Shown here: in pieces, positions 1 through 64,000 of the stretch | How positions within the stretch are numbered: position 1 is the stretch's first letter | How the letters are laid out: each line of letters begins with the position of its first letter | From: Hyphomonadaceae bacterium | GTDB lineage: Bacteria; Pseudomonadota; Alphaproteobacteria; Rhizobiales; Hyphomicrobiaceae | DNA length: 64,000 bases | Assembly (NCBI GenBank): GCA_019747815.1 | Contig: JAIEQJ010000055.1 | Coordinates: forward strand, 1 to 64,000 | Direction of reading: 5' to 3' | Position numbers and translations under genes: made by a program | The notes under the pieces: generated by a model | The model's database searches: none | What the model was told of the DNA's origin: nothing | Seen by the model: the letters and a program-made list of their open reading frames with translations, nothing else

Positions 1-61
1 GATTTGCGCATGCTTCCCTCCGTCAAGGAGGGCAGTCTCTCAACTAATCCTTGGTCCGAAA

Positions 62-530
62 ACCCTGAGGCAGGTCAGGCTGCTGATTGAGTGGCCCGAG
101 GGCGAGGACGCCCCAATCAAATACTGGCTTTCGACGCTGCCTGCCGGCACACCCATCGCGACGCTCGTCGATACCGCCAAGCTCCGATGGCGCATCGAGC
201 GCGACTTCCAGGACCTGAAGCAGGAGATTGGCCTCGACCACTACGAGGGTCGAGGCTGGCGGGGCTTCCATCACCACGCGGCGCTCTCGATCGCGGCCTA
301 CGGATTCCTGGTCTCCGAAAGGAGCCCGATTCCCCCCTCAGGCGCCCTCCGCCAAGCGCTCATCGCAAGAGCGCCGATGCCGAACCAAAGCTACCGTCCG
401 CGCGGACACGCCGCTCCGGCCTGAGCGCCATACGTCCAATTCGATCTCGACCCTGCGAAAGCTCGTCGCCGTCGCGCTTGCCAAGCGGCTACCGCGATGC
501 CCATGCTGCATGCGAACGCGTGATGGCTAG
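62..530 (+). pseudogene. IS701-family-like transposase, C-terminal fragment, apparently frameshifted
   Basis: Frame starting at 62 reads TLRQVRLLIEWPEGEDAPIKYWLSTLPAGTPIATLVDTAKLRWRIERDFQDLKQEIGLDHYEGRGWRGFHHHAALSIAAYGFLVSER; the typical C-terminal end PERHTSNSISTLRKLVAVALAKRLPRCPCC continues in a different frame (ORF 228..530). No N-terminus in the window. Confidence 0.75.
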
Positions 531-562
531 AGAACACGTCGCTTATGACACAGTAAGACTAG
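495..562 (+). repeat. IS end, left copy; inverted match to 3414..3481
   Basis: cgatgcccatgctgcatgcgaacgcgtgatggctagagaacacgtcgcttatgacacagtaagactag matches the reverse complement of 3414..3481 with 3 mismatches. Confidence 0.9.
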
Positions 563-969
563 GCCGCGAGCGGCCGTTGCCGTACTGGCGCATTCGCAGG
601 CTCTCGCACGAGCTGCCGCGCTGGCTCGAAGGTCGGGGCCACAACAGGTGCGCTCACCTTGGCGCATTCGGCGATGAGACGGTTGAAGGCGTGCTCGGCC
701 GCATCAATCTGCAATGCCGCACGCGCCTGCATGGACTGCAAGTCCGGCGCACGGGAGAGCTCCGCCAGCGAGATGCTCATGATCTTTTGCCATTCGCTAC
801 CGGGCGCAAGCCGGCGCGGCAATGGTGCAGGCATGACGATATCCTTTCGATATCTGCGCGCCTGATCCGGCTGCAGAAAAGGGATGGACGCAGCGAGCCC
901 CGCGACACCAACCATCCAGCCTGCGATGTCCGCTGGTATCTGTTTCAGGATTTGCCCAATCCGATGCAC
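559..969 (-). CDS. hypothetical protein (weakly phasin-like helical segment)
   Basis: ORF 136 aa; stop codon TAG lies in the CTAG at the IS end. Confidence 0.4.
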   Translation of the reverse strand: MHRIGQILKQIPADIAGWMVGVAGLAASIPFLQPDQARRYRKDIVMPAPLPRRLAPGSEWQKIMSISLAELSRAPDLQSMQARAALQIDAAEHAFNRLIAECAKVSAPVVAPTFEPARQLVREPANAPVRQRPLAA

Positions 970-1244
970 GTTGCAGCCGCCGTAAGGTGAATGAAATGAT
1001 AATTCCCTCTTTCAATATTCCTGCTGCTCCTCAGAAATTACCAAATACTTAATGCACTATCCTTAATATTCGTGGTGTGGCGCAATTGATGCGTAACTGT
1101 ATGCACATCCCTGGCACTCACGACCCGGCAATAAAAGGAATTCGCCGGTGATTTTCCGGACGAGTGGTCTGAAACGCCCCAACCCAGTGCAGTGGCGAAT
1201 ATAAATCACCATGCGGTGCCGGAATTGCGGCGGGGCGCAGGCCG

Positions 1245-2111
1245 CTAATGCAACCCGAGCAGGCGGTGCACCTCGGGCACGGACAGGCCCCCCTTCCGCA
1301 GAGAGCGCAGACTCGTGTCCCCGGCGCTCTTGGCCAGCTTGCGGCCAGCCTCGTCGACGATCAGGCGATGATGGTGATAGGTCGGCTCGGGCAGCTCGAG
1401 GAGCACCTGCAGCAGCCGATGCAGGTCGGTGGCCGCGTAGAGGTCGCGCCCCCGCGTGACGTGCGTCACACCCTGCCACGCGTCATCGACCACGACGGCC
1501 AGATGATAACTGGTCGGCACATCCTTCCTGACGATCACGGCATCGCCCCACAGCTCGGGTTGCGCCTCGATCGTCTGGCGCGTGGCGCCCGCAGCCTCTT
1601 CGGCAAACGTCAGCGGCGCGCCGGCAAGCTTGTCCGCCGCAGCCCGCCGTGCGGCCGCCATGTCGATGCGCAGGGCGGCGGGCGCGCCGACCGCCCTCCT
1701 CTCCGCAATCTCCGCTTGTAGACGCCCCTTCCACAGCCCGGGGTAGATCGGTGCGCCGTCCGGATCCGACGTTCCATCCGCCGCGGCCTCGATCTGCGAA
1801 CGCGTGGCGAAGCACGGATAGAGCAGCCCCAAGGCTTCGAGGCGCCGTACGGCGGCGAGATAGGCACTCATGCGCTGTGATTGGAACAGCACCGGCTCCT
1901 CCCATTCAAGTCCAAGCCAGCGCAGGTCATCGAAGATCCCGATGATATGCTCCGGCCGCGTGCGGCCGACATCGATATCCTCGATGCGCAGGAGGAAGCG
2001 GCCGCCGACCGCCCTCGCCCGCTGGTAGCCGACGAGCGCCGACAGCGCATGACCAAGATGCAGCTCGCCGTTGGGGCTGGGCGCAAAGCGGAAAACCGGC
2101 CGGTCAAGCAT
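1245..2111 (-). CDS. gluQ: tRNA glutamyl-Q(34) synthetase (GluQRS)
   Basis: FRFAPSPNGELHLGHALSAL, LLRIEDIDVGRTRPEH, LAVVVDDAWQGVTHVTRGRDL, YHHHRLIVDEAGRKLAKS; class I GluRS-like lacking the anticodon-binding domain. Confidence 0.95.
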   Translation of the reverse strand: MLDRPVFRFAPSPNGELHLGHALSALVGYQRARAVGGRFLLRIEDIDVGRTRPEHIIGIFDDLRWLGLEWEEPVLFQSQRMSAYLAAVRRLEALGLLYPCFATRSQIEAAADGTSDPDGAPIYPGLWKGRLQAEIAERRAVGAPAALRIDMAAARRAAADKLAGAPLTFAEEAAGATRQTIEAQPELWGDAVIVRKDVPTSYHLAVVVDDAWQGVTHVTRGRDLYAATDLHRLLQVLLELPEPTYHHHRLIVDEAGRKLAKSAGDTSLRSLRKGGLSVPEVHRLLGLH

Positions 2112-2144
2112 GGTGCGGCACGGCCTCCCGCATGTCTCCGGATG

Positions 2145-2666
2145 CTAACCGCAATTGCTCTGACCCGCGCGATAGCTGCGCGCCACCTGCTCCACGACGC
2201 GATTGTAGAGCTGGCGCTCCGCCGCGGGGTAGAGGATCGCCCAGCTATTGATGAGCCGTCCGCCGCACGTAAAGGTCACGCGCTCGTAGAAGATCGTACC
2301 ATCGCGCGTGCCCGAGAGAACGAACCACGTATCCCGTATCGGCGCATAGTCGATTTCGGCGCCCGCATAGCTCTCCTTGAGAATGAACTCGCGGTAGTCC
2401 TTCAAGCTCATCCCCTCGGCATTCGGCAACGCACCGGCAAGCAGGCGTGCACTGCCGTCATGTGAGATCCAAACTCGCCCTTCCTCGGACAGCGGTTCCC
2501 TGGGTCTGAACCGGGCCGTGGGATAGCTCAGGGTGAACCCGAAGCGCTTATTGGTGTAGGTCGCAATCTCTTCCTGGCCTTGTGTCGCCGTCCAGCTAGC
2601 GGATACACCTAGAGCGCCGACTGCCAAGACAGCCGATAGAAAAAGTCGAACGAGCGCGCACCGCAT
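2145..2666 (-). CDS. secreted hypothetical protein
   Basis: ORF 2145..2846; signal-peptide-like start MRCALVRLFLSAVLAVGALGVSASWTA at 2666. Confidence 0.6.
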   Translation of the reverse strand: MRCALVRLFLSAVLAVGALGVSASWTATQGQEEIATYTNKRFGFTLSYPTARFRPREPLSEEGRVWISHDGSARLLAGALPNAEGMSLKDYREFILKESYAGAEIDYAPIRDTWFVLSGTRDGTIFYERVTFTCGGRLINSWAILYPAAERQLYNRVVEQVARSYRAGQSNCG

Positions 2667-3417
2667 GGCACAACCCCGCATCAATCGAGCGCGGCCCCAG
2701 TCTATCCCTCCGATACGCACGTCGGAAGCGTCTGGACCATATCGGCCGAGCAAAGGGGCGCTCGCAGCCGCAAGGCCCAGGATCATAGCCACCGATGCGG
2801 ATGTTCGCGAAGGGGTGCGCGCCTTGCGGCGCAAGTGCGCCATCATGCGCCGGGTGCACGATACGGCGGGTCATCCGCCGCTGCGCCGGCGCCCGGCCGG
2901 CTTTGAGGGCCTGGCCCGTATCATTGTTGGCCAGCAGGTCTCCGTCGCCAGCGCGGCCGCGATCTGGGCGCGCACGGCCGAGGTCTGCCGCCCGTTCGAG
3001 CCCGGCGTCTTGTTGGCGCTCGATAACGGGCAACTCAAGGCGGCAGGGCTTTCCGGGCCGAAGATTCGCTCACTGCGCGCCATTGCCGAAGCCTGCAGCA
3101 ACGGTCTCGATCTCGCCAGCCTGGACCATGTCAGCGACGAGCAAGTGCACGCCGCGCTCACCAAGGTGGTGGGCATCGGTCCCTGGACTGCGGATGTCTA
3201 CATCATGTTCTGCCTCGGCCGCGCCGACGGCTGGGCGCCCGGCGACCTGGCGCTGCAGATCGCTGCGCAACAGGCCATGGGCCTCGCCGAACGGCCGAAC
3301 GCCAACGCGCTCAAGGAGATCGGCGAACGCTGGCGGCCCTGGCGCGGCGTGGCGGCACGGTTGCTGTGGGCCTATTACGCGGCCCTGAAGCAGAAAGGCT
3401 CGGCGGTGCCGGTCTAG
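2665..3417 (+). CDS. DNA-3-methyladenine glycosylase (AlkA family, HhH-GPD)
   Basis: GFEGLARIIVGQQVSVASAAAIWART..LSGPKIRSLRAIAEA..VVGIGPWTADVYIMFCLGRADGWAPGDLAL; exact start uncertain. Confidence 0.85.
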   Translation: MAQPRINRARPQSIPPIRTSEASGPYRPSKGALAAARPRIIATDADVREGVRALRRKCAIMRRVHDTAGHPPLRRRPAGFEGLARIIVGQQVSVASAAAIWARTAEVCRPFEPGVLLALDNGQLKAAGLSGPKIRSLRAIAEACSNGLDLASLDHVSDEQVHAALTKVVGIGPWTADVYIMFCLGRADGWAPGDLALQIAAQQAMGLAERPNANALKEIGERWRPWRGVAARLLWAYYAALKQKGSAVPV

Positions 3418-3481
3418 TCTTACTGTGGCATAGGCGACGTGTTCTCCAGCCATCACGCGTTCGCATGCAGCATGGGCATCG
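3414..3481 (-). mobile_element. IS end remnant, inverted relative to 495..562
   Basis: About 96% match to the reverse complement of 495..562. Confidence 0.85.
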
Positions 3482-3678
3482 TTGACAGCTTCAATGCATC
3501 GTCGGCGGGAAGTCGCGCTTCATCGGTCTACGCATCCCGTGGGTCGGAGTGCGGCTCCACGTGGCGCAGGATCGGCGATCCGCTCAGCCACGTCACACCG
3601 CAGGGGGTGCAAACCACTCGCCAACGCTGGCTAGAGCTCCATTTGACTGAACAGACTCCAGAGGGGTCGTGAGGCCGG

Positions 3679-4620
3679 TCAGGACTTCAGGGCCGACTTC
3701 GGCAGCATGACGTGAACGCCCTTGTGCACGTCGACGAGCTGCGTGATGCGCAGGTCGGCAGCGAGGCTGCACAGCGTGTAGGCGTCCTCTTTCGATAGCG
3801 GGCTAAGCTTCTGGATCAGCGCGATCATGTCGCGTAGGGCTTCGCGCGCCGCATCTTCTAGGTCCGGCTCCGCAGCCATGGTCACGTGGTGGGTCGGTGT
3901 CTCGGCGCGCGGGAACCGCAGCGCCATGCCCTTGCGCAGACCCACCTGCAGCGTGCCGCTGATCGCGGTCTCGATCGCGGTCAGGCACACCTCGCCGTCG
4001 CCTTGCACCGCGTGGCCGTCTCCAACCGACAGCAGCGCGCCTTTGGTCCACACCGGCAGATACAGCGTGGTGCCTGGCACCAGCTCCTTGTTGTCGAGAT
4101 TGCCGCCGTGGGCACGCGGGACGACAGAGGTGATGGCACCCCATGCGGGCGGCGGTGCGACACCTATGACACCAAAGAACGGCTGCAGCGGCAGCTCGAG
4201 TCCCCATGGCAGGTGCGCCACCATACGACTGCGGTCGAGCCGAATGTGCAGGCGCCGCGCCTCGGGGAAATCCTCCGGCAGCGTGCCGTGCTTCGGCAGG
4301 ATGACGTTCCATCCCCAGTCCGAGCGCAGCTCCACGGAGCGGATATGAACCTCGAGCGCATCGCCAGGCTCGGCACCCTCGACCCAGACCGGCCCGGTCA
4401 TGAAGTGAGGGCCGGGTCCGCGGGTCACATGCCGATGCACCTCGGCAAGCTCGGCCGGAATGTCGAAGCCGCCCTCGGGCAGATCCTCCGGCTCGCCCGA
4501 GAGGCAGTGGAATGTCACCATATCTCCCGGCTCGATCTCGAGGACCGGCGGGAGGCGGGCGTCGAAGGTGCCCCAATGCACCGTCTTCGGGCTCGATTTC
4601 AGATCATGATGCCTGGACAT
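3679..4620 (-). CDS. acetamidase/formamidase family protein
   Basis: VHWGTFDARLPPVLEIEPGDMVTFHCLSG, GPHFMTGPVWVEGAEPGDALEVHI, HAVQGDGEVCLTAIET. Confidence 0.9.
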   Translation of the reverse strand: MSRHHDLKSSPKTVHWGTFDARLPPVLEIEPGDMVTFHCLSGEPEDLPEGGFDIPAELAEVHRHVTRGPGPHFMTGPVWVEGAEPGDALEVHIRSVELRSDWGWNVILPKHGTLPEDFPEARRLHIRLDRSRMVAHLPWGLELPLQPFFGVIGVAPPPAWGAITSVVPRAHGGNLDNKELVPGTTLYLPVWTKGALLSVGDGHAVQGDGEVCLTAIETAISGTLQVGLRKGMALRFPRAETPTHHVTMAAEPDLEDAAREALRDMIALIQKLSPLSKEDAYTLCSLAADLRITQLVDVHKGVHVMLPKSALKS

Positions 4621-4623
4621 GCG

Positions 4624-5466
4624 TCACCCCTTCACTGCGCCGAGCGTGAGCCCGCGGACGATGTAGCGCTGCAAGGTGAAGACGACGAGCAGCACGGGCA
4701 GAAGCGCGCTGATGCCGACGATCGCCACCTCGCCCCACTTGACGCCCTGGGCCGTGATGAGGGTCGGGATGGCGACGGGTAGCGTTTTCACCGTCCGGCC
4801 GCCAAGCATGAACGCATACAGGAACTCGTTCCAGGCGAAGATGAAGGACAGCACCGCCGAGGAGACGATCCCGGGGCGCAGCATCGGCAGCGTGATCTTC
4901 AACAGCACCTGCCAGCGCGGATAGCCCTCGATCAACGCCGCCTCCTCGAGCTCAACGGGGACGTCGCGGCAAAAGCTGCGTAAAACCCAGACATAGAACG
5001 AAAGATTGAATGTCAGATAGGCGAGGATCAGGCCGAGATGGGTGTCAAGCAGCCCGACTTTGGCATAGATCAGATAGAGGGGGATGACGAGCGCGACAGG
5101 CGGCGCCATGCGCGTCGCCAGGATGAACAGAAACATATCGTCGCGCCGCCACATCTCGAAGCGCGCGAAGGCATAGGCAGCCGGCGTGCCGATGAGAACG
5201 ACAAGGGCCGTGCTTGCGCCGGCGACCACCAGCGATGTGGCAAGGCTCGACAAAAAGCCGGCCTCAAGCACGTACTCGAAATGCGCGAGCGTCGGCTCGA
5301 ACAGCCACACGGTCGGCCGGGCGAACATCTCGGCTTCCGGCTTGACCATCATGGTGGCCATCCACGCGACCGGAAGCAGCAGGGTGATCGTGCACCCGAG
5401 CGCCAGCAGCGTGAACAGAACCACACCGCGCTGTGCTCGTGCCGCTCGTGGAATGCTTGCCGACAT
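4624..5466 (-). CDS. carbohydrate ABC transporter permease (MalG/UgpE type)
   Basis: EEAALIEGYPRWQVLLKITLPMLRPGIVSSAVLSFIFAWNEFLYAFML; multiple TM segments. Confidence 0.92.
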   Translation of the reverse strand: MSASIPRAARAQRGVVLFTLLALGCTITLLLPVAWMATMMVKPEAEMFARPTVWLFEPTLAHFEYVLEAGFLSSLATSLVVAGASTALVVLIGTPAAYAFARFEMWRRDDMFLFILATRMAPPVALVIPLYLIYAKVGLLDTHLGLILAYLTFNLSFYVWVLRSFCRDVPVELEEAALIEGYPRWQVLLKITLPMLRPGIVSSAVLSFIFAWNEFLYAFMLGGRTVKTLPVAIPTLITAQGVKWGEVAIVGISALLPVLLVVFTLQRYIVRGLTLGAVKG

Positions 5467-5487
5467 GGACCGTGCGCCCTCCCCGCG

Positions 5488-6432
5488 TCAGAACGCTTTC
5501 AGCCTGTTCTTCGCGATCTGGTAGAAGACGTTGCAGAATACGAAGAACAGCACCCAGATGATGACGGCGAAGGCGGATGCCTCGCCGAGCTTCCAGAATT
5601 CGAACACGAGCTTGTAGCCCAGCATGCTCGGCGATTCCGTCGCGTTGCCCGGCCCGCCCCCCGTCAGCAGGAAGATCGTGTCGAATACCTTGAAGGCATC
5701 GATGATTCGCAGCAGCACCATGACCGCCATGAGCGGCATCATCAGCGGCAGCGTGATGCGCACGAACATCTGCAAGGGGCTCGCGCCGTCTACCTGCGCG
5801 GCCCGGTAGGGGTTGAGCGGCAGCGCCTGCAGACCGGCATAGAAGGCAATGATCATGAATGGCGTCCACTGCCAGACATCGATCAGGATCAGCGCATAGA
5901 GCGCCAAATCGGCGGAGCCGAACACAGACGTCTCGCTCACGATCTTCAGCCGCTCCAGCACATTGTAGGAGATCAGCCCCCAGGAGCCCGCCAGCATGAT
6001 CTTCCATAGCAGCGCGACCACGATCGGCGCCATCATCGTCGGCACGAACAACATGGGCACGATCACGCCGCGCAGCTTGATTTTCTGGTTGAGCACGAGA
6101 GCACCGAGCATGCCGAGAACGAACTCGATCGGTACGGCGATGCCAACAAAGACCAGGGCAACCCAGACGCTGTGCCAGAACCGTCCGTCCCAAAGCAGGG
6201 CACGATAGTTGCTCAAGCCCGTGAACTCGCCGACCCTGCCGTAGGGGACGTCGTGCAGGCTGATGTAGATCGCATACAGGAACGGCACCAGGCCGACCAC
6301 GACCAGTGTGATCATGGTGGGCGCGATCAGCAGGTAGCCGAAGTGGCTGCCCTTCGTGCGCCGCCGCGACGGCGTGGTCCTGGCATCCCGCGCCAGGCTC
6401 TCAGAGTTCAAGATCGATGCCATCTTGCTCAA
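5488..6432 (-). CDS. sugar ABC transporter permease (MalF/UgpA type)
   Basis: YRAAQVDGASPLQMFVRITLPLMMPLMAVMVLLRIIDAFKVFDTIFLLTGGGPGNATE. Confidence 0.92.
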   Translation of the reverse strand: MSKMASILNSESLARDARTTPSRRRTKGSHFGYLLIAPTMITLVVVGLVPFLYAIYISLHDVPYGRVGEFTGLSNYRALLWDGRFWHSVWVALVFVGIAVPIEFVLGMLGALVLNQKIKLRGVIVPMLFVPTMMAPIVVALLWKIMLAGSWGLISYNVLERLKIVSETSVFGSADLALYALILIDVWQWTPFMIIAFYAGLQALPLNPYRAAQVDGASPLQMFVRITLPLMMPLMAVMVLLRIIDAFKVFDTIFLLTGGGPGNATESPSMLGYKLVFEFWKLGEASAFAVIIWVLFFVFCNVFYQIAKNRLKAF

Positions 6433-6511
6433 CGATCAGGTCAGACCTTGCGGAGACGGCCGGCAGCCAATCGCTGCCGGCCGGGTGATGGAGCGCGAGC
6501 TGGCGCACGCC

Positions 6512-7927
6512 TCAGTTGCCTGCCGTCAGGAAGCATTTCTGGCAGATGCCGAGAACCTTCTCTTGCGCCGCTTTCATGCCCGCCGCAGCGGTGATCTTGC
6601 CCGTCGCGATATCCTGCAGGATAGCGCCGGCGACATCGGCGATCTCGTAGAGCTTGGCCGCTCGCGGCTTGGCATAGCCATGCCTGAGCGACTCGCTCAT
6701 GGCCTTGAACAGCGACGCGTTCGGCGAATCCTTGATCTGCGGCAAGCCCCACGAACTGTTGCGCACCGGCACGCCGCCGCCGAGTGACCCGATCAGGTCC
6801 TTTTGCGTCGCCTTGTCGACCATCCACTGCAGGAAGAGATAGGTGGCCTCTGGCGCGCGGCTGTGCGTGCTGATCGCCACGAGCGACGGCTCGGTCTCTG
6901 CCTGTCGCCTCGCCGTCTGGCCGACCTTGGGCGGGATGCCCGCATAGACGAACTTGCCGTGCAGCTTGGAGGCCTTGGGCGTGTCGATGCCGAGCACGAA
7001 GTCGCTCCACGCGATCGTCTGGGCGGCAATGCCGTTGCCCATCACCGTCGGCACGTCGATCAGCGAGTATTCGGCCTGCCCAGGCGGCGACGACTTCCAC
7101 AGATCGGCCCAAAACTGGACCGCCGCCACGTTCTCCGGGCGGTCGAAGGTCGGCTTGCCCTCCGCGTCGAACAGGTCTCCGCCCCAGTTGCGGATGAAGT
7201 TGTTCCACACCGACCAGAACGTCGTGCCGCCGCGAATGCCTTCGAGCACGATGCCGTAGAAGTCGCTGCTCAGCGTCTCGCCCGCGAGCTTGGCGCCCTT
7301 TGCCCTGGTGAAGAAGGCGGCGATATCGCGCATCTGTTCCAGGGTCGCCGCCGGCGCCAAGTCGTAGCCATACTTGGCTTTGAACGCCGCCTTCTCCTCC
7401 GGGTGATTGAGGAGATCGCCGCGCGCCCAATAGACCTGATTGTAATTCCAGGTCAGAAATCCGTAGGTGTTGGCTCCGAATTTGGCGAGCGTGCTCGAGC
7501 CCGGATCGATGAAGTCGGCGCTGTCGAGGTCGGGATTGGTGAGCTTGCTGTTGGCCAGATAGGTGTCGATCGGGCGCAGCACCTTGGCCGACAGCAGCAG
7601 GCCCATTTGCGGAGAATGCAGCATCACGGCGTCGTATGCGCCGCGCCCGGACAGCATATCCGCCTGACCTTTGCTGATCACTTCCGGGTGGCTCAACAGC
7701 TCGTAGTTGACCTTAATTCCGGTCTCCGCAGTGAACTTGGCGACAAGCTTCTTCATTGCCTCCTGGAGCGGGGTGACCTCATCGAGAATGGTGATGGTCG
7801 TGCCGGCGTAGGGTTGGGCTGCTTCCTTGTAGGACCAGGCGCCGACCGGTCCGGATGTCAGCATGAGCAGAGTGGTCGAAAGGACACTTGCAGCCGCTGC
7901 GAACTTCCAATGGACTGATCCGATCAT
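6512..7927 (-). CDS. extracellular solute-binding protein (family 1 type)
   Basis: Signal peptide; ITILDEVTPLQEAMKKLVAKFTAETGIKVNYELLSHPEVISKG; in-operon position. Confidence 0.88.
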   Translation of the reverse strand: MIGSVHWKFAAAASVLSTTLLMLTSGPVGAWSYKEAAQPYAGTTITILDEVTPLQEAMKKLVAKFTAETGIKVNYELLSHPEVISKGQADMLSGRGAYDAVMLHSPQMGLLLSAKVLRPIDTYLANSKLTNPDLDSADFIDPGSSTLAKFGANTYGFLTWNYNQVYWARGDLLNHPEEKAAFKAKYGYDLAPAATLEQMRDIAAFFTRAKGAKLAGETLSSDFYGIVLEGIRGGTTFWSVWNNFIRNWGGDLFDAEGKPTFDRPENVAAVQFWADLWKSSPPGQAEYSLIDVPTVMGNGIAAQTIAWSDFVLGIDTPKASKLHGKFVYAGIPPKVGQTARRQAETEPSLVAISTHSRAPEATYLFLQWMVDKATQKDLIGSLGGGVPVRNSSWGLPQIKDSPNASLFKAMSESLRHGYAKPRAAKLYEIADVAGAILQDIATGKITAAAGMKAAQEKVLGICQKCFLTAGN

Positions 7928-7996
7928 GGCTTCCTCCCATCTTCTCCTGCTTGTGTTGTCTGTCTCGAGACCACCAGGTACGCGATCCGATATGAT

Positions 7997-9097
7997 CTAG
8001 GTGAGCGCTCTCCCCGATGTCGGATGGAAGGCGACCAGGTGCTCGCTGTTCAAGCTCAGCTCCACTCGCGCGCCCGTTCGGCAGTCGGTGGCTTGCGTGG
8101 TCTTGATGCGGAAGCGATCGTCTCCCAGCTGCACCGTCATGATGCTGTACTTGCCAAACGGCTCGATGGCATAGACCACAGCACCAGCATCATTGCGCGG
8201 CGCAAAGGCGACTTGCGCAGGCCTGACGCCCAGAACGATTTCGTCGACATTGGCGCCCTCGACCAACTGCCGCACGTGCGCCGTCAACGGAACGGATAGG
8301 CCAGGGTGTTTGAACCAGAGCGCCCCGTTCTGGCGCGACAGCCGGCCGCGCAGAAGATTCATGGGCGGATCGCCGACGAGACGGGCAACTGAGGTATTCG
8401 CTGGCGCCGCATAGATAGCGGCTGGCACCCCGACTTGCTGCAGGACCCCGCCGATCAGTATCGCGACGCGATCGCTGACGGCCAGCGCCTCCATGGCATC
8501 GGGCGTGAACCACACCGTCGGGACGGCTTTGGCGAGCAGTCTACGCCGGATCTCGCCCCTCAATTTATTGCGAAGCTTGGCGTCGAGATGCGAGATCGGC
8601 TCGTCGAGGAGGTAGACAGAGGGATCCTGAATGAGCGTGCGACACAGCGCAACGCGCTGCCGCTGGCCGCCCGACAATTCGCTTGGATACCGGGTTCCGA
8701 GGCTGGACATCTCGACGAGCTCGAGCAGCTCTTGCGCCCGCGCGTCGCCCTCTCCCGATCGGCCGTTGCAGCGTGGTGATTTGAGCGGGAAGAGCAGGTT
8801 CTCGCGCACGGTCAGATGCGGATAGAGCGCGTAGGACTCAAACATCAGCGCCACGTCGCGGACCTGCGGCGACAAGTCATCGATGGCGCGATCGTTGAGG
8901 CGCACTTCGCCGGTGTCAGCCTGCTCGACTCCGGCAACGATACGCGCGATGGTGGTCTTTCCGGCACCCGAAGGCCCCGTAACGCCGACAATCTCGCCAG
9001 GACGTGCGGCTAGGTCAATCGCCTGCAATGCGGGCCGGCCGTCGAAGGCCTTGGAGACCGCGCGGAGATCGAGACCCTTGCCGCGATTGACGCTCAT
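7997..9097 (-). CDS. ABC transporter ATP-binding protein (MalK/UgpC-like) with degenerate H-loop
   Basis: Walker A GPSGAGKTTIARIVAG, signature LSGGQRQRVALCRTL, Walker B VYLLDEP; expected THDQ is TPDA. Confidence 0.9.
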   Translation of the reverse strand: MSVNRGKGLDLRAVSKAFDGRPALQAIDLAARPGEIVGVTGPSGAGKTTIARIVAGVEQADTGEVRLNDRAIDDLSPQVRDVALMFESYALYPHLTVRENLLFPLKSPRCNGRSGEGDARAQELLELVEMSSLGTRYPSELSGGQRQRVALCRTLIQDPSVYLLDEPISHLDAKLRNKLRGEIRRRLLAKAVPTVWFTPDAMEALAVSDRVAILIGGVLQQVGVPAAIYAAPANTSVARLVGDPPMNLLRGRLSRQNGALWFKHPGLSVPLTAHVRQLVEGANVDEIVLGVRPAQVAFAPRNDAGAVVYAIEPFGKYSIMTVQLGDDRFRIKTTQATDCRTGARVELSLNSEHLVAFHPTSGRALT

Positions 9098-9100
9098 GGA

Positions 9101-10228
9101 TCAGGCCTGCAGCGAGGGGAGCACGTTGCGGCCGGAGCCGGCATCGAAGAACAGCAGCCGCTCGACCGGAAAACGCAGCGCCGCGGGGTCACCCTGTTGG
9201 ATTTTCATCGGCCCCGGCGTCTCGATCGCAAGGCGCACCGGGGCTGCGGCGTCGCGACTTTCAAGGTCGACCAGGACAACATCGACGTCGCCTCGCGTCT
9301 CGCGATAGAAGAACCGGGCACCAATGCTCGTCTCGTCCGGCCCCTCCTGCGCCACCAGTATGTGCTCCGGCCGGATACCCAGGATCACCTCGCTGCCGCT
9401 CAGGGCCCCAGAGAGTTGCGCTGCGATGGCACGATCGACCGCCACGCTCCAACCTGCACCACGAACGTGCATTTGGGCCCCGGCGGTGGAGATCTGACCG
9501 GTCAGGAGGTTGATCGGCGGCTCGCCGATGAAGTTCGCGACGAACACATTGGCTGGCGCGGCATAGAGGTCCTGCGGCGTGCCGATCTGCTGGAGGACTC
9601 CGCCATTCATGATCGCGACCTGATCAGCCATCGCGATCGCCTCCGTCTGATCGTGCGTGACCAGGATCGAGGTCAGGCCGCTCTCCTGCTGCAGCCGTTT
9701 GATCTCGGTTCGCAGATAGACCTTCTGATCAGCGTCGAGATGGCTGAGCGGTTCGTCGAACAGGATCAACTCGGGATCGCGGACGAGCGCGCGCCCGATC
9801 GAGACGCGCTGTTGAGCGCCGCCACTGAGCGCCTTCACGCCCTGGCCGCTCCACTGCTCCAGGCCGAGAAGAGCAAGGGCCTGCCGGACGCGCTTGTCGA
9901 TCTCGGTCTGCGAAAATCCTCGCAGCCGCAATGGAAACGCGATGTTCTCGAAGACCGAAAGGTGTGGGTAGAGAGCGTAATCCTCAAACACCATCGCCAG
10001 GTTGCGTTCGCCAGGCTCCAGGCTCGCAACAGAACGTCCGTCGAAAAGGATGTCGCCGCGCGTGACCTCCTCGACACCGGCAATCATCTTCAAAGTCGAG
10101 CTCTTGCCACAACCCGACGGCCCGAGCAGCGCCAGCATCTTGCCGTCGGGGCACGTCAGTGACAAGTCAACGACCGCCTCGACAGCTCCGTACACCTTCC
10201 AGACGCTATCGAGTTGGATGGTCGCCAT
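9101..10228 (-). CDS. ABC transporter ATP-binding protein (MalK/UgpC-like)
   Basis: Walker A GPSGCGKSSTLKMIAG, LSGGAQQRVSIGRALVRDPELILFDEPLSHLD, VTHDQTEA. Confidence 0.93.
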   Translation of the reverse strand: MATIQLDSVWKVYGAVEAVVDLSLTCPDGKMLALLGPSGCGKSSTLKMIAGVEEVTRGDILFDGRSVASLEPGERNLAMVFEDYALYPHLSVFENIAFPLRLRGFSQTEIDKRVRQALALLGLEQWSGQGVKALSGGAQQRVSIGRALVRDPELILFDEPLSHLDADQKVYLRTEIKRLQQESGLTSILVTHDQTEAIAMADQVAIMNGGVLQQIGTPQDLYAAPANVFVANFIGEPPINLLTGQISTAGAQMHVRGAGWSVAVDRAIAAQLSGALSGSEVILGIRPEHILVAQEGPDETSIGARFFYRETRGDVDVVLVDLESRDAAAPVRLAIETPGPMKIQQGDPAALRFPVERLLFFDAGSGRNVLPSLQA

Positions 10229-10446
10229 TCTTGAGCCCAGCCCCCACCCGGGATGCGACGCCAGCCCTAACTTAGGCCACTCTTGCCTTCAGACCGTACC
10301 GCTCGTCCGACCGGCCGGGAGGCGGCACTCACGCAAATCATAGTTGTACTGTCTTTAAGACTACCAGCCTATAGGATATCAGACTGCCTCGCAACCGGAG
10401 GTCGCTGCACCTTACTTGCAGGCGCGGCTTCTGCAAACGCAATGGG

Positions 10447-10968
10447 TCACGTTCGCCGGACTTGCATCGCGTTTGATGCGCCTGCTGCACTGCCCGGCTG
10501 ACCGCTTCGTTGTGCGTTCTCCCATGCGCTGCCCGGCTCGATGGAGAGCGTCTTGACGCTGATCCCGCCAAGCCACTCGCGCGCGTTGATGGGACCATCG
10601 AGCACGAGCAGCGCGGTGATTGCGCCGCTGCGCAATGCTGCCAGGAACGTCGTGGTTCGCCAATGGCCGTGCGGCACTTTCGCCTTCAACGGCTCGCCCG
10701 CGCGCCACCAGCCGTGCGTGCGCGTCATGCTGGCCTTGGTCCACGTCTCATCGACGAAGACGAGACGTTCGAGCGGCAATTGCAGCCGCTGCCACCATCT
10801 GCGGCGACGGGCGAGGTCAGGTCGATCCCGCTCGCAGGCGAGAACAATTTTTTTAACGCTGATACCTTCGCGCTTCATGAAGCGCCGGAGCGTGTCGATA
10901 TCGTTGAGGTAAGCAGCCCCCCGGCTCGGCGAGGAATGGCGACGCTGCGGCTTCAGCCGGGGCACCAT
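10447..10968 (-). pseudogene. IS630-family-like transposase fragment
   Basis: RLVFVDETWTKASMTRTHGWWRAGEPLKAKVPHGHWRTTTFLAALRSGAITALLVLDGPINAREW; lacks the C-terminal part of the DDE domain. Confidence 0.75.
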
Positions 10969-11084
10969 GATGGGCCTGCATGTGGGGCTCAGGCGGGCGG
11001 TGGCGCCGGCTGCAATCGTCGGCTTCTCGGGCCTTCTGGCAGGCGCGGAGCATCTGGCTTGAGAGTGTTGCCCGCCCTTCGATC

Positions 11085-11282
11085 CTGCTGATCCGCCGCG
11101 AGGCCGACGACTTGATCCCGGTCGCCGCTCTACACGTAGCCCGCGAGGAACTGGCTAAAATCGATTTACTGATCGATTGGCATGTGCGTCCGGGCGTGGG
11201 GCACGGCTTCGATCAGGAGGCGCAAATCATGGCCGGGCCCTTCATCGCCTCAGCCGTGAAAGGCCTCCAGCGGGCCCGCTAG
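11085..11282 (+). pseudogene. C-terminal remnant of a phospholipase/carboxylesterase-type alpha/beta hydrolase
   Basis: LLIRREADDLIPVAALHVAREELAKIDLLIDWHVRPGVGHGFDQEAQIMAGPFIASAVKG resembles the HGDxDxVIP...W..PGxGHGID.. C-terminus; no upstream portion. Confidence 0.6.
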
Positions 11283-11408
11283 CACCAAATTCTCTTGCCG
11301 GCCAGCGACCTAGCCTCGGCTTCACATCCCCGACACACGCGGCTAGTATGTCGCCGCTTGACAGGGGGTGGAGTTCGATTCGCTTGGTGAAATGAACAGA
11401 ACCGCGCC

Positions 11409-11969
11409 GTGAACGCCTACGCTGCCACGCCCGAAACCTTTCCGGCGCTCGTCCTGAACGCCGACTTCCGGCCGCTTAGCTACTACCCGCTGTCGCTGTG
11501 GAGCTGGCAGGAGTCGGTGAAGGCGGTCTTCCTGGAGAGGGTGAACATCGTTTCAGAATACGATCGCCTAGTGCGCAGCCCCTCCTTCGAGATGCGCCTG
11601 CCGAGCGTCGTGTCGCTCAAGACCTACGTCAAGCCGGCCCTCTATCCGGCATTTACGCGGTTCAACGTGTTCCTCCGCGACCGCTTCACCTGCCAATATT
11701 GCGGCGCCAGGAACGATCTGACATTTGACCACCTGATCCCCCGCTCGCGGGGCGGACAGACCCGGTGGGACAATGTGGTCGCGGCCTGCGCGCCCTGCAA
11801 TCTGCTCAAAGGCGGCAGCTTGCCCGATCAGAGCGGCATGCGGCCGAGGCAGGTGCCCTACCGGCCGACGGTGTTCGAGCTCCATCGCAACGGACGACTG
11901 TTCCCGCCGAACTACCTGCACCAGAGCTGGCTCGACTATCTCTACTGGGATACCGAACTCGAGCCATAA
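11409..11969 (+). CDS. HNH endonuclease
   Basis: FLRDRFTCQYCGARNDLTFDHLIPRSRGGQTRWDNVVAACAPCNLLKGG. Confidence 0.92.
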   Translation: MNAYAATPETFPALVLNADFRPLSYYPLSLWSWQESVKAVFLERVNIVSEYDRLVRSPSFEMRLPSVVSLKTYVKPALYPAFTRFNVFLRDRFTCQYCGARNDLTFDHLIPRSRGGQTRWDNVVAACAPCNLLKGGSLPDQSGMRPRQVPYRPTVFELHRNGRLFPPNYLHQSWLDYLYWDTELEP

Positions 11970-12133
11970 CGGCCGTCTCGCCGTCCATAGGCCGGCCGCC
12001 TTCATCGCGCTTGTACCCGGACGCTCCTTGCATGGTATTGCATGCCTTTGGGAAGCGCTGGCCGCCTCAAGCCGCGCACCGGGAGAACAGACCCTGCGCT
12101 GGCCGCACCAGATGCAGGGTGACCACCGTCGCC

Positions 12134-12343
12134 TTAGGCTGCCTTGCGCTGCTGCGGAGCACACAAAGTCTGGGCAATGCGATCAACCGCGGTGCACCAG
12201 TCGGCGCCGTCGGCATCAGCCAGGCCGAACGCCTTGAGCGCCGTTGCCGGGCTCCCGCCATCGCGAAAGATGCGGGCGCAGGCCTGCCGCGCATAGCCGA
12301 TCGCCTGCTCCCACTGCACGGAGTTGATGTGGCGGGGGAACAT
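12134..12343 (-). CDS. small hypothetical protein (69 aa)
   Basis: MFPRHINSVQWEQAIGYARQACARIFRDGGSPATALKAFGLADADGADWCTAVDRIAQTL; purine-rich RBS-like sequence upstream. Confidence 0.55.
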   Translation of the reverse strand: MFPRHINSVQWEQAIGYARQACARIFRDGGSPATALKAFGLADADGADWCTAVDRIAQTLCAPQQRKAA

Positions 12344-12614
12344 GTTGTTAGCCTCTCTGTTTGTTGTCTTGCCCGACGCGGCGCATGTGTGCTGAACCAA
12401 GGGTGGCAGGCGCATCCAACGTTGTGGCTCCCCGACGCAAAACCTTGTCACGCGAAGCCGCTCTTGACATGCCTGTCGTACGCTGGATGCGCCTGCCTCA
12501 TGGACGGCTGCTGCTGCGGCCATCCTATTCACTTGGAGCGTCCCTCCCGAATTGGGACGATTTCGACTTGTGTCGGTGCGGGAAGAGAACGCAACACCCG
12601 CCCAACCACCTCAC

Positions 12615-13130
12615 TCAGCAAACGCCACGTAGGCTCTTTCGACTCGACCATTTCACTCGCTCGGCCTTGCCTTCGGCGAGATCGGCAAGCCGCTTGGCGA
12701 TACGCATGCCCCTTTTCGCTTCGGCGGCCCGCCGCAGGTGTTCCATCGCGAAGGCTAGAACGTCTCGGGGAGATCTGTGTGACTCACTCTCGGACAACGC
12801 CAACCCAGAACGCACACGCAACGGACGCAACTGACTGACGCCACGCACACCAACGCTATGCAACCGTACACTCTTCTGAACGCTACTCACTGGAACGGTA
12901 CCTCTTGAACGCGAATCGCCCGACAACTGAAAAACGCCCGACGGGTCGACTCCATACAACGCGAACTTGTGGATAAACTCAGAATAAGCACTCCGCACTT
13001 CGCCACCCGGGACCGCAACTACGCTGAACATCATCATGGGCGGCCTAGCGTCTCTGTTAACCACTTGTTCGCTTTGCGTTCCCGACAAGGCCCAATATAC
13101 CCCCCTCTTTGTGTCTCGGATATGGCACAC
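12615..13130 (-). CDS. orphan hypothetical protein
   Basis: ORF 171 aa in a region that looks less GC-rich; no family recognised. Confidence 0.3.
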   Translation of the reverse strand: MCHIRDTKRGVYWALSGTQSEQVVNRDARPPMMMFSVVAVPGGEVRSAYSEFIHKFALYGVDPSGVFQLSGDSRSRGTVPVSSVQKSVRLHSVGVRGVSQLRPLRVRSGLALSESESHRSPRDVLAFAMEHLRRAAEAKRGMRIAKRLADLAEGKAERVKWSSRKSLRGVC

Positions 13131-13241
13131 CTTCGGTCAAAAATGGCTTTCCCGGACAATTAGCTTGACAGACGTGGGGCGGTCTCGGCGCCCGCAGCGC
13201 GCTTCGACTGGCGTCGCACTCCGCTATTACGAGGCAAAACA

Positions 13242-13889
13242 ATGCCTTTCACCTACCTGGCCACTGGCCCGACAGCCCCGGCAACCCGCCTTTTGCTCGC
13301 CCATGGGGCGGGCGCGGGCATGGAAACGCCGTTCATGACGTCCGTCGCCAGCCTGTTGGCGGAGCGCGGGGTTGCCACCCTGCGGTTCGAGTTCGGGTAC
13401 ATGGCTGCCCGCCGCCAGGGCGATCCCAGGAAGCCGCCGCCGAAAGCCGAGCGGCTGATGGACGAATACCGCGCGGCCGTTGCCGGGGTGCCCAAGGGCC
13501 CGCCCCTGCTGATCGGCGGCAAATCTATGGGCGGGCGGGTGGCAAGTCTCGTCGCCGACGAGTTGCTGGCGCGGCAGCGCATTGTCGGTCTTGTCTGTCT
13601 TGGCTATCCGTTTCATCCGCCCAAGAAGCCTGAGCAGCTGCGCACGGCGCACCTCGCGGGCTTGAGCTGCCCAGCGCTCATCGTTCAGGGCGATCGTGAT
13701 CCCTTCGGTTCCCGCAGCGAGGTCGAGGCCCTGCGGCTGTCCTCCGCAATCCGCCTCATCTGGGCCAACGACGGCGACCACGATCTGGGTCCCCGCGGCG
13801 GCTCAGGTTTCACGCGCAAGGGCAATCTCGCCGCTGCTGCCGACGCGATTGCCGCATTTGCCGCAGAGCTGTCGAGGCCGGCTGGCTAA
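13242..13889 (+). CDS. alpha/beta hydrolase (KANL3/TEX30-like family)
   Basis: RLLLAHGAGAGMETPFMTSVASLLAERGVATLRFEFGYM, LLIGGKSMGGRVASLVAD, ALIVQGDRDPFG. Confidence 0.88.
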   Translation: MPFTYLATGPTAPATRLLLAHGAGAGMETPFMTSVASLLAERGVATLRFEFGYMAARRQGDPRKPPPKAERLMDEYRAAVAGVPKGPPLLIGGKSMGGRVASLVADELLARQRIVGLVCLGYPFHPPKKPEQLRTAHLAGLSCPALIVQGDRDPFGSRSEVEALRLSSAIRLIWANDGDHDLGPRGGSGFTRKGNLAAAADAIAAFAAELSRPAG

Positions 13890-15088
13890 GCGGGAGCCGC
13901 AACTGCCGGCGGCTCCGGCAAACGCTGAGGGAGCATGCTGACCGCACCCAGGATGACCGCAGCGGAGAGCGCAAGAAGGCGGAAGAGTGCGTCGAAACCC
14001 CAGCTCTCGTAGACGAATGCGATCAGTGGCAGGGTCGCTGCCAGGGCGGTAAAGCTCACCACATAGCGCACGCCATAGATGCGGGCGCGCCATTCGCCTT
14101 CGGCGAGACGCCCCACCATGTAGTCATTGATCGGGATTTGCCCGAACGCCGCCAGCATGAAGGCCATGGCGCACGCCAGCGCCGCCCAATCCGTGAGACC
14201 TGGCATGACGGCAAAGAATACGACTTGCAGGACTGCCGCCGCAATGAACACCGTGCGTGGCCCCACCCGGTCGAGCATATGCCCCACGATCAACTGGCCA
14301 ATCGAAGCCAGCGCAAACACCAGGAACGCGAGCTGGCCGACGGCCGTGGCCGACATCGCAATCCCTCCGAGACGCTCGGCGAACACCTTGGGCAGCGCAA
14401 AAGTCGTCGATTGGAACACCACGCTTGAGACCGCAGTGGTCAGAAATACGATCATCGATATGCGCAAGAGAAGCGCCTTGAAGTCGGCCGGGAGGACCTT
14501 GGCCGCAGCTTTGACACGCACCGGCGGTCTCGGCGCAGCGATCTCCCGCCACATCAACGCCGTGTACATGATGCCGATCAGGATCGAGACGACGCCGGGC
14601 ACGATGAATGCGATGCGCCATCCACCATGGTCGATGAAGTAGCCGGTGATCAGCGCCGCGCTCGCGACGCCCAAGTTGCCGAACACGCCGTTGACGGCAA
14701 TGCGCATGCCCGTGTTCTTCCACTTCTCGACCACGATGGCGAGACCGACGGGGTGATAGATGGCGGCGAACACGCCGACCACGAACAAGCCAATGCCGAT
14801 CTCCAGCGGCGTTCGCGCGGAGGCAGTGGCGATCGAAGCAAGCCCGATCCCGATGAAGAACACGCTCATCATGCCTTCGCGGCTCCACTTGTCAGCGAGC
14901 CAGCCAGCCGGCAGCGCGAACACGCCGAACGCGAAGAACCCGGGCGTGGCGTATTTCAAGAGGTCGGCATAGCCGAGCCCCCATTCCCGATGCAGGGCCA
15001 GCGCTGCCACGGTGGCGAAGATCAGCGTGAACAGGTGATCCAGAAAGTGCCCCAGATTCAGCAACAGGAAGTGCAGGCGCTCGCGCAT
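13886..15088 (-). CDS. MFS transporter
   Basis: 12-TM pattern, GYADLLKYATPGFFAFGVFALPAGWLADKWSREGMM; likely start at 15088. Confidence 0.88.
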   Translation of the reverse strand: MRERLHFLLLNLGHFLDHLFTLIFATVAALALHREWGLGYADLLKYATPGFFAFGVFALPAGWLADKWSREGMMSVFFIGIGLASIATASARTPLEIGIGLFVVGVFAAIYHPVGLAIVVEKWKNTGMRIAVNGVFGNLGVASAALITGYFIDHGGWRIAFIVPGVVSILIGIMYTALMWREIAAPRPPVRVKAAAKVLPADFKALLLRISMIVFLTTAVSSVVFQSTTFALPKVFAERLGGIAMSATAVGQLAFLVFALASIGQLIVGHMLDRVGPRTVFIAAAVLQVVFFAVMPGLTDWAALACAMAFMLAAFGQIPINDYMVGRLAEGEWRARIYGVRYVVSFTALAATLPLIAFVYESWGFDALFRLLALSAAVILGAVSMLPQRLPEPPAVAAPA

Positions 15089-15322
15089 ACAGGCTCTCCT
15101 CGGCCGGGCGTTGGCCGCCCGTGTGCTACGCAAACTACCGCGTTCGTGCCTCTCGGCAAATCGGGTGCGCAACAAAAGGGATTGAGGCGCCGGGCCGTCT
15201 TGCTGGAGGGCAAAGGCCGGGAATACCGCAACAGGCGCCTCTCAAGGCACCGGCAAGGGATGGAAAACAGCACCATGCCTGCTGGCGCCATCGAGCGGCA
15301 GAGCGGCGCTGGCCAATCAGAT

Positions 15323-15350
15323 GCCGGCCAGGTGCCGGCCAGGTGCCGGC
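15323..15350. repeat. short tandem repeat, about 2.5 x 11 bp (gccggccaggt)
   Basis: gccggccaggtgccggccaggtgccggc. Confidence 0.85.
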
Positions 15351-15509
15351 TCGTGTATCACCGACACGCGCACCCGCCACCCCGCTTGGGAGGCGCGCAG
15401 GCGACGATCAGGGAGGGAGCCGACCACCTCCCGCTAACGTGCGGATCCGACGCGACCTGCGGCCGGTATTGACGCGGATGCTCGAACAGGATCCCACGGT
15501 CTGAGCTGC

Positions 15510-15947
15510 TCACGCTGCGCGGCGTTCCCGCTTGGGGACGTCCGCGGCTGCCGCGGCCGGCTTCGCGTCGGTGAAGTCGATGTGGTCACGTGCCGGAGCG
15601 GCCGTCTTGCCGTCCTGGGCACCAGTGAAGCCTGGCCCGGTCAGCGCACCGAACGCGACCGTCAAGCGCCGCGCCCCCTCGCTGTAGTCAAAGACAGCAG
15701 TCTGCCAGAACTTCAATTGCTCTCCGACCAGGTCTTGCGGGGTCTTGCATTGACCAACGCGCATCGGCACTTCCAGCCAGGCGCGGGCCCGGCGGGTCAT
15801 GAGGCCCATGACTTCCAGGTTCCAGCGCCCGACACCCTTCAGCATCGGCTCATAGCCCTTTGCAAGGATGTCGAGGTTGTTGCAGTAGGTCTGGCTCAAA
15901 TTGACAAAGGGACCCGCCTTGGGGTCGCTACGCTCACTCGCGCTCAT
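15510..15947 (-). CDS. phasin-like (PHA granule-associated) protein
   Basis: EVPMRVGQCKTPQDLVGEQLKFWQTAVFDYSEGARRLTVAFG. Confidence 0.65.
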   Translation of the reverse strand: MSASERSDPKAGPFVNLSQTYCNNLDILAKGYEPMLKGVGRWNLEVMGLMTRRARAWLEVPMRVGQCKTPQDLVGEQLKFWQTAVFDYSEGARRLTVAFGALTGPGFTGAQDGKTAAPARDHIDFTDAKPAAAAADVPKRERRAA

Positions 15948-16160
15948 GCACCCTCCGATGTTCCTACCCTGAACCAGCGCTTCCGGAGACGAGGCCGCAT
16001 CCCGGGAGCACACGGCAAAAAAATATACTTAATGCGTCTGATCGGCAACACCGACCCGCCGTGAGCAAACTCGCCCAGCGTCCACGCAGTCCAGAGCTTT
16101 CGCCCTCTTGCGAGCAGGAACGGGGCAGGACTGCAATCTCAGATACCGGTTGAGTCCCCG

Positions 16161-16174
16161 ATCCGATATCGGAT
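16161..16174. promoter_or_regulatory. 14-bp perfect palindrome ATCCGATATCGGAT upstream of the bcsS-like gene
   Basis: Seen in sequence; function unknown. Confidence 0.35.
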
Positions 16175-16246
16175 ATGGTCTATACAGAGGTTCGGCGGCT
16201 CATTTTCACTTCGCACAGCTAACGCTTTGTTGGCCAGGGGCTTTTC

Positions 16247-17020
16247 GTGCCGCGTTCTGGCTTGCAGTTGACCGTGCACCACGCCGCGGCAGCGGCGGCC
16301 ACGGTATGTCATGCCCTGGGACTCGGGCTGGATGCCGCAGCAGCGCCGCCCGAACGGCGGGACACTCCCGCCTTCGAGATGTGGGCGGGTGCTGAAGTCT
16401 TCCAGCGGGTCTGGTCCATGTACACCGGGGGGACCTACGCACCCTTCGGCGACGTGCACAGCGACGGCTTCAGGATCCGCGCCATGGCTGGCTATGGCGC
16501 CTACGGCTATGCCAGCCCCCGCTGGACGGGCGCCGGCACCCAGGCTCTCGAATTTCGCGGCATGGCCTCGTTTGCCGATCTGCTGCTCGGTTATCACAAG
16601 CAGCTCGGACCGGTGACCATCAAGGTCCTGACCGGCCTCACCCTTCTCGACCAAAGCAGCAACGATCCGGAGGCGCCCTCGGGCACCGAGGTCGGCGCCA
16701 AGGCCGTGCTGGAGACATGGTGGACCATCACCGACCGAGCTTGGGCCTCGGTCGACCTCTCCTTGACCACCCTACAGGATGTCTACGGCGCGCGTGCCAG
16801 GCTTGGCTGGAGGCTGTGGCCCGCGCTTTCCATTGGCGTAGAGGGCGGCGCTACCGGCTCCTTGGACTATGACACGGCGCGTATCGGCGGCTTTGTGCGC
16901 TACACCTGGGCCAATGGCGAAGCATCGTTGTCGGGCGGGCTCGCCAGCGACGGCCCCCGTCGGGCCTGGAGGGATGTGCAGGGGCCGTTCGTGACGTTCG
17001 GCGTCCTCACCCGCTTCTGA
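16247..17020 (+). CDS. bcsS: cellulose biosynthesis protein BcsS-like, outer-membrane beta-barrel type
   Basis: WAGAEVFQRVWSMYTGGTYAPFGDVHSDGFRIRAMAGYGAYGY...LGYHKQLGPVTIKVLTGLTLLDQ. Confidence 0.75.
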   Translation: MPRSGLQLTVHHAAAAAATVCHALGLGLDAAAAPPERRDTPAFEMWAGAEVFQRVWSMYTGGTYAPFGDVHSDGFRIRAMAGYGAYGYASPRWTGAGTQALEFRGMASFADLLLGYHKQLGPVTIKVLTGLTLLDQSSNDPEAPSGTEVGAKAVLETWWTITDRAWASVDLSLTTLQDVYGARARLGWRLWPALSIGVEGGATGSLDYDTARIGGFVRYTWANGEASLSGGLASDGPRRAWRDVQGPFVTFGVLTRF

Positions 17021-17128
17021 ATGTGCAAACGGCCGCCGCCGCTGCATTGCGCAGTCGCGCTGGAGGCGGTCTGTGCTATGCTGCAGCCGGGTAGCAAAAA
17101 ACAACAGTCCGTAACAGCGAGGAATGCC

Positions 17129-17947
17129 ATGCAGAGCATTCTTCTTCCGATCGACCAAGGCGAGCAAATGCCCGCAGTCCTGGAGACCGCGCGGCTGCTG
17201 GCACGTCGGTTCGAGGCAACCATCGAGGGCGTGGCGCTGCGCCCTGCGTTTGCCGAGATCGTGGCGCCGGACCCCATCGTTGCCGTCACCATTCCCCCCG
17301 CCGATTGGAATGAGACCGAGTTTTGCCGCAGCGTGCGCCAGACCTTTGACGCGTACGCGGCCCAGCACGCCCCGGGAGCGGGCAAAGGCGCCCGCTTCCG
17401 CTGGCGCGGCGGCTCCGCGATCGAGGATGGGGCTCTTGGCAGCTTGGGCCGCGTCTATGATGTCACCGTGCTTGGCCGGCCGGGCGGTCGCGGCGCGCGC
17501 ATGACGGCGCTCGAGGCGGCGCTTTTCGACAGTGGCAGACCCGTGCTGATGGCCCCGCCCCAAGCGCCCAAGACGCTGGGTGAAACGGTGCTTATCCATT
17601 GGAATGCCAGCACGGAAACCGCCCGCTGCATGCTGTTTGCCATGCCGCTCCTGAAGCAGGCCAAGCGCGTATCCATGATCGCCGTCGACGGGGCGATGGC
17701 ACCGGGCCCAAGCATCAAGGACGCGGTGGGCTACTTGGCCGCGAATGGGATCGAGGCAACGGACAAGACAGTCCCGGGAAGCTCCTCACGCGCCGGCGAG
17801 GCCATTCTGGCTGAGGCCGCATCGATCCGGGCCGACCTGCTGATCAAAGGGGCCTACACGCAAAGCCGGCTGCGGCAGATGATCTTCGGTGGCGCCACCA
17901 GCCACATCCTGTCGGCGGCGGGACTACCGGTGTTCTTTGCGCACTAA
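17129..17947 (+). CDS. universal stress protein (UspA family)
   Basis: MQSILLPIDQGEQMPAVLETARLLARRFEATIEGVAL ... GAYTQSRLRQMIFGGATSHILSAAGLPVFFAH. Confidence 0.88.
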   Translation: MQSILLPIDQGEQMPAVLETARLLARRFEATIEGVALRPAFAEIVAPDPIVAVTIPPADWNETEFCRSVRQTFDAYAAQHAPGAGKGARFRWRGGSAIEDGALGSLGRVYDVTVLGRPGGRGARMTALEAALFDSGRPVLMAPPQAPKTLGETVLIHWNASTETARCMLFAMPLLKQAKRVSMIAVDGAMAPGPSIKDAVGYLAANGIEATDKTVPGSSSRAGEAILAEAASIRADLLIKGAYTQSRLRQMIFGGATSHILSAAGLPVFFAH

Positions 17948-19219
17948 AGCAGGGAGTTGCGACAGACCCGTGCGCGCTCCCCCAACGCGCTCCTCGCGGA
18001 GGCTGCGCACGCCCCAAAAGATGGATAGCCCCGCCAGGGCCGCAGCCGCGGCGAGTGCGAACGAAGCCATGTAGCTGCCCGTCATCTCATACAGCAGGCC
18101 GGAACTCCACGAGCCCAGGCCCGCTCCCAGACCCATGGACAACGACAGTGTTCCATAGATGGTGCCGACGCCGCCGCCGGGAAACAGCCTTGCGACCAGG
18201 GCTATGATGATCGGCCCGCGGGCGCCCTGCATCAGGCCGAAGAACCAGACAAAGGCATAGACCAGCACGAGCGACGGCCAAACCGAAACGAGCATCAGCG
18301 CCACGATGCCCACGACCGTCGAAAGATATGACCAGCTCGCCGTGTACAGGCGGCCGAATCGGTCCGACAGCCAGCCGATCGCGAGGATGCCGAACACCGA
18401 CAGCATCCCCGTCAGACCGAATGCGCTGGCGGCGAGGAGCGGATTGAACCCCGCCTCGATCAGATAGGCAACCGAATGCGGCAGGACGCTGTAGGCCGCG
18501 GCCGAGGTGAAGAGATAGGCCGCAAACAGGCCCCAGAAGGCACTCGTACGCACCGCTGTGCCAACCGTCCACGGCCCGGCGGCCGCTGTGGTTGGCTGGC
18601 GTCGCAGTTTCTGCCACGCCAGCGAGCCGGCCGTCATGCGTCTGAGCGGAGCCAGCATGATCAGCGGCAGCATGAGAAGCACGCCCGCGCCGAGCAGCCG
18701 GTGCGCCACGCGCCAGTCGGTGCTGGCCAGCATGAGCTGTGTCAGCGGCGGCAGGATCAGCATGCCCGCTCCGATGGCCGCATAGGGAACCGACATGATC
18801 GTGCCGATGCGGTCCGTGAACCAGCGCGACAGCAGCGCGGAGGCGGCGATCATGCCGAGCGAGGCCGAGCCCAGGCCGCCCAGGAAACCCGCGGCGAACA
18901 GGTAGTGCCACAGCTCGGTTGCCGAGCCCGCCAGAAGATAGCCGCAGCCGAGGCTCGCAAGGCCGAAACCGTAGGCGATCCGTGCACCGAAGCGATCTAT
19001 CAGCTGGCCGGCCAAAGGCGCAAAAGCTCCATAGGCCAGCATGAAGACCGAGTAGGTGAGCGTGATCTCGGGGCGCGAGACGCCGAGACCTTGCTGCACC
19101 GGCAATAGAAACACGGCAAACGTCTCGGTCACCCCGCGCGCGATCATGTTCATGAGGAAGGTGACGACGAGCAGGGTGCCCAGGAAGGCGCGCCCTGCGT
19201 GGTCACCGGCCCCATTCAC
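17924..19219 (-). CDS. MFS transporter
   Basis: FAVFLLPVQQGLGVSRPEITLTYSVFMLAYGAFAPLAGQLIDRFGARIAYG; GTG start at 19219 inferred. Confidence 0.88.
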   Translation of the reverse strand: MNGAGDHAGRAFLGTLLVVTFLMNMIARGVTETFAVFLLPVQQGLGVSRPEITLTYSVFMLAYGAFAPLAGQLIDRFGARIAYGFGLASLGCGYLLAGSATELWHYLFAAGFLGGLGSASLGMIAASALLSRWFTDRIGTIMSVPYAAIGAGMLILPPLTQLMLASTDWRVAHRLLGAGVLLMLPLIMLAPLRRMTAGSLAWQKLRRQPTTAAAGPWTVGTAVRTSAFWGLFAAYLFTSAAAYSVLPHSVAYLIEAGFNPLLAASAFGLTGMLSVFGILAIGWLSDRFGRLYTASWSYLSTVVGIVALMLVSVWPSLVLVYAFVWFFGLMQGARGPIIIALVARLFPGGGVGTIYGTLSLSMGLGAGLGSWSSGLLYEMTGSYMASFALAAAAALAGLSIFWGVRSLREERVGGARTGLSQLPALVRKEHR

Positions 19220-19250
19220 GCGCGTGTCTCGCTCGCCGCTTGGTATCGGA

Positions 19251-19901
19251 TCAGATCCGCTGAAACTTGGCCATGGCCTCGCGAAAGGACAGTCCCTTGG
19301 CCAGCTCGGCAGCGGCCTGCTCGTCATCCTTGGCATAGCGCGCCGCCAGCATCGCCACGTGCGCCGCGTGCTCCGAAGGGATGCAGACGATCCCCGACCC
19401 GTCCGCGACAATCACATCGCCGGGGCATACCCGCACCCCGCCACATCCGATCGGCTCGTTGATGGCTGTGATGGCAAGCCGGGTGCGGCCGGTCAGCGGC
19501 GTCATGTGCCGGGCAAAGACCGGGAAGGCGTGCTCGATCATCTCCTCCTGGTCGCGCACGCCGCCGTCAGCAACCAACCCGCCGATCCCCTTCGTCTTGG
19601 CAGCCAAGGTCGCGAGGCCGCCGAAGGTCGAAACGCACCGACCGCCATTGTCGACGACCAAAACGTCGCCGCGTCCGGCCGCATCGATCATGTGTCCAAC
19701 CTTGAAGTCCTCCGACGTGAAATCGCCGCGCCGGCCTGTCACCTCTCGAATCGTTACGGCACGGCCGACGCAGCGGGTACTCGGCACGACTTGCATGAGG
19801 CCCTGCATCACGCCCTCGAAGGCGACGTCGTCGAGCGCATTGGCAATGGTCGAAGTGGCCAAAGTCGCGAACGCCTGCAAGATTTCATCAGAAACGCCCA
19901 T
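19251..19901 (-). CDS. RraA family protein (HMG/CHA aldolase-like)
   Basis: ATSTIANALDDV, GRGDVLVVDNGGR, FGGLATLAAKTKGIGGLVADGGVRD. Confidence 0.88.
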   Translation of the reverse strand: MGVSDEILQAFATLATSTIANALDDVAFEGVMQGLMQVVPSTRCVGRAVTIREVTGRRGDFTSEDFKVGHMIDAAGRGDVLVVDNGGRCVSTFGGLATLAAKTKGIGGLVADGGVRDQEEMIEHAFPVFARHMTPLTGRTRLAITAINEPIGCGGVRVCPGDVIVADGSGIVCIPSEHAAHVAMLAARYAKDDEQAAAELAKGLSFREAMAKFQRI

Positions 19902-20001
19902 GAATATCCCTCGCCCTGGTGCAACAAAGACGGACTTGCGGTGCGCGACAGAAGTCGTATCGTTCCCGGGTGTTGTTCACAACCAGACCTTGAGCAGAGT
20001 G

Positions 20002-20307
20002 ATGCGCACCAGACCTGCGTTTCCCGGTGCCTTGGCTGCCCTGTTGGTTGCGACGGTCCCAGCATCTCTGCCGGCAGGGGCGGCGACTTGCGCCGATCGC
20101 ATCGTTCAGGCGCGGGGAGAGCCATCGCGCTTCGAAGTGCTGGCGAAGGCCAAGGCACGCGGCAACTGGCGGGCCCAGGTCCGCACCATGCCGACACTGG
20201 GTCCACTCTATGCCAACTGGAACCAGGCGCTGTCCGCGGACTACAGATGCGCGCACGGCAAGGCGGGACATCGCTGCACGGCCGTCGCTCGCCCGTGCCG
20301 CGAATAG
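20002..20307 (+). CDS. small secreted hypothetical protein
   Basis: Signal-peptide-like N-terminus, then CADRIVQARGEPSRFEVLAKAKARGNWRAQVRTMPTLGPLYANWNQALSADYRCAHGKAGHRCTAVARPC. Confidence 0.65.
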   Translation: MRTRPAFPGALAALLVATVPASLPAGAATCADRIVQARGEPSRFEVLAKAKARGNWRAQVRTMPTLGPLYANWNQALSADYRCAHGKAGHRCTAVARPCRE

Positions 20308-20457
20308 CCGCCGGGGCGCGTGGTTCAGCGCCTCTTTCCCGCTCCCTCCAGCCGCTCGATCGGCCTCGGTGCGCAGAACGGCAGCAGGAGACACACGCTT
20401 CTGCCCAAGCCGCGTGTATCGTTTGCGGGCGACGCCGCCATGAAGGCCGGAGGCCCC

Positions 20458-20532
20458 CTAGTGTCCCGATCGCGAAGTTCGCCGGATCTTGCAGCAGGCG
20501 CTGAACGAACTTCGCGATCGAAAGGACACTAG
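20458..20532 (-). repeat. CTAG-bounded palindromic element, copy A (75 nt, diverged)
   Basis: CTAGTGTCCCGATCGCGAAGTTCG...CGAACTTCGCGATCGAAAGGACACTAG; its reverse complement aligns with copy B. Confidence 0.9.
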
Positions 20533-20545
20533 CAAGCTCATGGTG

Positions 20546-20622
20546 CTAGTGTGATTCAGATCGAGAAATTCGCTCAGTAGGCGTGCTGCGAGGAAGGGCG
20601 AATTTCTCGATCATCACACTAG
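20546..20622 (+). repeat. CTAG-bounded palindromic element, copy B (77 nt)
   Basis: CTAGTGTGATTCAGATCGAGAAATTCGCTCAGTAGGCGTGCTGCGAGGAAGGGCGAATTTCTCGATCATCACACTAG; identical to the reverse complement of 41940..42016. Confidence 0.97.
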
Positions 20623-20783
20623 GCGCGCTCCGACCCTCAACACTGGTCCCTGACCGCGGCGTCTGGCGCTGCTTTGCTCCCGGCAGCTGCGCCAGTCCGG
20701 CCTGCGCCGCATCCAGGCCCGGAACGCTCCGCTTCATGCTCATGTCTGCCCGGCAATAGACCTTGCCGGGCCATTGACACGCC

Positions 20784-22460
20784 TCAGAACAGCCCCTCGA
20801 TCTGCCCCTTCTCATTGAGGCGGATGCTGTTGGCCGAGGGGACCTTCGGCAAGCCCGGCATGGTCATGATCTCGCCTGTGATCACGACAATGAACTCGGC
20901 GCCCGCCGAGAGCCTGAGCTCGCGAATGGGCACGACGTGATTGCTCGGCGCGCCCCTGAGATTGGGATCGGTGGAGAAGGAGTACTGCGTCTTGGCCATG
21001 CACACGGGCAGATGGCCATAGCCGGCGGCCTGCAGCTCCTTGAACTGATTGCGCACGCTGGTATCGGCCACGATCTCGGATGCATGATAGATCTCGGTGG
21101 CGATCGTCTTCACCTTGTCCCACAGCGGCATCTCGTCGGGATACAGCGGCTTGAACTTCGACTGTCCGCTGTCGGCCATATCCACCACGTGCCGCGCCAG
21201 CGACTCGATGCCCTTGCCGCCCTCGCCCCAGTGCGTGCACAGGAAAGCCCTGGTGCCCGCGCTTTCGGCCGCCTTCATGACTTCCTGAATTTCCCGATCC
21301 GTGTCGGTAATGAAGCGGTTGATGGCCACGACCGGCGGCACGCCGAACTTCTTCACGTTCTCGATGTGGCGCTTGAGATTGTCGCAACCCTTGGCGACGG
21401 CGGCGGCATTCTCGTTCTTCAAGTCGTCCTTCGCCACGCCGCCATGCATCTTGAGCGCGCGCACGGTTGCCACGATGACGGCCGCCGCCGGATTGAGCCC
21501 GGCCTTGCGGCACTTGATGTCGAAGAATTTCTCCGCACCCAGGTCGGCACCAAAGCCGGCCTCCGTCACCACGTAATCGGCCAATTTGAGCGCGGTGCGC
21601 GTCGCCAGCACCGAGTTGCAGCCATGCGCGATATTGGCAAAGGGACCACCGTGGATGAAGACTGGATTGTTCTCCAGCGTCTGCACCAGGTTGGGCATCA
21701 GCGCGTCCTTCAGGAGCACGGTCATGGCGCCGTCACCCTTCAGGTCGCGCGCCAGCACGGGCTTCCTCTCGCGCGTGTAGCCCACGACGATGTTGCCGAG
21801 CCGGCGCTCCAGGTCCTTCAAATCCATGGCGAGACACAGGATCGCCATCACCTCGCTGGCGACCGTGATGTCAAAGCCATCCTCGCGCGGAAACCCGTTG
21901 GCAGTGCCGCCCAGGGAGTTCACGATCGAGCGCAGCGCGCGGTCGTTCATATCCATGACGCGACGCCACGAGATGCGCCGTGCATCGAGCCCCAGCGGAT
22001 TGCCCCAGTAGATCTGATTGTCGAGCAGCGCCGAGAGCAGGTTGTGGGCAGAGGTGATGGCGTGAAAATCACCGGTGAAGTGGAGATTGATGTCCTCCAT
22101 CGGCACCACCTGGGCATAGCCGCCGCCGGCCGCGCCGCCCTTGACCCCGAAGCACGGTCCAAGCGACGGCTCGCGCAGGCAGCTCATGGCTTTCCTGCCG
22201 ATCCGGTTGAGGCCGTCGCCGAGGCCAACCGTGGTGGTGGTCTTGCCCTCGCCCGCTGGAGTCGGGCTGATGGCCGTCACCAGGATCAGCTTGCCGTCCT
22301 TGTTCTTCTTGGCCGCTTCGATGAAATCGTAGCTCACCTTGGCCTTGTAGGGGCCGTAGTTCAGCAGGGCGCTTGCAGGGACGCCGATCTTGCTGCCGAC
22401 CTCCGCGATCGGCTGCATATTCGCCTCGCGCGCAATCTCAATATCAGACTTCACAGCCAT
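20784..22460 (-). CDS. fhs: formate--tetrahydrofolate ligase
   Basis: [68 protein letters not shown]. Confidence 0.97.
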
Positions 22461-22501
22461 GTTTCCCCTCCTGCGCTATCGCGCGAGATGCATTGAGATT
22501 C

Positions 22502-23440
22502 TCAAGTGCTGGATTTCGGTGCCGCCGGCTTTTCGAAGCTGTCACCGGCCTTGACGCCTGCGGACTTGGCCCATTCTCCGGCTGCGACCTTCTTGCCGTC
22601 GCCGCCGCGGACGCGCTTGGCGAGGATGGCACCGCCACCGGCGGCAATCGTCATCCCCTGATCGTCCACGGCGAGCACTTCACCCGGCGCACCGCTGCCG
22701 GCGACCTTCGCGCTGTCGAAGATATCGACCTTTTGCCCCTTGATGGTGCTCCAGGCGCCGGGCGCCGGATTGACGGCGCGGATGAGGTTGTAGACCTCGC
22801 CAACAGGCTTTGCCCAATCGATTGCGGCAAGATCCTTCTTGAACCAGCTTTCGTACGACCCGTCGGCAAGATTCTGCGGGTGCCTGAGCACGGCGCCGGC
22901 GCGCACCAGCTCCAATCCCTCGATCATCGCGTCGACGCCCATCGGAAACAGCTTCTTGAAATAGACGTCGCCGAGCGTCTCGTCGGGGCCGATCTCCACC
23001 GACTTCTGGATCAGGATCGGACCCTCATCGAGCCCCTCGTTGGGCCAGAAGATGGTCAGGCCGGTCCGCGTCTTGCCCATGGCGATCGGCCAATTGATCG
23101 ATGACGGCCCGCGGTGCGCCGGCAGCAGCGATGGGTGGTACTGGAAGGTGCCGAACCGCGGCGCATCCAGCACCGGCTGCGGAACGAACAGCAGCACGTA
23201 GGCCATCATGCACACGTCGGCATTGAACGACTTCATCAGCTCGAGCGCTTCAGGTGTCTTCCAGCTCTTGGGCTGATGCACGGGCAAGCCCTTCTCGAGC
23301 GCGAACAGCTTGAGCGGGTCTTCCGGCCGGCCGGCCTTGTCCGGTGCGCAGCACACCGCCACCACGTTCTCCTTACGCTCCAACAGCTTCTCGAGCACGG
23401 CCTTGCCGAAGGCCTCCTGCCCATGCACGACGATGCGCAT
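22502..23440 (-). CDS. formyltransferase/10-formyl-THF hydrolase-like protein resembling the N-terminal domain of ALDH1L1
   Basis: GTFQYHPSLLPAHRGPSSINWPIAMGKTRTGLTIFWPNEGLDEGPILIQKSVEIGPDETLGDVYFKKLFPMGVDAMIEGLELV ... RAVNPAPGAWSTIKGQKVDIFDS. Confidence 0.85.
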   Translation of the reverse strand: MRIVVHGQEAFGKAVLEKLLERKENVVAVCCAPDKAGRPEDPLKLFALEKGLPVHQPKSWKTPEALELMKSFNADVCMMAYVLLFVPQPVLDAPRFGTFQYHPSLLPAHRGPSSINWPIAMGKTRTGLTIFWPNEGLDEGPILIQKSVEIGPDETLGDVYFKKLFPMGVDAMIEGLELVRAGAVLRHPQNLADGSYESWFKKDLAAIDWAKPVGEVYNLIRAVNPAPGAWSTIKGQKVDIFDSAKVAGSGAPGEVLAVDDQGMTIAAGGGAILAKRVRGGDGKKVAAGEWAKSAGVKAGDSFEKPAAPKSST

Positions 23441-23503
23441 CATACTCTCCGCATTTGCTATGAAGGGCGCCATCCCGCCTGCGCGGGAAGGCGCCGAGCC
23501 ACT

Positions 23504-24790
23504 CTATTCAGCCGCAGCCTTTCGCACCGGTGCCGTGGCGCCGGCGTCGGCCAGCGCTACGATCTCGTCCGCCGAGTAGCCGAGCTCGGACAGCACTTCA
23601 TTGGTGTGCTCCCCGAGCAGCGGCGAGCGCTTCACATCTGCAGCGCTGGCGGACAGCTTGATCGGATTGCCCACCGACAGGTACTTGCCGCGCGTGGGAT
23701 GATCGACCTCCACCATCGTGCCGGTGGCAAACAGCGACTTGTCCTCGGCCAGCTCCTTCATGGAAAGGATCGGCCCGCAGGGGATGTCGTACTTGTTCAG
23801 GATATCCATGGCCTCGAACTTGGTCTTGGTCATGGTCCATTGCTCGATACGGGCGAAGATCGCGTTCAGCCGCGGCAGGCGTGCCGGCGGCTTGGCGTAA
23901 TCGGGATGGGTCTTCCAGCCGGGCTCGCCAATGACGTCGCAGATCGCTTCCCACACCGGCGCCTGGGTAATGAAATAGATGTACGCGTCGGGATCCGTTT
24001 CCCACCCCTTGCACTTGAGGATGCGTCCCGGCTGGCCGCCGCCCGAATCGTTGCCCGCGCGCGGCACGGCCTTGCCGAAGGGAATGCCCTCACCGAACTG
24101 GCTGTATTCCTTGAGCGGACCATGCGCCAGGCGCTGCTGGTCGCGCATCTTCACCCGCGCCAGGTTGAGAACGCCGTCCTGCATGGCGCAGGTGACGCGC
24201 TGGCCCTTGCCCGACATGGTGCGGTGATAAAGCGCCGTCACGATGCCGAGCGCCAGATGCAGGCCGGTGCCTGAATCTCCAATCTGCGCCCCCGTCACCA
24301 ACGGCGGACCATCGCGGAAGCCCGTTGTGGAGGCCGAGCCGCCGGTGCACTGCGCGACGTTCTCGTACACCTTGCAGTCTTCATAGGGGCCGGGACCGAA
24401 ACCCTTGACGGAGGCGTAGATCATCCGTGGGTTCAGCTCCTGGATGCGCTGCCAGGTGAGCCCCATGCGGTCGAGCGCGCCAGGTGCGAAGTTCTCCACG
24501 AGCACATCGCACTTCTTCACCAGCCGCTCCAGGATCTCCAGGCCCTTCTTGTTCTTGCTGTCGATCGTGATGGAGCGCTTGTTGTGGTTCAGCATCGTGA
24601 AATAGAGGCTGTCCACGTTCGGTATGTCCTGCAGCTGGCCGCGCGTGATGTCGCCGACGCCGGGGCGCTCGACCTTGATCACGTCGGCGCCGAACCAGGC
24701 GAGCAGCTGCGTGCAGGTCGGACCCGACTGGACGTGGGTGAAATCGAGAATGCGGACGCCTTCAAGTGCTTTCATTGCGTGCTCCATCAC
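23504..24790 (-). CDS. frc: formyl-CoA:oxalate CoA-transferase
   Basis: [82 protein letters not shown]. Confidence 0.93.
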
Positions 24791-26529
24791 TTCCTTTTCA
24801 CCACGCTTTGCGGGTTGAGATTGCCGATTCTGCCGCTCTCGCTGCCGGCCGCCGGATCGATCACGGCGTTGATGAGCGTCGGCTTGCCGGAGTCCATGGC
24901 TTGGTTCACGGCGCGCCTGAGCTCGTCGGACGTTGTCGCGTTGAAGCCGACGCCGCCGAAGGCATCCATCATCTTGTCGTAGCGCGAGTCCTTGACAAAG
25001 ACTGTCGGCGCAACGTCCGGACCGCCCGTCGGATTGACGTCGGTGCCGCGATAGATGCCGTTGTTGTTGAAGACGACGACGCAGACCGGCAGGTTGTACC
25101 GGCAGATCGTCTCCACCTCCATCCCGGAGAAGCCAAAGGCGCTGTCGCCTTCGAGCGCGAGCACAGGCTTTCCGGTCTCGATGGCTGCGCCGATGGCAAA
25201 GCCCATGCCGATACCCATGACGCCCCAGGTACCGACGTCCAAGCGCTTGCGCGGCTTGTACATGTCGATGACGCCGCGCGCGAGATCGAGCGTGTTGGCG
25301 CCCTCGTTGACCAGTATGGCGTCGGGCCGCTCCTTGATGATGGTGCGCAGCACACCGAGCGCGCTGTGGAAGTCCATCGGCACCGAGTTCTTCAGCAGCC
25401 TCGGCGCCATCTTGGCAATGTTCTCTTCCTTCTTCGAGCTGACGGCCTTGATCCAGTCAGCCGGCGGGGCCGACCATTTGCCGTCGATACCCGCAAGCAG
25501 AGCCGACACACACGAGCCGATATCGCCGACCACGGGCGCGGCGATCTGGATGTTGCTGTCCATCTCCTTGGGATCGATGTCGATCTGAATGAACTTCTTC
25601 AAACCAGCATCACCCCAAGTCTTGCCCTTGCCGTGCGACAGCAGCCAGTTGAGGCGTGCGCCAATCAGCATCACGACGTCGGAGTCCTTCAGCACCGTCG
25701 AGCGTGCAGCACCGGCACACTGCGGATGCGTGTCGGGGAGAAGACCCTTGGCCATGCTCATGGGCAGGAAAGGGATGCCGCTCTTCTCGATCAGGGCGCG
25801 GATCAGATCATCGACCTGCGCGTAGGCTGCGCCCTTGCCGAGAATGATCAGGGGGCGCTTGGCGCCTTTCAGGACGTCAAGCGCCCGCTTGACGGCATCT
25901 GGGGCCGGGATCTGGGCCGGCGCCGCGTCGATGACCTTGACGAGCGACTTGGCTCCAGCGTCCGCCTTCATGACCTGTGAGAAAAGCTTGGCCGGCAGGT
26001 CCAGATAGACGCCGCCCGGGCGGCCAGACACAGCCGCGCGGATCGCGCGCGCCACGCCGATGCCGATGTCTGCGGCATGCAGCACGCGAAAGGCCGCCTT
26101 GCACAGCGGCTTGGCGATTGCGAGCTGATCCATCTCTTCGTAGTCGCCCTGCTGCAGGTCGACGATCTCGCGCTCGGACGAGCCGCTGATCAGGATCATC
26201 GGGAAGCAGTTGGTCGTGGCATTGGCCAGCGCTGTCAGCCCGTTGAGAAAGCCGGGCGCCGAAACCGTAAGGCAGACGCCGGGCATCTTCGTCAGGAAGC
26301 CGGCGATGGCCGCGGCGTTGCCGGCGTTCTGCTCATGCCGGAACGAAATGACGCGTATGCCTGCGGCCTGTGCCATGCGACCCAAGTCCGTGATTGGGAT
26401 GCCGGGCACACCGTAGATCGTGTTGATGCCGTTGAGCTTGAGCGCATCGATGACGAGATGGAAGCCGTCCGTAAGCTCCTGCTCTCCTCCAGCTCCACTC
26501 GCATCAATGCTTTGCACTGTTGCGGACAT
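24787..26529 (-). CDS. oxc: oxalyl-CoA decarboxylase (ThDP-dependent)
   Basis: [100 protein letters not shown]. Confidence 0.96.
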
Positions 26530-26770
26530 TTCACTCTCTCCCCTCGAAATTTGCCACTCGGCCATGCTCCTCGCAGTGCAAGGGCCGCGACCCGCTCAGG
26601 CAGCACATCAACGTTCTCGGCTGTGAGCGCCTTCGCCACCAGATGGCCGACCGAGGCCACGCTGCCAAACTCTGTCTTCGCATTCAGATGTCATCCCGTG
26701 GTCGCCGGCTTCACTGCCGCATCGGCCGCCGGGAACCTCTCCTCGCTCTTCGGTGCTTCACTCCTGTGCA

Positions 26771-27457
26771 TCAGTCGAGCGCTACAAAGCGCTCCACGTG
26801 CTCCCTCAGTCGCAAGGTATGCTCGCGCACCAGCCGCTCCGCGCGTTCCGTGTCGCGGGCTTCCAGCGCGGCGACGATGTCCTTGTGATCGATGACCGAC
26901 CGCTTGGCGCGGTCCTGCTCGAAAATCGTGCGCTGCCGGATGGCGCGCACGTGAAAGAACAGGGTGTCGGTGATGTCGGTGATCAGCGAATTCTTACCCA
27001 ATCCAATGATCGCCTGATGGAACTTGATGTTGGCGTCCGAATACTCGCCCATCTTCGCGGCCACCTTGTCCTGCGAGAACTGGTCGACCAACGTGTGCAG
27101 TCCGGCGAGATCCTCCGCGCTTGCATGCTTCGTTGCCAGCCGCGCGGCCATGCTTTCGAGCGCCGCCCAAACCGTGATCATGTCAAGGACCTCGGCTTTG
27201 GTCTTGCGCACGATGAAGATGCCCCGACGGGCCACGATCTTGACGAGTCCCTCCTGATCGAGTTGCGCCAAGGCCTCGCGCAGCGGCGTACGGCTCACGC
27301 CGAACCGCTGCGAAAGGTCGCGCTCATCCAGACGCAGCTCGGCGTCGTCGGCGTAGATGTTCATATTCGTGATGGCGGCCTTGAGCGCCTCGTAGGCGCG
27401 CGCCTTCAAGCTAAGGCCTTCACCGATAGGCGCGATTTTCAGCTGAGTGTCAGCCAC
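26771..27457 (-). CDS. GntR-family regulator (FCD/FadR-type C-terminal domain)
   Basis: DERDLSQRFGVSRTPLREALAQLDQEGLVKIVARRGIFIV; GTG start at 27457 inferred. Confidence 0.9.
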   Translation of the reverse strand: MADTQLKIAPIGEGLSLKARAYEALKAAITNMNIYADDAELRLDERDLSQRFGVSRTPLREALAQLDQEGLVKIVARRGIFIVRKTKAEVLDMITVWAALESMAARLATKHASAEDLAGLHTLVDQFSQDKVAAKMGEYSDANIKFHQAIIGLGKNSLITDITDTLFFHVRAIRQRTIFEQDRAKRSVIDHKDIVAALEARDTERAERLVREHTLRLREHVERFVALD

Positions 27458-27504
27458 AGCACACCTGACCTGATATTGCCCGCCGTGGGGCACGCTATGG
27501 TTCT

Positions 27505-27521
27505 TGGTATACCATACACCA
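27505..27521. promoter_or_regulatory. putative GntR operator, site 1: TGGTATACCATACACCA
   Basis: Matches TGGYAYA-N3-TRYRCCA, 48 nt upstream of the gntR start. Confidence 0.65.
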
Positions 27522-27655
27522 GAGCAGATCAAGCGGCAAGAGCGGGGGTTGCCGGTCCTGTCCACATTCGCACAACTCTGCTGTCTGACAATCCGATGGC
27601 GTTTCAAATTTTCTTTGCGCAGCCCTCAAATGGTCTATTGCAATGGCCTGGCACT

Positions 27656-27672
27656 TGGTACAATGTATACCA
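27656..27672. promoter_or_regulatory. putative GntR operator, site 2: TGGTACAATGTATACCA
   Basis: Matches TGGYAYA-N3-TRYRCCA, about 74 nt upstream of the tctA-like start. Confidence 0.65.
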
Positions 27673-27745
27673 GACACCCGAACATGTAGAATTGGACTAT
27701 AAGAAGTCGGGCCTTCGGCGCAGGAAACGACGGGAAGGTACTCTC

Positions 27746-29293
27746 GTGGACGAGATCGTCTCGCTCATCGGCGGCTTCAAAGTCGCGCTCTCTTGGTACA
27801 ATTTGGCTTTGATGATCGTCGGCATCCTGCTGGGCGTCATCATAGGCGTGTTGCCGGGGCTCGGCGGCGCCAATGGCGTGGCGATCCTGCTGCCGCTGAC
27901 ATTTGCCATGCCTCCCACCTCGGCCATCATCATGCTCTCCTGCATCTACTGGGGAGCACTCTTCGGTGGGGCCATCACCTCGATCCTTTTCAACATTCCA
28001 GGCGAGCCCTGGTCTGTGGCGACGACCTTCGATGGCCATCCCATGGCGCAGCAGGGCAGGGCCGACGAGGCGTTGACCGCCGCATTCACCTCGTCCTTCG
28101 TGGGTGCCCTGGTCGCCGTGGTCGTCATCACCTTCCTGGCACCCCTCGTTGCAAAGTTCGCCTTGCAGTTCGGGCCCGCAGAGTTCTTCTCGGTCTTCTT
28201 CCTCACCTTTGCCAGCTTCGTCGGCATGGGCAAGGGCTCGCCCTTCAAGGTGCTGGCCTCGATGTGCCTCGGGTTTGCGCTCGGCGCCGTCGGCCTGGAT
28301 AAGGTCACGGGCACATTGCGGATGACCTTCGGTCACGAGGAGTTGCTGATCGGCTTCGACTTCCTGATTGCCGTCATCGGCCTGTTCGGGATCGGCGAAA
28401 TCCTATCATCTATGGAAAGCGGCCTGAAATTCTCGGGCAGCCACGCCACCATCCGGCTGAACGTAGTGCTGCAGACTTGGAAGCATCTTCTGAAGCTGTG
28501 GGTTACCTCCATCCGGAGCTGCATCGTCGGCTGCTGGATGGGAATCACGCCCGGCGGTGCCACGCCTGCCTCGTTCATGAGCTACGGCCTCGCCAAGCGC
28601 TTTTCCAAGCGCGGTGCCAACTTCGGCAAGGGCGAAGTGGAGGGCGTGGTTGCGCCCGAGACGGCGGCGCACGCGGCTGGCACCAGCGCCCTGTTGCCGA
28701 TGCTCACCCTCGGCATTCCTGGATCACCGACGGCAGCCGTGCTGTTGGGAGGCCTTATGATCTGGGGCCTGCAGCCGGGTCCGATGCTCTTTGTGGAGCA
28801 GAAGGATTTTGTGTGGGGGCTGATTGCCTCGATGTATCTGGGCAATATCGCTGGCCTCATCATCGTGCTCACCTGCGTGCCGCTGTTTGCAGCCATTCTC
28901 AGGGTGCCGTTCTCCATCATTGCCCCGATCATCCTCGTCATTTGCGCGGTCGGCGCCTACACCGTGCACAACAGCATGTTCGACGTCTGGCTCATGCTGG
29001 CATTCGGGGTCGTCGGCTACATCTTCACCAAGCTCGACTACCCGCTGCCGCCGCTGGTGCTGGCCATTGTGCTCGGCGACAAGGCCGAGGAATCGTTCAG
29101 GCAGGCCATGCTGGCGTCGCAGGGCAACTTGAGCATCTTCTGGTCGAATTGGCTGGTGGGATCGATCATGACGCTCGGCACCATCCTGCTGTTCTGGCCG
29201 CTGGTGACCTGGCTCCAGGACAAGCGGCGCAGCTTGAATTCAAGGCCCGTCGCGGCATCGGCGGGAGCTGCGGCAGTGGACAAGGAGCGCTGA
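27746..29293 (+). CDS. tripartite tricarboxylate transporter permease (TctA family)
   Basis: GVLPGLGGANGVAILLPLTFAMPPTSAIIMLSCIYWGALFGGAITSILFNIPGEP ... LGIPGSPTAAVLLGGLMIWGLQPGP; GTG start inferred. Confidence 0.93.
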   Translation: MDEIVSLIGGFKVALSWYNLALMIVGILLGVIIGVLPGLGGANGVAILLPLTFAMPPTSAIIMLSCIYWGALFGGAITSILFNIPGEPWSVATTFDGHPMAQQGRADEALTAAFTSSFVGALVAVVVITFLAPLVAKFALQFGPAEFFSVFFLTFASFVGMGKGSPFKVLASMCLGFALGAVGLDKVTGTLRMTFGHEELLIGFDFLIAVIGLFGIGEILSSMESGLKFSGSHATIRLNVVLQTWKHLLKLWVTSIRSCIVGCWMGITPGGATPASFMSYGLAKRFSKRGANFGKGEVEGVVAPETAAHAAGTSALLPMLTLGIPGSPTAAVLLGGLMIWGLQPGPMLFVEQKDFVWGLIASMYLGNIAGLIIVLTCVPLFAAILRVPFSIIAPIILVICAVGAYTVHNSMFDVWLMLAFGVVGYIFTKLDYPLPPLVLAIVLGDKAEESFRQAMLASQGNLSIFWSNWLVGSIMTLGTILLFWPLVTWLQDKRRSLNSRPVAASAGAAAVDKER

Positions 29294-29349
29294 GAGCCTA
29301 AGACAAAGCCAACTACCCCAAGCATGCAACCAAAATCGAGGAGGAAGCG

Positions 29350-30405
29350 ATGATGGCATTTCAGAAAGCTGCTGAGCCGAGATGGGCGGGCAGTATCTGC
29401 CGCTTGGCGGCCGCGGGCACGCTGGCCGCATCCACCCTGGTGTTGTCGACACCGCAGGCCGTTGCGCAGACTTGGGAACCGACCAAGCCCATCCAGTTTG
29501 TCATTCCCGCCGGTACGGGCGGTGGTGCCGACCAGATGGCGCGCTTCATCCAGGGTGTGGTGGCGAAGAACAACCTGGCGAAGCAGCCGATTATCACCGT
29601 CAACAAAGCCGGTGGGGCCGGGGCGGAAGGCTTCTTGGAAGTCAAGAAGTCCGCTGGCGATCCTCACAGCATCATCATCACGCTGTCGAACCTGTTTACG
29701 ACCCCGCTGGCTACGGGCGTTCCCTTCAACTGGAAGGACATGACGCCGGTGGCCATGCTGGCCCTCGACCAGTTCATTCTCTGGGTGCCGGCGGATGCAC
29801 CCTACAAGACGGCGAAGGAGTACATCGAGGCGGTGAAGGCCGCCCCCGACAAGTCCTACAAGATGGGCGGCACCGGCTCCAAGCAGGAAGACCAGATCAT
29901 CACCGTGGCTCTGGAGAAGCTGACGGCACCCAAGAAGTTCACCTACATTCCGTTTGCTGGTGGTGGTGCCGTGGCCGTGCAGCTCGTCGGCAAGCATGTA
30001 AACTCGACCGTGAACAATCCGATCGAGGCCGTCTCGCAGTGGAAGGCAGGCGCACTGAACCCGCTGTGCCTCTTCGACTCCAAGCGCAGCGTGTACACCC
30101 TGAAGGTTACCGCCACCATGGCCTGGTCGGACATTCCGACTTGCAAGGAAGTCGGCGTCAACACCGAGTACCAGATGCTGCGCGGCATCTTCATGTCGCC
30201 CGGCGTGAAGCCCGAGCACATCGCCTACTACGTCGATCTCTTCAAGAAGGTGATGGCGACCGACGATTGGAAGTCGTTCATGGAGCAGGGTGCGTTCAAT
30301 CAGACCTTCATGACAGGCGACGAGTTCAGGCGCTGGGTCGAAAATGCCGAGAGGCAGCACCACGATCTGATGAAGGAAGCGGGCTTCCTGGCAGCAGGCA
30401 AGTGA
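29350..30405 (+). CDS. tripartite tricarboxylate transporter substrate-binding protein (TctC/Bug family)
   Basis: Signal peptide; WEPTKPIQFVIPAGTGGGADQMARFIQGVV; next to tctA. Confidence 0.9.
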   Translation: MMAFQKAAEPRWAGSICRLAAAGTLAASTLVLSTPQAVAQTWEPTKPIQFVIPAGTGGGADQMARFIQGVVAKNNLAKQPIITVNKAGGAGAEGFLEVKKSAGDPHSIIITLSNLFTTPLATGVPFNWKDMTPVAMLALDQFILWVPADAPYKTAKEYIEAVKAAPDKSYKMGGTGSKQEDQIITVALEKLTAPKKFTYIPFAGGGAVAVQLVGKHVNSTVNNPIEAVSQWKAGALNPLCLFDSKRSVYTLKVTATMAWSDIPTCKEVGVNTEYQMLRGIFMSPGVKPEHIAYYVDLFKKVMATDDWKSFMEQGAFNQTFMTGDEFRRWVENAERQHHDLMKEAGFLAAGK

Positions 30406-30496
30406 GCCATTGCGAGGGCTTGCGCCTGCAATCGCAGCGCGCCGGCCCTCGCTGCGACTTCAATCGGTCTGCCCCTCAACCACAGGATCAAACGAT

Positions 30497-31009
30497 ATGC
30501 AGAAGGGTGAAGACACCAACGACGGGCGGCCGCTGGTTACGAACCGGACGATGGAGATCGTGGTCGCCCTGGTTCTATTGGCTGGATGCACGCTGGTCAT
30601 CTACGACAGCGTTCGGTTGGGCTTCGGATGGCGCGAAGGTGAGGGGCCGGCGCCTGGCTACTATCCGTTCTGGGTAGCGGTGATCTTGGCCGTATCCAGT
30701 TTCATCAACCTGGTCAGCGCCGCCCGCAGCGCCGGCGCAAGCGAAACCTTTGTGTCCCTGCGGCCGTTCGGCCGCGTTCTGGCGGTGCTGGTTCCGAGCC
30801 TCATCTACGTAGCGCTGATTGGCTATATCGGCATCTACGTGGCCTCGGCGATCTTCATCTTCGCCTTCATGATTGCGGTGGGGCGGGAAAATCCGCTCAA
30901 GGCGATTGGCGTCGCGGCCGTCGTACCGGTAGCCTTGTTCTTCATGTTCGAGAAATGGTTCCTGGTTCCCCTGCCGAAGGGCCCCCTGGAAGCCTGGCTC
31001 GGCTACTGA
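30497..31009 (+). CDS. tripartite tricarboxylate transporter TctB family protein
   Basis: Small 4-TM protein; GPAPGYYPFWVAVILAVSSFINL, IGYIGIYVASAIFIFAFM. Confidence 0.88.
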   Translation: MQKGEDTNDGRPLVTNRTMEIVVALVLLAGCTLVIYDSVRLGFGWREGEGPAPGYYPFWVAVILAVSSFINLVSAARSAGASETFVSLRPFGRVLAVLVPSLIYVALIGYIGIYVASAIFIFAFMIAVGRENPLKAIGVAAVVPVALFFMFEKWFLVPLPKGPLEAWLGY

Positions 31010-31012
31010 GAT

Positions 31013-31160
31013 CAAGCCAACAGTTGCCGCACCGGCCCGATCTTGGCCCCGATGGCTGAAACCAGGAGCGCCGGGCTCCCATTCTGAGCTGCCTGCCTGG
31101 CAATCTTGCCACCAACGGTCAGCTCGCCCGCGGCCCAGCCCAAGAGGGCCGCATCCCGCC
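31013..31160 (-). pseudogene. fragmentary tandem duplicate of the TerC C-terminal region
   Basis: Minus strand reads RDAALLGWAAGELTVGGKIARQAAQNGSPALLVSAIGAKIGPVRQLLA* versus AGAALLGWIAGELIVGDRIALQQIQDWNPALVVPDPESAIGVKTGPMLHYVAA in the full gene. Confidence 0.8.
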
Positions 31161-31177
31161 CAAGGACGAAGCCCGCC

Positions 31178-31978
31178 TCATTCGGCGGGCCCTCCTTCCT
31201 CGCCGGGCACGCCGACAGCGCCGCGGCTCCTCCGCCGCAACAGCACCCAACCCCAGAGGAGGACGATGGCCGTTCCTATGGTGGCTGCCACGTAGTGCAG
31301 CATCGGCCCGGTCTTGACCCCGATGGCGGACTCCGGATCGGGAACCACGAGTGCCGGGTTCCAATCCTGAATCTGCTGCAGGGCAATCCTGTCGCCGACG
31401 ATCAGCTCGCCCGCGATCCAGCCCAAGAGGGCCGCACCTGCCCAAACAAGAACCGGAAAACGCGTCAACAGGGCCATGATCAGCGTCGCCCCTGCCACGA
31501 TCAGGGGTATCGAAAATGCCAACCCGAAGACGATCAGCGCCGTATTGCCCTTGGCCGCAGCGGCAATGGCAAGCACGTTGTCCAGGCTCATGACGATGTC
31601 GGCGATGGCAACGGTCCTCACCGCGCCCCATAGATTGTCGGCGCTATCGATACTCGCCTCGTCGGCCTCGTCCTGGATGAGCAGCTTGATGGCTATCCAC
31701 AGCAGCAGGATGCCGCCGACCAGCTTCAGCCAGGGCAGCTCCAGGACATACTGCAGGATGACCGTGAAGAAGATGCGCAGCAGCACAGCCGCGCCGGCGC
31801 CCAGGATGATGCCCCAGAAACGCTGACGCGGCGGCAGTGCCCGGCAAGCCAGGGCAATCACAATGGCGTTGTCGCCGGAGAGAAGAATATTGATCCAGAT
31901 GATCTTGAGGGCTTGGATGCCCACTGGACCATAGTCACCCAGGGCCGCGCCGAACTGTTCAACGAGTTGTTCGATCAA
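31178..31978 (-). CDS. TerC/YjbE-family integral membrane protein
   Basis: IIWINILLSGDNAIVIALACRALPPRQRFWGIILGAG ... VAIADIVMSLDNVLAIAAAAKGN; TTG start inferred. Confidence 0.88.
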   Translation of the reverse strand: MIEQLVEQFGAALGDYGPVGIQALKIIWINILLSGDNAIVIALACRALPPRQRFWGIILGAGAAVLLRIFFTVILQYVLELPWLKLVGGILLLWIAIKLLIQDEADEASIDSADNLWGAVRTVAIADIVMSLDNVLAIAAAAKGNTALIVFGLAFSIPLIVAGATLIMALLTRFPVLVWAGAALLGWIAGELIVGDRIALQQIQDWNPALVVPDPESAIGVKTGPMLHYVAATIGTAIVLLWGWVLLRRRSRGAVGVPGEEGGPAE

Positions 31979-32206
31979 GGCCCTTCCCTCCCATGGCTCT
32001 TGTCTTGCGGTTTGCTTGCGCCCATGAGGAGGCAGTCCTCTGCGCCAATACTTACCGCCGTAGTTATACGCATAGATGCGGTAAAACCCGACTGTAGACA
32101 ATGCGACCATGTGGTCGCCGGCAGGGTTGGGCAGCTGCAGAGCCGACCCACCGCCCACACTCCCATGGTGACCATCAACGGCCATCCTCGACACGGCGTG
32201 TGGATT

Positions 32207-32223
32207 TGGCATATGGTATGCCA
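32207..32223. promoter_or_regulatory. putative GntR operator, site 3: TGGCATATGGTATGCCA
   Basis: Palindromic arms with 3-nt spacer, matches sites 1 and 2; about 75 nt upstream of the formate dehydrogenase beta start. Confidence 0.65.
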
Positions 32224-32297
32224 GAAGTGACTTGGGTGCGCCATTGATGGGCGCTCCGTAGTTCCATCGGGCCGATCGCGCCCAAGAGCGGCTGTGC

Positions 32298-34013
32298 ATG
32301 AACGATTCGTCGAAAATGGCTCACGACACTGGCAGGGCGCGCGCGATCCATCCGGGTTCAGGCCGCCGCAAGGCCGCTGCATTCCCCCGCGGCCGTGTCC
32401 TCAGGGACAGCGAAATCGCCGCGGTCAAGGCGCTTTTGGGTGAACGGCCGCGCGAGCGCGCCCTGCTGATCGAGTATCTCCACCTCATCCAGGACAAGGA
32501 AGGGTGCCTGCCCGAGGGCCAGCTGCATGCCCTGGCGGAGGAACTCCGCATCCCGATGGCTGAGGTCTATGAGGTGGCGACCTTCTATGCGCATTTCGAT
32601 GTCGTCGGCGAGGAGGAGCAGCGCCCTCCCGCGATCACCATCAGGGTGTGCGACAGCCTGAGCTGCATGCTGGCCGGGGCAGAAAAACTGCTCCGCGAGC
32701 TGGAGAACGAGAGGATGCCGGGGATTCGCGTGCTGCGCGCTCCGTGCATCGGCTCCTGCGATACGGCGCCAGCCGCGGAGGTCGGCCACTGCCATGTCGA
32801 TTACGCAACCAAGGCCAAGCTGCTCGAAATCGTGGCGCGCAAGGACGTGCATCCCGCTATTCCTGCCTATCAGGCCTTTGAGGCGTACGCGCATGCAGGC
32901 GGCTATGCGGTCCTGCGCGCATGCTTGACGGGCGCGCGCAAGCCAGACGACGTGATTGCAACCCTTTCCGACAGTGGTTTGCGCGGCCTCGGCGGCGCAG
33001 GCTTTCCAACGGGACGCAAATGGAGCCTGGTGCGCAAGGAGCAGGCCCCCCGCCTGATGGCGGTCAACGGCGATGAGGGCGAGCCCGGCACCTTCAAGGA
33101 TCGCTATTATCTCGAGCGAGAGCCGCACAAGTTCCTGGAAGGCGCGCTGATTGCCGCCTGGGCGGTCGAAGCCGAGCAAGTCTTCATCTACATCCGCGAC
33201 GAGTATCCCGCGGTCATCAAGATCCTGAAGCAGGAGATCGCGAAGGTCGAAGCTGCAGGGCTTGCAAAGCACACGCAGCTCCACATTCGCCGCGGCGCCG
33301 GCGCCTATATCTGCGGCGAGGAGAGCGCCATGATCGAATCGATCGAGGGCAAGCGCGGCCTGCCCCGGCATCGTCCTCCCTATGTGGCGCAGGTCGGCCT
33401 GTTCGGCCGGCCGACGCTCGTCAACAATATCGAGACCCTCTATTGGGTGCCGGCCGTCCTGGAGAAGGGGGCGGCGTGGTTTGGCGCGCAAGGCAAGAAC
33501 GACGCCAAGGGCCTGCGCTCGTATTCGGTTTCAGGGCGCGTCAAAAACCCCGGCGTGGTGCTGACGGCTGCGGGCTCCACCGCCAAGGACCTCATAGCGC
33601 TGTGCGGCGGCATGGCGGAGGGGCATCATTTCAAGGGCTACCTGCCCGGTGGCGCTTCCGGGGGCATCCTGCCGGCATACATGGCCGACATTCCCCTCGA
33701 CTTCGGTCAACTCGAGAAGCACGGCAGCTTTGTCGGCAGCCATGCGGTCGTCATTTTGTCCGACCAAGACGACATGAAAGCCGTGGCCCTGAACCTGATG
33801 CGCTTCTTCGAGGACGAAAGTTGCGGCCAGTGCACGCCCTGCCGCAACGGCACTGAGAAGGCTGTCAAGCTCATGAGCACCGGCAATTGGAATGCCGAGC
33901 TGCTCGAAGACCTTGCACAGGTCATGGCGGATGCATCCATCTGCGGCCTCGGACAGGCGGCTCCCAATCCGCTCCGAAGCGTGTTCAGGTACTTTCCGGA
34001 GGATCTCCGGTGA
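32298..34013 (+). CDS. NAD-dependent formate dehydrogenase beta subunit, NuoE-NuoF fusion
   Basis: NuoE-like CxxxC region (VCDSLSCMLAG...APCIGSCDTAPA) followed by NuoF-like GLGGAGFPTGRKW, NGDEGEPGTFKDRYY, GAGAYICGEESAMIESIEGKRGLPRHRPPYVAQVGLFGRPTLVNNIETL, SCGQCTPCRNGTEK. Confidence 0.93.
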   Translation: MNDSSKMAHDTGRARAIHPGSGRRKAAAFPRGRVLRDSEIAAVKALLGERPRERALLIEYLHLIQDKEGCLPEGQLHALAEELRIPMAEVYEVATFYAHFDVVGEEEQRPPAITIRVCDSLSCMLAGAEKLLRELENERMPGIRVLRAPCIGSCDTAPAAEVGHCHVDYATKAKLLEIVARKDVHPAIPAYQAFEAYAHAGGYAVLRACLTGARKPDDVIATLSDSGLRGLGGAGFPTGRKWSLVRKEQAPRLMAVNGDEGEPGTFKDRYYLEREPHKFLEGALIAAWAVEAEQVFIYIRDEYPAVIKILKQEIAKVEAAGLAKHTQLHIRRGAGAYICGEESAMIESIEGKRGLPRHRPPYVAQVGLFGRPTLVNNIETLYWVPAVLEKGAAWFGAQGKNDAKGLRSYSVSGRVKNPGVVLTAAGSTAKDLIALCGGMAEGHHFKGYLPGGASGGILPAYMADIPLDFGQLEKHGSFVGSHAVVILSDQDDMKAVALNLMRFFEDESCGQCTPCRNGTEKAVKLMSTGNWNAELLEDLAQVMADASICGLGQAAPNPLRSVFRYFPEDLR

Positions 34014-34190
34014 CGCCGCGCCTTCCGGCCCAGGTCGTCGGCCCTGCGACTGCAGATGCAAGCTTGGCCGAGCTGAAGCAGGGTGTATCCTGTCCTTTCA
34101 AGGCTGGCGTCCGCCTCAATGTGTTCACCGACGACGACGTCGAATTTTGCCTTCGTTGAGACCGAGCTCAAGAACTGAGGCCTGCCCGCG

Positions 34191-36968
34191 ATGACAGATA
34201 AGATCACCTTCGAGCTGGACGGCAGCCAGGTCGAGGCCGAGCCAGGCGAGACCATCTGGCAGGTGGCTCAGCGCCACGGCACTAAGATTCCGCACCTGTG
34301 CTGGCATCCCGCCCCCGGCTACCGCGCCGATGGCAACTGCCGCGCTTGCATGGTGGAGGTTGAGGGCGAGCGCGTGCTGGCCGCGTCGTGCCAGCGCAAG
34401 GCCGCCCCCGGCATGAAGATCAAGACGGCCAGCGAGCGGGCCAAGAAATCGCGCCAGATGGTGTTTGAGCTGCTGGTGGCGGATCAACCCGCCCGCGAGG
34501 GCAGCCACGATCCGAAGTCGAGCTTCTGGAACTGGGTGGACGCCATGGGCGTCACCCCGACAAGCCGCTACCCCAAGGGCGAGCGCCCGGTTGCCGACAG
34601 CACGCATTCGGCCATTGCCGTCAATCTCGATGCCTGCATCAATTGCAATCTGTGCGTCCGCGCGTGCCGCGAGGTGCAGGCCAATGACGTGATCGGCATG
34701 GCCTATCGCGGGCACGGCGCCAAGGTCGTGTTCGATTTCGATGCCGGGATGGGCCAGTCGACCTGCGTCGCCTGCGGCGAATGCGTGCAGGTATGTCCGA
34801 CCGGCGCGTTGATGGAGAAGAGCCTGCTCGACGACGCGGGCAAGCGCGTGAACTACGAAACAAAGTCGGTGGACACGCTTTGCCCCTATTGTGGGGTCGG
34901 ATGCCAAACCCAGGTTCACGTCAAGGACAACAAGATCCTTTACGTGGATGGCCGCGACGGGCCCGCCAACAACAATCGCCTATGCGTCAAGGGCCGCTTC
35001 GGCTTCGACTACATCCACCATCCCGATCGGCTTACCAAGCCGCTCATCCGACGCGAGGGCGTCGCCAAGAGCGCCGACCTTCAGATCCGCCGCGACGAGG
35101 TCGACAAGTACTTCCGCGAGGCAACCTGGGAGGAAGCGCTGGCAAAGGCCGCCGCCGGCCTCAAGGCCGTCCACAAGCGCGACGGCGGCAAAGCCTTGGC
35201 CGGCTTCGGCTCGGCAAAGGGTTCGAACGAGGAAGCCTACCTCTTCCAGAAATTGATCCGGCAGGGCTTCGGCACCAACAACGTCGATCACTGCACGCGG
35301 TTGTGCCATGCCTCGTCGGTGGCAGCCCTGATGGAAGGGCTGAACTCGGGTGCGGTCACCGCGCCGTTCACGGCCGCCAAGGACAGCGACTGCATCATCG
35401 TCATCGGCGCACGACCGGCCGAGAATCACCCCGTCGCCGCAACCTTCCTCAAGAACGCGGCCAAGCGCGGCGCCAAGTTGGTCGTGATGGACCCGCGGGG
35501 GCAGAACCAGGGCATCGCGCGCTACGCCAGCCACACCCTGCAGTTCAAGCCAGGTCGCGATGTGGCTCTGCTCAACGCCATGCTGAATGTGATCGTGGCG
35601 GAGGGCATGGTCGACGTCCAGTACGTCCAGGCGCACACGGAAGGCTTTGAAAGCCTGAAGGCCAAGGTGAAGGACTTCACGCCGGAGGCCATGGAGCCGG
35701 TCTGCGGCATCTCCGCTGCCACCATTCGCGAGGTGGCGCGTCTCTACGCCCGCTCCGAGCGCTCAATCATCTTCTGGGGCATGGGCATCTCCCAGCACAC
35801 GCACGGCACCGACAACGCGCGCTGCCTGATCGCGCTCGCCCTGGTGACCGGACAGGTCGGTCGGCCAGGCACAGGACTGCATCCCCTGCGGGGTCAGAAC
35901 AATGTGCAGGGCGCCTCCGACGCGGGCCTGATCCCCATGGTGTTCCCTGACTACAAATCGGTGGAAGATGCCTCCATCCGAGGCGCCTACGAGGAGCTCT
36001 GGGGCACGAAGCTCGATGCCAAGAAGGGACTGACGGTGGTCGAGATCATGCACGCCATCAAGGACGGTGTGATCAAGGGCATGTATGTCATGGGCGAAAA
36101 CCCCGCCATGTCCGATCCCGACGTACAGCATGCACGCGAGGCGCTGGCAAAGCTCGAGCATCTCGTGGTGCAGGACATCTTTCTCACCGAAACGGCCTGG
36201 CACGCCGATGTGGTGCTGCCCGCCTCCGCCCACGCTGAGAAGTGGGGCACGTTCACCAACACGAACCGCCAGGTGCAGATTGCACGGCCCGTCATCGATC
36301 CGCCCGGTGACGCCCGCCAGGACTGGATCCTGATCCAGCAACTCGCACAGGGAGTTGGACTGAACTGGAACTACAAGGACATATCGGAGGTCTTCGCCGA
36401 GATGGCGAAGGTCATGCCGTCGTTGGACAACATCACCTGGGAGCGGCTGGTACGCGAGGATGCCGTGACCTATCCCTGCGACGCGCCCGACCAGCCGGGC
36501 AACGAGATCATCTTTGCAACGTCGTTCCCGACCAACTCCGGCCGGGCCAAGATCGTGCCCGCCGACCTCGTGCCCCCCGACGAGCTGCCCGACGAGGCTT
36601 ATCCGATGGTGCTGACCACCGGGCGGCTGCTCGAGCACTGGCATACCGGCTCCATGACCCGGCGCGCGTCAAACCTGGACAGCCTCGAGCCGGAAGCGAT
36701 CGCGGGCTTGAATCCAAGAGAGATGGACAAGCTCGGCATCCCGCCCGGCGGCTTCATCCGCGTCTCGACGCGGCGCGGCCAAGTCACGCTCAAGGCGCGC
36801 GCCGACCGCGACGTCGCCGAGGGGATGGTCTTCATCCCGTTCTGCTTTGCCGAAGCGGCTGCCAATCTGCTCACCAACCCGCAGCTCGATCCGATGGGCA
36901 AGATCCCCGAGTTCAAGTTCTGCGCCTGCAAGATCGAGCCGGCCGAAATGCTGGTGGCTGCGGAGTAG
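34191..36968 (+). CDS. formate dehydrogenase alpha (catalytic) subunit
   Basis: 2Fe-2S N-terminus, CINCNLCVRACREVQ and CVACGECVQVCPTGAL clusters, CPYCGVGCQTQV, DHCTRLCHASS (Cys at the metal ligand position). Confidence 0.93.
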   Translation: MTDKITFELDGSQVEAEPGETIWQVAQRHGTKIPHLCWHPAPGYRADGNCRACMVEVEGERVLAASCQRKAAPGMKIKTASERAKKSRQMVFELLVADQPAREGSHDPKSSFWNWVDAMGVTPTSRYPKGERPVADSTHSAIAVNLDACINCNLCVRACREVQANDVIGMAYRGHGAKVVFDFDAGMGQSTCVACGECVQVCPTGALMEKSLLDDAGKRVNYETKSVDTLCPYCGVGCQTQVHVKDNKILYVDGRDGPANNNRLCVKGRFGFDYIHHPDRLTKPLIRREGVAKSADLQIRRDEVDKYFREATWEEALAKAAAGLKAVHKRDGGKALAGFGSAKGSNEEAYLFQKLIRQGFGTNNVDHCTRLCHASSVAALMEGLNSGAVTAPFTAAKDSDCIIVIGARPAENHPVAATFLKNAAKRGAKLVVMDPRGQNQGIARYASHTLQFKPGRDVALLNAMLNVIVAEGMVDVQYVQAHTEGFESLKAKVKDFTPEAMEPVCGISAATIREVARLYARSERSIIFWGMGISQHTHGTDNARCLIALALVTGQVGRPGTGLHPLRGQNNVQGASDAGLIPMVFPDYKSVEDASIRGAYEELWGTKLDAKKGLTVVEIMHAIKDGVIKGMYVMGENPAMSDPDVQHAREALAKLEHLVVQDIFLTETAWHADVVLPASAHAEKWGTFTNTNRQVQIARPVIDPPGDARQDWILIQQLAQGVGLNWNYKDISEVFAEMAKVMPSLDNITWERLVREDAVTYPCDAPDQPGNEIIFATSFPTNSGRAKIVPADLVPPDELPDEAYPMVLTTGRLLEHWHTGSMTRRASNLDSLEPEAIAGLNPREMDKLGIPPGGFIRVSTRRGQVTLKARADRDVAEGMVFIPFCFAEAAANLLTNPQLDPMGKIPEFKFCACKIEPAEMLVAAE

Positions 36969-37161
36969 AGCCGCGGCCCGGTCTTCGCCTCGCCCGAGTC
37001 CCATGCGGCGGCAGAGCCTCGACGATCTCATCCAACAGCGTTAGCGCTTCGGCGTAGGCGCGCACCAGACCCTCCAGCATGGCTTCGGCAGCGGCAGCGT
37101 CGCAGCCATGCTGGCGCACAAGGTCGCGCCAAGCATCAAACACCAGGCCCTGCGCGCTCAT
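36913..37161 (-). CDS. small hypothetical protein (82 aa), translationally coupled to the MaoC-like gene
   Basis: ATGA overlap with the stop of 37158..37640; overlaps the 3' end of the fdh alpha gene. Confidence 0.5.
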   Translation of the reverse strand: MSAQGLVFDAWRDLVRQHGCDAAAAEAMLEGLVRAYAEALTLLDEIVEALPPHGTRARRRPGRGSTPQPPAFRPARSCRRRT

Positions 37162-37640
37162 CCCGCGTTTCGCTTCTTCAGCAGATACCGCTGGGTTCCC
37201 TCCATGACCAGCTCCCGCTTCTGGTTATGGATCATCGAGCGCAACGTGAGCACGCCCGTCGTACGCTGGGGCTTAAGCTCGCTCACGGCGAGCTGCGGAT
37301 AGAGCGTATCGCCGGCATAGACGGGCTTCAGAAAGCGCGACGACTGCTCGATGAAGCCCATCAGCGAATCCTCCACCAGGAAGGGAAACAGTCCGGCGCC
37401 GGCCGCGCTCTGAATCAGTACCTGGTATCCATGCGCCAGCAGTTCGGGATGGCCATGGCGGCGGCAGTACTCGCGATCATAGTGGATGGGGTGATTGTCG
37501 CCGGACGCCGCTTGGAACGCAAGGAACTGCGCTTCCGTCACCGTGCGCGACGGGATGCAGAAGACTTCGCCGAGCTTGAAGTCCTCGAAGTAGCGTGAGG
37601 GGGCTAGACGGTGGTTCTCCGGATTGAACGGCTCTGTCAT
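37158..37640 (-). CDS. MaoC-family dehydratase
   Basis: GDNHPIHYDREYCRRHGHPELLAHGYQVL, AGDTLYPQLAVSELKPQRTTGVLTL. Confidence 0.88.
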   Translation of the reverse strand: MTEPFNPENHRLAPSRYFEDFKLGEVFCIPSRTVTEAQFLAFQAASGDNHPIHYDREYCRRHGHPELLAHGYQVLIQSAAGAGLFPFLVEDSLMGFIEQSSRFLKPVYAGDTLYPQLAVSELKPQRTTGVLTLRSMIHNQKRELVMEGTQRYLLKKRNAG

Positions 37641-37661
37641 GCTGATCCCCTGGGCAATGCT

Positions 37662-38921
37662 TCATTCAGCCGGGGCCGCGCTCGCGGCCTTGCGCTCGCG
37701 GGCCATCAACCATAGCGCAGCTCCGATCACGACCGCCATCAGGGGCAGCGCCGCGAGATTGATGACGAACCAGCCGACATTGGCCGCAAGCACGCCCGAC
37801 AGCGCCGCTGCTGCCGCCGTGGCTGCATAGACCATGAAATCGTGGCTGGCTTGCACCTTGGCCCGCTCGGCGGGGGCATAGGTCGATGTCAAGAGGGTCG
37901 CCCCCCCGACATAGGCGAAGTTCCAGCCCAAGCCGACGAGGATGTTTGCCACGAGAAAATGCGCAAACCCAACTCCGGAAAGATTGACGAGCGCGCACCC
38001 CACTTGAATCAGGCCGCCCACGGCAATGATGGGGAGCACACCGAACCGATTGATGAGATGCCCGGTGAAGAACGACGGCAGAAACATGGCGATGATGTGC
38101 GCCTGGATCACAGTGGCACTGTCGTTGAAGTCAAAGCCGCAGGCGAGCATGGCAAGCGGCGTGGCCGACATCGTCAACGTCATCACCGCATAGCCGAATA
38201 CGGATGATGTCAGCGCGACCCGATAAGCAGGCTGCTGCGTGATTTCCGACATCGGCCTGCCCTCGGCAGCACGGTCCTCCGCGCTCAGCTTCGGGATCTG
38301 CACGAACTGCACCAGCCAGAGCACCGCCATCGAGAAGCCGGCCATGGCCAGATAGACGCCGGCGAAGGTCACCGGAGCCAGCCAGTCGACCGACCATTTC
38401 GCCACTTGCGGGCCAAGAAATCCCGCAAGCACGCCACCTGCCATCACGAGGGAGATCGCCTTGGCGCGGAACGCCGGCTCGGCCGCATCCGCGACCGCCA
38501 GCCGGAAGTACCAGAAGAACGCCGCCTGAATGCCCTGGAGGAACGCCGCGGCACACAGCAGCGCAAAGCTCTGTCTGTAGAGCGCCGCACACGCGATGAG
38601 GCCAGACAGAATGCCGAACAGAGCACCCATCGAAAAGCCGGCGCGCCGTCCTATCCGCCCCATCAGCAGCGAGGCCGGGATCGTGGCGCTCATGATGCCA
38701 AGATGGGCAAGGAAGATGGGCACCGTGGCCAGCCATTTGCTGTCCGGCCCCAGAAGCATGTAGGCCGCGAGCGGTGTCGCTGCCGTGCCGATGCCCTGCA
38801 CCGACATGAACAACGCCTGCCCCAGCGCCAGGACAGCAACATTGCGCCGCTGAGGATCGGAGAGGATCGCAGAAGGGGTCATGGACGTGGCGTTGACGGA
38901 TGCCGAGATTGCTCCTTCCAT
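37662..38921 (-). CDS. MFS transporter
   Basis: LAHLGIMSATIPASLLMGRIGRRAGFSMGALFGILSG; multi-TM; start at 38921 inferred. Confidence 0.85.
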   Translation of the reverse strand: MEGAISASVNATSMTPSAILSDPQRRNVAVLALGQALFMSVQGIGTAATPLAAYMLLGPDSKWLATVPIFLAHLGIMSATIPASLLMGRIGRRAGFSMGALFGILSGLIACAALYRQSFALLCAAAFLQGIQAAFFWYFRLAVADAAEPAFRAKAISLVMAGGVLAGFLGPQVAKWSVDWLAPVTFAGVYLAMAGFSMAVLWLVQFVQIPKLSAEDRAAEGRPMSEITQQPAYRVALTSSVFGYAVMTLTMSATPLAMLACGFDFNDSATVIQAHIIAMFLPSFFTGHLINRFGVLPIIAVGGLIQVGCALVNLSGVGFAHFLVANILVGLGWNFAYVGGATLLTSTYAPAERAKVQASHDFMVYAATAAAAALSGVLAANVGWFVINLAALPLMAVVIGAALWLMARERKAASAAPAE

Positions 38922-39238
38922 AACCCGGACGGGCAAAGCCTGTCTTGTGCCTTGGCCACTCGCTGCCTGCATATCTCCCAGCCTTTGATGAGAGCCAAAG
39001 CCAGGCCGCAAGGACAATGGACCGCTGGGCGGCTTGAACAGCCCGCATCCCGCCAATGGCTCGGCAAACGCATTGAAAGCGACCATTCGGCGAAACGCCT
39101 TGGGCACCCATTGCAGTTGGCGTAAGCTGATCAATCAGCGATTTGTGAATTGCTCGATCTATTGTCGCTCCGGATCGTCGATGCGATGCTCTTTCGCGCG
39201 CCGCCAACCTACCGCAAGGCACAAAACCCACGGGAGGA

Positions 39239-39709
39239 ATGCAAATGGCTACCAGACCCCTCACTGTAAACGGCAAGCGGGTGTCGATCACGGTCGACGA
39301 TCCGGACATGCCGCTGCTCTATGCGCTGCGCGACGATCTTGCACTCAAGGGCCCCCGCTTCGGCTGCGGGCTCGCGCAGTGCGGCGCCTGCACGGTTCAT
39401 GTCGACGGCAGGGCCGTGCGGTCGTGCGTCACGCCGCTCTCCTCGATCAAGCCAGGACAGAGGGTCGTGACCCTGGAAGGGCTCGGCACGCCGCAGAACC
39501 CGCACCCGGTGCAGCGCGCCTTCATCGAGGAGCAGGCCGTTCAGTGCGGCTACTGCATCAACGGCATGATCATGGAAGCGGCGGCCTTCCTGGCCAGAAA
39601 CCGGCGGCCAACCGAGACGCAGATCAAGCAGGCGCTTGCCAACAACCTCTGCCGCTGCGGTACGCACGCCCGCATTGTTCGGGCTGTCAAGCGCGCAGCC
39701 ACCGCTTGA
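39239..39709 (+). CDS. (2Fe-2S)-binding subunit of molybdenum hydroxylase (IorA-like)
   Basis: GPRFGCGLAQCGACTVHVDGRAVRSC, QCGYCINGMIMEAAAFLA, NNLCRCGTHARIVRAVK. Confidence 0.92.
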   Translation: MQMATRPLTVNGKRVSITVDDPDMPLLYALRDDLALKGPRFGCGLAQCGACTVHVDGRAVRSCVTPLSSIKPGQRVVTLEGLGTPQNPHPVQRAFIEEQAVQCGYCINGMIMEAAAFLARNRRPTETQIKQALANNLCRCGTHARIVRAVKRAATA

Positions 39710-39720
39710 AGGAGAGGACC

Positions 39721-41943
39721 ATGAATACGCACTTCAAGACGACGCGACGCGACGTTCTCAAAGGGGGCGGCGCTCTGGTCGTCAGTTTCTCCTTTGGCGC
39801 GCAGGCTGGTGATGCGCTCGCGCAGACGGCCGCAGCGGCCAAGCCATTGGCGCTCACGGAGGTCGATTCATATCTCGCGATCGACGCAAAAGGCATGTGC
39901 ACGGTCTATTCGGGCAAGGTCGATCTGGGGACCGGCACCGACACGGCGCTTCGGCAAATGGCCGCCGAAGAGCTCGATTTGCCCCTGAACCGGATCAAGC
40001 TGGTCACCGGCGACACGCTGCTGACGCCCGATCAGGGCACGACCTGGGGCAGCCTGACCATTCAATCCGGCGGCGTCCAGATCCGGCAAGCCTCGGCGGC
40101 TGCGAAGGCCGCGTTGCTCGAGGAGGCAGCCAAGCGCCTCAATGTCAAGAAGGAGGAGTTGAGCGTTGCCGGCGGCGTCGTCAGCGGCGGCGGCAAGCGC
40201 ATCGCCTATGCGCAGCTCATCGGCGGCAAGAGCTTCTCCATCAAGCTCGACCCCAAGCAGCCGGTGCCGACGAAGGACCCCAAGACGTTCAAGCTGGTCG
40301 GCACGTCTGTGCCGCGCGTCGACATCCCCGGCAAGGCAACCGGCACATTCACCTATATGCAGGATTTTCGCGTGCCCGGCATGCTGCACGGGCGCGTGGT
40401 GCGTCCGCCGGCCATGCAAGCCAAGCTCGAGAGCGTGGATGAAGCCTCGATCAAGGGCATCCGAAGCGCGAAGGTCATTCGTCAGGGCAACTTCCTGGCC
40501 GTGGTGGCCGCGAACGAATGGGCAGCCATCAAAGGCGCCCGGCAGTTGAAGGCGACCTGGTCGAAGTGGGAAGGCCTGCCCGAGCAGTCCAAGCTCTATG
40601 AGCACGTGCGCGCCACCAAGGTGGCCAAGGACGAGGTGACCAGCACTGTCGGCAATGCCGCCGAGGCGCTGGGCCAAGGAGCCAAGAAGCTCGCCGCCAC
40701 CTACGACTTTGCCATCCATACCCACGGCTCGATCGGTCCGTCGTGCGCGGTCGCGGAGTTCAAGGACGGCAAGCTGACGTCCTGGTCGGCCTCGCAGGCG
40801 ACGCACACTCTGCGCAAGCAACTGGCCCAGATGTTTGCCATGCCGGTTGATGACGTGCGCTGCCTGTACCTCGAAGGCGCAGGCTGCTACGGCCGCAACG
40901 GACACGAGGACGCGGCAGCCGATGCGGCCCTGCTCGCGAAGGCGACCGGCAAACCGGTGCGCGTGCAATGGTCGCGTGCGGACGAGCACGGCTGGGATCC
41001 GAAGGGTCCGCCAACGCTCATCGACCTGCGCGCCGCCATGGACGGCTCAGGCACGGTGACGGCCTGGGAATCTGAGTTCTTCATTCCGCAGTCGGCCGGC
41101 GGCTTCCTTGTCCCGCTGGTGGCGGCGACGCTGGCCGAAATGCCCTATGAGAAGCACATCGCACCGGGCAACATCATCCGCAACTCCGACATTCCCTACA
41201 AGTTCGCGAACGTCAAGACGGTGTGTCACCGGCTCGAATCGACGCCGTTCACACCGTCCTGGATTCGCACGCCGGGCCGGATGCAGAATACCTATGCCAA
41301 CGAGTGCTTCATGGATGAGCTGGCGGCGGCGGCCAGCGCCGACCCGATTGAGTTCCGCTTGAAGTATCTCGATCCCGCAGACACGCGCGGCATCGAAATC
41401 CTGAACCGCCTCGTCGCGCTGGCGAAGTGGGACAAGCGCCCCTCGCCCAAGGGCGGGCAGAGCGGCGACGTCGTCAAGGGGCGCGGCGTGTCGTACGTCA
41501 AGTACGAATTGGTGCGCACCTACGTCGGCGTGGTGGCGGAGGTGGAAGTCAATCGCGCGACCGGTATCATCAAGGTGCCCAAGTTCTACATCACCCACGA
41601 CTGCGGGCAGATCATCAATCCGGATGGCCTGAAGAACCAGCTCGAAGGCAACATCATTCAAACGGTGAGCCGAACGCTGCTCGAGGAGCTCAAATTCAAC
41701 CGATCGGCGGTCACCAGTCTCGACTGGGCGAGCTATCCGATCCTCACCTTCCCGGACGTGCCCGACATCGCGATGGACCTGATTGATCGCCCGACCATGC
41801 CGCCGTGGGGCGCGGGCGAGCCCGCCGCAGCGGTGGTGCCGTCGGCCATTTCGAACGCGGTGTTCGATGCAACCGGCGTGCGGCTGCGGTCGATCCCGTA
41901 TACACCGGAAAAAGTGAAGGCCGCACTGCGCGGCGCTGCCTAG
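39721..41943 (+). CDS. molybdopterin cofactor-binding subunit of xanthine dehydrogenase family (IorB-like), Tat signal
   Basis: TTRRDVLKGGGALVVSFSFG leader, KVDLGTGTDTALRQMAAEELDLPL, GAGCYGRNGHEDAAADAALLA. Confidence 0.92.
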   Translation: MNTHFKTTRRDVLKGGGALVVSFSFGAQAGDALAQTAAAAKPLALTEVDSYLAIDAKGMCTVYSGKVDLGTGTDTALRQMAAEELDLPLNRIKLVTGDTLLTPDQGTTWGSLTIQSGGVQIRQASAAAKAALLEEAAKRLNVKKEELSVAGGVVSGGGKRIAYAQLIGGKSFSIKLDPKQPVPTKDPKTFKLVGTSVPRVDIPGKATGTFTYMQDFRVPGMLHGRVVRPPAMQAKLESVDEASIKGIRSAKVIRQGNFLAVVAANEWAAIKGARQLKATWSKWEGLPEQSKLYEHVRATKVAKDEVTSTVGNAAEALGQGAKKLAATYDFAIHTHGSIGPSCAVAEFKDGKLTSWSASQATHTLRKQLAQMFAMPVDDVRCLYLEGAGCYGRNGHEDAAADAALLAKATGKPVRVQWSRADEHGWDPKGPPTLIDLRAAMDGSGTVTAWESEFFIPQSAGGFLVPLVAATLAEMPYEKHIAPGNIIRNSDIPYKFANVKTVCHRLESTPFTPSWIRTPGRMQNTYANECFMDELAAAASADPIEFRLKYLDPADTRGIEILNRLVALAKWDKRPSPKGGQSGDVVKGRGVSYVKYELVRTYVGVVAEVEVNRATGIIKVPKFYITHDCGQIINPDGLKNQLEGNIIQTVSRTLLEELKFNRSAVTSLDWASYPILTFPDVPDIAMDLIDRPTMPPWGAGEPAAAVVPSAISNAVFDATGVRLRSIPYTPEKVKAALRGAA

Positions 41944-42016
41944 TGTGATGATCGAGAAATTCGCCCTTCCTCGCAGCACGCCTACTGAGCGAATTTCTCG
42001 ATCTGAATCACACTAG
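41940..42016 (-). repeat. CTAG-bounded palindromic element, copy C (77 nt)
   Basis: Exact reverse complement of 20546..20622. Confidence 0.97.
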
Positions 42017-42196
42017 AAGAGTAGCCAGAACGGTGTCACATCGGCGGGGCGTCCCTCAAGGGCGCCCCGCCTTGTTAGGGCAGCGCAATTTCCCTTGGCG
42101 TGCACCGGCGGCCCTGGTGGGGGCCCTGTTGCAATGGCCATGGCGCCGCCAGATTGGCCTGGCAGATGGAGTGAGATCGACAGAGGATAGGCAGCG

Positions 42197-44146
42197 ATGC
42201 AGAAGGCCGGCGCCACCGGGCTCATTCCCCGCAAGACACTGTTCGGCAACCCGACGCGGGCTCAGGCGAAAATCTCGCCCGACGGACAATGGCTGAGCTG
42301 GCTGGCCCCGAAGGAGGGTGTGCTCAACATCTGGGTTGCGCCGGCCGGCGACATGGCTGCAGCGCGTGTCATCACCAACGACACGAAGCGGGGCATTCGC
42401 TTTCATGGCTGGGCGCTCGACAGCAGCCACGTCCTGTACATGCAGGACGAGGGCGGCACGGAAGAATGGCATATCTACGCGGTTGATGTGGTGCAGGGGA
42501 CGGCACGCGACCTGACACCTCTGGCAGGGGTTACGGCCTTCATCCATGACCTTGTCCTCGATCATCCTGGGGCTGCTGCGATCGCCATCAATGACCGCGA
42601 CAAGGCTTGGCACGATCTCTACCGCGTCGACATTCGCACGGGCGAGCGCGTGCTCATTCTGGAGAACCGGCAGGAGCTGGCGAGCATCGTTCTCGACGGC
42701 CAGCTTCGGCCGAGGCTTGCGACAAGGGCGCGCCCGGAAGGCGGCAGCCGCGTGTTCCGCATCGAGGGAACGGCGCTGGAGCCGATCCGGGTGGTGGAGC
42801 ATGAGGACGACCTGACCACCCGATTTCGCGGCTTCACCCGGGATGGCACCACTCTCTATCTCATTTCCTCGATCGGCCGCGACAAGGCGGCCCTGATGGC
42901 GATCGATTGGCAGACGGGAGCGGAAAGGGTTCTGGCAGAGCACCCAAAGGCAGATATCTCGCATCTTCTCCTGAACCCTCGCACCGAGGTCGTGGAAGCG
43001 GCGGCCGCCGAGCATCTCAAAGTCGATTGGATACCGCTCAACGAGCACGTTGCCGGCGATCTGAAGCGGCTGCACGGCCTGCTACCAGGCAACATCGATA
43101 TTGCCGACCGGACCGAGGACGACAGTCGCTGGATCGTGCTCTCGAGCGCCGCCGAGTCTCCGGGCACGTATCACCTGTACGAGCGAGACAGGAGTACGGT
43201 GACGGACCTGTTCACGGTACGGCCAGAGCTCAAGTCCTATCGCCTCGCACCCATGCACAGCGAAATCATCTCCGCACGCGATGGCCTCCAGCTGGCATCC
43301 TATCTCACCTTGCCCGAGGATGAGGACCGCAGGCCCAAGGCACCGTTGCCGATGGTGCTGCTGGTCCATGGCGGACCCTGGGCACGTGACGGATATGGCT
43401 ACCATGCGCAGCATCAATGGCTGGCCAACCGGGGCTATGCGGTGCTGTCGGTGAACTTCCGCGGCTCGGTCGGGTTCGGCAAGACATTCGTCAACGCCGG
43501 CGACCTGCAATGGGGCCGCAAGATGCATGACGATCTACTGGACGCGGTGGAATGGGCCGTCGATCGGGGGATCGCCGATCGGCGGCGTGTTGCCATTGTC
43601 GGCGGATCCTACGGCGGCTATGCCACGCTGGCGGGACTTGCGTTCACACCGGAGGTGTTTTGCTGCGGGGTGGACATCGTCGGCCCGTCGAACCTGGAGA
43701 CATTGCTGGCGACCGTGCCGCCGTACTGGGCGGCGTTCTTCGAGAATCTCGCGCGGCGCGTCGGCGACCCGCGGACTGAGGACGGCCGGGCCCTGCTGCG
43801 GGAGCGGTCGCCGCTCAATTCGGCCGACAGAATCACCAAGCCCCTGCTGATCGGACAAGGCGCCAATGATCCTCGCGTCAAGCAGGCAGAATCCGATCAG
43901 ATCATCGCAGCCATGCGGGCAAAGAACCTGCCAGTGACCTACGTCCTCTATCCACAGGAAGGACACGGCTTTGCAGTGCCCGAAAACAGCTTGTCGTTCA
44001 ACGCTATTGCCGAAACTTTTCTGGCGGCGCATCTCGGCGGACGCTGGGAGCCGTTCGGGGAGGATTTCCGGGGTGCCGAATTCGAGGTGCGCATTGGTGC
44101 TGCGCACGTGCCTGGACTGGAGAAGGCCCTGGCCGGCCGCGATTGA
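42197..44146 (+). CDS. S9 family peptidase (prolyl oligopeptidase/acylaminoacyl peptidase type)
   Basis: Beta-propeller N-terminus; LLVHGGPWARDGYGYHAQHQWLANRGYAVLSVNFRGSVGFGK, AIVGGSYGGYATLAGLAF, GQGANDPRVKQAES, YPQEGHGF. Confidence 0.93.
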   Translation: MQKAGATGLIPRKTLFGNPTRAQAKISPDGQWLSWLAPKEGVLNIWVAPAGDMAAARVITNDTKRGIRFHGWALDSSHVLYMQDEGGTEEWHIYAVDVVQGTARDLTPLAGVTAFIHDLVLDHPGAAAIAINDRDKAWHDLYRVDIRTGERVLILENRQELASIVLDGQLRPRLATRARPEGGSRVFRIEGTALEPIRVVEHEDDLTTRFRGFTRDGTTLYLISSIGRDKAALMAIDWQTGAERVLAEHPKADISHLLLNPRTEVVEAAAAEHLKVDWIPLNEHVAGDLKRLHGLLPGNIDIADRTEDDSRWIVLSSAAESPGTYHLYERDRSTVTDLFTVRPELKSYRLAPMHSEIISARDGLQLASYLTLPEDEDRRPKAPLPMVLLVHGGPWARDGYGYHAQHQWLANRGYAVLSVNFRGSVGFGKTFVNAGDLQWGRKMHDDLLDAVEWAVDRGIADRRRVAIVGGSYGGYATLAGLAFTPEVFCCGVDIVGPSNLETLLATVPPYWAAFFENLARRVGDPRTEDGRALLRERSPLNSADRITKPLLIGQGANDPRVKQAESDQIIAAMRAKNLPVTYVLYPQEGHGFAVPENSLSFNAIAETFLAAHLGGRWEPFGEDFRGAEFEVRIGAAHVPGLEKALAGRD

Positions 44147-44339
44147 ATGGCGTCGGGCATGCGAGCCCCAAGTGCGCCACTGGCGTAGCGCCGAATGATG
44201 TCACGGCTCTGCCCGTCAGCCGCCACAGTTCGGCGCCATAGCGACGCCATGCCAGTGTGGCGACATCCGCCGCCATTGACTAGAATCGAGCACATATTGC
44301 CGGAACGGCTTCCTGCAGCGCATTTGGAGGACGGGGACC

Positions 44340-45746
44340 ATGGATTCTACATACGCTAAGACCGCTGCGGCCAGCGTGCTCGCGGGCGTGATCGGCCTGG
44401 CATCCTACGGCGTCGTGCGCGAGACCCAGACGATCGGGGAAGGCAGGATCGTCGTGGCGACGGGCAGCTCGCAGTACTACGAGCTGGCGGAAAGCTATCG
44501 CAAAGACCTGGAGCGGAACGGTATCAAGCTCGAGGTGCAGCGCCTCACGGAGGGTTTTGCAACGTTGCGGCTGCTGCTCGACCCCAAGTCGGGCGTGAAT
44601 GCCGGCTTCATCAAGGGTGGCCTGGTCGGTAGCCTGCAAGGTCGTCTGGCGACCGAAAAGGCCAAGGGCCGACATGCCGAGTTCGGCAAGCTCCTATCGG
44701 TCGGGCGCCTGTTCTACGAGCCGATCTGGGTGTACTCGCGCGGCGACCTGCATGTGGCCAGCTTGCGGGACCTCAAGGACAAGAAGATCTTCACCGGCAC
44801 GAAGGAGAGCGGCGCGCGGCGCATCGTCAATCAGCTCCTCAAGGCCAACGGCATCGACAAGACGAACGCCACTTTGATCGACCAGGATCTTCCCGCCGAT
44901 GCCGCCCCGCTCTTCGACGGTCGAGCCGATGTGGCCATCACGATCGCGCCGCCGGATTCCGACAAGATGCAGGAGCTGGTGCGGGTGCAGGGCATCCGCT
45001 TGATGGACTTCTCGGCGGAGGCGGAGGCCTACGACAATCGATTTCCGGCCCTGACAAAGGTCGTGCTGCGCAAGGGTTCCGTGGAGTTCAACCCCGTCAT
45101 CCCTTCCGAGGACATCACGCTGCTGGCGACGACGGCGGCGCTCGTCGTCCGTTCCGACATGCATCCCGCGCTGATGAGCCTGCTCACGCATGCCGTCGTC
45201 GGCAATCCCAGATCGGGCTTCGATAAGCAGGGCGATCCGGTGCTGTTCTACCGTGCCGGCGAGTTTCCCTCGGCGAGCGATCCGGAATTCACCGTGCCCG
45301 CCGACACGCGTGCAATCTACAAGACTGGAGAGTTGCCGTTCCTGCTGCGTTTCCTCGCTCCGCTGAATGCGCGATTGGGAGTGCCGTTCTCATTCACCGC
45401 CTTTATCAATAGCTACGCCGCGCAGGTCCTGCTGGTGCTGATCCCGCTCCTGGCCGTCGCCATACCGCTCTTCAAGGCGCTGCCGGCCATCTACGTGTGG
45501 AACGTGCGCCGCAAGCTGATCTACTGGTACCGCCAGCTCAAGGCCTTGGAGAAGAGCCTCGACAGCCGTGGGGCAAAATACGACATGGCCACCCACCAGG
45601 CGGAGCTGGAGCGCATCGACGGGGCGGTACGGCGCATCCGCGTGCCGAGCTTCTTCTCCAACGAGCTGTACGACCTGCGGATGCACATCGATCTGGTTCG
45701 CCAGCGGCTCTCAGGCCGGCCGAACCTGCAGATGGCGGCGGAGTAG
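44340..45746 (+). CDS. TAXI-family solute-binding-like protein with a C-terminal TM helix and cytosolic tail
   Basis: VVATGSSQYYELAESYRKDLERNGIKLEVQRLTEGFATLRLLLD...; TM segment VLLVLIPLLAVAIPLFKALPAIYVW. Confidence 0.82.
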   Translation: MDSTYAKTAAASVLAGVIGLASYGVVRETQTIGEGRIVVATGSSQYYELAESYRKDLERNGIKLEVQRLTEGFATLRLLLDPKSGVNAGFIKGGLVGSLQGRLATEKAKGRHAEFGKLLSVGRLFYEPIWVYSRGDLHVASLRDLKDKKIFTGTKESGARRIVNQLLKANGIDKTNATLIDQDLPADAAPLFDGRADVAITIAPPDSDKMQELVRVQGIRLMDFSAEAEAYDNRFPALTKVVLRKGSVEFNPVIPSEDITLLATTAALVVRSDMHPALMSLLTHAVVGNPRSGFDKQGDPVLFYRAGEFPSASDPEFTVPADTRAIYKTGELPFLLRFLAPLNARLGVPFSFTAFINSYAAQVLLVLIPLLAVAIPLFKALPAIYVWNVRRKLIYWYRQLKALEKSLDSRGAKYDMATHQAELERIDGAVRRIRVPSFFSNELYDLRMHIDLVRQRLSGRPNLQMAAE

Positions 45747-45778
45747 CGCTCTCGGTGGGCTTTGGACCGCTGCAGTCC

Positions 45779-45836
45779 AAGGGCCCTGCCTCGGCCGGGG
45801 CCCTTCCACGGGGGCCCATGCTCTTTGCGCATGGGC
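45779..45836. terminator. two tandem GC-rich hairpins between the TAXI and dehydrogenase genes
   Basis: AAGGGCCC(11 nt)GGGCCCTT at 45779-45805; GCCCATGC(7 nt)GCATGGGC at 45814-45836. Confidence 0.55.
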
Positions 45837-45884
45837 AAAGCCATGCCGTCGCAGTAGGCTCGCCGTCGGCAGTGACGGGAGAGG

Positions 45885-46880
45885 ATGGCGATGGTAACGA
45901 ACAAGAAGAAGCTGCTGATTACGGAATCCATGGCGCCCGGGGGCTGGGCGCTGCTGGCCGAGCGGAACAGCATTGAAGCTGTCAAATTCCCAGGCACAAT
46001 CACGACAGCGGACTTCCAGTCACTGCTGGAGCAGCACGCACCCGTTAACGGCGTGGCACTCGGCGTCACCCGTTTTGGCGCTGCCGAGATCGCAGCGGCA
46101 AGGGCGATGCAAGTCGTGGCCCGCATCGGGGTCGGCTTCGACGCCGTGGACGTGCCGGCCCTGACAGCCCATAGGATCCCGCTGATGATCGCGGGCATGG
46201 CGAATTCTCCATCCGTGGCCGAGCAGGCGATGTTCATGATGCTGGCGCTGGCCAAGCGCGGCGCCGAGTTGCATGCCATGGTTCGGAACGGTGAATGGAA
46301 CAAGCGGCTCGGCTCGGTGCCGTTCGATCTCTACGGCAAGACCGTGCTGATCGTCGGTTTCGGGCGCATTGGCACCCGAACCGCCAAGCGCTGCCACGCG
46401 ATGGACATGGCCGTCCTCGTCTACGATCCTTACGTTCCGGCTGCCGAGATCGCGGCGGCCGGCTGCGAGGCCGTGGCAGAGCTGGATGCGGCTCTGCCGC
46501 GCGCTGACTTCGTCAGCATTCACTGTCCAAAGACGCCCGAGACGGTCGCCATGTTCAATGCCGCGCGTCTGGCGCAGATGAAAGCCACAGCCTATCTGGT
46601 CAATACCGCACGCGGCGGCATCGTCGACGAGGTGGCCCTGCACGCGGCACTCAGCACCGGCCAACTCGCAGGTGCCGGGCTCGACGTGTTCGACAGGGAG
46701 CCGCCCGCCGCCGACAATCCGCTGCTCAAGCTTCCCAATGTCATCAGCGCGCCGCACATAGCCGGCGTCACGCGGGAAGCGCTTGATCGCATGGGAGTTC
46801 AGACGGTGCGCAATATCCTGAGCGTGCTCAACGGCAATCCCATCCGCGAGAACGTGATCAACAAGGATGTGCTGGGCTGA
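45885..46880 (+). CDS. D-isomer specific 2-hydroxyacid dehydrogenase (phosphoglycerate dehydrogenase-like)
   Basis: LIVGFGRIGTRTAKRCHAMDMAVLVYDPY, HCPKTPETVAMFN, LVNTARGGIVDEVAL, PHIAGVTREA. Confidence 0.93.
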   Translation: MAMVTNKKKLLITESMAPGGWALLAERNSIEAVKFPGTITTADFQSLLEQHAPVNGVALGVTRFGAAEIAAARAMQVVARIGVGFDAVDVPALTAHRIPLMIAGMANSPSVAEQAMFMMLALAKRGAELHAMVRNGEWNKRLGSVPFDLYGKTVLIVGFGRIGTRTAKRCHAMDMAVLVYDPYVPAAEIAAAGCEAVAELDAALPRADFVSIHCPKTPETVAMFNAARLAQMKATAYLVNTARGGIVDEVALHAALSTGQLAGAGLDVFDREPPAADNPLLKLPNVISAPHIAGVTREALDRMGVQTVRNILSVLNGNPIRENVINKDVLG

Positions 46881-46949
46881 CGGGCACGCGCTCGCCGCGT
46901 TGGGCGGCACTCGTCGAAACGTCACGATCCCCCGCCAAGCGTCACGAGA

Positions 46950-49052
46950 ATGGACAGGCGAGCTGTGAATTTACGCACCCCCACTGCGCTGGCATTCGCT
47001 GCCACGATGCTGCTGGCGGGCTTCCTCCTGTTCCAGGTGCAGCTCGTGCTCGGCAAGTTCATTCTGCCCTGGTTCGGAGGCAGCGCGTCGACCTGGCTCG
47101 TTTGCATGCTGTTCTTCCAGGTGGCGCTGCTGGTGGGTTATGCGCATGCCTATGCAATGACGCTCCCATTGCCCATCCCTCGGCAAGCCCAGTTGCAGGT
47201 TGGCATTCTAGTTCTGACCCTGTTGCTCCTGCCCATCGCGCCCTCCGATGGCTGGAAGCCGGCGGATGCGAGCGACCCCACGTGGCGCATTCTGGGATTG
47301 CTCGCGGTGAGCGTCGGCCTGCCCTACATCGCGCTGGCAACGACGACACCGCTGCTGTCGCGCTGGCTTGCCCATATCGCACCCAATCTCAATCCCGTAC
47401 GCTTCTTCGCCGCATCGAATATCGGCTCGTTTCTGGGCCTGCTCTCCTATCCGTTCATCTTCGAGCGCCTGCTGCCGAGCGCGGAGCAGACGCGCTGGTG
47501 GTCATGGGCCTATGTGGTCTACGCCGCACTGTTTGCTGCATGCAGCGTTCTCACGGTCGGGCAGGCGCGGGAGACGAAGGCCGCTGGCACCGGTGGGCCC
47601 AGCGCGGCCCACCGCGACTCTCTACCGTTGTGGGTGCTCTATTCGGCACTCGGGTCGGCGCTGCTGATCGCCACCACCAATGCCATCACGCAATGGTCGG
47701 CCGTGGTGCCGTTCCTGTGGGTGGTTCCGCTCAGCACCTATCTGCTCACCTTCGTGATCGCCTTCGGATACCCGCGGGCCTATCACCGTGCGCTGTTCGG
47801 CGGCGCATTCCTGGTGCTCGCTGGATCGAGTCTCGCCATGCCGGTGCCGGAGAGCTCGCTCTATCTCTTCATCGCGCTCGCACTGCAGACTGCAACGCTG
47901 TTCGCGGGCTGCATGATCTGCCATTCGGAGATGGTCAAGCTGCAGCCGGAGCCGGCACGCCTGCCGAAATTCTACCTTGCCATCGCCACGGGGGGCGCAC
48001 TCGGCAGCATCGCCATCGTGCTGGGATCGCCTGTCATCTTCAAAGATTATTTCGAGCATCCGCTCGTGCTGTCGGCGATCGCTGTGATCACTCTGCGACA
48101 CATGTGGCTTCGCGGAGAGGCATACAAGCTCGGCTGGGTAGCGGCGGCCTGCCTCGCAGGCGCCCTGTTCCTGTACGGTCTCGCAACGGCACTGCGGGAC
48201 GAGATCGGCGGCAGCACGCTGGTCGATCGCATCCGCAATTTCTATGGCGTCGTGAAGATCGTGCGGCAACACCAGGATGATCCGAACACCTACACGCTCA
48301 GCCTGTTCCAGGCGGGCATCGATCAGGGCGGCCAGTTCCAGGCGCCCGAGCGCCGCATGCAGGCCATTTGCGGCTTCGACTTGCACGGTGGGCTCGGCTA
48401 CGCGCTCGCCTACCATGCCAAGCGCCGCAAGGGCGGACCGCGAACGCCGCTACGCATCGGCGTCATAGGATTGGGAGCGGGGATGATTGCAAGCCTTGGG
48501 CGCGAGGGGGACACGATCCGCTACTACGAGCTCAATCCGGCGGTGCTGGAATTGACGAGCCGGCACTTCACCTTCCTGAAGGAGAGCAAGGCCAAGGTCG
48601 ACGTCCTGCTGGGGGATGGACGCCTGGTGCTCGAGCGGCAACTCAAGGCCAACGATCGCCAGAGGTTCGACGTTCTGGTGCTGGACGCATTTCGCGGTGC
48701 ATCTCCGCCCATGCATCTGATGACCCAGGAGGCATTTGCCATCTACTTGGGGCATCTGGCAGACAACGGCATTCTCGCCGTCAACTTCGCGCTCGATACT
48801 TTCGAGGTCGCACCGCTGCATCGCGGCCTGGCAAGCCGGTTCGGCACGCATGTCCGCTGGTTCGAGACCAAGGAAGACGAAGAGCACTGCCAGGCGCCCA
48901 TCAGCTGGGCCGTCTATACGCAAGATTTGGCCTTTTTCGAAGCGCCGATCGTACGGCACGCCGTTTCCGCGTGGCGCGACGACGGCCGGTCTGAACTGAC
49001 GTGGACGGATCAGGACAGCAACTTGATCAGCATCATCAACTGGATCCGGTGA
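46950..49052 (+). CDS. membrane-spermidine synthase-like fusion protein
   Basis: Multi-TM N-terminal half; C-terminal GVIGLGAGMIASLGREGDTIRYYELNPAVLELTSRHFTFLKESKAKVDVLLGDGRL. Confidence 0.88.
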   Translation: MDRRAVNLRTPTALAFAATMLLAGFLLFQVQLVLGKFILPWFGGSASTWLVCMLFFQVALLVGYAHAYAMTLPLPIPRQAQLQVGILVLTLLLLPIAPSDGWKPADASDPTWRILGLLAVSVGLPYIALATTTPLLSRWLAHIAPNLNPVRFFAASNIGSFLGLLSYPFIFERLLPSAEQTRWWSWAYVVYAALFAACSVLTVGQARETKAAGTGGPSAAHRDSLPLWVLYSALGSALLIATTNAITQWSAVVPFLWVVPLSTYLLTFVIAFGYPRAYHRALFGGAFLVLAGSSLAMPVPESSLYLFIALALQTATLFAGCMICHSEMVKLQPEPARLPKFYLAIATGGALGSIAIVLGSPVIFKDYFEHPLVLSAIAVITLRHMWLRGEAYKLGWVAAACLAGALFLYGLATALRDEIGGSTLVDRIRNFYGVVKIVRQHQDDPNTYTLSLFQAGIDQGGQFQAPERRMQAICGFDLHGGLGYALAYHAKRRKGGPRTPLRIGVIGLGAGMIASLGREGDTIRYYELNPAVLELTSRHFTFLKESKAKVDVLLGDGRLVLERQLKANDRQRFDVLVLDAFRGASPPMHLMTQEAFAIYLGHLADNGILAVNFALDTFEVAPLHRGLASRFGTHVRWFETKEDEEHCQAPISWAVYTQDLAFFEAPIVRHAVSAWRDDGRSELTWTDQDSNLISIINWIR

Positions 49053-49547
49053 TCATGGCATGCCCGCCATCGGCACCAGCACCGTGCGCTCCAACACCAT
49101 GAACACGGTGCCGTCGGCCTTGAGGCCGCGCGTGCGCACAGTGACGAGGCCTTGCCCCGCGCGGCTCTTGGAGGGGCGTTTGGCGAGCACCTCGCTCTCG
49201 GCGTAGATCGTGTCGCCTACGAACACCGGAGCGGTCAACTCCACCCTGCTCCACCCGAGGTTGGCGATGGCCTTCTGGCTCACATCGGCGACGCTCATGC
49301 CGGTCACGATCGACAGGGTGAGGCAACTGTTGACAACGGGTTGCTTGAACTCGGTTGCGGCGGCGAAGGCGGCATCGACGTGCAGGGGGTGCTGGTTCAT
49401 GGTCAGCAGCGTGAACCAGACGTTGTCGGCCTCCGTAATCGTGCGGCCCGGACGATGCTCATAGACGTGGCCGACGACGAAATCATCATACGTGCGCCCC
49501 GGGTCGGCACGGTAGCGGCCGGGGGCGATGTCGGTGGCAGAGGGCAT
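49053..49547 (-). CDS. MaoC-family dehydratase
   Basis: RTYDDFVVGHVYEHRPGRTITEADNVWFTLLTMNQHPLHVDAAFA. Confidence 0.9.
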   Translation of the reverse strand: MPSATDIAPGRYRADPGRTYDDFVVGHVYEHRPGRTITEADNVWFTLLTMNQHPLHVDAAFAAATEFKQPVVNSCLTLSIVTGMSVADVSQKAIANLGWSRVELTAPVFVGDTIYAESEVLAKRPSKSRAGQGLVTVRTRGLKADGTVFMVLERTVLVPMAGMP

Positions 49548-49557
49548 ATCCTTCCCC

Positions 49558-50676
49558 TCAGGTGTAGCGCTGGCCCCGGAGAAGCGCGTTGTGCTCGCCA
49601 AGCGCAGGCTCGCGCAGCGACGGCTCGGCGGGCTCGTGCAGGAAGCGGACAACGGGCGCGATGTGCTCCCGGCCCTGCTCATCCTCAACGACCAGCTCGC
49701 GCGCGCGCACGCTGGCGTCATCCAGCGCCTCGCGCAGCGTATTGACGGGTGCGAAGCTGACATCCAGGCCCTCAAACCAGGCGCGCCAATGCTCCAACGG
49801 CTTGCCGCGAAACACGCCGCGCAGAAACTCGAGCACCGGCGCCTGATGCGGGCCCGGCCCGCGCTCGCACAGGGCGGCCAGATCGAGCCGGCCGAGACGG
49901 TCGAGCAGATTGCGCACGAACTTCATCTCCTGCGCGCCGAGGACAAGGTGACGGCCGTCACCGGTCTCGTAGACCTGATAGAAGGCGGAGCCTCCCGTGG
50001 TGCGTTCATGTTTCGGATCGGGCTGCGGTTGCCGCGACATCGCCGCACCCATCACGTTGGGGAGGGCCGCGAGCGCGGCGTGATGCATGGCGATATCGAT
50101 ATAGTCGCCCAAGCCCGTCTGCTGGCGCCGGAGCAGGGCCATCAGAACGCCCGACAGCCCCTGCAGCGCACTCAACATATCGGCAACGGCAACGCTCGGC
50201 ATGGCCGGCGCACCGTCCCGGCCCAGCGTGTTGCTCAAGGCACCGCTGAGCGCCATGGTCGCCAGGTCGTGTGCGGGGCGGTCGCGATAGGGGCCATCCT
50301 GCCCGAAGGCGCTGATCGAGCAGTAGACGATGCGGGGATTGCGCGTGGCAACCGTGGCATAATCGATGCCGAGACGCTGCATCACGCCGGGTCGGAAAGA
50401 CTCGACAAACACATCGGCCTGGTCGCACAGCTTCAGCAAGCGCTCGCGGCCTCCAGCGGTCTTGAGGTCGATGACGACGCTCTTCTTGCCGCGATTGACG
50501 TTGCGGAAGAAGACCGTGACCGGCCCGTCCGACGGGCCGATGTGGCGCCCCGGATCGCCCTCGCCCGGCGGCTCGACCTTGATCACCTCGGCGCCGTGAT
50601 CGGCCAGCGCCATCGTGAGATACGGCCCCGGCAGGAATACCGAGAGATCGACGACCTTGATGCCCTCCAGCTTCAT
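49558..50676 (-). CDS. CaiB/BaiF (class III) CoA-transferase
   Basis: MKLEGIKVVDLSVFLPGPYLTMALADHGAEVIKVEPPGEGDPGRHIGP. Confidence 0.92.
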   Translation of the reverse strand: MKLEGIKVVDLSVFLPGPYLTMALADHGAEVIKVEPPGEGDPGRHIGPSDGPVTVFFRNVNRGKKSVVIDLKTAGGRERLLKLCDQADVFVESFRPGVMQRLGIDYATVATRNPRIVYCSISAFGQDGPYRDRPAHDLATMALSGALSNTLGRDGAPAMPSVAVADMLSALQGLSGVLMALLRRQQTGLGDYIDIAMHHAALAALPNVMGAAMSRQPQPDPKHERTTGGSAFYQVYETGDGRHLVLGAQEMKFVRNLLDRLGRLDLAALCERGPGPHQAPVLEFLRGVFRGKPLEHWRAWFEGLDVSFAPVNTLREALDDASVRARELVVEDEQGREHIAPVVRFLHEPAEPSLREPALGEHNALLRGQRYT

Positions 50677-50684
50677 GCGCCCGC

Positions 50685-51845
50685 TCACTCTGCGGCGGCT
50701 TGGGATTGCAGGGGACCAAGCAGCGGCTGGTTGTCGGCCCCCAGGGGAGAACACACCGCCTGCGTGGGCCTTGCTCCATCGATCTTGAGAGGATTTGAAA
50801 GCATCTTGAAATCGGGCTTGGCCGGATGCGGCACAGTGCTGACCATTCCCACCGTCTCGACGAACGGATTGGCGAAGGCCTGCGCGAGATCGTTGATGGG
50901 TGCGACCGGTATGTGTCCGGTCAAGACCCCCAGCCATTCAGCCGTGGTCCTGCGGCTCATGCCGTCGTCCAGTGCGTGCGTCAGCTCGAGACGATGGTCA
51001 CGTCGCGCCGCCGGCGTCGCAAACCGCTTGTCGGTGACGAGCTCAGGATGGCCAATGCGCTGCGCCAACTCCTCCCAGAACTTCTGCTTCATGCACATCA
51101 CATAGATCCAGCCGTCCTTGGTGCGCACGGTCTGCACCGGCGAAATCGACTGATGTGCGCTGCGTGCCAATCGCGAGATGTTCTCACCCCCATTGACGTA
51201 CCAGGTGCCCATATAGGAGGCCTGATGCACGGCGACGTCGAACAATGACACGTCAACGTCGCAGCCTTTGCCCGTCTTCTGCGCGCGGAACAGACAACCC
51301 AGCAGTCCGGCAATGCCCACCATGCCCGTCATGGAATCGATCATGGAGGAGCCGAACCGCTGCGGTGGGCCGTCGGGCTCGCCGGTGAGCGCCATCAGGC
51401 CCGCCTCTGCCTGCATGAGAAAATCGTAGCCGGGCCAGGCCTTGCGTTGGTTGTCGCGGCCATAGGCCGAGATGTGCAGGCACACGATGGCGGGGTTGGT
51501 CGCGCTCAGGCTCTTGTAGTCGAGCCCGAGCTTTTCGGGCTGGTCGCCGCGCAGGTTGTTCATGACCGCATCCGACGTAGCGACGAGCCGGCGAAACGCC
51601 GCCTGATCCTCGTTGCACTTGAAATCGAGCGTGACGCTCTTCTTGTTGGAGCCGAAGGTCTGGAAGTAGGCGCTGTCGTTCTCGCCGAGGAAATGCGGGC
51701 CCACGTGGCGGCCGGTGTCGCCCTTGGTCGCGGCGTTCTCGATCTTGATGACCTCGGCCCCGAGATCGGACAGGAAGAGCGAGCCATAGGGGCCGGCGCC
51801 GAACTGCTCGACCGTCAGAATCCGCACGCCCTCGAGTGGCTTCAT
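50685..51845 (-). CDS. CaiB/BaiF (class III) CoA-transferase
   Basis: MKPLEGVRILTVEQFGAGPYGSLFLSDLGAEVIKIENAATKGDTGRHVGP. Confidence 0.92.
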   Translation of the reverse strand: MKPLEGVRILTVEQFGAGPYGSLFLSDLGAEVIKIENAATKGDTGRHVGPHFLGENDSAYFQTFGSNKKSVTLDFKCNEDQAAFRRLVATSDAVMNNLRGDQPEKLGLDYKSLSATNPAIVCLHISAYGRDNQRKAWPGYDFLMQAEAGLMALTGEPDGPPQRFGSSMIDSMTGMVGIAGLLGCLFRAQKTGKGCDVDVSLFDVAVHQASYMGTWYVNGGENISRLARSAHQSISPVQTVRTKDGWIYVMCMKQKFWEELAQRIGHPELVTDKRFATPAARRDHRLELTHALDDGMSRRTTAEWLGVLTGHIPVAPINDLAQAFANPFVETVGMVSTVPHPAKPDFKMLSNPLKIDGARPTQAVCSPLGADNQPLLGPLQSQAAAE

Positions 51846-53017
51846 GAGACGGGATTCCTCTTGATCCATTGCTTGGCGATAAGCATGCGCTGCATCTCGT
51901 TGGTGCCCTCGCCGATGCACATGAGCGGGGCATCGCGGTAGAGCCGCTCGACATCGAACTCCTTGGAGTAGCCGTAACCGCCATGAATGCGGAGCGATTC
52001 GATGCTGTTTTCCAGCGCGGCCTCGGAGGCGAAATACTTGGCCATGCCAGCCTCCATGTCGCAGCGCTCGCCGCGGTCGAAGGCGGCTGCGGCGTCCAGG
52101 GTCAGCAGGCGAGCAGCCCTGGCGCGCGTTGCCATCTCGCCCAGCTTCAACTGGATGGCCTGGTGCTCGCAGATCGGCTTGCCGAAGGTCTTGCGGACCT
52201 GGGCATATGCGGTGGCGAGCTGAAGGGCCCCTTCGGCAACGCCCACGCCGCGCGCAGCAACGTTGAGACGCCCGAGCTCAAGGCCGCCGGTCGCCTGGTA
52301 GAAGCCCTGCCCTTCCTCGCCACCGATCAGATGATCGGCGGGCAGCCGGTAGTCCTGGAAGATCAGCTCGCCGGAATCGATCGACTTGTAGCCGAGCTTC
52401 TCGAGCTTCCGTCCGACCGTGAACCCCTTCTGCTTGGGGGCGATGAACAGGCCCATGCCCTTGTGGCGCGGGCTTGCTTCCGGGTCGGTCTTCACAAGCA
52501 GTGCAAAGCAGCTTCCCTCGATGCCGTTCGAGATCCACGTCTTGGTGCCGTTGATGACATAGTGGTCGCCGTCGCGCCGCGCAGTGGTGCGGATGCCCTG
52601 CAGGTCCGTTCCGGCATCGGGCTCGGTCAGCGCAAGCCCGCCCCGCACTTCACCGCTGGCCAGCTTGGACAACCAAGCCTCTCTCTGCGGCTTGGTGCCG
52701 AATTTCTCGATCGCCAGCGCCAGCATCAGGTGCGAGTTGAAGATGCCGGTGATGGCCATCCAGTCGCGCGAGATGCGCATGACGATCTTGGCATAGGTGC
52801 CGGCTGGAAGGCCGAGGCCGCCGTGTTCCTGGGCGATGGTGGCGCCGAACAGCCCCAGCTCCTTCATCTGCTCGACGGTTTCGGTGGGATAGCGATCGGC
52901 GTGGTCGTATGCCCTGGCGATCGGCCTGACCTCCCTATCGACCCACCGGTCGATGGTGGCAAGCAGCTGCGCCTCATCCTCCGGATCGATGTTTCGAAGC
53001 TGAGGCTTGGCAGGCAT
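51842..53017 (-). CDS. acyl-CoA dehydrogenase
   Basis: GLALTEPDAGTDLQGIRTTARRDGDHYVINGTKTWISNG, RIHGGYGYSKEFDVERLYRDAPLMCIGEGTNEMQRMLIAK. Confidence 0.95.
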   Translation of the reverse strand: MPAKPQLRNIDPEDEAQLLATIDRWVDREVRPIARAYDHADRYPTETVEQMKELGLFGATIAQEHGGLGLPAGTYAKIVMRISRDWMAITGIFNSHLMLALAIEKFGTKPQREAWLSKLASGEVRGGLALTEPDAGTDLQGIRTTARRDGDHYVINGTKTWISNGIEGSCFALLVKTDPEASPRHKGMGLFIAPKQKGFTVGRKLEKLGYKSIDSGELIFQDYRLPADHLIGGEEGQGFYQATGGLELGRLNVAARGVGVAEGALQLATAYAQVRKTFGKPICEHQAIQLKLGEMATRARAARLLTLDAAAAFDRGERCDMEAGMAKYFASEAALENSIESLRIHGGYGYSKEFDVERLYRDAPLMCIGEGTNEMQRMLIAKQWIKRNPVS

Positions 53018-53087
53018 GGTTTCCTCTGCACAGGGCTCATTGCGTCCGGCCCGGGCAAAGATTGCCACACCCTCTCCGCGAAGCATA

Positions 53088-54073
53088 TCAGCTTTCAACG
53101 GCGCGGCCGGGGCGCAGATGGCAGGCGGCGAAGTGACCCGGAGCAACCTCGCGCATCAGCGGCGTCTCAGTTCGGCACCGGGCTTCGGCATAGGGACAGC
53201 GCGTGTGGAAATGACAGCCGGGAGGCGGCCGGATGGGACTTGGCACATCGCCCTGCAGGATGATCCGCTTCGGCTTTGCCGTGGGATCGGGAACGGGCAC
53301 GGCCGACAGCAGCGCTTCGCTGTAGGGATGCTGCGGATTGGCAAACAGCGACCGCTTGTCCGCCAGCTCGACAATGCGGCCGAGATACATGACGGCGACG
53401 CGGTGCGAGATATGCTCGACGACGGCAAGGTCGTGCGCGATGAACAGATAGGCCACGCCGAAGTCGCGCTGCAGGTCGGCCAATAGGTTGATCACCTGGG
53501 CCTGCACCGAGACATCGAGCGCCGAGACGGCCTCATCGCACACGATCAGCTTGGGGCGCAGCGCCAAGGCCCGCGCGATGACCAGGCGCTGGCGCTGCCC
53601 GCCGGAGAATTCGTGCGGAAAGCGGATCATCTGATCGCGCCGCAGCCCGACCTTCTCAAACAGAGTCGCGACCTGGGCCTCGATCTCGGCCTTGGAGCCG
53701 CGCGCGAAGTTCTCCATCGGCTCGGCCACGATGTCCTTGGCCCGCATGCGCGGGTTCAGCGACGAGTAGGGGTCCTGGAAGACGACCTGCAGATCCTGGC
53801 GGAAAGGACGCATGTCGGCGCGGGGGAGTTGGTCTATACGTGCACCATCGAGGTGGATCTCGCCGGCCGTCGGCTCGATCAGCTTCAGGATGAGCTTGCC
53901 GGCCGTCGACTTGCCGCAACCGGATTCGCCGACGAGCCCCAGCGTCTCTCCGGCCTTGATGGTGAAGGAGATGCCGTCCACCGCATAGACCTTGGCGGAC
54001 AGGCGGCTGAAGACCCCCCGGCGCACCGGGAAGTGTTTCTTGAGGTTCTTGACCGCCAGCACGGGGGTTGCGC

Positions 54074-54077
<4 letters not shown>
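53088..54077 (-). CDS. oligo/dipeptide ABC transporter ATP-binding protein (DppF/OppF-like)
   Basis: [71 protein letters not shown]. Confidence 0.94.
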
Positions 54078-55084
<1,007 letters not shown>

Positions 55085-55091
55085 GCTGTGT

Positions 55092-55982
55092 TCACATGTT
55101 GCGCGCAAGACGCGGATCGAGCGCGTCGCGCAGACCATCGCCCAGCATGTTGACCGACAGCACGGCCAGCGAGAGGCAGATGCCGGGGAAGAAGATCAGG
55201 TAGTTGGCGATCTGGAACAGCGAGCGACCCTCGGCCATGATGTTGCCCCAGCTCGGAATGTTGGGCGGCGTGCCGGCACCGAGGAACGACAGGATCGCTT
55301 CGGTCAGCATAGCCGAGGCGCAGATGTAGGTGGCCTGCACCAGCAGGGGCGCAATGGTGTTGGGCAGGATATGGCGCACGAGGATGCGCGGCGTGCGGGT
55401 GCCGGAGGCGATGGCGGCTTCCACATACGGCTGCTCGCGCAGCGTCAGCACCAGGCTGCGGATCAGGCGCACGACGCGCGGCACCTCCGTGACAGTGATG
55501 GCCAGGATGACGTTCTCCAGGCTGGCCTTGGTGAGGGCCATCAAAGCGATGGCGAGGAGTACGCCGGGAATGGACATCAAGCCATCCATGACGCGCATGA
55601 CGATGCCGTCGAGCCAGCGCACGAACCCGGTGACGAGGCCGATCGCCAGCCCGATCAGCGTGGCGAACAGCGCGACCAGCAGGCCGACGGTGAGCGAGAC
55701 GCGCGCCCCGTACACCACGCGGCTGTAGACGTCGCGACCCAGCATGTCGGTGCCGAACCAGTAGGTCTCGGACGGCTTGCGCAGGCGCCGGACCGGCGAT
55801 ATGGCCTGCGGGTCGACGGTGCCGAGATAGGGCGCAAAGATGGCCATGCCGATCAGCAGCAAGAGGACGATGCCGCCGAGGATGGCGGTGGGATGACGGC
55901 GCAGCGCGTCCTTGATGCGCGTCCAGGTGGGCGAGCGGCTTGCGGCTGCTGGCTTGACAATGCTGTCGGCGGTCACGGCCAT
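55092..55982 (-). CDS. dipeptide ABC transporter permease (DppC-like)
   Basis: [29 protein letters not shown]; multi-TM. Confidence 0.94.
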
Positions 55983-56923
55983 CAGTATTGAATCCGCGGA
56001 TCGAACAGCCGGTAGGACAGGTCCACCAGCAGATTGACCACCACATAGATCACCGAGAACAGCAGGATCACGCCCTGGATGATCGGGTAGTCGCGCCTGA
56101 TGATGGCATCCACCGTCAATCTGCCGATGCCCGGCATGGCGAACACGGTCTCGGTCACCACGACGCCGGAGATCAGCAGCGCGATGCCGATGCCGATGAT
56201 GGTGACGATCGGCACCGCGGCGTTCTTGAGCGCGTGCTGCATGAGCACGGCATTGGGTGACAAGCCCTTGGCGTGGGCTGTGCGCACGTAGTCCTGGGCC
56301 AGCACATCGAGCATGGTCGCGCGCGTGATGCGGGCGATGAGCGCGATGTAGATGGTGCCGAGCGCGATCGACGGCAGGATCAGGTGGCTGAGCCAGGGCC
56401 AGAAGCCCTCGCGAATCGGCGTGTAGCCCTGCACGGGCAGCCAATCGAGCTCGATGGCGAACAGGTAGATCAGGAGATAGGCCAGCACGAACACGGGGAT
56501 GGAGAAGCCGAGTACGGAAAACAGCATCACCAGCCGGTCGACGAACTTGCCGGCCTTCCAGGCGCCGATCACGCCAAGCGGCACGGCCACCACGATGGCC
56601 ACGATCAGCGTGCAGATCGCGAGCGACAGCGTCGGCTCGATCCGCTGAGCGATCAGGCGGGTCACGGGCAGGTTGGTGAAGATGGAGATGCCCAGATCGC
56701 CGTGCAGTACGGCCCAGGCCCAGGTGCCGAACCGCGTCCAGAACGGCTCGTTGAGACCGAGCTTCTGGCGAATGCGCTCGATGTCCTCGCTGGTGGCGAT
56801 GTCGCCGGCAATGACGGCGGCCGGGTCACCCGGCGTCAGATAGAGCAGAGAGAACACGAAGAAAGCGACCATCCCGATGACCGGGATGGTCGCAAGCACA
56901 CGCCGAATGAGGTAGCTCAACAT
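55982..56923 (-). CDS. dipeptide ABC transporter permease (DppB-like)
   Basis: [68 protein letters not shown]. Confidence 0.95.
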
Positions 56924-56933
56924 CTCGCTTGGG

Positions 56934-58532
56934 TTACTTCTTCTCGACGTTCCAGAGGAAGGCGATCGGCGAGATCAGCAGCCCCGAGATGTTGGAGCGA
57001 TAGGCTGTCGGGATGACGAACTGCGCCGTCGGGATGAACGGCACCGACTCCCAGCTATGGCGCTGCATATCGTCGATGAGCTTCCTCTGCGACCCCGGAT
57101 CGGCGGCGTCGAACCAGGCGGTGCGCAGCTCCTCCATCTTGGGATCGACCGGCCAGCCGAACCAGGATTTCTCGCCGATGCCGCGCAGCGGGTAGTTGAT
57201 CGCCGGGTTGGCCATATCGGGCCCGACCAACCAGGTGTGGAAGATGTTCCATCCACCCTTGTCGATCGGCTCCTTGACGGCGCGGCGGCTGATCAGCGTG
57301 CCCCAATCATTGGCGGCAAGCTCGGCATTGAGCCCAACGCTCTTCAAGAGCTCGACGGTGATCAGGCCCTGGCTGTGCACGATCGGCTGATCGGTGGCCG
57401 ACAGCACCACGATCTTCTCGCCCTTGTAGCCGGCCTCCTTGATCAGCTGCTTGGCCTTCTCCAGATCGCGCTTGCCGGTCAGGATCTCCGACCCGACCTT
57501 GCTTTCCGACGGTGACCCGCACGAGAAGAAGGAAGGACAGCTACGGCCGTTCTTGGCATCCCCCGCAATGGCCAGCGCATAGTCCTGCTGGTTGACGAGG
57601 TAGAGCACGGCCTGGCGCATCTTCGGGTTGTTGAAGGGGGGATGGAGCTGATTGAAGCGGATCATGCCCATCGACCCCATCGGATCGGTGTTCTCGACCT
57701 TGATGTCCTTGTTCTTGGTCAGCAGCGGCACCAGATCGGGCGGAACCATCTGCCACCAATCGACCTCACCGGCATTGAGCGCAGCGGCGGCCGTGGCCGA
57801 ATCCGGGATGTAGATCCACTCGACCCGGTCCACCTTCACCACCTTGCCGCCCGAGGCCCAGGACGGAGGCTCCTTGCGCGGCACGTAGTCGGTGTTCTTG
57901 ACGAACACGACCTTGTTGCCGGGCACCCACTCGTCCTTCACGAACTTGAACGGACCCGAGCCGATCGTCTCCTTGATGTTCTCAAAGGCGTCGGTCTTGG
58001 CGACGCGCTCGGGCATGATGAAGGGGACGTTGGAGGAGGGCTTGCCGAGCGCATCAAGCGTAAGCGCAAACGGCCGCTTCAGCTTCAGCGTGAAGGTGCG
58101 GTCGTCGACAACCGTCCATTTCTCCGTCATTTCGGCAAGGCGCTGCCCAAGGGCGTCGCGCTTGCTCCAGCGCTCGATCGAGGCGATGCAGTCGGCTGAA
58201 CGCACCGGCTGCCCGTCGTGGAACTTCAGGCCCTCGCGCAGCGTGAAGGTGTAGGTGAGCTTGTCGTCGCTCAAGGTCCACTTCTCGACCATCTGCGGCT
58301 GAACTTCGAACTTCTCGTTCACCGAGAACAGCGTGTCGTAGACCATGTAGGAATAGTTGCGCGTGATGTACGCCGTCGTCGCAATCGGATCGAGGATGCG
58401 AAGATCCGCCTCAGGCACGAACTTGAGCGTTTTCTGCTGCGCGGCTGCCGGCGCCGAATAGTGTGTGCCGCCGACGAGAGCGGCTGCCAGCAAGAGGGCA
58501 GCAAGCGCGCCCCGGGTCTTGGCGATTGTCAT
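56934..58532 (-). CDS. ABC transporter substrate-binding protein (DppA family 5)
   Basis: Signal peptide; TYTFTLREGLKFHDGQPVRSADCIASIERWSKRD. Confidence 0.93.
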   Translation of the reverse strand: MTIAKTRGALAALLLAAALVGGTHYSAPAAAQQKTLKFVPEADLRILDPIATTAYITRNYSYMVYDTLFSVNEKFEVQPQMVEKWTLSDDKLTYTFTLREGLKFHDGQPVRSADCIASIERWSKRDALGQRLAEMTEKWTVVDDRTFTLKLKRPFALTLDALGKPSSNVPFIMPERVAKTDAFENIKETIGSGPFKFVKDEWVPGNKVVFVKNTDYVPRKEPPSWASGGKVVKVDRVEWIYIPDSATAAAALNAGEVDWWQMVPPDLVPLLTKNKDIKVENTDPMGSMGMIRFNQLHPPFNNPKMRQAVLYLVNQQDYALAIAGDAKNGRSCPSFFSCGSPSESKVGSEILTGKRDLEKAKQLIKEAGYKGEKIVVLSATDQPIVHSQGLITVELLKSVGLNAELAANDWGTLISRRAVKEPIDKGGWNIFHTWLVGPDMANPAINYPLRGIGEKSWFGWPVDPKMEELRTAWFDAADPGSQRKLIDDMQRHSWESVPFIPTAQFVIPTAYRSNISGLLISPIAFLWNVEKK

Positions 58533-58707
58533 CAGGTTTCTTCCCTTTTGCGTTATGTATCCCGTGGTTCTGACCGCACGGCGAAGCATATGTTAGATGG
58601 GGTCCGGCATCGGCACCAGACGCAAAATGAGGCAAACTGCACGCCCATCGCCACACCCATCCCCAATTCAGGCTGAATCACCCATCCAAGCGCGAAAGAA
58701 GATCTTC

Positions 58708-60024
58708 ATGCAGAGCAAAACGCCGACGTCCTTCGCTGAAAACCCGGGCCAATTGCGCAAATTGGCTGCTGCGATCGCGACAAAGACCCTTTCCCCGGTC
58801 GATCTGATGCAAAGATACCTAGACCGCATCGCGCAGGCCGATCCCCACGTTCAATGCTGGCGAGCGCTCGATGCCGAGCGCGCTCTGGATACGGCGAGAC
58901 AGCGGGAGGAGGAAGCGGCCCAGGGACGCATTCGCGGCCCGCTGCACGGCATCCCTGTGGCCATCAAGGACATCATAGATGTGGAGGGGCTGCCCACCCG
59001 CGCCAACTGCCGGGCCCGCGCAAGCGCTCCGCCCGCCAGCAACGACGCGGAGGTGGTGCTCGCTCTCAAGACACAGGGCGCCGTTGTGCTGGGCAAGGTG
59101 CACACGACCGAGTTTGCCTTTTTCGACCCGTCGCCCGCACGCAATCCCCACAACGTCCATCACACGCCCGGCGGGTCGAGCTCGGGTTCGGCAGCAGTCG
59201 TTGCCGGCGGCATGGCGCCGGTGGCGGTTGGAACGCAGACGGTGGCATCCGTCAACCGCCCAGCCGCGTATTGCGGCATCGCGGCCTTCAAGCCGAGCAC
59301 GTGCAGCCTGTCGACCTTCGGCATCACGCCGCTCGGCCCCTCCTACGACACGCCCGGCTTCTACGGCTGGGGCGTCGATGATGCGGTGTATGCCTACGAG
59401 GCAATTGCCCCAGCGTTCCTACGCCCGGCAGCAGAGCCTCAGATCGCTGCCGGGATTGCCGTGTGCATCCCCGACGATCCACACATCTTGGATGCCATTC
59501 CGGAGATGAGGGCGGCGCTCGCCCGATGTGCAGATGCATGCGCCAGTGCCGGCCATCGTGTCGAACGCCCCCGGTCGCCGATCTCGTTCGAGCGGTTGCA
59601 CACGCTTCAACGCTCGACCACAGCCTACGAAGCCGGCCGGGCCTTGAGGTTTCTGCTCGACCAGCCGGAAGGCACCGTCGGCGAGACGATCACCGCACTG
59701 ATCCGCGAGGGACTGGCAATCCAGCCGGCGCAATATTTGGATGAGCGCACCGAGATCGATGGCATGCGCCAGAGGCTGTTTGCGGCGCTGAAGGCTGATG
59801 TCTTTCTCTGGCCGGCCACCCCCTCGACCGCACCGGAAGGTCTCGCCTGGACCGGCGATCCCAAATACATCTCGCCGTGGACGGCACTGGGCGGCCCGAT
59901 CGTGTCGCTGCCTGCCGGGCTCGCCGCCAACGGGTTGCCGCTGGGCTGCATCCTCACGTCACACCCCGGCACCGACGCGCGCATGCGCACCTGGGCGCGC
60001 GCACTCGCTCAGGCTGCTGCATAG
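58708..60024 (+). CDS. amidase signature family protein
   Basis: GPLHGIPVAIKDIIDVEGLPTRANC, HHTPGGSSSGSAAVVAGGMAPVAVGTQTVASVNRPAAYCGIAAFKPS. Confidence 0.92.
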   Translation: MQSKTPTSFAENPGQLRKLAAAIATKTLSPVDLMQRYLDRIAQADPHVQCWRALDAERALDTARQREEEAAQGRIRGPLHGIPVAIKDIIDVEGLPTRANCRARASAPPASNDAEVVLALKTQGAVVLGKVHTTEFAFFDPSPARNPHNVHHTPGGSSSGSAAVVAGGMAPVAVGTQTVASVNRPAAYCGIAAFKPSTCSLSTFGITPLGPSYDTPGFYGWGVDDAVYAYEAIAPAFLRPAAEPQIAAGIAVCIPDDPHILDAIPEMRAALARCADACASAGHRVERPRSPISFERLHTLQRSTTAYEAGRALRFLLDQPEGTVGETITALIREGLAIQPAQYLDERTEIDGMRQRLFAALKADVFLWPATPSTAPEGLAWTGDPKYISPWTALGGPIVSLPAGLAANGLPLGCILTSHPGTDARMRTWARALAQAAA

Positions 60025-60284
60025 CAGCACGCCGCGCGCAGGGTCAGCCCTGAATTGGAGAGGTGCGCCACCCGGTTCGGGGCTGTCCCGTACGTGCTAT
60101 GTGTAGGCTGGCAGACCCATAACGGGCACCGAGACGCTCACCTGCGATGCTGGCTGGCGCACCTGCCACTTCGTGAAGCCCACCACCGTCGCGGGCAAGA
60201 GCGGACTGCTGAACTGCGAAAGCAAGACGTGACGGCGCCCCAAACGCCGCGATCCGCCGCATCGAGGAACCAAGGAGTGGTCTC

Positions 60285-61256
60285 ATGATACGCTGGATAT
60301 GCGCGCTCGCGCTGGCGCTGGGATTGGCCCCAGCGCCGGTGCTCGCCCAGGATTTTCCGTCGCGGCCGATCACCATGATCGTGGTGTTTGCCGCCGGCGG
60401 GCCGACCGACGTTCTCGCACGCCTGGTTGCCGATCACATGGGCAATGCACTGGGCCAGCGTGTCATCATCGAGAACGTGGCGGGCGCCGGTGGGACCACC
60501 GGCGGCGCGCGCGGGGCGCGTGCCGCGCCCGACGGCTATACGCTGACCGTCGGCAGCCTCGGCAGCCATGCGGCCGCAGCCGCCCTCTACAAGGACATCG
60601 CGTACGACTCGCGCGAGTTGGAGCCCGTCGGCCTCATTGCGGGCACGCCCGGCTATTTCGCCGTGCGCAAGGAATTCCCCGCCCGGACGTTCCAGGAGTT
60701 CCTGGCCTATGCCAGAGCCAACCCCGGCAAGGTGACCAACGGCCATGCCGGCGTCGGCTCCACCCCGCATCTGGCGTGCCTGCTGCTCGAGACCCTGACG
60801 CAGATGAAGGTCACGTCAGTGGCCTATCGCGGCTCGGGGCCGGCCATGAACGACCTGGTGGCGGGCCAGATCGATTCCATGTGCGACCTGGCGCCCACCG
60901 TGGTGCCGCAGGTGCAGGGCGGCACCATCCGCGGGCTGCTGCTGGCGCAGCCCGAGCGCTCGGCCGCCACGCCCGATGTGCCCACCTCGCGCGAGGCCGG
61001 CATCGAGGCCTATCAGTTCACGGGCTGGAACGCAGTGTTCGCGCCCAAGGGCACGCCGCGCGATGCGGCGAAGAAGCTGTCGGATGCGCTGAAGGCCGCC
61101 GTCAGCGATGCAGCGATCCGCAAGCGCATCGCCGAGCTCGGGGCCATTCCTGCGACCGAGACGGAGATGGGGGCAGAGCATCTCGGGCGGTTCGTCAAGG
61201 ACGAGGTGGCGCGCTGGGGCAAGGTGATCGGCGAGGCGAAGGTGACGGCGCCGTGA
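60285..61256 (+). CDS. TctC/Bug-family substrate-binding protein, orphan
   Basis: Signal peptide; FPSRPITMIVVFAAGGPTDVLARLVADHMGNALGQRVIIENVAGAGGTTGGARGARAAPDGYTL. Confidence 0.94.
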   Translation: MIRWICALALALGLAPAPVLAQDFPSRPITMIVVFAAGGPTDVLARLVADHMGNALGQRVIIENVAGAGGTTGGARGARAAPDGYTLTVGSLGSHAAAAALYKDIAYDSRELEPVGLIAGTPGYFAVRKEFPARTFQEFLAYARANPGKVTNGHAGVGSTPHLACLLLETLTQMKVTSVAYRGSGPAMNDLVAGQIDSMCDLAPTVVPQVQGGTIRGLLLAQPERSAATPDVPTSREAGIEAYQFTGWNAVFAPKGTPRDAAKKLSDALKAAVSDAAIRKRIAELGAIPATETEMGAEHLGRFVKDEVARWGKVIGEAKVTAP

Positions 61257-61333
61257 GGTGAGAGATATCAGCACAGGCGCCTGAGCAAGCTGCTGCCCTG
61301 CACCCTGGCCCACCTGTTGCCCTTCACCCCAAC

Positions 61334-61360
61334 CCTCTCCCCATGACGACTGGGGAGAGG
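61334..61360. terminator. hairpin between convergent genes
   Basis: CCTCTCCCCA-tgacgac-TGGGGAGAGG, 10-bp perfect stem. Confidence 0.6.
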
Positions 61361-61376
61361 CAATGAGGAGGCAGCC

Positions 61377-62039
61377 TCAGTTCGCCGCGAAGCAGTAGAA
61401 CAGCCCCGCGCCGCCGGAGCCCTTCAGCGCCTCCAGGCTGCAGCCGCGCGAGCCGTGCGAGGAGTTCCACGACTTCATGTGGCGGGTGTCCTTGAGGCCC
61501 GCGCGATCATGGTGACCGACGATGGCGGAGCCCTCGCCGCTCTTGGTCCAGTTGCCGCATGTCGTGTCCCCGCCCGCCGTCGAATATCTCCCCTGCGGGT
61601 CCGAGCCGGTCAGAATATCATGCATGTTCACCGCATCGCCGCGGCCGCTGACGACCTCGCCCTTCTCGGTCAGCGCCGTCTGCTTGGTGACTTTGCTCTT
61701 GTCGGAGTGCAGGTCGTTCACGTTCGCACCCACAACCACGCCCTTGGCATTCCGCCACGGGCCCTTGCCGATGCGATCGCGGGCGTTCACGCCGGCCTCC
61801 CCGCCCGGCAAGGTCGTGCTCAAGTAGGCGCGCCAGTTCTTCAGCTTCGAGCCGGCAGCCTTGGCAAGCGCGTTGCAGTGCGCGTCCGCGCCATCGAGGC
61901 CGCCGAGGTCGGCGCCCTTGCCGAGGCCGACGCTGGTGACGAAGAAGGTCATGGTGCTTTGCTGGGCCTGCGCGGCGGCGGCGCCAAGGGCCAGCACGAC
62001 AGCCGAAACGGCCACCGAAATGCGCGTTGCTCGTCTCAT
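61377..62039 (-). CDS. secreted protein, possibly C-type-lectin/endostatin-like fold
   Basis: Signal peptide MRRATRISVAVSAVVLALGAAAAQAQ; FVTSVGLGKGADLGGLDGADAHCNALAKAAG ... WRAYLSTT ... GRGDAVNMHDILTGSDPQGR ... CGNWT. Confidence 0.65.
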   Translation of the reverse strand: MRRATRISVAVSAVVLALGAAAAQAQQSTMTFFVTSVGLGKGADLGGLDGADAHCNALAKAAGSKLKNWRAYLSTTLPGGEAGVNARDRIGKGPWRNAKGVVVGANVNDLHSDKSKVTKQTALTEKGEVVSGRGDAVNMHDILTGSDPQGRYSTAGGDTTCGNWTKSGEGSAIVGHHDRAGLKDTRHMKSWNSSHGSRGCSLEALKGSGGAGLFYCFAAN

Positions 62040-62270
62040 TGCGTTCCTCCGGATGTTCCAACCCTCTCCGCGCCCAATGGCGCGAAGGTCCACCGCGTTA
62101 ACGACGTGGAGAGGCGCACTATTCCTTGCCACCCATTCCAGGGCAAGCACTGCGCGTCATCGGCCGTTACAATGTAGCGGCTCCGGACCCAATCCACCGG
62201 CAAACGGCGGAAGGCGGGGACACCGCCTCCGCCACCATGCGCCCATCACATGCGCCCGCCACATGCGCTC

Positions 62271-64000
62271 TCACGGATTGGCGAGCCGCTTCTTCTCGTC
62301 GTGGGCGCGCTGCACGATGTAGGCGCGCAGCGTCTCGACGTCATCGGCCTTGAGATGGCGGGCGAACGCGATCATGCCGTTCTTCACCATGGTTCCGTCG
62401 AGCACGATCGATTTCCAGGCATCGGCGGAGGCGAGCGTTGCCGAGTAGCGCAGATCCGGCACCATGCCGCCCGACACCGCGGTGTCGCCGTGGCACATCA
62501 TGCAGTACGTTTGATAGAGGCGCTTGCCTTCGGCGATCTTCTCGGCAGGCGCGGTGGCAGGCGGCGGGTCGAGCACCCGCGCCGCCGTCTTGAGCGGCGG
62601 CAACTCGGCCTTGGCGCCGAGCTTGAAGGTGAGCACGCGATTGAACGTGCCCTTGGCCGCGTCGAGCACGATCTCGCCGACGACGGTGGGGGCGGCGCCG
62701 CCCCAGCCGGCGTTGACCGTCACATACTGCTCGCCGTCCACTTCGTAGGTCACCGGCGCGGCGACGATGCCGGTCTGCGTGGGGAAATCCCACAGCGTCT
62801 TGCCGGTGGCGGCCTCGTAAGCCACGAACCGGCCCTGGCCGTTGCCCTGGAACAGGAGGCCACCGGCCGTGGAGAGCAGGCCGCCGTTCCACGGCAGCGG
62901 ATGCTCGATCGTCCAGGCGGGTTTGCGGGCGATCGGATCCCAGGCAACCAAGCGGCCCTTGGTGGAGGCGCGGATCGCCTTGCGGGTTGCCTCGTCGTCG
63001 GGGATCGCCGAGCCGACGGGATCAAGGCCGATGTTCCAGAAGATGCCAAGCCGCCTCTCGAACGTCTTGGGATCAACCGGCGTGTAGCCGAAGCCCGCCT
63101 CGATGGCTGGGATATAGACATAGCCCGTCTGCGGGCTGTAGCTCATGGGCTGCCAGTTGTGGGCGCCGAGCGGGCCCGGCAGCACCAGCGCCGGCTTGTT
63201 GAGCGTGCTCCAGCGCGCTTCCGCCTTCTCGATGGGCCGCCCGGTCTTGGGGTCGAGCCCCTCCGCCCAGGTCACCGTGCCGTAGGCCGTGCCGGAGATG
63301 AATGCGCCGGTCTCGCGGTCGAGCACATAGAAGAAGCCGTTCTTCGGTGCCTGCAGGATGCACTTGCGCAAACGCCCGTCGATCATCAGGTCCACGAGAA
63401 TCATGTGCTGCGTGGCCGTGTAATCCCAATCTTCGCCCGGCGTGGTCTGGAAATGCCAGACGTACTCGCCGGTGTCGGGGCGGACAGCGACGATCGAGGA
63501 CAGGAACAGGTTGTCGCCCTTGCCGTCGCTGCGGATCTTGTAGTTCCAGGTCGAGCCGTTGCCGACGCCGACGTAGAGGAGATCGAGGTCGGGATCGTAG
63601 GCCATCGAATCCCACACCGTGCCGCCGCCGCCATACTTCCACCACTCCCCGCTCCAGGTCTTGGCGATCATCTCGACGGTCTTGCTCTCGAAGCCGTCCT
63701 TGGGATTGCCGGGCACCGTGTAGAAGCGCCAGGCCATCTTGCCGGTGTCGGCGTCGTAGGCCGACACGTAGCCGCGCACGCCGAACTCCGCGCCGCCGTT
63801 GCCGATCAGCACCTTGCCTTTGACGACACGCGGGGCACCGGTGATGGTGTAGTCCTGCGACTGATCGACGGTGAGCGTCTCCCAGATCTTGGCACCGCTC
63901 TTGGCGTCGAGCGCGATCAGCCGCCCGTCGAAGGCGCCGAGAAAAACCTTGCCGCCCCACACCGCAACGCCGCGATTGACCACGTCGCAGCAGCCCTTGG
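62271..64000 (-). CDS. PQQ-dependent (quinohemoprotein) alcohol dehydrogenase, truncated by the window end
   Basis: CCDVVNRGVAVWGGKVFLGAFDGRLIALDAKSGAKIWE, GEDWDYTATQHMILVDLMIDGRLRKCILQAPKNGFFYVLDRETGAFIS, C-terminal haem motif CMMCH. Confidence 0.93.
   Translation of the reverse strand, partial: KGCCDVVNRGVAVWGGKVFLGAFDGRLIALDAKSGAKIWETLTVDQSQDYTITGAPRVVKGKVLIGNGGAEFGVRGYVSAYDADTGKMAWRFYTVPGNPKDGFESKTVEMIAKTWSGEWWKYGGGGTVWDSMAYDPDLDLLYVGVGNGSTWNYKIRSDGKGDNLFLSSIVAVRPDTGEYVWHFQTTPGEDWDYTATQHMILVDLMIDGRLRKCILQAPKNGFFYVLDRETGAFISGTAYGTVTWAEGLDPKTGRPIEKAEARWSTLNKPALVLPGPLGAHNWQPMSYSPQTGYVYIPAIEAGFGYTPVDPKTFERRLGIFWNIGLDPVGSAIPDDEATRKAIRASTKGRLVAWDPIARKPAWTIEHPLPWNGGLLSTAGGLLFQGNGQGRFVAYEAATGKTLWDFPTQTGIVAAPVTYEVDGEQYVTVNAGWGGAAPTVVGEIVLDAAKGTFNRVLTFKLGAKAELPPLKTAARVLDPPPATAPAEKIAEGKRLYQTYCMMCHGDTAVSGGMVPDLRYSATLASADAWKSIVLDGTMVKNGMIAFARHLKADDVETLRAYIVQRAHDEKKRLANP

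Follow-up and report, generated by a model that had tools for sequence, protein, structure and literature searches.

The window analysed here, a contig stretch of 64,000 nucleotides for which the closest relatives bearing a name are MAGs of the Rhizobiales and Hyphomicrobiaceae, carries an oxalate operon on the minus strand with the gene order oxc-frc-FT-fhs. The third gene, FT, encodes a stand-alone ALDH1L1-N-like formyltransferase of 312 aa, a predicted formyl-CoA/THF formyltransferase. It runs from an ATG at 23440 to a stop at 22502, exactly where the first-pass annotation had placed it, between fhs and frc; an in-frame ATG upstream, at 23473, is a possible alternative start. On one side of FT lie frc (formyl-CoA:oxalate CoA-transferase, 23504..24790, minus; 718.6 bits against TIGR03253, cut-off 504) and oxc (oxalyl-CoA decarboxylase, 24787..26565, minus; 1015.8 bits against TIGR03254, cut-off 739), and on the other fhs (formate-tetrahydrofolate ligase, 20784..22460, minus; 929 bits against NF010030, cut-off 652). 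oxc and frc share 4 nt, with 63 nt between frc and FT and 41 nt between FT and fhs. A gene for a GntR-type regulator (26771..27607, minus) heads the operon, a place it occupies in most loci; a promoter scan found nothing. The genome carries a second fhs copy elsewhere (G000:C107, 71.5% identical to the operon copy), so the copy in the operon looks dedicated.

Divergent from the operon, on the plus strand, is a tctA-like gene for a tripartite tricarboxylate transporter subunit (27740..29293, start approximate), followed on the same strand by genes for a tctC-like solute-binding protein (29350..30405) and a tctB-like small membrane subunit (30410..31009). The Tct names were taken from the annotation of the La 6 homologs, and the tctA-like gene is recurrent in related loci. 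An MFS transporter weakly similar to the oxalate/formate antiporter family (TIGR00890 and TIGR04259, below their cut-offs) is encoded at 17924..19411 (minus). A formate dehydrogenase with NuoF-like and alpha subunits (32298..36968, plus; 741.5 bits against TIGR01591, cut-off 666) is likely a formate sink near the operon, and formate dehydrogenase is also found close to several related operons. Close to it in the window is a gene for a molybdopterin-binding oxidoreductase of the xanthine dehydrogenase type (39034-41943).

The domain search identified only Formyl_trans_N and Formyl_trans_C in FT. As the first-pass annotation had stated, the protein has no aldehyde dehydrogenase domain; it has no carrier domain either, and the search did not find the C-terminal enoyl-CoA-hydratase-like domain of HypX. 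Its closest relative in the PDB is ALDH1L1-N (E 4e-55), with Fmt second (E 4e-42). FT scored 154.1 bits against the Fmt model TIGR00460, whose cut-off is 201.5, supporting the earlier view that it is not the housekeeping Fmt, and it also fell below the curated cut-offs of PurU, PurN and ArnA; the PurU model TIGR00655 gave 21 bits (cut-off 285.95), and the ACT domain is absent. Two other Formyl_trans_N genes are present in the genome, one PurN-like and one Fmt-like (G000:C111), and there is no PurU. With the AlphaFold model of FT (mean pLDDT 94.9), ALDH1L1-N was the top Foldseek match by E-value, whereas the TM-scores slightly favoured Fmt (~0.90) over ALDH1L1-N (0.86), so the fold alone is undecisive. 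The motifs from which the first-pass annotation had recognised the hydrolase domain are present, namely QYHPSLLPAHRGPSSINW, IFWPNEGLDEGPILIQK and NPAPGAWSTI. The block given as D-LLQ actually reads GPILIQ, and PGAW, located "near the C-terminus", occupies residues 227-230 of 312, making that description a loose one. The La 6 homolog of FT (L189:9001-9918, QEW23307.1) is annotated as fmt_2, a methionyl-tRNA formyltransferase, a label that probably reflects a more general mis-annotation.

We compared the active-site residues of 117 distinct FT homologs with those of ALDH1L1-N, Fmt and three HypX sequences. The ALDH1L1 triad His106/Ser108/Asp142, equivalent to His102-Ser104-Asp138 in FT, was invariant in 117/117 homologs, as was Tyr200. 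Two residues before the His, at the position of the catalytic Asn of Fmt, where a Gln had been noted from the window sequence, the homologs carry Gln (101/117) or Cys (16/117) and never Asn (0/117); this residue is Ile in ALDH1L1-N and Ile or Val in HypX. Pro107, Ser117, Asn/Asp120 and Trp121 are common to FT and ALDH1L1-N but not to Fmt, and, apart from a single Ala at 117, occur in HypX as well. FT shares the catalytic His and Asp and the SxxN/DW motif with both ALDH1L1-N and HypX. The other THF-site residues are also widely kept: Phe89 is F in 102/117 homologs, and Arg114 is R in 109 and K in 8. Active-site comparison, a check suggested in the first-pass annotation, gave an ALDH1L1-N/HypX-type site without the Fmt Asn. 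However, the active sites of HypX and FT differ, the triad Ser being absent from HypX, and we count this against the explanation that we favour below. Arg131 of HypX, which contacts the CoA phosphate, aligns to the invariant Phe161 of FT, so that a CoA site in FT is at most putative, another point against the favoured explanation; HypX Gln15 aligns to the mostly conserved Lys13.

The order gntR-oxc-frc-FT-fhs is kept around homologs of 50-88% identity and extends through the Alphaproteobacteria and Gammaproteobacteria, while MAGs labelled Binatia and Rokubacteria have FT without the oxalate-operon neighbours. Homologs do therefore occur near frc, oxc and fhs in other genomes; their complete absence from such neighbourhoods was what the first-pass annotation had said would speak against its proposal. 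For neighbour counts we used the 92 of 118 distinct FT loci in which each flank of FT measures 1.5 kb or more. frc adjoins FT in 71/92 of these and frc together with fhs in 57/92; 14 frc-FT loci have no adjacent fhs, and in 21/92 neither frc nor fhs lies beside FT, which we count against the favoured explanation. fhs was found beside frc in 0/13 loci without FT (p=3e-8). Among 60 relatives, 27 have both FT and Frc, 1 has Frc only and none FT only (p=3e-16), and among 289 alphaproteobacteria the numbers were 18 with both, 3 with FT only and 6 with Frc only (p=9e-21), although these p-values overstate the association because the genome samples are not phylogenetically independent. The 3 FT-positive genomes of the larger sample without a strong Frc hit also weigh against the favoured explanation. 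The co-occurrence persists in several genomes where FT and Frc are encoded at a distance from each other or on separate contigs, so it is more than linkage, and the conservation of both gene and neighbourhood excludes chance.

The stand-alone FT genes have diverse neighbours, and no common partner was found for them. At one locus without adjacent oxc or frc (L086:4603-6650 with 6754-8915), FT is accompanied by a GntR regulator and a divergent SucCD-like pair. Two genomes carry short ORFs inserted between oxc, frc and FT (L039:6243-6920 and 8933-9529; L048:10557-11117 and 11334-11909), which we take to resemble Uma2-family proteins.

Another, HACL-like TPP enzyme takes the place of oxc in ~40% of the linked loci, in operons that are otherwise identical (L043:5452-7200, L047:5147-6889, L051:10264-11991 and about 35 more loci). 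This enzyme is 71-90% conserved in most loci and is nearest to an actinobacterial 2-hydroxyacyl-CoA lyase (E 1e-73). The frc beside it passed the formyl-CoA:oxalate model in 2/2 cases tested, and the HACL-like enzyme may be an oxalyl-CoA decarboxylase not orthologous to Oxc. When the oxc and HACL labels were placed on a quick FT tree, well supported branches forced at least 9-11 changes between them, with FT constant throughout. Two loci, L120 and L139, contain the HACL-like gene and FT only, with no frc and no fhs. Since the TPP slot swaps while FT stays, and these two loci keep just hacl and FT, FT tracks the expected maker of formyl-CoA, which appears to be the common factor of the FT loci. 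In both L120 (8968-10746) and L139 (5663-7423) hacl-FT is followed by an AceK (isocitrate dehydrogenase kinase/phosphatase) gene, a hint that the glyoxylate shunt may be controlled there.

Four genomes (G011, G014, G016 and G034) have no stop between FT and Fhs, which form a single frame of ~880 codons with a low-complexity linker (L042:8559-11225, L044:8478-11114, L046:8180-10819 and L048:6493-9144). A candidate internal GTG start for Fhs is present in all four, and in three of them a good Shine-Dalgarno-like sequence precedes it. Fhs may thus also be produced on its own, whereas FT would be translated only within a fusion. We consider these shared frames moderate evidence. A hydrolase joined in one chain to the ligase producing its own substrate would waste ATP. 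A 730-aa open frame around FT in G103 was set aside, since frc and FT are there in different frames.

The linkage, the co-occurrence, the ALDH1L1-N/HypX-type site and the HypX precedent make transfer of formyl groups between formyl-CoA and THF, one of the activities put forward in the first-pass annotation, the best supported reading, and it is probable that FT is a reversible formyl-CoA/THF formyltransferase (formyl-CoA + THF <-> 10-formyl-THF + CoA). ALDH1L1-N delivers formyl to the 4'-phosphopantetheine thiol on its carrier domain, and its hydrolysis in vitro is seen only with high, non-physiological thiol (PMC8748788). HypX passes formyl to CoA (PMC6802093), and formyl transfer from 10-formyl-THF to CoA by its N-domain has, according to a review, been demonstrated experimentally (PMC12134894). 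Because both proteins deliver formyl to a phosphopantetheine thiol, a stand-alone FT would need a soluble one, for which CoA is by analogy the obvious candidate; we infer in this way the thiol partner, and likewise the reversibility and net direction of the reaction. As a folate enzyme working with its His102-Ser104-Asp138 triad, FT would carry the formyl group to and fro between N10 of THF and the phosphopantetheine thiol of CoA. Oxc would produce formyl-CoA, Frc would spend it in activating oxalate with release of formate, and Fhs would couple formate to THF, FT thereby connecting the formyl-CoA pool with the same folate pool as Fhs.

The idea that FT would bypass the ATP cost of Fhs fails as it was stated: each oxalate activated by Frc costs one formyl-CoA, which Oxc merely restores. 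There is thus no surplus, a point that also weighs against the favoured explanation, and net flow into THF requires a second way of activating oxalate. Genes for SucCD-like ADP-forming CoA ligases, found near the FT operon in 25 examined loci (L070, L080, L082, L085, L090, L073, L084, L086 and others), possibly encode such an activator. We suggest, with considerable doubt, that FT and Fhs could together act as a reversible formyl-CoA synthetase in which THF relays the formyl group (formyl-CoA + ADP + Pi <-> formate + CoA + ATP). Were this so, cells could use the formyl thioester of oxalate to gain ATP, provided that another CoA source activates oxalate, or they could make formyl-CoA from formate.

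Two directions are nearly equally likely: FT may move formyl into folate one-carbon assimilation, or it may, together with Fhs, supply formyl-CoA from formate. In the second case, a sub-case of the transferase reading that we regard as possible, FT would work mainly from 10-formyl-THF to CoA, and Fhs plus FT would be a THF-relayed formate-to-formyl-CoA ligase, setting the autocatalytic Frc/Oxc cycle going and making up for the formyl-CoA lost to hydrolysis. HypX works in this direction, and formyl-CoA is required to start Frc/Oxc; fhs adjoins frc only where FT is present, and FT and Fhs are in one frame in the four genomes mentioned above. What makes this direction attractive is the short life of formyl-CoA, which is hydrolysed with a half-life of 1.9 h, and the proposal that YfdE acts as the primer in E. 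coli (PMC3720670). However, the two hacl-FT loci without frc and fhs would require the opposite direction, the 14 frc-FT loci lack the adjacent ligase gene, and the La 6 operon lies among ppc, glyA, aminotransferase, hprA and folD genes, suggesting folate one-carbon assimilation. That plasmid cluster (Paracoccaceae; L190, CP031587.1 52000-100000) combines the oxalate-FT operon with formate dehydrogenase, ppc, sucCD, glyA, hprA, folD and a BhcA-like (glyoxylate-type) aminotransferase below its cut-off. In the window's genome, the best match to the canonical malate-CoA ligase of the serine cycle scored 529 bits (cut-off 604), too low to establish a classical serine cycle in that organism.

It is unlikely that FT is a plain 10-formyl-THF hydrolase, of the PurU or ALDH1L1-N type, setting the THF pool under high expression of Fhs. 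10-formyl-THF is indeed the substrate of both ALDH1L1-N and PurU, the genome has no PurU, and outside the host's family PurU occurs in 0/8 genomes with FT versus 11/16 without it (p=0.002), an exclusion that we count against the transferase reading, since a hydrolase replacing PurU would give the same pattern. Within the host's family, however, PurU is missing whether FT is present or absent, many of its FT-negative genomes being likewise without it, so a replacement is not needed and we rejected FT as a necessary substitute. A hydrolase would moreover set up an ATP-wasting cycle with the adjacent Fhs, in some genomes from the same frame; FT has no PurU-like ACT domain, the thiol requirement of ALDH1L1-N hydrolysis is non-physiological, and the tie to formyl-CoA enzymes would be left unexplained. 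Regulated release of formate by FT, also suggested in the first-pass annotation, is disfavoured. Very unlikely is a folate-free formyl-CoA thioesterase built on the formyltransferase fold and removing surplus formyl-CoA: it would fit the co-occurrence with formyl-CoA producers, but the folate-site residues are retained (Tyr200 in all homologs, Arg114 as R/K, Phe89 mostly F), the fhs linkage is specific to FT, and such an enzyme would drain the pool that Frc needs. A Met-tRNA or amine/sugar formyltransferase lying in the operon by happenstance would account for the shared fold (TM-score ~0.9 to Fmt) and for the public fmt_2 label, but is highly improbable given the score of 154 bits against the Fmt cut-off, the separate Fmt-like gene in the genome, the replacement of the catalytic Asn in every homolog and an operon without sugar-nucleotide genes.

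Accounts of oxalate metabolism keep the one-carbon pools of formyl-CoA and 10-formyl-THF apart. In the literature that we searched, which covered few subscription journals, we found no description of a formyltransferase in an oxalate operon, and HypX was the only documented bridge between the two pools. If the stand-alone bridge proposed here is real, oxalate metabolism would be redrawn in many Alpha- and Gammaproteobacteria, "fmt" annotations would be corrected, and synthetic one-carbon pathways that make formyl-CoA would gain a direct folate entry. The formyl-CoA/THF hypothesis is testable with one purified protein.

Among known systems, Fmt resembles FT in its two-domain architecture and fold, but FT is below its cut-off and lacks both the catalytic Asn and the Fmt active-site signature. 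PurU uses 10-formyl-THF, yet FT is far below its cut-off (21 vs 286) and has no ACT domain. The acetyl-CoA:oxalate CoA-transferase YfdE would fill a similar physiological slot, priming Frc/Oxc, if FT primes, but it is an unrelated protein with unrelated chemistry. The N-terminal (hydrolase) domain of ALDH1L1/ALDH1L2, the best sequence match of FT among solved structures, has like FT the His-Ser-Asp triad, HPSLLPxHRGxSxINW and no Fmt Asn, and its natural acceptor is a phosphopantetheine thiol; in contrast, FT is stand-alone and bacterial, belongs to oxalate operons, has no carrier or ALDH domain, and carries Gln or Cys where ALDH1L1-N has Ile104. The N-terminal domain of HypX (HoxX) shares with FT the Formyl_trans fold, the lack of an Fmt-type Asn and the HP and SxxDW motifs, and its documented reaction, from formyl-THF to CoA, is the one proposed for FT. 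The two are only ~21% identical, however, and FT has no enoyl-CoA-hydratase-like domain; HypX binds CoA between its two domains and makes CO, and its CoA-contacting Arg131 is not conserved in FT. What would be new is that, within oxalate metabolism, a stand-alone ALDH1L1-N-like enzyme carries out chemistry of the HypX kind.
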